Shown in pieces: positions 1-34,945 of a DNA stretch of 34,945 bases. A model generated the notes under the pieces. The model was not told where the DNA came from. It did no database searches and worked only from the letters and a program-made list of their open reading frames with translations. A program made the position numbers and the translations under genes. Source of the DNA: Opitutales bacterium (GTDB taxonomy: Bacteria > Verrucomicrobiota > Verrucomicrobiia > Opitutales > T3Sed10-336). The stretch lies in NCBI GenBank assembly GCA_007130045.1, contig SLTG01000136.1, positions 1 to 34,945 on the forward strand. Direction: 5' to 3'. Each line of letters opens with the position of its first letter. The first letter of the stretch is position 1.

Positions 1-3000
1 ACCAGGATCGGCTCGCCGCGCGAAGCGACCAGCAGCCGGCCCATGGAGAACCAATGGTCTTGCGGGATCTGCCCCAGGGCGATGGCAAGGTAACTGCCCA
101 GACGTGCCTCCGAGGCGAGAAGGTCGTAAAAGCCGGCGTCGCTCCGGCATTCGCCGACGTTGAAGCCGGTCGTGAACAGATTTCTGGAGGCGTCGAACAA
201 GAATTCGAAATCCATCGCGGCCAAGTCGTCGCACTCCCGTGCCAGGCCTTCCAGAGCAACGAGGCGCGCGGCGGCGCGTTTGGCGGCCTTCCGTACGGCG
301 CCGATAAGCTCCACGGTTTCCCGGTGCGCGCTTTCGGACGGCTTCGAGGGTGGTGATCCCGGATTGCGCAAGCACGCTTCGAGCCGGGGACACAGGGTTC
401 TTTCGAAGTTGGCGACGTCGCGCAGAGTGGGAACATTTCCCGGTTGACCGAGCGCCTCATCAATCCCTTCCGGGTTGTCCAGAAACAGCCAGGGCGCGAG
501 AAAGCGCATATCCTCCAAATGGTCTTCGCAGTCTCGCTTCAGGGCCCGGGCCCAGCGACTGCATTCCTCTCCTTTGCCGGCGGTGGATTCGACCGTCCGG
601 TTCGCTGCGGCCGCGGCCCTTTGGAGCAGGGCGAGCGCCCCGCGCAAATCGCCCGGGGCAGTCGTCAGCTCCATTTCCAGATCGGCCAACCCGGACTCAT
701 GGCCAAGCAGACTCCGCAGGATTCTCACGGAGTCTCCCAGACCGGCGAACACCTCCGGGGTGTGGATTTTTTCGTCGGGCTGCTCGCGCAGTCCGGCGGC
801 GAGGGTCATCAGGTGTGCGGCCAGGTTGCCGCTGTCGACACTGGAAACGTAATGCGGCAGGAGCGGTTTGAGGGTACGTGTTTCGTACCAGTTGAAAAGA
901 TGTCCGCGGTGGCCTTCCATCTTCCGCACCGTGGCGAGGGTGTTTTCCGTGCGCTGGATCAGGCCTCCGGCCGAAAGGTACCCGAGATCGCGGGCCGCCA
1001 GGTTGGCGAGCAAGGCCAGACCTATGTTAGTGGGCGAGGTCCGTGACGCGATCCTGGGCTCGGGGGTTTCCTGGAAATTGTCGGGGGGCAGCCAGTTCTC
1101 CTCTTCGGTCACGAACGTCTCGAAATAGTGCCAATGCCGGCGCGCCGAGCAACGGAGAAACTTCTCCTGTTCGGAAGTCAGTAATTCAGGTGCGGATACA
1201 ATGGGCCGGCTGATCCACCAGGCGATCCCGGGAGCCGCCGTCCAAAGAACGAGAAACGGAAGAGCCGGAAGCAATTGGGCCGATTCCGTGGCGGTCAGGA
1301 AAAGTCCCGTCGCAACCCCAACCACCGGGGCAATCCACATGGCGGCGTAGAAACCGGAAAACTTCGAGCGTGTTATGGCTTCAGTGTCGCTGGAAGTCTG
1401 CCATTGCAGCAGCCTCTTGCGGGTGACCAGCAGACGGGCCAGGGCCCGGCCGGTCGCATCCAGGTTAATGTAGGCCTCGTAGGGCAGAAAAGACACGGCG
1501 AGAAAAAGTTGGCCCAATTGCCGGCCCATTGAAGAGGCGGCGCCCCGCAGATGGATGGCCCACGGCAGATCGGTCGGTTTGCGCAGGAGGTTGACGCCCG
1601 CAGCCAGCGCTGCCGGGAGAGCGAGGATCGCGAGAACCGAAAGCGTGGCGATTATACCGAGTTCGGGGAGGAGAAACCAGCCGCCCAGCAACAACAGCAT
1701 CAATCCGGCCGGAACGAGACTGCGCCTGAGATTGTCCAGTATCTTCCACCGGGAAAGCGCCGAAAGAGGATTGCGCAAGCGGTGACCCCCGGCGCCGGAC
1801 ACGTTCGGCAGGAGCCATCGCCCGATTTGCCAATCGCCCCGGGTCCAACGGTGCCGCCGTTCGACGTCGACGTCGTACCGGGAGGGATATTCCTCGTACA
1901 GCTCGACGTCACTCACCAATCCGGAACGCACGTGACAGCCTTCCAGCAGATCGTGACTGAGCACGGTGTTTTCGGGAAAGCGGTCCTTCGTGGCCCGCCG
2001 GAAAGCGTCGACGTCGTAAATACCCTTCCCGATGAACGAGCCCTCCCCGAAAAGATCCTGATACACATCGGACACCTGTCGTGTGTAGGGATCGATGCCG
2101 ACCTCGCCCGCGAAGAGGCGGACGAACCAGGAGCGTCGCGCGCCGGGCAAGCTGACTTCCACCCGCGGCTGGAGAATTCCGTAGCCCTGGCGGACGATTT
2201 CACGCCCCGAGTCGAACACGGGCCGGTTCAGCGGGTGGGCCATGGCGCCGACCAGTTTCCTGGCGGCGTCGCGCGGCAGGTGGGTGTCGGTGTCGAGGGT
2301 GATGACATAGGTCACTGTCGGCAGGAGTGACAACTCCCCGGCGATTTCCGAGAAGCATTCCCGGGCGCCGCCGCGCAGAAGCGTGTTCAGGTCCGCCAGT
2401 TTTCCGCGCTTGCGTTCGAACCCCATCCAAACCCCCTCGCCATCGTTCCAGATACGAGGACGGTGAAGCAGAAAAAAGCGATCCCGGCCCTCCGGCGCGT
2501 ACTTCCCGTTGAGCCTCTCGATGGCGGTTTTCGCCTGATCGACCAGCTCGGAATCGCCGGGCATGACCTCGTCCGGGGCGTCGCCGAAATCGGTCAGCAG
2601 GGCGAAATGCAAGCAAGGATCCCGATTCGCCAAATAGTGAATCTCCAGGGTTTCGATAAGGCGCTCGATGCCGTCAGCGCTTTTAAGCATGGTGGGTACC
2701 GCGACCAACGTGCGGCAACTCGGGGCGATGCCGGAGGAAAAATCGAGTCGTGGGAGGACATTCGGTTTGACCACCAGCGTGGACAGCCAATTCATCAACC
2801 CCGCCGCCAATTGACTGGCGCCGAGCAGAAACACCAACGTGAGCCCGGCGAGCAGCCCGCCCCCCGCGCCGAGTTCAAGGACCTTCCGCGCGAAAACGAA
2901 CGTGCCGAGGAGAGTCAACGTCGTTATCCCCCCCGCATAGCAGGTCAACGGCATCCGGCGCATACTTCGTTCGACGAATCGGCGCCAGGGCCAACGTACT

Positions 3001-4106
3001 TTCACGGCCCGCTCCAATGTCCGCAGCCCATTATCGACCAGGTAATACCCCACGTGGGCGGTTCGCCCATCGCTCCCCGCCCCCTGGGCTGCCAGATCAA
3101 TGGCGCGCCGGGCGACGTCCGTTTCGGTGAGTCCGCTGAACCGAGCGAGAGATTCGACCACATGACGATAGTGGTCGCGGGTGGCGAAGTCCATCGACCC
3201 GTAAGCACCGGCAGGGTCGGTCATCAACGTGGACTCGATACGGCTTTGTGAATCCACAAACCCCTTCCAATCCATCGCGCTGAGAAAACGAAGGCTGGTG
3301 ATGCTATGGCTGACCGAGACCTGATCGGCGGCCTGATTCTGGCTGTCCAGATGGCAAAGGTGTTCAATGGACTGTCCGTGTTCGCCGAGATGCTGTTCGA
3401 GCCAGGTTCGCGCGAGGTGGAGTACGGGACTGTGGCGCGCCAAACGCTGACAGAACGCCGCCACGAACGAACTGGAGACGGGCAGGTCGGCTTGAGCCAT
3501 TTCCGCCAGCACCACGACGAGGTGGGACGGATTTTCCTCCGCCATTTTCCGGAGCCGTTCCACCCACGCCTCAGCGAGGTCGTAATCCTCCCAGGCGAGG
3601 GTCAGCCGGGTGGTGATCCGTTTGAGATTCTCGATCAAACCCAGCCGCAACATGATCGGGATCGCCCACAATTCGCCGACTTTCAACGTGCACTCCGACT
3701 GGTAGGCGGAAACAAAGGCGTTCAGCGTTCCGGCGTCGATCTGCGCGTCCACATGCGAGATCAGTTCGAGGACGAGATCATAAACACGCGGCAAACCGGC
3801 GGAATGTCCTTTATCCAGGCAAGGCAATTCCCTGCTGTAACCCCGGGGCAAGTGGCGTCTGGCCATCTGGATCTGCTCTTCAATCAGATGGAAGTTGTCC
3901 AGCATCCATTCGGTGGCGGGCGTGATGCGCCCCGGACTTGCATCTGCGGCGACAGTAGCGCGATTAAAAGCCCGGAGCTGGTTCTCGTTCTCGTCCAACC
4001 GCACCAACAGACCATTGCGGCCGCGGCGGTCGGCGATCGTTTGGTTACGGGCCAGGTCGTGCGCGTGATGAATGAGCTGTTCGGCACTGAAAAGCTCGGC
4101 ACGCAA
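1..4106 (-). CDS. ndvB: Cyclic beta-1,2-glucan synthase, N-terminal part (cut by window edge)
   Basis: This very large membrane glycosyltransferase makes cyclic beta-1,2-glucan from UDP-glucose. About 1368 codons are open on the minus strand to base 1 with no stop, so the C-terminal half (glycoside phosphorylase-like GH94 region in known members) lies outside. Seen: the family signature ITLDTDTHLPRDAARK near residues 602-617 (DxD metal/UDP site), followed by AMAHPLNRP; an RRHRWTRGDWQ stretch near residue 750 (QxxRW-like); hydrophobic segments near residues 385-440, 790-840 and 920-965; and the family-typical N-terminal text ITPATEWMLDNFHLIEEQI. The start is TTG at 4106. It is the only ATG/GTG/TTG between the upstream in-frame stop and the conserved region, and AGGAGG lies five bases before it. 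It follows the toxin-antitoxin pair after 344 bp and appears to have its own promoter. The family call is confident; the product is inferred from homology. Confidence 0.9.
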   Translation of the reverse strand, partial: MRAELFSAEQLIHHAHDLARNQTIADRRGRNGLLVRLDENENQLRAFNRATVAADASPGRITPATEWMLDNFHLIEEQIQMARRHLPRGYSRELPCLDKGHSAGLPRVYDLVLELISHVDAQIDAGTLNAFVSAYQSECTLKVGELWAIPIMLRLGLIENLKRITTRLTLAWEDYDLAEAWVERLRKMAEENPSHLVVVLAEMAQADLPVSSSFVAAFCQRLARHSPVLHLARTWLEQHLGEHGQSIEHLCHLDSQNQAADQVSVSHSITSLRFLSAMDWKGFVDSQSRIESTLMTDPAGAYGSMDFATRDHYRHVVESLARFSGLTETDVARRAIDLAAQGAGSDGRTAHVGYYLVDNGLRTLERAVKVRWPWRRFVERSMRRMPLTCYAGGITTLTLLGTFVFARKVLELGAGGGLLAGLTLVFLLGASQLAAGLMNWLSTLVVKPNVLPRLDFSSGIAPSCRTLVAVPTMLKSADGIERLIETLEIHYLANRDPCLHFALLTDFGDAPDEVMPGDSELVDQAKTAIERLNGKYAPEGRDRFFLLHRPRIWNDGEGVWMGFERKRGKLADLNTLLRGGARECFSEIAGELSLLPTVTYVITLDTDTHLPRDAARKLVGAMAHPLNRPVFDSGREIVRQGYGILQPRVEVSLPGARRSWFVRLFAGEVGIDPYTRQVSDVYQDLFGEGSFIGKGIYDVDAFRRATKDRFPENTVLSHDLLEGCHVRSGLVSDVELYEEYPSRYDVDVERRHRWTRGDWQIGRWLLPNVSGAGGHRLRNPLSALSRWKILDNLRRSLVPAGLMLLLLGGWFLLPELGIIATLSVLAILALPAALAAGVNLLRKPTDLPWAIHLRGAASSMGRQLGQLFLAVSFLPYEAYINLDATGRALARLLVTRKRLLQWQTSSDTEAITRSKFSGFYAAMWIAPVVGVATGLFLTATESAQLLPALPFLVLWTAAPGIAWWISRPIVSAPELLTSEQEKFLRCSARRHWHYFETFVTEEENWLPPDNFQETPEPRIASRTSPTNIGLALLANLAARDLGYLSAGGLIQRTENTLATVRKMEGHRGHLFNWYETRTLKPLLPHYVSSVDSGNLAAHLMTLAAGLREQPDEKIHTPEVFAGLGDSVRILRSLLGHESGLADLEMELTTAPGDLRGALALLQRAAAAANRTVESTAGKGEECSRWARALKRDCEDHLEDMRFLAPWLFLDNPEGIDEALGQPGNVPTLRDVANFERTLCPRLEACLRNPGSPPSKPSESAHRETVELIGAVRKAAKRAAARLVALEGLARECDDLAAMDFEFLFDASRNLFTTGFNVGECRSDAGFYDLLASEARLGSYLAIALGQIPQDHWFSMGRLLVASRGEPIL

Positions 4107-4214
4107 CGGAACCTCCTCCGCGCGTTGACGTTTTTCGTCGCTGCTCCGGACTATTTCGGGGAAGAGCCTCGGACCGGATGGGCTCGCTCGTTTAATATCT
4201 GATTGAATAGACCC

Positions 4215-4243
4215 ATATTAACCGCCGCTCGTTCTAGCGGCAA
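4215..4243 (-). promoter_or_regulatory. Candidate promoter of the glucan synthase gene with a palindrome in the spacer
   Basis: On the minus strand TTGCCG (4243-4238) and TAATAT (4220-4215) are 17 bases apart, each matching 4 of 6 sigma70 consensus bases. A perfect 6-bp inverted repeat GCCGCT-N6-AGCGGC (4224-4241) fills the spacer and overlaps the -35, where a repressor could bind. The implied leader is about 100 nt. The rest of the 4107-4450 gap holds two further weak stem-loops (CCCC/GGGG near 4245-4259; CGGCTTT/AAAGCCG near 4275-4305) and no gene that I can support. Confidence 0.4.
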
Positions 4244-4450
4244 GCCCCTTCGGATGGGGGATATTACTACCCTACGGCTTTTTCATTTGGCCTCTGAAAG
4301 CCGCATGAACAAGCATTTCAGATCGAAAATTTCAAATTTGAGATTCCTCGCTGAGAAGAATGGTACGGATTAGGCGCTTGATCGATAGCATCGGCGTTTC
4401 CGCGGATGAGCCCCGAACCAAGACCCGCTCTCCAGAAAATCCTTGCCTGT

Positions 4451-4885
4451 TCAACCGATGAACGGGTCGATCACCCGAACTTTTCCGTACCGGCGGCCGT
4501 GTTGGAAGTCTTCGGAATAGAGCGTTTCCAACCCATAATATTCCGCATACGCCCAGATGTGCGCGTCGAACCAATTCAGGCGATAGGTGCACCATCCTCT
4601 AAGCGCCAGTCGCAAAACCCCGTCCGTCGGGTACAGGACGGGGAACTGCGCCATCAGTTCCTCCGCCTCCCGAGCCGCTTCTCCGAGCTCCAGCAAAGAA
4701 ACCTCCGGATCCTTTCGCAGGGGGCGGGTGGTGGCCGCGACAAACTCCAGGATCGCCTGATGGGGAATGCGGGCCTCGCCCGACTCAAGTCCCTCGCGTA
4801 AAAAACCGGTCGCTCTTTCCTGCTTGGCGGCGTCGCGGGAATCAAAGCGGTAAACCAGGACATTCGTATCGACCAGATACCCCAT
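4451..4885 (-). CDS. PIN-domain ribonuclease toxin, VapC-like
   Basis: This 144-residue PIN-domain protein is the likely toxin of a type II toxin-antitoxin pair. PIN toxins are Mg-dependent ribonucleases. The acidic site residues are visible: D6 in the opening GYLVDTNVLVY, E47 in AILEFVAATT, D107 in NWFDAHIWAYA, and E125/D126 in LYSEDFQHG. The start is the ATG at 4885, which overlaps the antitoxin stop as TGATG, indicating translational coupling. A longer reading with 14 extra residues is possible but would run into the antitoxin frame and adds nothing conserved. The length is typical of the family. The RNA target cannot be read from sequence; it could be tRNA, rRNA or mRNA. Confidence 0.88.
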   Translation of the reverse strand: MGYLVDTNVLVYRFDSRDAAKQERATGFLREGLESGEARIPHQAILEFVAATTRPLRKDPEVSLLELGEAAREAEELMAQFPVLYPTDGVLRLALRGWCTYRLNWFDAHIWAYAEYYGLETLYSEDFQHGRRYGKVRVIDPFIG

Positions 4886-5190
4886 CAGCGATCCACCCGG
4901 CCCTCGTACAAGTCCTCGCGCATCCAACCCCGGCCGGAAGAGACTCCCTTCAGCCGTTTCCGTTGTGCGGCGTTGCGTGCATTCTGACGTTTCGTCGCCT
5001 CATCGAACCACCGAAGCGCCTCTTTTCGACCGGTTTCGTCCCCCTGAGTACGCCGCTTGAGATTCGCCGGCACAACGCGGATGACCTCGCCCGCCGATTC
5101 GAATTCGATCTCGGAGCCCGGACAAAGGCCGTGTGCGCGCGCGATAACCCTGGGAATCGTCACCTGGAGCTTGCTGGTCACCTTGCTCAT
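4885..5190 (-). CDS. AbrB/MazE-family antitoxin
   Basis: This 101-residue protein opens with a swapped-hairpin AbrB/SpoVT DNA-binding domain (about residues 1-45: SKVTSKLQVTIPRVIARAHG, then PGSEIEFES and IRVVPA). A charged, probably flexible tail (residues 46-101) would wrap and inhibit the toxin. The stop codon overlaps the ATG of the PIN toxin gene. Such antitoxins repress their own operon, and a 7-bp inverted repeat sits directly upstream. The start codon at 5190 is preceded by TAAGGA with very short spacing. Pairing an AbrB-type antitoxin with a PIN toxin is common in VapBC loci. The function is inferred from the domain pair and gene order. Confidence 0.85.
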   Translation of the reverse strand: MSKVTSKLQVTIPRVIARAHGLCPGSEIEFESAGEVIRVVPANLKRRTQGDETGRKEALRWFDEATKRQNARNAAQRKRLKGVSSGRGWMREDLYEGRVDR

Positions 5191-5196
5191 TTCCTT

Positions 5197-5224
5197 ACTT
5201 TAACAAGGACTCAATCCTTGTCAA
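5197..5224 (-). promoter_or_regulatory. Toxin-antitoxin promoter with overlapping operator palindrome
   Basis: On the minus strand TTGACA (5224-5219, perfect -35) and TAAAGT (5202-5197, 4 of 6 matches) are 16 bases apart. The -10 ends six bases before the antitoxin ATG. A perfect inverted repeat ACAAGGA-CTCAA-TCCTTGT (5203-5221) fills the spacer, exactly where an autoregulating antitoxin would bind. Predicted transcription starts at or within a base or two of the ATG, so the message may be leaderless. Confidence 0.6.
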
Positions 5225-5449
5225 CCTTGGGATAATCCTTTCGACCGGATTCCCGGTTTGCCTTTGGCGGGATTCGGATGGGCGATGCTGCCTTGATGAG
5301 AGCAAATCGCTATGCCATTTTGATATGGTAATTGCGGGATGGAACACTAGGATCCTCGCCAGCCGGGGAGTCTTGGGCAATGGTTGATTCGCCCGATTCC
5401 TTTGAGTCCGATCGCATCAGCGACCATTTACCGAATCCGGAATTGATCC

Positions 5450-6964
5450 ATGAAGAAATTGTTCTTTTTCCTGCAATCGTTCGTCCCTTTGGCGTCGGCC
5501 GCCGTCTTTGTTCTCCCCGTCCTTCCTCACGCGCACGCCCAGCAGTCCGGGACATCGCTGCCGCAGGCGCCGCGCGAATTCCGCGGGGCCTGGGTCACCA
5601 CCCTTCGAAATCTCGACTGGCCCTCGGAGCCCGGTTTGAGCGCCGAGCGGCAACAGCGGGAGTTGGTTGCGATCATGGACCACGCGGTCGAACTGCGGCT
5701 CAACGCGATCATCCTCCAGGTACGCTCGATGGGCGAAGCATTCTATCGCTCCGAACACGCCCCCTGGTCGCATTTCCTGACCGGTGAGATGGGCCGGAAT
5801 CCCGGCTACGACCCTCTCGAATTCGCGGTTCGGGAAGCCCACCGTCGCGGCTTGGAACTCCACGCCTGGCTCAACCCCTACCGCATGCATTTCGACGTCC
5901 AGCAGGGCGGAATCGGCGCCGGCCACATGAGTCGCACCCGCCCCGGTCTCGTTCGCCGCTACGGCAATCTTCTCTGGCTCGATCCGACGGAGGCGGCCAC
6001 GCGGGAACACGTCCTCGACGTCGTCCGGGAAGTGGTCCGCAACTACGACATCGACGGCATCCAGATCGACGACTACTTTTACCCGTGGCCCGAGGACGGA
6101 CGCGATTTCCCGGACGATCGCAACTGGGAACAGTACCAGGCCAGTGACGGGCGGCTCAGCCGAGGCGACTGGCGCCGGCGTCACGTCAACGAGTTGGTTC
6201 AACGGTTTTACGAGGAAGTCAAAGCGGAGAATTCCGCGGTCAAGGTCGGCATCAGCCCCTTCGGCATCTGGCGTCCGGGACACCCGGAAGGCATCGCCGG
6301 CGCCGATCAGTACGAGATGCTTTATGCGGATCCCAGGCTCTGGTTGAACCGCGGCTGGGTGGACTATCTCGCCCCGCAGCTATACTGGAACATCCGGCAG
6401 GAACGCCAGTCCTACCCGCGTCTGCTGGCCTGGTGGGTCTCCGAGAACACTCGAAACCGCCACATCTGGCCGGGCCTCGCCACGTGGAAAATCACGGAAA
6501 ACAATTGGCCGGCCAGCGAAATCGTCGATCAAATCGAGATTGCGCGCCGAACGCGGGGCGCGGGAGGACACATTCATTTCCGGTATCAATGGTTGCTGCA
6601 CGATCGCAATGGAATTTCCGGTACTCTGCGCGCCAACGCCTACACCGGGCCGGCTCTGGTTCCGGCCTCTCCATGGCTGGGCGGCGATCAGCCTTCGAGA
6701 CCGCAAATCGGCATTAATGAGAATCCCGGCTCCGGCGGCGCCGCCCTCCGTTTTCAATCGCCCGCCGACGAAAATTTGCGCCTTTGGGCGGTTTACACTC
6801 GTCAGCGCGACGGGTGGCATTTCCACCAGATCATTCCCGCATACCGCCGCACCGGAGGTACGATTCAGGTGCCGCCCTCGTTCCGCGGAGCGAGCCATCT
6901 GGCAATTACCGCCGTCAACCGGATCGGCCTCGAAAGCGATCCCGCCGTCGTCCGTTTACCGTGA
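5450..6964 (+). CDS. GHL10 family glycosyl hydrolase (DigH/YddW-like), exported
   Basis: This 504-residue exported protein belongs to the GHL10 (DUF187) family. E. coli DigH/YddW of this family cleaves denuded glycan strands of peptidoglycan at the division site. A signal peptide covers residues 1-30 (MKK, a hydrophobic run, then AHA before QQ). The (beta/alpha)8 domain runs from about residue 42 (REFRGAWVTT) to about 385, with typical blocks ELRLNAIILQVR, HAWLNPYRMHF, NYDIDGIQIDDYFYP near residue 200, VKVGISPFGIWRPG and DYLAPQLYWNI. The last ~100 residues look like a fibronectin type III-like beta domain (LRLWAVYTRQRDGWHF). No lipobox is present, unlike YddW, so it is probably periplasmic. 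The 228 bp upstream hold no gene I can support. Its 3' end overlaps the convergent response-regulator gene by 50 bp. Confidence 0.88.
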   Translation: MKKLFFFLQSFVPLASAAVFVLPVLPHAHAQQSGTSLPQAPREFRGAWVTTLRNLDWPSEPGLSAERQQRELVAIMDHAVELRLNAIILQVRSMGEAFYRSEHAPWSHFLTGEMGRNPGYDPLEFAVREAHRRGLELHAWLNPYRMHFDVQQGGIGAGHMSRTRPGLVRRYGNLLWLDPTEAATREHVLDVVREVVRNYDIDGIQIDDYFYPWPEDGRDFPDDRNWEQYQASDGRLSRGDWRRRHVNELVQRFYEEVKAENSAVKVGISPFGIWRPGHPEGIAGADQYEMLYADPRLWLNRGWVDYLAPQLYWNIRQERQSYPRLLAWWVSENTRNRHIWPGLATWKITENNWPASEIVDQIEIARRTRGAGGHIHFRYQWLLHDRNGISGTLRANAYTGPALVPASPWLGGDQPSRPQIGINENPGSGGAALRFQSPADENLRLWAVYTRQRDGWHFHQIIPAYRRTGGTIQVPPSFRGASHLAITAVNRIGLESDPAVVRLP

Positions 6965-7502
6965 GCGACCGCTCCCGGAGGCCGGCCGGCCCGCGGATTC
7001 TCCGCGCCGACAAACGGCGGTTTAAAGGAGGCCGGACCCGAAGATTGGGAACGCCTTGAAGGAGGCGATGATCGCGCCTGTTCTCGGCGAGAAAGCGGTC
7101 AAGTGCCTGGATGACAGTCGTCAACCCTTCATAATCGCCCGGCTTCATCAGAAAAGCGTCCGCACCGAGGTCGTACGCCGCACGCACCGCCTCATCGTTG
7201 GTGCAAGCGCTGAAAACCACCACCCACACGTCTCTGATCGAATAACGCTCCACGATTTCGCCGATCAATTCGAACCCGTTCATCACCGGCATGTTGAGAT
7301 CGACAAGAATCATATCGGGAAACCCGTTTCCGAACGAGCCGCTGCCCGGGGTCCGGCTCTTCAGGTACTCCACCGCTTCAGCTCCGTTCGAAACAATCTC
7401 GAGATTCGCGCACAAGCGAATTTCGTCCGGTATCGTTCTGAGAAGGCGACGTTCGGCGACCCCATCCTCGACGATAAGTATTGTCTTTGATCTTGCTTTC
7501 AT
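6915..7502 (-). CDS. Single-domain response regulator (Rcp1-like receiver)
   Basis: This 195-residue protein is a CheY-like receiver with no visible output domain. The phosphorylation site is complete: acidic pair E12/D13 (ILIVEDG), phospho-acceptor D68 (ILVDLNMPVMNG), S98 in place of Thr (VVVFSAC), and K120 (FLMKPGD). The insertion PGSGSFGNGFPD before D68 resembles Rcp1-type regulators that pair with phytochrome-like or hybrid kinases. After about residue 143 an Arg-rich tail of ~50 residues follows. It is unlike known outputs and its last 50 bp overlap the hydrolase gene read the other way, so it may be an incidental extension after loss of an older stop. The start is ATG 7502. No kinase gene is nearby. 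Confidence 0.85.
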   Translation of the reverse strand: MKARSKTILIVEDGVAERRLLRTIPDEIRLCANLEIVSNGAEAVEYLKSRTPGSGSFGNGFPDMILVDLNMPVMNGFELIGEIVERYSIRDVWVVVFSACTNDEAVRAAYDLGADAFLMKPGDYEGLTTVIQALDRFLAENRRDHRLLQGVPNLRVRPPLNRRLSARRIRGPAGLRERSLTVNGRRRDRFRGRSG

Positions 7503-7928
7503 TCCACTTTGACGGCGCGGACGCGGGTAAACCGACCTGGTCCCCGTTCCGAAAGCCATCAGGACATCAGCTCGGTCGCTATCGAATGTTGAGAGCATTA
7601 CCAGTGAGTGGCTGTGCGCACAAAAAACTTCTTCGCCTCTCAGATCAGCAAGCCGCATGCCATCATCGGCAACCGTGCATTCAAACCGATGCCCCGCAAT
7701 ATTTTGAGATTTTTCTTACACTTCCCGGTTCACCGAATTCCGGTTCGTCTGGGAATTATCCCCCGGAATCAAACGGGGAAACCGGGTCCTATTACCCAGC
7801 CAGGGAGGTGAAAATAGAGATTGCTTGCGGATACAAACTGATGTATAAGGAAATACAAATAACAAGTCGTGTTCTTAACAACGTTATCAACCGAGCTGAC
7901 GCCAAGCCCGGATCGGGAGTGATCCAGC
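7503..7928. other. 426-bp intergenic region, AT-richer than its surroundings
   Basis: This divergent intergenic region separates the response regulator from the secreted coiled-coil protein. From about 7650 the base composition falls well below the neighbouring genes in GC. Open frames cross it on the plus strand but show no family resemblance, and the longest overlaps both flanking genes. I see no tRNA or recognised riboswitch. It probably holds the two divergent promoters. Confidence 0.5.
7910..7925 (+). promoter_or_regulatory. Stem-loop presenting the Shine-Dalgarno of the 7929 gene
   Basis: GGATC (7910-7914), loop GGGAGT, GATCC (7921-7925) form a perfect 5-bp stem whose loop carries the GGGAG ribosome-binding sequence, three bases before the ATG. 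An alternative stem CCCG/CGGG would instead mask it. It could tune translation. Confidence 0.35.
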
Positions 7929-8684
7929 ATGAATACCAAGATAAGCAGCATTCTGTTTTCCGCGTTGATTATCGCGTCGCCGTGCTTCCCTGAAAACCTC
8001 TCCGCCGCGGAATCGGAGGATGCCGCCGATCGCTCGCGTTCGCCCCGGTCGGTTCACGCCGAAACCGGAGCGTCCTCGTCGCCCTATCTTGACCAGTTGG
8101 AATTCCGCTCACTAGCAAACCTTCCGGGGGGGATGATATTCAGCCTGCGCGATCCTTTGAACGGTCAGACGTTTTGGATCGAGCTCGGACAGACCCGCAA
8201 CGAGGTCGAAGCGATCAGTTTCAACCCTGACAGGAATTTCCTCACCGTACGGAGCGGAGACGCCGTTCGCACGATCCCGCTGAACGCGTCGCGAATCCTG
8301 GCGATGGATGATCAGCCCGCCGTCAGTGCGGCGAGTACGGACGCTCGCGATGAATGGCGGGATCGTCGCGAGCAATGGGCGGCGTTCATGGAACGGTGGC
8401 AGGGAGCGGTCTCCGAATCCGCCGAGCTGCGGGAGATTGAAACTAATTTACGCGAACTCACACGCGATTTGCGCCAGGTCACCAGCAGCCTGAATGCGGC
8501 CGAGGAGGGTTCCGAGGCGCACCGGCGTCTGACCGAACAACGCGGTGAACTCGCCCGGGATTTTCGCGTTCTTCATCGGCACACGACCGAAACGCTCAAC
8601 GAACATCCGGACTTTGAGGCGGACGACGTGCAGATGGTTCACCAGATGTTCCGGATGACTTGGAACCAACCGGCCCGGAATTGA
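7929..8684 (+). CDS. Secreted coiled-coil protein of unknown function
   Basis: I do not recognise this 251-residue protein. A signal peptide covers about residues 1-27 (MNTKISSILFSALIIASPCF, then NLSAAES). A small beta-rich segment follows at about residues 55-120 (EFRSLANLPGGMIFSLRD, GQTFWIELGQT, FLTVRSGDAVRTIPLN), reminiscent of the short SH3-like 'operand' segments found before coiled coils in Verrucomicrobia proteins. From about residue 135 to 230 the chain is strongly helical and charged, rich in E, R and L (ELREIETNLRELTRDLRQV), and probably a coiled coil. GGGAG upstream supports the start at 7929. It is followed by a hairpin and then the rhomboid promoter, so it is likely monocistronic. 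Confidence 0.65.
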   Translation: MNTKISSILFSALIIASPCFPENLSAAESEDAADRSRSPRSVHAETGASSSPYLDQLEFRSLANLPGGMIFSLRDPLNGQTFWIELGQTRNEVEAISFNPDRNFLTVRSGDAVRTIPLNASRILAMDDQPAVSAASTDARDEWRDRREQWAAFMERWQGAVSESAELREIETNLRELTRDLRQVTSSLNAAEEGSEAHRRLTEQRGELARDFRVLHRHTTETLNEHPDFEADDVQMVHQMFRMTWNQPARN

Positions 8685-8727
8685 TCCCGTTCGGGATTCA
8701 TTCCCGTCCGGAGTAACAATCCGCAGA

Positions 8728-8748
8728 TTCGGACTTCCGCCGTCCGAA
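8728..8748 (+). terminator. Stem-loop after the 7929 gene
   Basis: TTCGGAC, a 7-base loop and GTCCGAA make a perfect 7-bp stem 44 bases after the stop. No T-run follows, so it is either a weak terminator or an RNA-end stabiliser. A smaller ATCCC/GGGAT hairpin lies immediately after the stop codon. Confidence 0.35.
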
Positions 8749-8833
8749 CCCGCTGCGGCTGAATACGCCCCGCTTCAAACGCGTCCCGGTTCACCGCGGG
8801 TCAAAAAAGTTGCGATTTGTTGTCAAACCTCGC

Positions 8834-8861
8834 TTGTCAAGGAAATGGGCGGTGGTATTAT
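8834..8861 (+). promoter_or_regulatory. Strong sigma70-like promoter of the rhomboid-glnE operon
   Basis: TTGTCA (8834-8839) and TATTAT (8856-8861) each match 5 of 6 consensus bases, with a 16-base spacer. The -10 ends nine bases before ATG 8871. Transcription would therefore begin around 8867-8869, giving a leader of only a few bases and cutting off most of the GGAG at 8866-8869. Confidence 0.6.
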
Positions 8862-8870
8862 GATTGGAGT

Positions 8871-9758
8871 ATGATCTACGATCGTCCCTACATGCGCGAG
8901 GGTGGTCGCCGTCCCTCGACGTGGACGGCGATGCACTGGATATTGTACGGAACGGTCACGGTGTTTGTCCTGCAGTTGATCACAAGCACTTGGTTTGCGA
9001 GCGAAATAATGACGCGCGTCTTCGCGCTCTCCACCGACGCGATACGCGAGGGCTATATCTGGACGTTGATCACGTACGGTTTTCTTCACAGCACCGGTCC
9101 GGGCGGAATCATGATCCTCCATATCGGGATCAACATGCTCCTGCTGTATCTGTTCGGGCGGGAACTTGTCGTCGTTCTGGGAGGCAAACTTTTCTGCTGG
9201 CTTTATTTTGTCTGCGCTCTGGTCGGAGGAACCGTCTGGCTGGTCTTTAACTTCGGGCATACCGCTCCGCTGGTCGGCGCTTCCGGCGCCGTGATCGGGC
9301 TTATTATTTTCTTCATCTGCATGAACCCCAACCGGCCGATGGCGTTCTTTTTTATTCCGATCACGATCCGGCCGATCACGATCGCCTACATCCTTATCGG
9401 TTTCAATCTTCTCGGCTTTCTGTTCGCAGAACTTCCACGAGGCGCACAAGGCGGCGGAACCGCCTTCTCCGCCCACCTGGGAGGTGCGCTTGCCGGGTAC
9501 CTCTTTTTCAAGTTGATCTACAGCAGTGTGCCGGAGTTGGGGGACCGGAAACCGAGAGTCGAAGTCCCGAAATGGTTCAAGCGGAAACCGAGAGCGTCTC
9601 CGTCCGCCGGGAAGTACGAAATAAATCTCACCAACCGCCGCGACCTGCAGAAGGAGGTCGACAGAATTCTTGACAAGATCAATTCGGAAGGGTTCGGTTC
9701 GCTTAGCGAGGAGGAAAAGAAGGTCCTCGATCAGGCGAAAGATATCCTGAGCCGATGA
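8871..9758 (+). CDS. Rhomboid-family intramembrane serine protease
   Basis: This 295-residue multi-pass membrane protein cleaves transmembrane segments of other proteins. The catalytic dyad is visible: S138 in the GASG motif (PLVGASGAVIGL) and H202 (TAFSAHLGGALAGYLF). The oxyanion-side pair H84/N88 is in MILHIGINMLLLYLFG. About six hydrophobic segments lie between residues 20 and 215. The C-terminal ~75 residues are soluble and charged, with a likely coiled coil (LQKEVDRILDKINSEGFGSLSEEEKKVLDQAKDIL), an arrangement common in rhomboids of Planctomycetes/Verrucomicrobia. ATG 8871 is chosen over an upstream in-frame start (8817) because the promoter lies between the two. The stop overlaps the glnE start as ATGA, so the two are probably cotranscribed and translationally coupled. 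Confidence 0.92.
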   Translation: MIYDRPYMREGGRRPSTWTAMHWILYGTVTVFVLQLITSTWFASEIMTRVFALSTDAIREGYIWTLITYGFLHSTGPGGIMILHIGINMLLLYLFGRELVVVLGGKLFCWLYFVCALVGGTVWLVFNFGHTAPLVGASGAVIGLIIFFICMNPNRPMAFFFIPITIRPITIAYILIGFNLLGFLFAELPRGAQGGGTAFSAHLGGALAGYLFFKLIYSSVPELGDRKPRVEVPKWFKRKPRASPSAGKYEINLTNRRDLQKEVDRILDKINSEGFGSLSEEEKKVLDQAKDILSR

Positions 9759-12595
9759 TTTCGGAGTTAAAATCAAAACTTGAAGAGCAGAAGCTCGGCC
9801 CCCTTTCCTCAGAAACCGAACAGCGACTCCTCCGCCTTTTCGAAGTAAGTCCCCTCTATCACCGCACCCTTCTCAATCACCCCGACTACATTCCGTGGCT
9901 GGAGAAAACGCTCCCTTTTGAAGAGGGGAACAAGGTGGCTCTTCAGGCGGGAATCGCCGCCGAGTGGAAGGAGTCTGCGCGCGGGCTTTCCCCTTACACC
10001 GCCGACTACCTCGACGCATTGCGCCGGTTCCGGCGACGAATGTGCCTGCGATTCGCGTACCGCGAGGTCAACCGGATCGTTACCTGTGAACAATCCGTTC
10101 TCGAATTGAGCGTCCTGGCCGGCTGCTGCATCCGGGAATGCTACGCCCTCGCCTACGACCGCTGGCTCAAGCGCTACGGCGAACCGTGGGACGAGGAACT
10201 CAACAAGCGCGCACGCTTCTGCGTCCTCGCCCTCGGCAAACTCGGCGGGCGGGAGCTGAACTTCAGTTCCGACATCGACCTGATCTATTTTTACGAGGGC
10301 GAGGGACACTGCCGGAAAGCCGGAAAGTCCGGCGGCTCGTTTACCAACCAGCAGTTTTTCACAAAGATCGGCGAAACGCTCACCTCGATGCTGCAGGAAC
10401 AGAACGAATTCGGATTTCTGTACCGAACCGATCTGAGATTGCGGCCGGAAGGCGCGCGCAGTCCGCTTGTTCGCTCGTTCGCGGCGATGGAGCATTACTA
10501 CGCGGCGGCCGGGCAGAGCTGGGAACGAATGGCGTTGATCAAGGCACGGGCGGTCGCCGGCGACCGCTCACTCGGCGGAGAGTTGATGGAGACACTCCAC
10601 TCTTTCCGCTACCCGCGCCACGCGCCGCCCACCCTCCTGACCGAGATTGCGGCGATGAAAACCAGGACCGAGCGGGAAGTGGTCGGCGCGAAGAATCTCA
10701 ACGACAACATCAAGTCCGGCTACGGCGGAATCCGCGAAATCGAGTTCGTGGTCCAGACGATGCAGTTGCTCCACGCCGGTCGCAACCCCTTCCTGCAGAC
10801 GCATTCGACAGTGGAGGGGCTCCGGCAACTCGCCCGCTACGGATTTATCGAGGAGGAAGACGCCGAACGGCTCACAGGGGCCTACTGGCTTCTGCGCGCC
10901 GTGGAGAATCGCCTGCAGATGCGCCAGGAGCGCCAGACTCACGTGCTGCCCTCCGACGCGGACAATCGCGCGGCGCTCGCGCGGTCGTTCGGATTTGGCG
11001 ACTGGGAAAGTTTCCTGAATGAGCTCGACGCGCACCGGAAATACGTGCGCGGGATCTACACTGAAATCATCCCCTCCACCGAGGTCGATGAAGTCTTCGA
11101 TGCCTGGTGGAGCTTTTTCAGCAGCGACAAGATCCCTTCTCTGGCAGGAGAGAAACTCGAAAAATGGTTCCCGTCGGAAAAGGAAGCCGCCACGGAGCTG
11201 CGCGCGTTCGTCCTGGGCGAATCCCACCGTCGTCTCAGCCAGGACCAGGTCACACGCTTCCAGAATCTCGTTGAAACGTTCGACAAGGTGCTTCCGGGTC
11301 TGGCTTCTCCGTTCCGTGTTCTTCGCCGTATCTCGTCGTTCGCCGGCCGCTACGGCACCCCGACCCAGTTTCTCCATGCCTGTTCGGCCAACACGCGTTT
11401 CTTCCAGGTTCTGGCGCTGCTCTTCGATCGCAGCCGGTTTATCTATGAAACGCTCTGCCGCCACCCGGAAATTTTTGATGAGGTCCTCCGCCCCGAGATC
11501 CTCAAGCGTAAGAAATCCGTCGAGGAGACCTTGGCGGAACTGCGCGCCGCAAACGGCGACAGGGAGTTGCGCGACTGGCTGTGGATCTACGTGCGAGCGG
11601 AACAAATCCGCCTGGCGATCGGCGAGCTCCTGGAGTTCAACGAAGCGGCTGAAAGCGTGGCGAGTCTCACGGTGCTCGCCGATGCCGTCGTGACTTACGC
11701 AATCGAACAGTTCAACCCCCCCGGAGATTTTTTACCGGTCGCTCTCGGGAAATACGGCGGGAACGAACTCACGTTCGGCGCGGACCTCGACCTCATTTTC
11801 ATCGGGCAGCGCAAGCATCTCCCCGAACAGGAAAAAGCGGTCCAAAAGTTTGCCAAACTCCTGAGCACCCGGACCGCCACCGAATCCGTTTACGAGATCG
11901 ACCTGCGGCTCCGGCCGCACGGAAAAGCCGGGCCCCTCGTGACCACGCTGTCCGCATTGAAAAAATACCACTCGGATCGGGGCGCGGGCCAAGGTTGGGA
12001 GAAACAAATGCTGACCCGCGCGCGCGTCGTGGGCGACAACGGTAACAGCGGATTGGCCGGGGAGTTCCACAGGTTTATCGAGGACCTGCTTTACACCGGG
12101 CCGCTTCCCGCCGAGGAAGTGCGCAGATTGTGGCGTCTGCGCCTTCGAATTCAAAACGAGCGGGACCAGGTCGATCCGCCGGAACGTGCCTTCAAAACCG
12201 CCGCCGGAGGGCTGATCGACCTGGAGTTTCTCGCTCAGTTCCACCAGCTCAGGCTCGGATACAAACATCCCTCACTTCGAATGAACGGGACCCGGCCCGT
12301 ACTGGAAGAACTTGTCGCTCTGCGTCTGATCCCAAAACCGGCGGGAGAGGCCATTCTTTCGAATTTCGATTTCCTCAAGCGGATCGAAGGAAACGTGCGA
12401 CGCGACCTGAACAAGGGGTCGTCCGTTATCCCGGAAGATCCCCACGAACAGGCCGCTCTCGCCAAATGGATGAAATTCCCGGACCGGGAGAGCTTTTGGG
12501 ACGATTATACTCGGCGTTTGCGGGAGACCCGCCGGATTTTTCTGGAATTGATGGGCGGCGATCTCGGAATCCCACTTGAAAACGGCGGCGACTGA
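9755..12595 (+). CDS. glnE: Bifunctional glutamine synthetase adenylyltransferase/adenylyl-removing enzyme
   Basis: GlnE adds AMP to glutamine synthetase when nitrogen is ample and removes it by phosphorolysis when nitrogen is short, under control of PII. The 946-residue length is normal. Both nucleotidyltransferase halves keep their signatures: GKLGGRELNFSSDIDLIYFYEG near residues 160-180 (adenylyl-removing half) and GKYGGNELTFGADLDLIF near residues 660-680 (adenylylating half). Each is followed by an arginine-rich YRTDLRLRPEG or YEIDLRLRPHG block. Linker sequence GGIREIEFVVQTMQLLHAG and the repeat AGGLIDLEFLAQFHQL are also typical. The ATG at 9755 overlaps the rhomboid stop; no clear Shine-Dalgarno is seen, consistent with coupling. 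No glnA or glnB is in the window. Confidence 0.96.
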   Translation: MISELKSKLEEQKLGPLSSETEQRLLRLFEVSPLYHRTLLNHPDYIPWLEKTLPFEEGNKVALQAGIAAEWKESARGLSPYTADYLDALRRFRRRMCLRFAYREVNRIVTCEQSVLELSVLAGCCIRECYALAYDRWLKRYGEPWDEELNKRARFCVLALGKLGGRELNFSSDIDLIYFYEGEGHCRKAGKSGGSFTNQQFFTKIGETLTSMLQEQNEFGFLYRTDLRLRPEGARSPLVRSFAAMEHYYAAAGQSWERMALIKARAVAGDRSLGGELMETLHSFRYPRHAPPTLLTEIAAMKTRTEREVVGAKNLNDNIKSGYGGIREIEFVVQTMQLLHAGRNPFLQTHSTVEGLRQLARYGFIEEEDAERLTGAYWLLRAVENRLQMRQERQTHVLPSDADNRAALARSFGFGDWESFLNELDAHRKYVRGIYTEIIPSTEVDEVFDAWWSFFSSDKIPSLAGEKLEKWFPSEKEAATELRAFVLGESHRRLSQDQVTRFQNLVETFDKVLPGLASPFRVLRRISSFAGRYGTPTQFLHACSANTRFFQVLALLFDRSRFIYETLCRHPEIFDEVLRPEILKRKKSVEETLAELRAANGDRELRDWLWIYVRAEQIRLAIGELLEFNEAAESVASLTVLADAVVTYAIEQFNPPGDFLPVALGKYGGNELTFGADLDLIFIGQRKHLPEQEKAVQKFAKLLSTRTATESVYEIDLRLRPHGKAGPLVTTLSALKKYHSDRGAGQGWEKQMLTRARVVGDNGNSGLAGEFHRFIEDLLYTGPLPAEEVRRLWRLRLRIQNERDQVDPPERAFKTAAGGLIDLEFLAQFHQLRLGYKHPSLRMNGTRPVLEELVALRLIPKPAGEAILSNFDFLKRIEGNVRRDLNKGSSVIPEDPHEQAALAKWMKFPDRESFWDDYTRRLRETRRIFLELMGGDLGIPLENGGD

Positions 12596-12598
12596 CCG

Positions 12599-12620
12599 GT
12601 CCCGATCGGCAAACCGGGAC
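12599..12620 (+). terminator. Hairpin after glnE
   Basis: GTCCCG, a 10-base loop and CGGGAC form a perfect 6-bp stem a few bases after the stop. There is no clear T-run. A second 5-bp stem (GCGCT/AGCGC) follows at 12639-12655. Confidence 0.4.
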
Positions 12621-12694
12621 ACGCCTTCCCCTCAAAATGCGCTCGCTATTAGCGCCTGTCCGAATAGAAATAAGGAACAAAATCATCGTTTCGC

Positions 12695-12722
12695 GCGACA
12701 CACGAAGAAAATCCGTTAAAGT
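12695..12722 (+). promoter_or_regulatory. Candidate promoter of the tail-specific protease gene
   Basis: GCGACA (12695-12700) and TAAAGT (12717-12722) each match 4 of 6 consensus bases with a 16-base spacer. The -10 ends nine bases before ATG 12732, the same geometry as the rhomboid promoter. No Shine-Dalgarno precedes the ATG, which fits a near-leaderless message. Confidence 0.4.
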
Positions 12723-12731
12723 ATTGGCGAC

Positions 12732-15143
12732 ATGAAAAAATTACTCTCCTGCGTTCTGCCCGTCCTGTTGCTGCTGTCCACCAGCTCTCAGGCGGAGCCA
12801 ACAGAGTCCGAATTCAGCGCGACCTCGACGATGGAGAGGGAGGCGCGGCTGGTGGTTCAGCTCCTCGAGCACGCCCATTATTCGAAGAAAACAATCTCCG
12901 AGCTCGATTTTGACGATCTGCTTACGCGGTACATGGCGGACCTTGACCACGCACGGCTTTTTTACACCAAGGAAGACCACAGGGAAATTCTGGACCGGTT
13001 CGGCCCAAAGATCGAATTCAGCCTGTTCCAGGGAAGAATGGAGCCTGCCTTCGAGATATTTTCCCTTTACAAGGCGCGTCTTCTCGATCGCCTCGACTGG
13101 GTCCTGGCACGGATCGAAGAGGATTTCGATCTGAATTCCGACCAGGTTTACCTCCCGGACCGGCGCGAGGCCGACTGGCCCGCCGACCCGGCCGCCGCCC
13201 ATGAACTGTGGGAGCAGCGACTCAAACACGAAGTCCTGCAATTGGTTCTCAACCAGGAACAAATCCGGAAAATCCTTGCCGGGATTGAGGAGGAGTATGC
13301 CGAGACGGCCGATACTGTGGAGGAATTGAATGACGAGGCGGTGCGCGAGGTTCTCGAACGCGTCTTCGAGGAACACGGTGAAACGACGATTATCGACCGA
13401 ATCGTTGAACGCGCCGAACAGGATGGCCTCCGGTTGTCCGAAATGGACCTGGAGGAAATCAAAGGGTTGGTAACGGACGAGATCGAGGCCCGGGACATGG
13501 AGGAAGGGATTGACCGGATCGCGCAGCGCTACGAGCGGATGCAACAACGTGTCTCGGATATGGAGGCCGTGGAGATTCAAGAGGTGTTCCTCAGCACACT
13601 CACCCGCATGTTCGACCCCCACTCCACTTTCCTTTCCGCCGATACCCTTGAGGATTTCGCCATCTCAATGCGACTGTCGCTGGTCGGAATCGGCGCGATT
13701 TTGACGAACGAAGACGGTTACTGTGTTATTCGGGAACTCGTTCCCGGCGGACCGGCCGACCTGAGCAACCGGATCCAGCCCGAAGACCGCATCATAGCCG
13801 TCGCTCAGGAGGACGAGGACCCGGTTGACGTGGTGGACATGAGCCTGCGGCGCGTGGTCAACATGATCCGGGGAGAGCAAGGCACCCGCGTCACACTCAC
13901 AATCATCCCCGCCGAAGCGCCGGATCCCTCGGTCCGCAAGGAAGTCACTCTCGTCCGCGACGAGATCAAGCTCACCGCAAGTCAGGCAAGAGGAAAGATT
14001 TATGAAGTTCCCGGAAAAAACGATGATTTCCGCTCCCTCGGCGTAATCGAAATTCCGTCGTTCTACGGCGGCGGCGACTCGAACGGCACAACTGCCAGCA
14101 CGACTGAAGATGTCAAAGAATTGATCGGAAAAATGACCGAAATCGGCATCGACGGGCTCGCGATTGATCTCCGGAGGAACGGAGGGGGTCTGCTCAACGA
14201 AGCCGTCAACCTGACCGGCCTCTTCATCGATTCCGGACCGGTGGTCAAGATCCGCGATTCTTCCGGGAACATTCGCGTCGATCCGATTAAAAACAGCGGC
14301 ATTACCTACGACGGGCCTCTCGGCATCCTGGTTTCCAGAAACAGCGCCTCCGCGTCGGAGATCGTGGCGGGAGCTCTCCAAAGCTACAAGCGCGCGGTCG
14401 TTATCGGCGAGGAATCGACGCACGGCAAAGGCACCGTCCAGGCGATCTTCGAACTTGGCAATTATCTCAGAACCAGACAAGCGCCCGACTTGAGGATTGG
14501 GGCGACCAAGCTGACCGTTCAGAAGTTCTATCTCCCGGATGGAAAATCCACCCAAAACCAGGGTGTCGTTCCGGATGTGGTTATTCCCTCGTTCACCGAC
14601 TATTTGCCCATCGGCGAGTCCAGCCTGCCGAATGCTCTGGAATGGGATACGATCGACGACAGCGGATGGGAGGATTACCAGGAGCAGGCTGCCGTCTCGT
14701 TCCCGATAGAGCGTGAATCCGTCACTCGAATTGTCGAGGCAAGCAGGAACCGGCAGGATACGCTGGAGGAATTCCAGTACTGGTACGACAACCTTGAATG
14801 GTTCCGTGACCGGCAGGCCCAAGCGGCGGTTTCACTAAATCTCGAACAGCGTCAGCGCCAGCGGGAACTCGACACCGCCTTTCGCGCACGAATGAACGAA
14901 ATCGAAGACCGGATCGCCCGGGAGGACGGATTTTCATACCGCGAGGTCAATCTTGACACGGTCGAAAACGACGAACCCGCCTATCCTCCGGAACCGGACC
15001 TCCAGAGCACATACGAGCTCAACGGCGCCGATGGCGAGGAAGCCGACCGTGAGCGACTCGACATTCATCTTCGTGAAACCCTTCGCGTTCTCGGCGATCT
15101 CGTCATGGTCCAGAAAGAACGCAAAGCCGTCGCCGTCAGGTAG
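12732..15143 (+). CDS. prc: Tail-specific (C-terminal processing) periplasmic protease, S41 family
   Basis: This 803-residue exported protease degrades or trims periplasmic proteins from unstructured C-termini; in E. coli, Prc acts on peptidoglycan hydrolases and FtsI. A signal peptide spans residues 1-21 (MKKLLSCVLPVLLLLSTSSQAEP). The N-terminal helical domain covers about residues 30-300. A PDZ domain lies near 313-405 (VGIGAILTNEDGYCVIRELVPGGPA). The S41 core contains GVIEIPSFYGGG, the SASASE nucleophile region with S540 as the likely nucleophile, and K566 in STHGKGTVQ as general base, 26 residues later (25 in E. coli Prc). A DUF3340-like helical tail follows (about 620-800). It ends 12 bp from the convergent lipoprotein gene. 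The family is certain; the choice of prc over ctpA rests on length and the helical N- and C-domains. Confidence 0.93.
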   Translation: MKKLLSCVLPVLLLLSTSSQAEPTESEFSATSTMEREARLVVQLLEHAHYSKKTISELDFDDLLTRYMADLDHARLFYTKEDHREILDRFGPKIEFSLFQGRMEPAFEIFSLYKARLLDRLDWVLARIEEDFDLNSDQVYLPDRREADWPADPAAAHELWEQRLKHEVLQLVLNQEQIRKILAGIEEEYAETADTVEELNDEAVREVLERVFEEHGETTIIDRIVERAEQDGLRLSEMDLEEIKGLVTDEIEARDMEEGIDRIAQRYERMQQRVSDMEAVEIQEVFLSTLTRMFDPHSTFLSADTLEDFAISMRLSLVGIGAILTNEDGYCVIRELVPGGPADLSNRIQPEDRIIAVAQEDEDPVDVVDMSLRRVVNMIRGEQGTRVTLTIIPAEAPDPSVRKEVTLVRDEIKLTASQARGKIYEVPGKNDDFRSLGVIEIPSFYGGGDSNGTTASTTEDVKELIGKMTEIGIDGLAIDLRRNGGGLLNEAVNLTGLFIDSGPVVKIRDSSGNIRVDPIKNSGITYDGPLGILVSRNSASASEIVAGALQSYKRAVVIGEESTHGKGTVQAIFELGNYLRTRQAPDLRIGATKLTVQKFYLPDGKSTQNQGVVPDVVIPSFTDYLPIGESSLPNALEWDTIDDSGWEDYQEQAAVSFPIERESVTRIVEASRNRQDTLEEFQYWYDNLEWFRDRQAQAAVSLNLEQRQRQRELDTAFRARMNEIEDRIAREDGFSYREVNLDTVENDEPAYPPEPDLQSTYELNGADGEEADRERLDIHLRETLRVLGDLVMVQKERKAVAVR

Positions 15144-15155
15144 CACAAACGCCAA

Positions 15156-15569
15156 TCACCGCTGGACCTGCTCTACGGCTTCCACATAACCGTCCCGGAA
15201 CTCGACCCGCATCCGGTCGTAAGGATGCTGGCGGGTGCGATCGACGATGATGTTTTGTTCCATCGTGCTGAACCGACCGAAATCCCGCACACGATATGTT
15301 TCGGACGTGTAATACACTCCTGTATAGGTCCAGATTTCCAAAACCTCTCCTTCGCGCTGCCGCGTGCTGATCCGATTCGGATCCCCCAAAGCCAGACGAA
15401 CCATGTCGCGGTCGTATCCGATCCGAATGATTCCCGCCCGCACGTTCTCCTGAACGTCCGCCGGAAAACTCTCAAAGAGTTCGGGGTTTTTCGCGATCCG
15501 CCGTTCGGGAGTGGACGCACACGCCGTTAACAAGGCACATGCCGCCGCGAGGAAAACCAGGTTCTTCAT
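15156..15569 (-). CDS. Lipoprotein of unknown function, BamE/SmpA-like pattern (copy 1)
   Basis: This small lipoprotein has 137 residues with a lipobox LTAC and C17 as the lipidation site. The mature part begins with a conserved block shared with the adjacent paralogue: NPELFESFPADVQENVRAG, then IRIGYDRDMVRLALGDPNR. A short segment for gauging a lipid or protein surface (EIWTYTG, RVEFRDGYV) follows. The GYxxxMVxxALGxPxR segment resembles the SmpA/OmlA (BamE) fold, where a similar stretch precedes a two-strand beta sheet, but I would not name it BamE. Its own near-consensus promoter lies in the 18-bp gap and the end of the upstream paralogue. It is convergent with the protease gene. Confidence 0.75.
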   Translation of the reverse strand: MKNLVFLAAACALLTACASTPERRIAKNPELFESFPADVQENVRAGIIRIGYDRDMVRLALGDPNRISTRQREGEVLEIWTYTGVYYTSETYRVRDFGRFSTMEQNIIVDRTRQHPYDRMRVEFRDGYVEAVEQVQR

Positions 15570-15576
15570 AGCACAA

Positions 15577-15604
15577 ATTATAGGGACCTATTCGCTCTTT
15601 TCAA
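15577..15604 (-). promoter_or_regulatory. Near-consensus promoter of the downstream lipoprotein gene
   Basis: On the minus strand TTGAAA (15604-15599, 5 of 6) and TATAAT (15582-15577, perfect) are 16 bases apart. The -10 ends seven bases before ATG 15569, so transcription should start at or next to the ATG. The -35 lies inside the coding end of the upstream paralogue. Confidence 0.65.
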
Positions 15605-16022
15605 TGCTGCTTACTTCGCCCTCGTGGAAGACAACCCGCATGGCCTCTTCGACGCTTCCGCCTCTTCCCGTCCCCACACCGGCTCCCACCCCGGTCGCGC
15701 GGCCGCTCGATCCGCTGACGAATCCGGTCCCGACCGAAAGGCCGACCGCCCGCAGCGAACGGGTATAAATCCATACGCGCTCCTCCCGGTCCCCGGATGT
15801 GCGCGTCACGACGCGGTCCGGCCGTCCAAGCGCCATTTCCACCATTTCCTTGGTGTAACCGATATCGATCTCGCCCGCCCGGATATTGTCCTGCACCTCT
15901 TCCGGAAACGAGGCGAAGACTTCAGGATCCTGTTTGATTCTCGACGACGGGCCGGTTGCACAACCGGCGAAATAAATGACAAGCATCACCAACCCGGAAA
16001 AAACGATTGCCCTATGCTTCAT
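15588..16022 (-). CDS. Lipoprotein of unknown function, paralogue of its neighbour (copy 2)
   Basis: This 144-residue lipoprotein has lipobox FAGC and C21 as the lipidation site. Like copy 1 it carries DPEVFASFPEEVQDNIRAG and IDIGYTKEMVEMALGRPDR, then a WIYTRSL strand. It differs by a Gly/Ser-rich insertion (GVGAGVGTGRGGS, with GTGFVSGSSGRA) before the final strand MRVVFHEGEVSSIEKSE. Shared sequence and adjacency indicate tandem duplication. It lies 90 bp downstream of the barrel gene on the same strand. BamE-like folding is an inference from the G-Y-x3-M-V-x2-A-L-G-x-P motif only. Confidence 0.75.
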   Translation of the reverse strand: MKHRAIVFSGLVMLVIYFAGCATGPSSRIKQDPEVFASFPEEVQDNIRAGEIDIGYTKEMVEMALGRPDRVVTRTSGDREERVWIYTRSLRAVGLSVGTGFVSGSSGRATGVGAGVGTGRGGSVEEAMRVVFHEGEVSSIEKSE

Positions 16023-16112
16023 CGTTCCCGAGACAGCATGAACTCAAAGAGGTTCCGAACCCGCCCGTGCGACCGGCCGGCCGCCCGAGCCATTACTATT
16101 GATCGATTCGGG

Positions 16113-16721
16113 TCAAAAGCTTCCCCGGATCCCGACTTCGATGATGTGAATGCGCGAACCGTCCACGCGGCCCTCGCCCCACGAGGCGTTCTGGGTAGCG
16201 AAAAATCTGTAACCGGCGCGGATGGCGGCGTTTCGCGCCAATTCATATTCGACCCCCGCCATCGCCTGGTAGGCGAAAACGGTCTCGCTGTCGTCAAACA
16301 CCGTTTCTCCCTCGGACCGGATTCGTTCGGCGGAAATCCGGGAGGCGCCGAAACCGCCTCCGATGTAGGGACGGTAGAGCCGGGCGCCGTAAAAATCGTA
16401 GAATCCATTCAGCATCAGCCCGAGGTTCTGAACACTGCCGCTCGCCCTTTGCGGTCCTGTGTCCGTGTCAAGTCGCCGAACGTCCGACGTACGATAGACG
16501 AACTCGCCCTCCAGCCGTACGGGATCAAAGTTAAAGCCGACCGCCACCGACCCGCCCAAGTCGTCATCCAGCTTGATGGTGTTGCCGTCGTCATCGCCGT
16601 GATCGCGCGGAAAGCCGAAACCGAAGCTGCCGCCCACGTAAATATCGGAGCGCAGGTCCGGGGTGGCGAATAGAAAAGCAAGGATCAGGGAAACCGCGGG
16701 AACCAGAATTCGGATTTTCAT
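16113..16721 (-). CDS. Small outer-membrane beta-barrel protein (paralogue 1)
   Basis: This 202-residue protein has a signal peptide (residues 1-24, MKIRILVPAVSLILAFLFAT) and alternating-hydrophobicity strands: IYVGGSFGFGF, GSVAVGFNFDPVRLEGEFVYR, GLMLNGFYDFY, YRPYIGGGFG, VFAYQAMAGVEYEL, IRAGYRFFA. It ends in IIEVGIRGSF with the terminal Phe typical of BAM substrates. The layout matches the eight-stranded OmpA-like/opacity-type barrels. ATG 16721 is chosen because the signal peptide begins there; a longer open frame adds 25 residues without any such feature. It is divergent from the AsmA-like gene across 171 bp. It is clearly related to the barrel at 20721-21431, sharing LMLNGFYDFYGARLYRPYIG versus IMFNGYYDFPTRRIWRPYAG. 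Function is unknown. Confidence 0.82.
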   Translation of the reverse strand: MKIRILVPAVSLILAFLFATPDLRSDIYVGGSFGFGFPRDHGDDDGNTIKLDDDLGGSVAVGFNFDPVRLEGEFVYRTSDVRRLDTDTGPQRASGSVQNLGLMLNGFYDFYGARLYRPYIGGGFGASRISAERIRSEGETVFDDSETVFAYQAMAGVEYELARNAAIRAGYRFFATQNASWGEGRVDGSRIHIIEVGIRGSF

Positions 16722-16786
16722 AGAATAAGAGTGTGAATGAGTCAGCAATACAATCCTTACGCCCTCCGTGTCGAGCTTTTTGCGCC

Positions 16787-16798
16787 GGGTGCGCACCC
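16787..16798. promoter_or_regulatory. Perfect 12-bp palindrome between divergent envelope genes
   Basis: GGGTGCGCACCC is fully self-complementary and lies in the 171-bp region between the barrel and AsmA-like genes. It could be an operator for either or both. Confidence 0.3.
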
Positions 16799-16852
16799 TG
16801 CTCGGATTCGGTTGCGCCGCAGCCCGGATGGCTTTAACATGGGGATAATTCC

Positions 16853-16869
16853 TTCCAATCGAGTTGGAA
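16853..16869. promoter_or_regulatory. Inverted repeat just upstream of the AsmA-like gene
   Basis: TTCCAA-TCGAG-TTGGAA is a perfect 6-bp inverted repeat ending 23 bp before ATG 16893. A GATAAT box (16844-16849) lies just upstream without a good -35. It may be a regulator site. Confidence 0.3.
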
Positions 16870-16892
16870 TTTTTTCCGGATACAGGTTTCTT

Positions 16893-19800
16893 ATGCGCCG
16901 TTTTTTCGTTTACTTTTTCTGGACCTCGGCCGTCGTGGCTTTGCTCGCGATCGTCACGGTCGCCGCCTTATTCATCCCGTCCGTCCAGAAAGCCTTCCTG
17001 GTCCGCGCGCTTTCCGGGCCGGACACGGAGGTGTCGATCGACAACGTCCGCCTTCGGCCCGGATCCGCGGTCGTCTCGGGGTTGTCTCTGGCGACTCCGG
17101 ACGCGCGGATTCGATTCGAAGACCTCGACTCCCGATTCCGGCTTCGTCCGCTCCTTTTCGAGAGAACCGTCCACGTTGAGTCGTTCACCCTTTCGGATAT
17201 CCTCATCGAGACCGAGGAACCGGAAGACCCACCCGCGGACCTGTGGGAGGAATTCGAAGGCCTGTTGATCGACCTGCCTATTGATTTTCGGGTGGATACT
17301 ATGGAGCTCGACGGGATTTTCCGTTCGCCCGCCGGGACGGCGGTCGCCTTTGCCGTGCATGGACGGGATCTCAGTTCCCGCGGCAACGAGGGGCGAATCG
17401 ACGTGAGCCTCGACGTGGAGGATCCCAATCTCCCCGGCGACGGAAGGATGTTCGCCGCGATCGAGGTGCGTCCGGACTTCGACCGCGACGGAGTCTTTCA
17501 ACAACTGAGCGCGGACTTCACCCTGGGCGAGTCGTCCGACTCGCCGCCCCTGCTGCGTACCGAGTTCCGCGCCGAACGAACCCTCAACGGAGAAGACTAT
17601 CGGGCGACCGCCTTTGCTCCAGCCGGAACCGGGCCCGAGCATATCGTGCTTGTGGCGATCGGGGAATGGTCGCGTGTGGACCGCGAGACCAGGGGGGCGG
17701 TCCAAATCGATTTTGCCCGGAACATGCTTCCGGCGGACATCGGAATCGAATCAATTCCCGAGTTCTCGATGAAGGGCCAAACCGATTTTCTGCTTTCCGG
17801 CGACGGCGACATTCAACTGAAATCGGAGAACGCCGTCCGGGTGTCGGAAATCGCCGCGCGCTTCGGGATGCCCCCGGAATTCGATGAACTCACGGTCAAT
17901 GCTTCGTTCGATATCAACATTTCGGATACGCGCCTGTCTCTTGACTCGCTCGATATAGGTATCGCGGAACAGCAGGGCGTCGATCTCGTCCGGATCGGGG
18001 CGCCCTCCTCCCTTGGAATCGAATTGAACGGCGATGGAGTTTGGAGCTTTCCCGACCTCGATCAGCCTCTGCTTCTTGTGGATCTGCCGGGTATCCCTCC
18101 GGAATTGCTCAACCTGTTTCTCGGCGATCTCCGCCTTTCGGCCGATCCCATCACCGCGCGGTTTGCCCTCCATGCCCGAAACGACCGCTTCGAGCTCGAA
18201 ACGCCGGAACCCCTTTCGATTCGAAATCTCGTTCTCAGCGGGCCCGAGGGCAGTATTCTTGACGAGAGCGACATCCAACTGACTCCGTCCGCCGTCGTGT
18301 CGGCGTCCGAATTTTCATTCGGGCTCGAAATCGACGCCTCCCTCCCGCAGGCACGTTCACTCGCCGTCGAGCTTCAGTCAGCCGGCGCCTTCCCGCCGTC
18401 CGACTCCACGCTGACGGTCGGCGTTCGTGCCGGCGGTCTTCCCGCCGAAGCGCCGGTTTCCGAGATCACGCTCACCGGAAACCTCTCCACCACGCATGAG
18501 ACGGGCAATGCCCTTCCCGACTCAGCGGGTTTTTATCTCGTGACCGAAGGCTCCCTTCGTCCGAAATTCCCCGCCCACCTGCCGAACCGGATTAACGTGG
18601 CGGGCGAACTGAGACGCGCCGCGGACGGGATCTTCTATGAACTCGATTCATTTGAGGCGACCGTATCGCCCGCCGAACGCGACTTTCTTCTGCGCGCCGG
18701 CCTCCGCCAACCGATTTCTTTGCGGGGAGGCGGTTCCGTTTTCGAGACGCTGCCCCAGGGAGACCTTCTCGAAATCGAGTTGGGATTGTTGCGGTTGGAT
18801 GAATGGATTCCGGAGGAACATCAAAACGGTGTGGCCGGAGGTCACCTGCGCGGCGGCCTGCGCCTGAGCCGGAACGGCGACGAGCTCCACCTTCGCCCGG
18901 CCGGAGACAGTATTGAGATCGCCGGGCTCCTTCTCGGACCGATGGACGGAGGGGAACGTCCCTCCCTGACCCTGGCGCTGGTTCCCTTCGCGCAAATTGA
19001 CAAAGCGAACGCGAGTTTCGGTCTGGAAAGCCTGATTCTCTCGGCGGAGGAGCAACCGCTTCTCGAAGCGTCGATCGTCGGCGGCCTGCCCTTGAACGGC
19101 TCAAACGAAGCATTCCCCCGGATCACCGGAGAATTCTCCCTCAACGGCAATCTCGCCTCGGTCCGGACCATCCTGGGCGAGGGCGCCTTCCCAAATCTGC
19201 ACGACGGGGCATTCCACGCGGATGCCCGAACGACGCTGGATCCCGAGGATTTTCATGCCGAATGGGAGGGACGTTTCGCCCTTCCCGACCTGCGCGCGAC
19301 CGATCCCGGCAACGCCTTTGCGATCACCGCCACGTTCGATGGCGAAGCCGCAGACACGAGGGCTCAGGGCCGCGTTCTCGCCGGGATCGACGATGGCGCC
19401 GTTATCCAGGACGTGTCCCTCACATTCGAAGCCGATCCGAATAATGAGGGGACTCTTCCCCTTGTGGAAGTCCGCGGTGACAGCGAATATCTCGACCTGG
19501 TTCGCCTGGAAAACCTGGCCGGCATCTTTTCAGCGGACCCGCAACCGGACGCCGTTCCCGACGACGACCCGGCACCGATCGAATCGCTGCTGCCGGTGGA
19601 CCTCCGGGCCGAATTCACGGTGGCGCGGATGAAGGTCCTGCCCGGCTTCGACATCCACGACGTGCGGATCGAACTTGTTGGCGACGACGAAACGATCGAT
19701 GTCCGCCAGGCGCGGGTCGGATTCCTGGACGATGCCGAGATCGAGATCGCGGGAGTCCTTACGGCGAACAACGGAATGCTCGGCTTCGCCTCGACCGGAC

Positions 19801-20558
19801 GGGGCGCCAACATCGACATTGCGGACCTCATGCGGCATACCCAGGGCGTTGCGGAACCGGATATTGAAGGAGTCTTTTCATTTGACTACGAGGGGTCCTC
19901 GCAGGGAGCGGATCCGGCGGCCCTGCTCGGCGCTGTCGACGCCGTGCTGAACGTGACCGGCGAACGGGGCCGCCTGAGGCTCACGGTTCCCGACCGGCGG
20001 ATGGAGAGAATCCGGCGTCTCGCCGGCATGCAGGAAGGGGCGATCGGTTCTGTGATCGCGCGCCTGGCCGGAGCGCCTCCGGGCGTTCAGGCTCTGGCGG
20101 AAAGCGTGAATCTTCTCACCAACATTCCGTACGATTCGATCGACGTGCGGCTGGGAATGAGCGAAGGCCGCACCCTCGTCGTCGAACGCCTGGTGCTTGC
20201 CGGTCCTTTCCTCTATGCCGGGGGCGCCGGGAGACTCGAGGATTTTAATGCGGAAGCCATCGAAGACACCCGGCTCGACCTCCAGGTCGAACTCGGCGCG
20301 GCCGGGGATCTCCGGAATCAGTTCAGTATCCTGCGTCTGCTCTCCGATCAAAGCAACGCACTCGGCTACCGGATGCTTCGGCAACGCCCGGTCTCGATCA
20401 CAGGAACCGTAGGCGACCCGAATCTCCGCGAAGTATGGGATCTCCTGATACAGGCCGGCTCGGGCGCGGCGACCGCCCGCGAAACCCCTGAAGACGAACG
20501 CCGACGGGATCCGGTCGAAGACGCCGTCGAAGGCATCCGCGGCATCCTGGGATGGTGA
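16893..20558 (+). CDS. AsmA-like (AsmA/YhdP/TamB superfamily) envelope protein
   Basis: This 1221-residue protein has one N-terminal membrane anchor (about residues 7-30: FFWTSAVVALLAIVTVAALF). It then has a very long, repetitive, beta-rich periplasmic region. The opening resembles AsmA N-termini (VEDVRLRPGSAVVSGLSLATPDA-like text with DARIRFEDLDSRFRLRPLLF). The AsmA C-terminal-like region is near residues 1000-1190 (VLNVTGERGRLRLTVP, VRLGMSEGRTLVVERLVLAGPFLYAGGAG, LRQRPVSITGTVGDPNL). Proteins of this superfamily form hydrophobic grooves thought to carry phospholipids to the outer membrane. ATG 16893 is chosen because the anchor starts there; upstream codons of the longer open frame look non-coding. 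It is flanked on both sides by paralogous barrel genes on the opposite strand, and its end is followed by a shared hairpin. Confidence 0.82.
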   Translation: MRRFFVYFFWTSAVVALLAIVTVAALFIPSVQKAFLVRALSGPDTEVSIDNVRLRPGSAVVSGLSLATPDARIRFEDLDSRFRLRPLLFERTVHVESFTLSDILIETEEPEDPPADLWEEFEGLLIDLPIDFRVDTMELDGIFRSPAGTAVAFAVHGRDLSSRGNEGRIDVSLDVEDPNLPGDGRMFAAIEVRPDFDRDGVFQQLSADFTLGESSDSPPLLRTEFRAERTLNGEDYRATAFAPAGTGPEHIVLVAIGEWSRVDRETRGAVQIDFARNMLPADIGIESIPEFSMKGQTDFLLSGDGDIQLKSENAVRVSEIAARFGMPPEFDELTVNASFDINISDTRLSLDSLDIGIAEQQGVDLVRIGAPSSLGIELNGDGVWSFPDLDQPLLLVDLPGIPPELLNLFLGDLRLSADPITARFALHARNDRFELETPEPLSIRNLVLSGPEGSILDESDIQLTPSAVVSASEFSFGLEIDASLPQARSLAVELQSAGAFPPSDSTLTVGVRAGGLPAEAPVSEITLTGNLSTTHETGNALPDSAGFYLVTEGSLRPKFPAHLPNRINVAGELRRAADGIFYELDSFEATVSPAERDFLLRAGLRQPISLRGGGSVFETLPQGDLLEIELGLLRLDEWIPEEHQNGVAGGHLRGGLRLSRNGDELHLRPAGDSIEIAGLLLGPMDGGERPSLTLALVPFAQIDKANASFGLESLILSAEEQPLLEASIVGGLPLNGSNEAFPRITGEFSLNGNLASVRTILGEGAFPNLHDGAFHADARTTLDPEDFHAEWEGRFALPDLRATDPGNAFAITATFDGEAADTRAQGRVLAGIDDGAVIQDVSLTFEADPNNEGTLPLVEVRGDSEYLDLVRLENLAGIFSADPQPDAVPDDDPAPIESLLPVDLRAEFTVARMKVLPGFDIHDVRIELVGDDETIDVRQARVGFLDDAEIEIAGVLTANNGMLGFASTGRGANIDIADLMRHTQGVAEPDIEGVFSFDYEGSSQGADPAALLGAVDAVLNVTGERGRLRLTVPDRRMERIRRLAGMQEGAIGSVIARLAGAPPGVQALAESVNLLTNIPYDSIDVRLGMSEGRTLVVERLVLAGPFLYAGGAGRLEDFNAEAIEDTRLDLQVELGAAGDLRNQFSILRLLSDQSNALGYRMLRQRPVSITGTVGDPNLREVWDLLIQAGSGAATARETPEDERRRDPVEDAVEGIRGILGW

Positions 20559-20685
20559 ATCGAATTCCGCATAACCCAAACCGGCCGAGCCCGACACCAG
20601 GTACAAAACGCTGTCAGGCAAAGAAGCTTACGCTTCCAGTTTCCGCTATCACCTCCGCTGTGGCTCAACGGACGAAGAGGGCAGT

Positions 20686-20717
20686 TCGCGGGCGACTCTG
20701 GAAACGTGAGCCCGCGA
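20686..20717. terminator. Bidirectional hairpin between convergent genes
   Basis: TCGCGGGC, a 16-base loop and GCCCGCGA form a perfect 8-bp stem between the ends of the AsmA-like gene and the convergent barrel gene, starting three bases after the latter's stop. No strong T-run is present. A smaller stem GAAGC-TTAC-GCTTC lies upstream near 20625. Confidence 0.5.
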
Positions 20718-20720
20718 GCC

Positions 20721-21431
20721 TCAGAAATTAAAATGCAAGCCGACCTCAAACAGGTGCGCGTTCGTTCCGGTTAACTTGATTTCCTCTCTCTCTCCCCGCC
20801 TCATCGGGTCCCCGATGTCCCAGTGCACATTCTCCGAACCGAAATACCGGTATCCGATAGTCAGATCCGTCTCCGGGGCCAACTCAAACAGCACGCCCAC
20901 CATCAACTGGTACGCCAGAACGACCTCCGAGTCGGACGAGCGGGCGGGATTGACCGAATTCGTCAGCTCGAAATTCCGCAGCGCCAAGTGCGAGAATCCC
21001 AGTCCGGCGCCCGCATAGGGACGCCAGATCCGGCGCGTGGGGAAATCGTAATAACCGTTGAACATGATCGCCGTATCCCGAATGCTTCCGCGGGCCTCGT
21101 AGGTGCGCCCCACCAGAAATCCGGGCGCCAGATCCGGGTGCAAAGGCTCGATGCGGAAATACTGCTGTACCTCGGAGGTCCGGAACGCCGCCTCCAGTTC
21201 GAAACGCCACGACGTGTATTTGTATCCCCATGCCAGCGCCGCTCCCTGATGTTTCCCGGTGTCGATCGACCTGTTCAACGCCCTCTTGTAATCGCTCGCG
21301 TGGCCCGAGCTCATCGAAAACGAAAAATACGGATCCGCCTCGTACAGGAACATCGGCTCCGAGATCAGCGCCGGCAGTTTACCGGGCAAAGCAAACGCAC
21401 AGAGAACGAATAGAAGGCAAAGCTTTTTCAT
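20721..21431 (-). CDS. Small outer-membrane beta-barrel protein (paralogue 2)
   Basis: This 236-residue protein has a signal peptide (about residues 1-21, MKKLCLLFVLCAFALPGKLP) and barrel-type strands: GAALAWGYKYTSWRFELEAAFR, AIMFNGYYDF, WRPYAGAGLGFSHL, VVLAYQLMVGVLFELAP, LTIGYRYFG. It ends in HLFEVGLHFNF with a terminal Phe. It shares strand order and several motifs (NG[FY]YDF, RPY.G.G.G, YQ.M.GV..EL, GYR[FY]F) with the barrel at 16113-16721, so the two are paralogues on either side of the AsmA-like gene. The upstream 227 bp (21432-21658) holds no gene; on the minus strand it contains a TTCATCCGTGGTTT-like simple sequence. The cargo or ligand is unknown. Confidence 0.8.
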   Translation of the reverse strand: MKKLCLLFVLCAFALPGKLPALISEPMFLYEADPYFSFSMSSGHASDYKRALNRSIDTGKHQGAALAWGYKYTSWRFELEAAFRTSEVQQYFRIEPLHPDLAPGFLVGRTYEARGSIRDTAIMFNGYYDFPTRRIWRPYAGAGLGFSHLALRNFELTNSVNPARSSDSEVVLAYQLMVGVLFELAPETDLTIGYRYFGSENVHWDIGDPMRRGEREEIKLTGTNAHLFEVGLHFNF

Positions 21432-21658
21432 AAATCGACCCGAATTGTTCAGCTTTACCCGGAAAAATCAAAAGGAATCTCGTTCGGAGAACAAGGGACA
21501 GGATAAAACCACGGATGAACCATAAAAACTCGGTGCAGAAACAGCCGATCTTCGCTAACCCGACGCTAATTCAATAAGCTGTATGAGAATGAGAAGCACC
21601 CCGGGATTACACTCATACGGTGAAGTCAACAGTGCTTCAGCCTTTCCCTCGAATTTCT

Positions 21659-23383
21659 TCAATCAAGAAATACAACCACGCGAAGGAATCGCCCTCCGGC
21701 ACCCGGATCACTCATATCGTGCTCGTAATCAACTACTTCCTCTATCATTGCCGCGTTCGATCCGGTGAATGGATTATCTTCGCTGCTCCATATATCCTGC
21801 CAGGCGCTCAGATCGTCGGATGCCTGAACTTCATATATCAGATCTTCCGCATTCAACCGAACGAATGTTATCGCCAGATGCACGCCCGATTCCTCGACTC
21901 TGCGACCGGTCTCCGGTAGTGTCGCGGTTCCCGGATTCATCGGATCCCCGTTGAATGCATACTCCAGGAGGTTCGCCACGCCATCCCCATCCGGATCCCT
22001 CTCCGGACCACTAATTGCGGGGTTGTTCAATTCGCTGTCTGAAAAACGTTGCGAGGCCCAAAGTTCGTACCCAATCGGATCAGGCGGGACGTCGCCTCCA
22101 ATATCTCCTCCCTGCAATCGAACAATCCGTCCATGTGGTTCGCCATTATAGGAAAAAAGCGCCCCTGCGATCAGTATCTTCCCGTCCTGCTGAAAAGAAA
22201 TAGAGCGAATGCTTCCTTCAGCCCCCAGCCCCGGATCAAAGTCTCCATCGATCGACCCGTTACTCTCCAGTCGAACCAATCCGTTATACGAATACTCACC
22301 GGGGTCGACATCCTCCTCTCCCCTGTTGACTTCAGTAAAATCGCCTCCGACCAGAATCTTTCCATCCGGCTGCACGCCGATGGAATAAATGCGGCCATTA
22401 AATCCCGTTCCGATATCAAATTCTTCCACATCCACTCGGCTCCCCGTATTGTTCAGCTTCACCAGCCGGTTCGCCGGCTCGCCATTGAGCTCGGTAAAAT
22501 CGCCCCCTACAAAGATGTGATCGTCATCGGTGACCACAACCGCATAAACATCGCCGTTGAACCCTTCCCCGCCAAGACTGAAGTCCGTATCAGTCCCGCC
22601 CGATGCGTTTAAACGCGCCAAGCGTCCCGCCGTCTGCCCGCGAAACGTCGTGAAACTCCCTCCAACGAGGAGTTGACCTTGATTGTCGAAGATAACCGTT
22701 CTCGCCACATTGTTGAATCCATCACCCCCAAATCCAGTGCTTACATCGCCACTTGAATTCAGACTTGCAATAAATCCGGCCGAAGCGCCGCCGAACTGCG
22801 TAAATTGTCCCACTGCGATTACACCTCCGTCGTTGCGAACCGCCAAATCCAAAATTATATCATTGGGCCCGCCGCCCGGATCGAAGCTTCCATCCAGATT
22901 CCCATTGGCCGTGAGCCGTGCAATCGAGTTGCGTTCCACTCCGCCCACCTCGGAAAACCATCCCCCCATCGTCACTTTCCCATCAACGCCCATCGCCACC
23001 GATTCGACCCGGGGCGAGAACGTTCCGGACGGTACTGCAGGATCGAACTCTCCCTCGTTCCACAGTGCTCCGTTCGAACCCAGCAACGCGATTCTGGGTT
23101 GATTCTCGCCGTCATACGTTGTGAAGGTGCCTCCGATCAGGATGCGTGCATCACTGCCTTGCTCCGGGGGTATGTAGGCAAGGGAACGAATCTCGCCCCC
23201 TCCCGCTCCGCTTCCGGTCATAAACGTATCGTCAACCGACGCCGGTCCGTCGCCGAACGCCGGGCTCCCGCCGAAAAAGACAAGTCCCGGCACGGCCAGT
23301 TTAAACGCATTCCCAACAAAGCCTCGAATCCAAACGGATCCAGGGACGTCAGACGTGAAAAATCGATTCCGGGAGGTAGCCAT
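21659..23383 (-). CDS. Exported delta-60 repeat beta-propeller protein
   Basis: This 574-residue protein has a signal-like N-terminus (residues 1-45, hydrophobic VGNAFKLAVPGLVFFGGSPAFG). About six tandem delta-60 (DUF5122) repeats occupy residues ~50-430, each with a core like QPDGKILVGGDFT or DDDHIFVGGDFTELNG and an RLNxxG segment. They fold as propeller blades. A C-terminal region begins with a calcium-binding, thrombospondin-3-like ERDPDGDGVANLLEYAFNGDP (near residue 490) and ends with a beta domain, EVQASDDLSAWQ. That arrangement is common in secreted proteins of Verrucomicrobia and Planctomycetes. The start is ATG 23383; no Shine-Dalgarno is visible. It lies 240 bp downstream of the prepilin-like cassette A gene on the same strand, and that 240 bp holds no supportable gene. 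The role is probably adhesion or surface display; this is an inference. Confidence 0.82.
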   Translation of the reverse strand: MATSRNRFFTSDVPGSVWIRGFVGNAFKLAVPGLVFFGGSPAFGDGPASVDDTFMTGSGAGGGEIRSLAYIPPEQGSDARILIGGTFTTYDGENQPRIALLGSNGALWNEGEFDPAVPSGTFSPRVESVAMGVDGKVTMGGWFSEVGGVERNSIARLTANGNLDGSFDPGGGPNDIILDLAVRNDGGVIAVGQFTQFGGASAGFIASLNSSGDVSTGFGGDGFNNVARTVIFDNQGQLLVGGSFTTFRGQTAGRLARLNASGGTDTDFSLGGEGFNGDVYAVVVTDDDHIFVGGDFTELNGEPANRLVKLNNTGSRVDVEEFDIGTGFNGRIYSIGVQPDGKILVGGDFTEVNRGEEDVDPGEYSYNGLVRLESNGSIDGDFDPGLGAEGSIRSISFQQDGKILIAGALFSYNGEPHGRIVRLQGGDIGGDVPPDPIGYELWASQRFSDSELNNPAISGPERDPDGDGVANLLEYAFNGDPMNPGTATLPETGRRVEESGVHLAITFVRLNAEDLIYEVQASDDLSAWQDIWSSEDNPFTGSNAAMIEEVVDYEHDMSDPGAGGRFLRVVVFLD

Positions 23384-23623
23384 TTAATTGCAGTCTCAGG
23401 TTTTCGACATTTGGAACAATCATGGGTTGATCACGAATTCAGAAACGAGGGTCAAACCAATTCTATCACCGGTTACACTTAATCGGAAAGTCCGTGCGCG
23501 GGAGTCAATCATCTCCGAAGCATGGAACGGGAATGAGCGCGGAAAAACGAATCGAAAGGAGATCGGCATATCCGCGCTCGTTCTCGCCCCGCAGCGTCAC
23601 CGGCTGCCCGAATGACCGCCGTT

Positions 23624-26600
23624 TCAGATTTCATCGGGCTCCAGCCAACGAAACTGGACGACCTCGAACTTCCTTCCAAAGCGATCGGTGCTCGGATTCT
23701 GCGGCTCGACACCACTGGCATCCGGGTTGATCGGGGTGGGAACGCGCTGAACCACGGCTTCGAGCCAGGCGCGGGCTTCCACTCGACCCGTAACCGGATT
23801 ATGGGCATCGCCGTATGCGCGAACAATGAACGTGTCCGAGCGAGCCGTCAGCACCGACCCAAGCGTCGCAAGGAGGTCGTCTTGCGTCAGGAATGATGGG
23901 GAGGCTCTAGGAATCCGCCGCCATTCGGCTCCGTCGAAATACCAATTCAAACCGACCTCGGCAATACCGCCCCCTCCGGAGGTCTGCCATCGTACTTCAT
24001 CGATCGCATCCTGCAATATCCCCGATCCGATGAATTCGGCAACGGTTCCGAAAACAGGATTTCCATAAGACCGGATCTTATCCACGATGATCTCGGCCAT
24101 CGCCATCGCGGCATGGTTATACGACTGACCTCCCTGTCCCGGATCGTTCACCTCGGACCAGAATTGATAAGTGAATTCGTTGTTAAGCGGAAACTCCAAA
24201 TTCAATGGCTTCAGCTCGCGCAGGCTGTTCCGCCAGATGCTGCGCGCGGGCGTCCCCGCAATGTTTTCACGTCCGAAAAAAGTAGCACCGGGGGCCGAGG
24301 AGAAGCGGGAGTAGAAGCTCCCCAGGGGTGAGTTCGCAAATTGGTCGTTGTGCCTGTACACTTCGCCCGTAAAGGGACTAAACACCAGTAAATCCTGTCC
24401 CGCAAAGCTGTGCAACAGCGCCGCCCATGCTTTCACGGATGTCGAGTTGATGTTGAAGGCGCCGTCGTTCAGGACATGCGCGGCGGCTTCCCCGCTGTCG
24501 CGCATGCGATTCAATGTATCCGTATCGAACCCGGTTTCATCCAGATAGGGGCGGATCCGCGGATTCAGAAAGAACGGCCAACCGGCATTCGCCGAAGACG
24601 GCAAAACCGCCGTCGAGAAAAAGTGGGTGTCGAACATGGTCGCGGGCGGGCGTTCGACGCGTACTCGAAGCTGGCCCACCGAGCTGATCGGAATCCAGTC
24701 GTCCGTCCAATTTCCAGATCCAAAATGCGAGAATCCCCCGCTGGAAAGCGATTGGAGATCCTGCTGCACATCGCGCAGGATGTGGTAGAACGTCATGTGC
24801 GGGGGAGGACGCGATGCCGGGCTGGAGCTGCCGGGATTGATCGTCATGATCCCCTGATTTTCCAATTGATTGGCGTATGCCTGGTTTGAATCCTGGTAAA
24901 CGCTCGGGATTCCCATGCCGGGATCGAAGAACACAAGGGCGTAGCCGCGCCGACTGTTGTCGGGCCGCGCGAGGACGTTCGGAATCTGATGGCCGTAGAA
25001 TGTACGTCCCCGTTCCTCATAACTCAGGTTGCGCAGAGGCGGAAGAGAATTATCCAATCCGGTAATGATGCGCCCCTGGGTGTCCACACCGAATCCGAAC
25101 GGCAACTGCGATCCCGGCGCATCAAAATCAGCCATGTACGTGAAGAAATTCCCGTTTGATCCCCAGTCCGCACGCCATGCTTCTACATTGGCATAGGAAG
25201 GAAGCGCTCCCGCATCGATGCCGGAAACATCTTGAAGGCTTACCGAGTCTTCCAAAATAACGAGTTCGCCCTCGTTGGTGAGCACTCTCAGGTTCAACGT
25301 GTTGCCCTCGGGAAATGAAATGGTTGGACGTGCCTCAAAAAGAGTGTAACCCAGGCCGGGGCTGGCAGGTGCGAATTGACCCGTAACCAGCGCGCCGGCG
25401 CTATCGACGCTGAACAAGTGCGTTTCTCCCGAGAAAATTCGCGTCTGCGCATTTCGCTCGAACGCAAGGCGATCATCACTCAAGAGAACCAGATCGCCGA
25501 CCCAAACGTCGAATACAGGGTCAAACTCCTCCTCTTCATGCTCCCACCAGAGGCCAACGGCAACCTGCATGTCTCCTTCAAGCTCGACCGAGAAGGAATC
25601 CACCTCGAGATCGACGTCAAAGGGATTCCAGAGACCGAGCCGCACAACGAGGTTCAAATCGATATTCTCCCCCAATCCGTTGCCCGTGAAGCTCCCGAGG
25701 ACGTGAGCGTGAGTCACAACCGGCTGCGCAAAGGGAGAAACGGCAGCCACGACGCCAAGGGGATACTCGGGATTATCACTGTCCGGCGTTCCCGCCGACC
25801 CGGGCGCCAGCCTGGATGTCGCCCGCGCATTGGCCCACGCCCGGTGGTCGCTGTTCCAACCGGGTTGGCTGAATCGTGTCAGATCGATCTTCAAGCCTCC
25901 ATTCTGACGCGTCGTCGCCTGAACGCCGCGTGAATAAGCTGTTGTATCATGAAAGAGCCTTTCCATTTCCTCCGCGGCATCATTGATGCTGTCTCGTTTC
26001 GAGAACCCGTACGGACGGTCTCCCCACTCGGGATTTCGGATCAGTCCTCGAAAGTTTCCGTTCACTGTCTCGCCATGGGCCTGTCCGCGGGTTATGACCC
26101 GCTGCCATGCGCTCAGGCGCGGATTGATGTGCCGGCTGTTGAGATCGCCCGGTTGATAATTCTGGCCGAAGTAATGGAAGTCGCCGGTCGGAAAGTCAGG
26201 TTCGGAAAGCGTGTTCAGATAGGAAAACCCGAACCGGGTCGGACTGATCGTCCGCGCGAAATCGTCCGCCACCATCGGAGGATTTAACTGCGAAAGGAAG
26301 ACGTTATTCCCCCAATTATCCAACCTTTCCCGAAAAATATCCTGCTGCGACGCGTCGTTTCCAATATAGAACTCCTCTATGGGATACCGGTCACCCGCCT
26401 GCGCGAGACTCGCTTTCACGCCTTCGTCTCCGACCCAGTAGGCGTAGTGCCCGATAATGTGCCCGCCGCTCGGGAGCTGATTGTTACCCCCGGTAATCGA
26501 TTCCGTACCCAACCCCGGGTAGTGATCCACCCGCAACGGGATCCGCGGAGCGTAAACGTAGGCGGACAGTCTCGGTTCTCCCGGTCTCGTAACGTCAAAC

Positions 26601-27085
26601 GTGGGAACGAATTCCGCCGTCGAGCCCGGGCCAACCAGACGAACGAAATCATCGTCCGCCTGCATGGTGGGAACGAAGGTCCCGTTTCGTGGATCAAAAA
26701 ATTCATTCCCACTGACCAGAGTGGTCTCCACCATTCCCGGCGAATGTGGATTCCAAACCGCAGTCCAGAATGGATGATGCAAATTTCCGGGGGCGATGAA
26801 ACCGGGACTGAATCGCTCCCATCGGTTCGTCACGCGGTCGTCGCGACCCGCATGGCGCTGCAGTTCCGCGATCGCATGCTCCATCGCCTTCTTCGCGTGT
26901 TCCCGGGCGATGCTCTGCTTCAGCGTGTACCCGGCCACCTGGGTTTCGATCCTTGTGAAGGTTCCCACCGTGACCAACAGCAAAACCAGAAACGCCATCA
27001 GCGAAATCGTGATGATCAACGCGAACCCCCGCTTCGCCTCCAGTCCGCTTGGAAAGGTTTTTTGATGAGAACTGAACTGATTCAT
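23624..27085 (-). CDS. Large prepilin-like protein, Verru_Chthon cassette protein A type
   Basis: This 1153-residue protein has a prepilin-like N-terminus: a basic stretch ending in AKRG (residue 20), then FALIITISLMAFLVLLLVTVGTF (residues 21-43), then a long amphipathic helix (LKQSIAREHAKKAMEHAIAEL). A class III-type cleavage after G20 is plausible, but the usual Glu at mature position 5 is absent. The long body ends in RAWLEAVVQRVP, then FGRKFEVVQFRWLEPDEI, matching my recollection of the C-terminus of Verru_Chthon cassette protein A. In other Verrucomicrobia, A is accompanied by small pseudopilins B, C and D; none are beside it here. ATG 27085 is preferred; ATG 27091 is possible and an upstream extension to 27355 looks non-coding. 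No Shine-Dalgarno is visible. Confidence 0.78.
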   Translation of the reverse strand: MNQFSSHQKTFPSGLEAKRGFALIITISLMAFLVLLLVTVGTFTRIETQVAGYTLKQSIAREHAKKAMEHAIAELQRHAGRDDRVTNRWERFSPGFIAPGNLHHPFWTAVWNPHSPGMVETTLVSGNEFFDPRNGTFVPTMQADDDFVRLVGPGSTAEFVPTFDVTRPGEPRLSAYVYAPRIPLRVDHYPGLGTESITGGNNQLPSGGHIIGHYAYWVGDEGVKASLAQAGDRYPIEEFYIGNDASQQDIFRERLDNWGNNVFLSQLNPPMVADDFARTISPTRFGFSYLNTLSEPDFPTGDFHYFGQNYQPGDLNSRHINPRLSAWQRVITRGQAHGETVNGNFRGLIRNPEWGDRPYGFSKRDSINDAAEEMERLFHDTTAYSRGVQATTRQNGGLKIDLTRFSQPGWNSDHRAWANARATSRLAPGSAGTPDSDNPEYPLGVVAAVSPFAQPVVTHAHVLGSFTGNGLGENIDLNLVVRLGLWNPFDVDLEVDSFSVELEGDMQVAVGLWWEHEEEEFDPVFDVWVGDLVLLSDDRLAFERNAQTRIFSGETHLFSVDSAGALVTGQFAPASPGLGYTLFEARPTISFPEGNTLNLRVLTNEGELVILEDSVSLQDVSGIDAGALPSYANVEAWRADWGSNGNFFTYMADFDAPGSQLPFGFGVDTQGRIITGLDNSLPPLRNLSYEERGRTFYGHQIPNVLARPDNSRRGYALVFFDPGMGIPSVYQDSNQAYANQLENQGIMTINPGSSSPASRPPPHMTFYHILRDVQQDLQSLSSGGFSHFGSGNWTDDWIPISSVGQLRVRVERPPATMFDTHFFSTAVLPSSANAGWPFFLNPRIRPYLDETGFDTDTLNRMRDSGEAAAHVLNDGAFNINSTSVKAWAALLHSFAGQDLLVFSPFTGEVYRHNDQFANSPLGSFYSRFSSAPGATFFGRENIAGTPARSIWRNSLRELKPLNLEFPLNNEFTYQFWSEVNDPGQGGQSYNHAAMAMAEIIVDKIRSYGNPVFGTVAEFIGSGILQDAIDEVRWQTSGGGGIAEVGLNWYFDGAEWRRIPRASPSFLTQDDLLATLGSVLTARSDTFIVRAYGDAHNPVTGRVEARAWLEAVVQRVPTPINPDASGVEPQNPSTDRFGRKFEVVQFRWLEPDEI

Positions 27086-27443
27086 AGTCATAAGATTAAG
27101 GACATTCCGCCACGCCACTCCCCAATGGCCCCGGCTCACTACAGACGTATCACCTGCGGCACGGCCCTGCACCTGAACGAACCCGCTTCGAACGAACGGA
27201 TGGAAACCGAAAACGAGGATTCGGAAAACAGGATACAGGCCATAATCAACGGGACGGACGGGAAGCACGATTTGAATCCCGACACGGCAACTCCCGGGAA
27301 GCCGCCGCGAAACGAACCCATCCCCGATCGTGAATCCCCCTTCCGTTTCACGCAAGCTCTTTCACACCGCCCCCTCGAAACCTCCCGGTCCCCGCAGTCG
27401 AATCCCGTGGCGTTATTCGCCACAATGCATCCGGCCCACCGGA
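27086..27443. other. 358-bp intergenic region upstream of the prepilin-like gene
   Basis: This region separates two minus-strand genes. It contains a hairpin at 27407-27423 next to the end of the upstream gene. A long open frame in phase with the prepilin-like gene crosses it but has no recognisable sequence. I found no convincing -35/-10 pair, though the gene's promoter should be here. Confidence 0.4.
27407..27423 (-). terminator. Hairpin after the four-gene operon
   Basis: GTGGCG-TTATT-CGCCAC is a perfect 6-bp stem beginning 20 bases after the last stop of the operon (27444). The following minus-strand bases are GGGATTC, not a T-run, so its terminator role is uncertain. Confidence 0.35.
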
Positions 27444-28601
27444 TCAATCGCCCGGGCGTATCTCTTCTTCGAGCCGGTCGAGCGCCTCCTCCGTTTCCCG
27501 GAAAAGCAGATCGGCTTCCCGGACGTCGTCGCGAAACATCGCCACGCCCCGCCTGTACTCCTCTTCAGTCCCCTCCAGCAACGACATCATCGTCAGCCGC
27601 AGCGACAGGATCGAATTAAAATGAAACGGATGAATCAAACGCATTTGCAGGTTCATGTCTTGGAGGCGACGCACCAAATCGCTCCGGAGGACGGGTTCGT
27701 CCCGGTGTTCCCATAATTCGTCGACCCCCAACCGCACTTCCTCGCCCTCCTTGCGATAGGTGAATCGCGAATGGGAATTCACCAGCCGCCGCGACTCGTG
27801 GAAATGGCTCTGGGTAACCGCCCTGCGCTGAATGCGTTCGTAAACCCCCACCGCCCACCAAAGCTGCGCGTTCTCAATCTCCCGAATATAGGACCCGAAC
27901 GTCGCCATCATACTCGCGTCCGGATCGCCCCCGGCGAGCAATCGAAGAACGAAATTGTGGAGGCGGCCGGATTGCCCGCCGGCCTGATCGAGGTGTCGCA
28001 ACAGCCAGTATGCATTGACCGCAAACGCCTCGTCCGGCGGTTCGTCCTCGTTCCGGTACAGTATCTCCCTCAACGGCATCGGACCTCGTTCGCGAATGCT
28101 CCGGACCATTGCGTCCACGTACGAGGGATCTCCCGCCGCCTGCAACGTGCGCTGCATACCCATCTCCAGCCAAGGTGGCACCGAAACCGACTCGTCCGGA
28201 ACTCGATTCCAGATCGCGACGCGCATCAGGAGTGCCCGCACCAACGCGCGCTCCAGATCCTCGAGTTCCGTCTCCCGATCCCAGCGCACCGAGAGGGTCA
28301 CATTTCCCGCCACTTCAATGTTTGTCCGAAACGGCTCCTCAAAACGATACCTCTCGGGAGACTCCAACTGCACGAATATGCGATTCGGAAAACCAGACGG
28401 GAGCCTTAACCAGTTGCGCGTGGTATGGATCAGGCTACGGGCAAGCGCGGCCGTGAAGTTCGTGCTGGCCCCCTCGTTCGAAACGATCTCGAAATACTGG
28501 GTTCGCGACGAAAAAAAAGTGTGCTCGCGTTCCGCCGTTTCCGCTGCGAGCGCCAGCGGACAGAAAAAAAGAATTCCGCTGCAGATCAAACGATTTCCCA
28601 T
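27444..28601 (-). CDS. Exported protein resembling a degenerate MA-family (gluzincin) peptidase
   Basis: This 385-residue protein has a signal peptide (residues 1-20, MGNRLICSGILFFCPLALAA). The layout recalls peptidase-MA-like proteins: an early strand (FFSSRTQYFEIVSNE) and AALARSLIHTTRNWLRLP. Then, at residues 114-150, LEDLERALVRALLMRVAIWN and VPPWLEMGMQ stand where active members carry HExxH and PxWLxEGxA. The HExxH zinc motif is not present (RALLM instead), so if homologous it is catalytically dead. The C-terminal half is helical and charged. Its ATG overlaps the upstream stop as TGATG, so it is translationally coupled to the membrane-anchored protein. The resemblance is by eye only; otherwise a protein of unknown function. 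Confidence 0.65.
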   Translation of the reverse strand: MGNRLICSGILFFCPLALAAETAEREHTFFSSRTQYFEIVSNEGASTNFTAALARSLIHTTRNWLRLPSGFPNRIFVQLESPERYRFEEPFRTNIEVAGNVTLSVRWDRETELEDLERALVRALLMRVAIWNRVPDESVSVPPWLEMGMQRTLQAAGDPSYVDAMVRSIRERGPMPLREILYRNEDEPPDEAFAVNAYWLLRHLDQAGGQSGRLHNFVLRLLAGGDPDASMMATFGSYIREIENAQLWWAVGVYERIQRRAVTQSHFHESRRLVNSHSRFTYRKEGEEVRLGVDELWEHRDEPVLRSDLVRRLQDMNLQMRLIHPFHFNSILSLRLTMMSLLEGTEEEYRRGVAMFRDDVREADLLFRETEEALDRLEEEIRPGD

Positions 28602-29266
28602 CAAGGAATCTCGAGGATCAGGATGCTGTCTTCGATCGTGACATCGCTCAGGCGACCCCATCCCTCCTTCAACTCTTCAGGAATATCCAGTATTTCCATA
28701 AACCGATTCAGCAGGGCTTCAATGCCCTGATGAGGAACTTGCATTCCCCCGATGTAAAGACGCTCGGGAGAATAAACGAATGTTCCGTTCCGTTGAACGA
28801 AGGCGCCGTGCGCCTGCGCGATGACGGATTTCTCGATTCCCAGAACCTTCGCATTCAATTCCGAAGCGATCTGAAGCGTATTATCGTAAATTCTGAAATT
28901 AAGGCTCCGCGGAGCGATGACGAAGAACCCTTCGTGACTTGTCTCCTCCCAATCAAATTCGGTGGCCACCCATTGGTTGAGTTCCTCTTCGACGATCTCC
29001 AGAGTTCCGGAAGTCCCGTTCACCAGCGCCCCCAGCTTGGGTCGCCAGTTGTACTGCCCGGGTGTCCCGATGGCGCCCTCCTGGTAATAAACCGTCCGGG
29101 CCTCGCGCGCCGCCTCAGGAGGCGTCGAATCGACCTCTTCAACGGGCTGAACAATCAGGTAAACGACCCCGAGCAAAGCACCGAGAATCAGACTCAAGAG
29201 AGCCCCGATTATGATTTCGTAAGGCTTGGGGCCTTTCCTCTGTTCCTTCTTTTTGAATGCAGCCAT
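28601..29266 (-). CDS. Membrane-anchored protein of unknown function
   Basis: I do not recognise this 221-residue protein. A basic start (MAAFKKKEQRKGPKPYE) is followed by one hydrophobic helix (residues 18-40, IIIGALLSLILGALLGVVYL). The remainder should be periplasmic and is mostly beta-rich: GTLEIVEEELNQWVATEF, FFVIAPRSLNFRIYDNTL, IASELNAKVLGIEKSVIAQ, GTFVYSPERLYIGGMQVP. It reads like a lipid- or ligand-binding barrel of the type seen in small DUFs, but this is inference. ATG 29266 is chosen over a far-upstream start that would overlap fmdB. It follows fmdB by ten bases with no Shine-Dalgarno and is coupled by TGATG to the next gene. Confidence 0.65.
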   Translation of the reverse strand: MAAFKKKEQRKGPKPYEIIIGALLSLILGALLGVVYLIVQPVEEVDSTPPEAAREARTVYYQEGAIGTPGQYNWRPKLGALVNGTSGTLEIVEEELNQWVATEFDWEETSHEGFFVIAPRSLNFRIYDNTLQIASELNAKVLGIEKSVIAQAHGAFVQRNGTFVYSPERLYIGGMQVPHQGIEALLNRFMEILDIPEELKEGWGRLSDVTIEDSILILEIP

Positions 29267-29276
29267 CGAATTAAAT

Positions 29277-29591
29277 TCAGGAATTCGGCGAAGACGGCGT
29301 CGCCTTTTTCGCGTCCTTCGCCCCCGAGGAGACCGTATCCTTGCCCGGTTTCTTTTCGGATTGAGCGCCGTCGGAGGATGCCTTTTCTCCGTTGGTCGCG
29401 GTGGAATTTTTACGGTAGTCCGTCTGGTAAAATCCGGAGCCCTTGAAAATGATCCCCGCACCCAAGCCGATTACCCGGCGCAATCCTGTATCCTGACAGG
29501 AAGGACAATCTGAAAGTGGCGGCGCTTTCATCGATTGAAAAGTCTCAAAGCGATGCCCGCACGAGGGGCAAGCATATTCGTAGGTCGGCAT
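29277..29591 (-). CDS. FmdB-family zinc-ribbon protein
   Basis: This 104-residue protein begins MPTYEYACPSCGHRFE with C8-x2-C11 and C29-x2-C32 (DCPSC), the complete four-cysteine zinc ribbon of the FmdB/CxxC_CxxC_SSSS family. After GIIFKGSGFYQTDYR (typical of the family) a low-complexity tail rich in S, K, A and D follows (residues 62-104). These proteins occur next to many unrelated genes and their role is unclear; 'regulatory protein' is a historical label. It is the second gene of the four-gene run, six bases after the DUF4013-like gene and ten before the anchored protein. Confidence 0.9.
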   Translation of the reverse strand: MPTYEYACPSCGHRFETFQSMKAPPLSDCPSCQDTGLRRVIGLGAGIIFKGSGFYQTDYRKNSTATNGEKASSDGAQSEKKPGKDTVSSGAKDAKKATPSSPNS

Positions 29592-29597
29592 ACGGTT

Positions 29598-30218
29598 TTA
29601 CAAAAATGTATAAGGTTCCAGCGGCGTGGATGGTTTTCTTGTCTCCAGTTCGTGAAACAAACGGAAATAAAAATGGAATACGACGCAGACGCCAAGAAAA
29701 AAAGCCAGGGGCAGGATCGGCGCGCCCGCCAGCAAAATTCCCAGGAAAACGAGCGTCGGAACGACTAATTCTTGCCCTCCGGCTTGAACCATGGTCAAAA
29801 CACGGTTGATTTCAAAAGCATCCCGCAACCGCCGTTTTGCCTGAAAACAATACAGGGAAGCGGCGGTCAGCGGAGGAGAGAATAGCATTACCGGTATCAA
29901 CATAATGTAGGCGAGCGGCCCAAAGATGCTGATGAATGGAAGACAGCTGAGCAGATACGCCACCGCCAGTGGCAAAAGGGCATACGCCGCGAAAATGACG
30001 AAAAAACACAGTCCTTCGATGAAAAGCTTCGACCAGTCCTCCCAGTCGGGCAGCGTGAGCGCCCCGCCCCGCCTGCTCTCCTCGAGCAATCGATACAAGA
30101 AGCCGAAAGCGAGGAAATTGACAATGGGAAACGCCATCAATATCCCCCCGAAGAGACACTTCCATCCCCAATCGGACTGCGAAAACATTCGCGGAAAAAA
30201 TTGATCGAAACTCTGCAT
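29598..30218 (-). CDS. Multi-pass membrane protein, DUF4013-like
   Basis: This 206-residue integral membrane protein has hydrophobic stretches near residues 22-45, 70-100, 105-130 and 160-190. The pattern fits DUF4013: an N-terminal WGWKCLFGGILMAFPIVNFLAFGFLYRLLEESRRG followed by LPDWEDWSKLFIEGL, then paired helices (FFVIFAAYALLPLAVAYLLS). No catalytic motif is visible. ATG 30218 is preferred; GGAG lies about 12 bases upstream. An in-frame TTG at 30230 is less likely. The gene heads the four-gene run and is divergent from ispA with only 35 bp between start codons, so at least one promoter must overlap coding sequence. Confidence 0.7.
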   Translation of the reverse strand: MQSFDQFFPRMFSQSDWGWKCLFGGILMAFPIVNFLAFGFLYRLLEESRRGGALTLPDWEDWSKLFIEGLCFFVIFAAYALLPLAVAYLLSCLPFISIFGPLAYIMLIPVMLFSPPLTAASLYCFQAKRRLRDAFEINRVLTMVQAGGQELVVPTLVFLGILLAGAPILPLAFFLGVCVVFHFYFRLFHELETRKPSTPLEPYTFL

Positions 30219-30253
30219 AATCGACGACAACTCCAGATAGTAGCGATCCGGTG

Positions 30254-31135
30254 ATGGACTTCAAAACAAAATTACAAGCCTTCCGGGTGCGCGTGGAGAA
30301 CGGTATCGAGCGGATGATGCCCGCGGCGGAAACACGTCCCCGGCGCCTGCACGAGGCCATGCGTTACAGCATGGAAGACGGCGGCAAGCGCCTGCGTCCG
30401 GTCATGCTTATCGCCGCGGCGGAACTCGGCGAACCCTGGGCGGATCCTTTGCCGGCGGCCGTCGCGGTCGAATGCATCCACAGTTATTCCCTTATTCACG
30501 ATGATCTGCCCTGCATGGACGACGGCGACCTTCGCCGCGGCAAACCCTCCTGCCACCGCCGGTTCGATGAGGCGACCGCCGTGCTGGCGGGCGACGCCAT
30601 CAATACCTACGCCTTCTTGCTCCTTTCACGACATTACCGCGAATTCCCGGAGCTCGCCGCCGGGCTTGTCATGGACCTGGCCGAAGCCGCCGGCAGCGAA
30701 AAACTGATCGGCGGCCAGATGGAGGACATCGAATCCGAACGTTCCGGGAGCGCGAACGAAGAACAAGTCGATTTCATCCATCGCAACAAGACCGCCGAGT
30801 TGATCGCCGCCGCCCTGGGAATGGGCGGTCGCCTTTCGGGCGCCGGTCCGGCGCAGGTCGAAACGCTGCGCGGAATCGGCGGGCGAATCGGGATCGCGTT
30901 TCAGATGATCGACGACATTCTCGATGCGACCGGAGACAGCCGGACGCTGGGCAAAGCAGCCGGCGCCGACGTCGCCGCGGAAAAGGCCACCTGCGTGAGC
31001 CTGTACGGCGTGGAGGAGTCCCGGAAGCGCGCACGCACCCACACTGCAAAAGCTCTCGAACAATGCCGGGACCTCAAAGGAGACCCGGTCTTCCTGAAAG
31101 CACTGATCCGCTCCCTCGAACACCGGATCCGGTAA
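30254..31135 (+). CDS. ispA: Short-chain polyprenyl (farnesyl) diphosphate synthase
   Basis: This 293-residue enzyme condenses IPP with DMAPP and GPP to farnesyl diphosphate, feeding quinone, undecaprenyl and hopanoid routes. The first aspartate-rich motif is D83-D84-LPCM-D89 (YSLIHDDLPCMDDGDLRRGKPS), with the two-residue longer spacing typical of bacterial FPP synthases. The second is D220-D221-IL-D224 (FQMIDDILD). K45 (GGKRLRP), H76 and the FIHRNKT block are in place. Length is normal. Start ATG 30254 (a GTG immediately before it, 30251, is also possible). It is divergent from the DUF4013-like gene and convergent with tpiA. Product length (C15) is inferred from the motif type. Confidence 0.92.
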   Translation: MDFKTKLQAFRVRVENGIERMMPAAETRPRRLHEAMRYSMEDGGKRLRPVMLIAAAELGEPWADPLPAAVAVECIHSYSLIHDDLPCMDDGDLRRGKPSCHRRFDEATAVLAGDAINTYAFLLLSRHYREFPELAAGLVMDLAEAAGSEKLIGGQMEDIESERSGSANEEQVDFIHRNKTAELIAAALGMGGRLSGAGPAQVETLRGIGGRIGIAFQMIDDILDATGDSRTLGKAAGADVAAEKATCVSLYGVEESRKRARTHTAKALEQCRDLKGDPVFLKALIRSLEHRIR

Positions 31136-31266
31136 GTCTGTGCGTCAGTGCGTCGGCAGGCACCCAGCCGTCACTCATCGCCCACTCGCCCCTCGGCCCC
31201 TCTGTCCTCACGGACAGGCCTACAGACGCACCGACGCACCGTCCCACCGTCCCACCGCCGCACCGC
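31136..31266. repeat. Degenerate simple-sequence region with octamer-like repeats
   Basis: The whole gap between ispA and tpiA is built of short related words. Near the right end, octamer-like units CGACGCAC, CGTCCCAC, CGTCCCAC and CGCCGCAC run in tandem (31232-31263). The left end carries GTGCGTC twice (31140-31146, 31148-31154), the exact complement of GACGCAC twice on the right (31225-31231, 31233-31239), making a long inverted repeat about 70 bp apart. In the middle CTGTCC-TCAC-GGACAG (31202-31217) forms a hairpin. No T-run. It may act as an RNA end between convergent genes. Confidence 0.55.
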
Positions 31267-32043
31267 CTACTTCGACCGCTCGCCGGCGGCCTTTACCAGA
31301 TCGATAAAGGAGCGGCCTTCGAGCGATGCGCCTCCGATCAGGCCGCCGTCGATGTTCGGTTTTTCCAGCAACTCTTTGGCATTGGAGGGTTTCATTGATC
31401 CGCCGTAAACGACACGGGTCCGCGTGGCAACGGATTCGCTGAAACGCTTTTTGAGCCAGTCGCGGATAAACCGGTGCATTTCCTCGGCCTGCTCGGGCGT
31501 CGCGGTCTTCCCGGTGCCGATCGCCCAGACCGGTTCGTACGCAATCACCAGGAGTTCGGTTCCCTCGGGATCGACGTCGTCGAGACCCCCTTTCAACTGA
31601 CCTTCCACCACTTCAAATGTCTTGTCCGCCTCGCGTTCCTCCAGGGTTTCGCCGACGCAAAAGATCGGTCGCAACCGGTTGCCGAGGGCCGCTTTGACCT
31701 TGTAATTGATGAACTCATCGGTCTCACCGAAATACGTCCGGCGCTCGCTGTGCCCCAGGATGACATAGTTCACGTAAAGATGCCGGAGCATTTCAGGTGA
31801 AACCTCGCCGGTGTATGCCCCGCTCTGCTCATGGTGCATGTTCTGGGCGCCGACTTTGATCGTCGAGCTCTCGGTCACCTTCGCCACACCCTGCAACGAG
31901 GTGAACGGAGGGCAGATGACCACGTCGACATCGTATTGCTGCCCCATTCTGCGGACCAGCTCCTCGGCCAACGCAACCGACTCCGCCGCGTTCTTGTTCA
32001 TCTTCCAGTTACCCGCAATAAAGTATCTTCTCATTGAACTCAT
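31267..32043 (-). CDS. tpiA: Triosephosphate isomerase
   Basis: This 258-residue TIM-barrel enzyme interconverts dihydroxyacetone phosphate and glyceraldehyde 3-phosphate. Catalytic residues are present: K14 (AGNWKMNKN), H98 (ILGHSERRTYFGE) and E170 (IAYEPVWAIGTGKT). Phosphate-binding YGGSMKPSN follows, and GLIGGASLEG is near the end. ATG 32043 is chosen because GAAGGGA lies upstream; a second ATG nine bases later would also be in frame, and a longer frame to 32058 lacks support. It is the last gene of gap-pgk-tpiA. A TCCGG/CCGGA stem (32067-32083) lies in its leader. Confidence 0.97.
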   Translation of the reverse strand: MSSMRRYFIAGNWKMNKNAAESVALAEELVRRMGQQYDVDVVICPPFTSLQGVAKVTESSTIKVGAQNMHHEQSGAYTGEVSPEMLRHLYVNYVILGHSERRTYFGETDEFINYKVKAALGNRLRPIFCVGETLEEREADKTFEVVEGQLKGGLDDVDPEGTELLVIAYEPVWAIGTGKTATPEQAEEMHRFIRDWLKKRFSESVATRTRVVYGGSMKPSNAKELLEKPNIDGGLIGGASLEGRSFIDLVKAAGERSK

Positions 32044-32230
32044 AATTCTTCCCTTCAATCGAACTCTCCGGAGTTGCCCCGGAAGTCATCACCCATGGAA
32101 CCTTAAACAACGGAAAGTTGCCGCAATTTAGTCAAGTTTTTCGAATCGCCGCCGGAATAAAGCGAACCATCCTTCGATTCGGCCGAGCTCGGTTGAGGCC
32201 GGCGTCCGTCCCGCGCGCCGGCTGCGCGGG

Positions 32231-33463
32231 CTACTTCAAGTCCGAGGCCGCCCCGCCCTCGTCCCTGTCCAAAGCATCGACGCCCGGCAACGTCTTGCCT
32301 TCCAGAAATTCGAGACTCGCCCCGCCGCCGGTGCTGATGAAGCTGACTTTGTCCGAATACCCGCTTTTCTTGATCGCTTTGACCGAGTCGCCGCCGCCGA
32401 TGATCGAAACGCAGTCCCCGTTCGCGGCGACCGCCTCCGCGATCGCGAAGGTTCCCTTGCTGCACGCCTCGATTTCGAAAACTCCCATCGGACCGTTCCA
32501 AAGGACGGTCTTGGCGCCGGCGATTTCCCTCTTGAAGGTCTCGACCGTCTTCGGCCCGATGTCGACGCCTTCCCAGCCGTCCGGAATGTCCTCTCCCTCG
32601 TTCGTCAAGCGACTCTCCCCAACCGTCCGCGCGTCGAAGTCGATCGCGTCCACGATCATGTTGTCGACGGGAAGCAGAAACCTGATCCCCCGCTCTTCCG
32701 CCTTTTTCAACGCGGCCTTGGCGACGTCCACCTTGTCGGGCTCTGAAAGGCTGTCGCCCACCTTTCTCCCCAGGGCAAGCGCGAACGTGTACGCCATCGC
32801 TCCGCCGATCAGAATGGTGTTCGCCTTTTCAAGGAGCGCCTCGATCACACTGATCTTGTCGCTGACCTTCGCCCCGCCGAGAATGACGACAAACGGCCGC
32901 TCCGGATTCGCCGTGTGATCTCCGAGGAATTTCAGCTCCTTCTCCATCAGGAAACCCGCCACGGCCGTTTCGACCTTTCTCGCGACTCCCGCCGTCGATG
33001 CGTGGGCGCGGTGAGCGGAACCGAACGCGTCATTGACGTAAACGTCCCCCAGGCGCGCCAGATCCCCCGACATCTCTTCGCCGTTTTGCTCCTCGTCGCC
33101 ATAGAACCGCACGTTTTGCAGCAGCGCGACGCTTCCGTCGCCCATCTGAGAAACGGCGTTCTCGACTTCCGGCCCCCGGCAATCCTCAAGGAAAAGCACC
33201 GGTTTGCCGAGCTTGTCCGCAAGATTGGACGCGACCGGACGCAGGCTGTATTTCGGGTCTTTTTTCCCTTTGGGACGGCCCAGGTGACTCATCAGGATCA
33301 CCCGCCCTCCCCGTTCGAGGAGATATTCGATCGTCGGCAGCGTCGCGGCTATGCGGCTGTCGTCCGACACCTTGCCGTCCTCGATCGGGACGTTGAAATC
33401 CGCGCGCACGAGTACCCGCTTTCCGGATACATCGACGTCTTTAATGCTTTTAATCCTGGCCAT
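32231..33463 (-). CDS. pgk: Phosphoglycerate kinase
   Basis: This 410-residue enzyme transfers phosphate from 1,3-bisphosphoglycerate to ADP. Diagnostic segments are VLVRADFNVP (substrate-binding Asp/Asn), MSHLGRPKG, YVNDAFGSAHRAHAS, VILGGAKVSDKI, WNGPMGVFE and the nucleotide loop IIGGGDS, then STGGGASLEFLEGK. Length is slightly above the usual ~395 residues because of a short charged C-terminal tail. The ATG at 33463 has no Shine-Dalgarno. It lies between gap and tpiA, with 119 bp to gap and 187 bp to tpiA. The tpiA side holds a CCCGCGC/GCGCGGG stem just after its stop. Confidence 0.98.
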   Translation of the reverse strand: MARIKSIKDVDVSGKRVLVRADFNVPIEDGKVSDDSRIAATLPTIEYLLERGGRVILMSHLGRPKGKKDPKYSLRPVASNLADKLGKPVLFLEDCRGPEVENAVSQMGDGSVALLQNVRFYGDEEQNGEEMSGDLARLGDVYVNDAFGSAHRAHASTAGVARKVETAVAGFLMEKELKFLGDHTANPERPFVVILGGAKVSDKISVIEALLEKANTILIGGAMAYTFALALGRKVGDSLSEPDKVDVAKAALKKAEERGIRFLLPVDNMIVDAIDFDARTVGESRLTNEGEDIPDGWEGVDIGPKTVETFKREIAGAKTVLWNGPMGVFEIEACSKGTFAIAEAVAANGDCVSIIGGGDSVKAIKKSGYSDKVSFISTGGGASLEFLEGKTLPGVDALDRDEGGAASDLK

Positions 33464-33507
33464 AACAACTTGATCGGAGTTCAGATTATCTTGACTTGAA
33501 TGGAGAC

Positions 33508-33544
33508 CGGCGCGCCCCCCTGCGGATCAGGACGCCGCGCCGGC
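33508..33544 (-). promoter_or_regulatory. GC-rich stem-loop between gap and pgk
   Basis: CCGGCGCG (33508-33515), a 21-base loop and CGCGCCGG (33537-33544) form a perfect 8-bp stem in the gap-pgk spacer. Together with the hairpin next to the gap stop, it could attenuate or process the transcript. Confidence 0.35.
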
Positions 33545-33567
33545 CGGGACGAAAACCCGGATTTCCC

Positions 33568-33582
33568 CCGGATTCGATCCGG
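33568..33582 (-). terminator. Hairpin immediately after gap
   Basis: On the minus strand CCGGAT-CGA-ATCCGG starts directly after the gap stop codon. Further along, a second ATCCGG copy is followed by GTTTTC, giving two competing stems. This could be a partial terminator that sets the gap:pgk ratio. Confidence 0.4.
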
Positions 33583-34641
<1,059 letters not shown>

Positions 34642-34823
34642 TCAACCCCGTCCGTTTCAAAGAAAAACGGGAAATACACTCCGCGGAGCACCCCGAGACA
34701 CGGACTCCACGCGGCAACTCAAGAGAGCGATATTCGCTTTGGCAAGAAAGAATCGAATTTTTGGTTCCAGCCCGCCGGAAATAATGAAATCTAACGGAAG
34801 TTCCCGATTCCCGTCGTTCCCCC

Positions 34824-34931
34824 TGTGGCGTGCTTGCTTGCAAGCGCTCCTGCCAATCCCGGATGACGCGGCGAGCGTCTGCACGTGTCCTCCATAGCAC
34901 GGAGTGCGACGGAGGAAGCAGACACGCCACA
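34824..34931. repeat. 108-bp palindromic REP/MITE-like element
   Basis: The element is bounded by a perfect 9-bp inverted repeat, TGTGGCGTG (34824-34832) and CACGCCACA (34923-34931). Inside, nested complementary blocks make a long imperfect hairpin: GGCG/CGCC, GTCTGC/GCAGAC, TCCTCC/GGAGGA and GCAC/GTGC around a GGA loop (34870-34928). A GCTTGCAAGC palindrome lies near the left end. No coding sequence of its own is supported. It looks like a dispersed palindromic element, with no second copy in the window. The neighbouring 34606-34823 stretch holds only the gap upstream region. Confidence 0.6.
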
Positions 34932-34945
34932 ATATGGCCCATCAA

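Follow-up and report, generated by a model that had tools for sequence, protein, structure and literature searches.

A compact Verrucomicrobiota operon predicted to pair a membrane-anchored TULIP-like protein with a gluzincin-fold protein that has lost its zinc site

What might four poorly known genes, packed end to end in the genome of an Opitutales bacterium, do together at the cell envelope? The window, i.e., the whole stretch of 34,945 nucleotides analyzed (contig SLTG01000136.1 of assembly GCA_007130045.1), carries on its minus strand, from 30218 down to 27444, reading frames for a DUF4013 membrane protein (P0004, 206 amino acids, 29598..30218; operon gene 1), an FmdB-family zinc-ribbon protein (P0003, 104 amino acids, 29277..29591), a membrane-anchored protein (P0002, 221 amino acids, 28601..29266), and a secreted pseudo-peptidase (P0001, 385 amino acids, 27444..28601), in that order. 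Gaps of 6 and 10 bases separate the first three genes, and the P0002 stop and P0001 start share one base in TGATG; the four-gene operon with spacings of 6, 10, and -1 described in the first-pass annotation is thus what the reading frames give. A scan for sigma-70-like promoters found none versus 1.3 expected, and it found six terminator-like sites versus 5.8 expected; the scan is therefore uninformative, and it is spacing alone that points to co-transcription of the four genes. The genes of the operon recur in the same order across Opitutales, and parts of the set recur outside that order, a recurrence beyond chance.

The names given earlier to the first two genes, DUF4013-like and FmdB, both stood above curated Pfam or NCBIfam cut-offs. 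P0004 matches PF13197 (DUF4013) at 56.5 bits against a gathering score of 26.9 and has several hydrophobic segments by hydropathy; among the loci examined, DUF4013 lies within the block only in Opitutales. P0003 matches PF09723 (62.4 bits versus a cut-off of 34.4; E 4e-17) and TIGR02605, FmdB (71.3 bits versus 31.3; E 5e-20), and its paired CxxC elements are two CPSC motifs. A literature search of open-licence PMC papers returned nothing related on DUF4013, nor did it find "FmdB family" together with "zinc ribbon."

P0001 has a signal-peptide-like N-terminus (residues 5-23, by hydropathy) and no Pfam or NCBIfam match above the curated cut-off. Its AF2 model (pLDDT 84.5) was compared with known structures by Foldseek, in which ranks 1-8 are all proteins that we take to be gluzincins (best E 1.2e-3, prob 1.00), and by VIA-align, in which all of the best 50 rows, with Z running from 15.3 to 8.4, are by our own clan assignment M9, M30, or M1 peptidases. 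The best of these is an M9 collagenase (Z 15.3, 216 residues, rmsd 3.9), which covers P0001 residues 28-260; over that region P0001 shares the fold of the M9 collagenase peptidase domain and of the M1 and M30 gluzincins at about 10% identity but is without their zinc ligands. Residues 265-381 of the model form a long helical C-terminal part outside the M9 match. Neither P0001 nor any of the 13 members of its alignment (A1) reached the gathering score of Peptidase_MA_2 (PF13485), and the label "peptidase-MA-like" rests on structure and profile-profile evidence that a single-sequence profile search misses. Using hhalign, P0001 scored 38.2 against Peptidase_MA_2 proteins taken from the same order (E 4.3e-5 for one comparison, about 209 columns), versus 19.9 for the best of 200 column shuffles; single members gave E values of 0.0046 to 2.7e-5. 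Against this, the hhalign probability of the match is only 69%.

The hhalign register places non-ligands at all three zinc-ligand positions of P0001. Its R122-M126 codons (RALLM, 28224..28238, minus strand; helix 113-131) align with the HExxH of Peptidase_MA_2, and its W144-G148 codons (WLEMG, 28158..28172, minus strand; helix 143-157) align with WLSEG, so that although the P-x-W-L-x-x-G element is common to both, the third-ligand Glu of the gluzincins is Met147 in P0001. Within Opitutales, none of 46 aligned rows, representing 45 genes, has HExxH at that site, and the motif is altogether absent from the best match in 20 loci outside the order, where 83 genomes have a match. A Glu at the third-ligand place is kept, without HExxH, in some relatives, e.g., in L113, L119, L121, and L135 outside the order and in L011 and L013 within it. 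An HEKTH in L061 was considered as a zinc site and set aside: it occupies residues 382-386 of a 393-residue ORF, away from the site. P0001 profiles from within and outside the order match each other (E 1.8e-18 over 349 columns). A sequence search of solved structures with profile A1 gave six weak matches (best E 0.1), none of them a peptidase or TULIP protein, and a Pfam scan of the 16 members of the out-of-order alignment A9 found no family in common. Overall, the models and alignments strongly suggest that P0001 adopts a gluzincin fold and that all relatives examined have lost the zinc site. An active zinc peptidase is rejected because HExxH is missing, as was noted in the first pass, and structure prediction likewise returned the gluzincin fold with missing ligands that had been anticipated rather than an unrelated one. 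That P0001 is still an enzyme with a different active site seems very improbable: W144, P325, F37, G99, W249, and R312 are invariant or nearly so in a wide alignment, but most of these are hydrophobic or structural, and by eye the aligned former active site shows no set of His, Glu, or Ser residues that is conserved.

P0002 was described earlier as membrane-anchored, and hydropathy agrees, giving one N-terminal membrane segment at about residues 14-45. No Pfam or NCBIfam family matches P0002 above the curated cut-off. With its AF2 model (pLDDT 73.5), Foldseek ranks 1-7 are what we take to be TULIP proteins (YceB, BPI, CETP, and LBP; best E 7.1e-5, best query TM 0.29). VIA-align ranks 1-14 are presumably also TULIP proteins, with Z of 6.6 to 3.5, values within the range for which the tool warns that similarity may reflect a common arrangement; a non-TULIP row at rank 15 (Z 3.4) is level with the last TULIP rows. 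Profiles of this gene from within and outside Opitutales match at E 1e-12 over 188 columns. Single-sequence homology between P0002 and YceB was tried and judged marginal, as one of 200 shuffles scored higher (leaving the real pair second of 201) and YceB matched the out-of-order profile over only 20 columns. Taken together, P0002 most likely carries a TULIP-like (tubular lipid-binding) domain, predicted at about residues 67-221.

Its predicted TULIP-like fold would be shared with the bacterial TULIPs YceB (DUF1439), DUF2140, and DUF2993, but P0002 matches neither the DUF1439 nor the DUF2993 Pfam family, and unlike those TULIPs it is partnered with a pseudo-peptidase gene. P0002 falls below the DUF2140 (PF09911) gathering score, at 12.2 versus 34.3 bits, and searching the whole source genome for DUF2140 returned nothing up to E 10. 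In Pfam, relatives of P0002 match DUF2140 and LmeA (the latter we take to be DUF2993) weakly and no better than they match unrelated families, e.g., E3_UbLigase_EDD at 0.014 in two members. Searching solved structures with profile A2 yielded six weak matches (best E 0.29), again without a peptidase or TULIP protein, and a Pfam scan of the 11 members of out-of-order alignment A10 found no family in common; one member, by eye that of L113, matches DZR (3.4e-4) through an N-terminal zinc ribbon. The predicted anchor of P0002 resembles the N-terminal membrane anchoring that PMC6791001 describes for DUF2140 and most DUF2993 proteins. The same paper gives DUF2140 from monoderms only, and the word "Verrucomicrobia" does not occur in its text. 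The TULIP-like appearance of the anchored protein is an addition to the first-pass annotation.

Relatives of P0001 and P0002 neighbor each other in several Verrucomicrobiota branches. Among 177 Opitutales genomes both were detected in 47, and in 47/47 P0001 lies directly downstream of P0002. Co-occurrence is only moderate (47 genomes versus ~33 expected, given P0001 in 80 and P0002 in 74 of the 177), and an obligate pair is rejected because each gene occurs without the other: P0001 is present with no detected P0002 in 33/177 genomes, and the reverse holds in 27/177. Seventeen of the 33 P0001-only genomes were examined, and in six of these P0001 directly follows DUF4013. Outside the order, the two are adjacent in 11 of 21 genomes with both, including genomes from a second order of this class and from a second class, and non-adjacent in 10; three of the non-adjacent genomes (G128, G210, and G222) have weak P0001 matches on a contig other than that of the TULIP gene. 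Fourteen of 35 TULIP matches outside the order lack any P0001 match. P0001 occurs with no TULIP gene detected in the stretch in L116-L118, L126, L127, and L130-L132, the TULIP gene is near but not directly adjacent in L133 and L134, and a TULIP relative directly upstream was not found in L114 (genome G138). A further candidate P0001 relative (G285/L115) was by eye a transposase-like ORF, and hence a false positive. The neighborhood comparison that the first-pass annotation had proposed finds the gene order conserved.

The surroundings of the block are conserved as well. The polyprenyl synthase gene (30251..31135, plus strand; PF00348, 3.6e-55) diverges from the operon and is a candidate member of the same functional unit. 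In 27 loci selected by P0002, it adjoins the block in 24, PGK and/or TPI lie within the stretch in nine, and 14 have a murJ gene following in the same orientation. Because these unrelated neighbors are conserved too, neutral ancestral synteny, in which four independent envelope or regulatory genes simply stayed together with their neighbors and have no joint function, is a serious rival. The three operon genes other than P0002, by which the loci were chosen, are also each absent from some of them. We nevertheless consider it rather unlikely: the TULIP-P0001 adjacency, with near-zero spacing, recurs in lineages whose neighborhood is mostly different, and FmdB-TULIP-P0001 is a recurring unit outside the order, where one locus (L133) keeps polyprenyl synthase next to FmdB.

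A TULIP-like domain in an anchored protein points to lipid handling, and our tentative preference, at somewhat short of an even chance, is that the four genes specify a periplasmic module for lipid handling with the pseudopeptidase as binding partner; its anatomy is well supported, and its ligand and mechanism are inferred. P0002 is very probably anchored by its single N-terminal helix with the TULIP-like domain exposed, and this domain may hold a hydrophobic molecule at or near the inner membrane, the likeliest classes being a phospholipid or an isoprenoid lipid. Counting against the lipid reading, the five loci in which murJ directly follows P0002 are all without P0001. P0001 might dock on P0002 or on a common client via its former substrate cleft, as a binding partner or adaptor and not an enzyme. 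DUF4013 would be a membrane partner, and FmdB would be cytosolic, a small zinc-ribbon protein with perhaps a regulatory role. The more specific proposal, that the inner-membrane TULIP passes its ligand, possibly an isoprenoid lipid in view of the polyprenyl synthase and murJ genes nearby, to a zinc-free gluzincin turned lipid or lipid-carrier binder, forming a transfer or presentation device widespread in Verrucomicrobiota, is distinctly doubtful.

The first-pass reading of P0001 and P0002 is partly supported: the zinc-less gluzincin fold and the conserved gene order bear it out, the pair is not obligate, and the scaffold or chaperone pair originally suggested is a possible role. An unlikely alternative is a folding or outer-membrane assembly factor, with P0001 acting like the chaperone side of BepA and P0002 as a tether, no lipid being involved. 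The long helical C-terminal part of P0001 would suit this, and there is a precedent in BepA, a zinc metallopeptidase of the periplasm that is reported to promote the maturation of LptD in one situation (PMC8423444). However, BepA (M48, E. coli) is a zinc enzyme and P0001 has no zinc ligands; P0001 resembles M9, M30, M1, and Peptidase_MA_2 proteins, with no M48 chain among the best 50 VIA-align rows, although M48 matches may lie beyond them, and P0002 resembles lipid binders. It is quite improbable that P0002 instead reads a periplasmic lipid and signals via DUF4013 and FmdB to targets in the cytosol with P0001 as an accessory: many loci have FmdB upstream of the TULIP gene, and at least one out-of-order TULIP relative has its own N-terminal zinc ribbon, but Pfam and NCBIfam reveal no known signaling domain in the operon proteins.

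To our knowledge, periplasmic lipid traffic in diderm bacteria is poorly mapped beyond the well-studied groups. If the lipid-handling reading is true, it would add a bacterial TULIP family with a recurring partner gene in a diderm phylum, and a peptidase-fold family without its zinc site in every member examined, an enzyme fold reused for binding; four unannotated genes would then have a testable hypothesis. As a minor observation, the genes adjoining this envelope operon are ordinary housekeeping genes.

The window is one entire contig of a 3.4-Mb genome, and its four consecutive minus-strand genes between 30218 and 27444 are separated by 6, 10, and -1 bases, exactly the spacings reported in the first-pass annotation. 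The first gene encodes a DUF4013 membrane protein of 206 amino acids and the second a 104 amino acid zinc ribbon of the FmdB family, each matching above the curated cut-off. The third (P0002; 28601..29266, minus strand) encodes 221 amino acids with a single membrane segment at the N-terminus, and the fourth (P0001; 27444..28601, minus strand) 385 amino acids with a signal-peptide-like N-terminus; neither product had an above-cut-off match in Pfam or NCBIfam.

The AlphaFold2 model of P0001, built from eight sequences, had a mean pLDDT of 84.5. Its Foldseek ranks 1-8 against the PDB comprised leukotriene A4 hydrolase, ERAP1, ERAP2, and the Vibrio and Grimontia collagenases, all of which we take to be gluzincins; the best E value was 1.2e-3, with no match at or below 1e-3. 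VIA-align gave a Z of 15.3 for the Vibrio M9 collagenase (rmsd 3.9 over 216 residues), 10.6 for M30 lugdulysin, and 8.4-10 for M1 enzymes, these matches spanning P0001 residues ~28-260 and leaving outside them a helical C-terminal part (265-381). The earlier description of a peptidase-MA-like protein lacking HExxH was supported, the top structural matches being gluzincins and the zinc ligands being missing. A 26-row P0001-family profile, compared with that of four Peptidase_MA_2 proteins found in this order, scored 38.2, with a probability of 69% and an E value of 4.3e-5 calculated for a single comparison, against 19.9 for the best of 200 column-shuffled controls and 12.4 for the reversed control; taken one by one, the four proteins matched with E values of 2.7e-5 to 0.0046. 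Peptidase_MA_2 proteins were present in 4/27 relatives, one of them below the family cut-off, and none was found in the genome of the window itself.

In the alignment, the HEFTH of Peptidase_MA_2 corresponds to RALLM (122-126) of P0001 and WLSEG to WLEMG (144-148), and the third-ligand Glu is thus replaced by Met147. The two segments sit on consecutive helices of the model (113-131 and 143-157); the register at HExxH may be off by one, and neither register contains the motif. HExxH was absent from the aligned site in all 46 rows from the order (45 distinct genes, L025 and L028 being the same one), from the whole best-matching ORF in 20 out-of-order loci, taken from 83 out-of-order genomes with a match, and from the further relatives L112, L113, and L114. 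Some relatives retain the Glu of W-x-x-E without HExxH, which is consistent with decay of an active ancestor. By its defining ligands P0001 is outside the peptidase families, and at best it acts like a binding-only gluzincin.

The P0002 model (pLDDT 73.5) runs from the membrane helix through short elements, a helix, a strand, a helix bearing E-x-E-L-N, and four long strands to two helices and two strands. Foldseek ranks 1-7 were YceB (twice), BPI (twice), CETP, and LBP (twice), with a best E value of 7.1e-5. VIA ranks 1-14 (Z 6.6 to 3.5) were drawn from CETP, YceB, BPI, LBP, P47, OrfX proteins, juvenile-hormone- and carotene-binding proteins, a Mdm12-Mmm1 chain, and BPIFA1, presumably all TULIP (tubular lipid-binding) proteins; a VirB8-like chain followed at rank 15 (Z 3.4). 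All of these Z values lie below 8, where the tool itself warns that a match may reflect a common arrangement, and because absolute scores are also low, the predicted TULIP fold can be called likely but not proven. Weak Pfam matches among 16 relatives point in the same direction (DUF2140, 0.13, and LmeA, 0.083, one member each), but unrelated families match no less well (E3_UbLigase_EDD, 0.014, two members; Cadherin_5, 0.06). A 2019 survey (PMC6791001) places TULIP domains in DUF2140 and in the C-terminal part of DUF2993. Comparison with a single YceB sequence was not decisive, and P0002 most likely represents a new family of the TULIP kind.

Twenty-seven of 53 genomes, that of the window included, carry P0002. 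Larger loci were mapped around 27 copies and neighbors counted by hand from the gene table: FmdB occurs in 22, DUF4013 in 17, and P0001 in 13, seven of the loci (L029-L035) having been fetched via P0001, which is thus there by selection. In a sample of 177 genomes of the order, P0001 was detected in 80 and P0002 in 74, and 47 gave both, versus ~33 expected under independence. P0001 lies directly downstream of P0002 on the same strand in all 47, using a limit of 800 bases between profile matches that was kept wide because some matches are truncated. In 33 genomes P0001 alone was detected, and in the 17 examined the gene directly upstream was DUF4013 (six), FmdB (one), a weak TULIP match (two; E 1e-3 and 4e-3), or, labeled by eye, membrane-anchored coiled-coil-like (five), purF-like (two), or unclear (one). 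The pair is therefore close rather than obligate. In family f20 of the order (L093, L095, L099, L103, and L104), P0001 follows, in place of the TULIP protein, a membrane-anchored protein that appears coiled-coil-like by eye. One P0001 relative (L075, 5685-6851, minus strand, genome G038) is interrupted by a single in-frame stop codon; those of G338 and G349, from the same genus, are open, and both decay and sequence error in G038 are possible.

Four of 26 matches in a first, narrow search fell outside the order. In L112 (another order of the class) and L113 (another class), an anchored P0002 relative is directly upstream of P0001 (E 2.1e-8 and 1.8e-5 by profile search of a small set, 1.6e-6 and 4.7e-6 by hhalign), preceded in L113 by FmdB. 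L114 has no P0002 relative directly upstream, and L115 was a false positive for P0001. Widened models found P0001 in 117 and TULIP in 84 of 387 phylum genomes; they contain L112 and L113, which are not independent in these counts. Both genes occurred in 24 genomes of the order (adjacent in 21) and in 21 outside it (adjacent in 11, ten of them belonging to a single family of the class and the other, G107, to a different class). Twenty out-of-order loci were read, seven of them chosen because the widened search had already placed both genes side by side. The order FmdB-TULIP-P0001 was seen in L119, L120, L121, L124, L125, and L128, and TULIP-P0001 in L122, L123, L129, and, by eye, L135; the adjacencies in L128, L129, and L135 are additional to the 11. 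FmdB and TULIP lie near P0001 without adjoining it in L133 and L134, and no TULIP gene was seen in L116-L118, L126, L127, or L130-L132 as read. Profiles from inside and outside the order, sharing no rows, agreed for P0001 (E 1.8e-18, 349 columns) and TULIP (E 1e-12, 188 columns), a matter of consistency rather than blind proof because the outside rows were found with models holding order members. DUF4013 occurs in 13/115 phylum genomes (eight above cut-off, seven of those in the order) and in 3/14 control genomes, these three being archaea; the 20 out-of-order loci gave no match. The TULIP relatives of L113 (2669-3454, minus strand) and, by eye, L135 have an apparent N-terminal zinc ribbon that precedes the membrane segment; DZR matches one of 11 out-of-order members, and the ribbon may relate to the adjoining FmdB gene.

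Closely spaced genes, kept in several lineages, thus encode an anchored TULIP-like protein together with a gluzincin that lacks the zinc ligands and starts with a signal-like segment. The anatomy of this system is well supported, and its mechanism is offered as a proposal: P0002 would hold a hydrophobic ligand on the periplasmic side of the inner membrane, and P0001 would dock, via its former substrate cleft, on P0002 or a common client, with DUF4013 and FmdB plausible partners by gene position. The polyprenyl synthase gene (30251..31135, plus strand) is divergent from and adjoins the block in 24/27 mapped loci, and murJ lies downstream in the same direction in 14/27, immediately after P0002 in five, all without P0001; these neighbors hint at an isoprenoid lipid as the ligand. 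PGK and/or TPI are also within the stretch in 9/27 loci, however, so the hint may reflect mere retention of an ancestral gene order, and neutral retention is the main rival explanation for the block as a whole. Against it, TULIP-P0001 adjacency survives where most neighboring genes have changed. Neither the pair nor a function for DUF4013 was found described in the open-licence papers searched, one search being too loose to speak to absence.

Downstream of the block, a large minus-strand ORF (23624-27355) with a pilin-like N-terminus occupies the place held in a number of relatives by Pta genes and murJ; its matches to T2SS GspK (0.0075) and Verru_Chthon cassette protein A (0.028) are far under cut-off. 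A 1273 amino acid protein (16737-20558, plus strand) with an N-terminal membrane segment looks AsmA/TamB-like by eye, matched no Pfam family at E 1 or below, and may be the window's second lipid-transfer protein of the envelope. Its gene is flanked by those of two similar small outer-membrane beta-barrel proteins (16113-16796 and 20721-21431, both minus strand; OMP_b-brl 3.3e-13 and 4.2e-10). In L083 of genome G046, a Cas9-like ORF (8909-12199, plus strand) lies ~1.6 kb downstream of the TULIP gene and matches HNH_4 (2.2e-13) and, slightly below cut-off, RuvC_III (1.1e-5).
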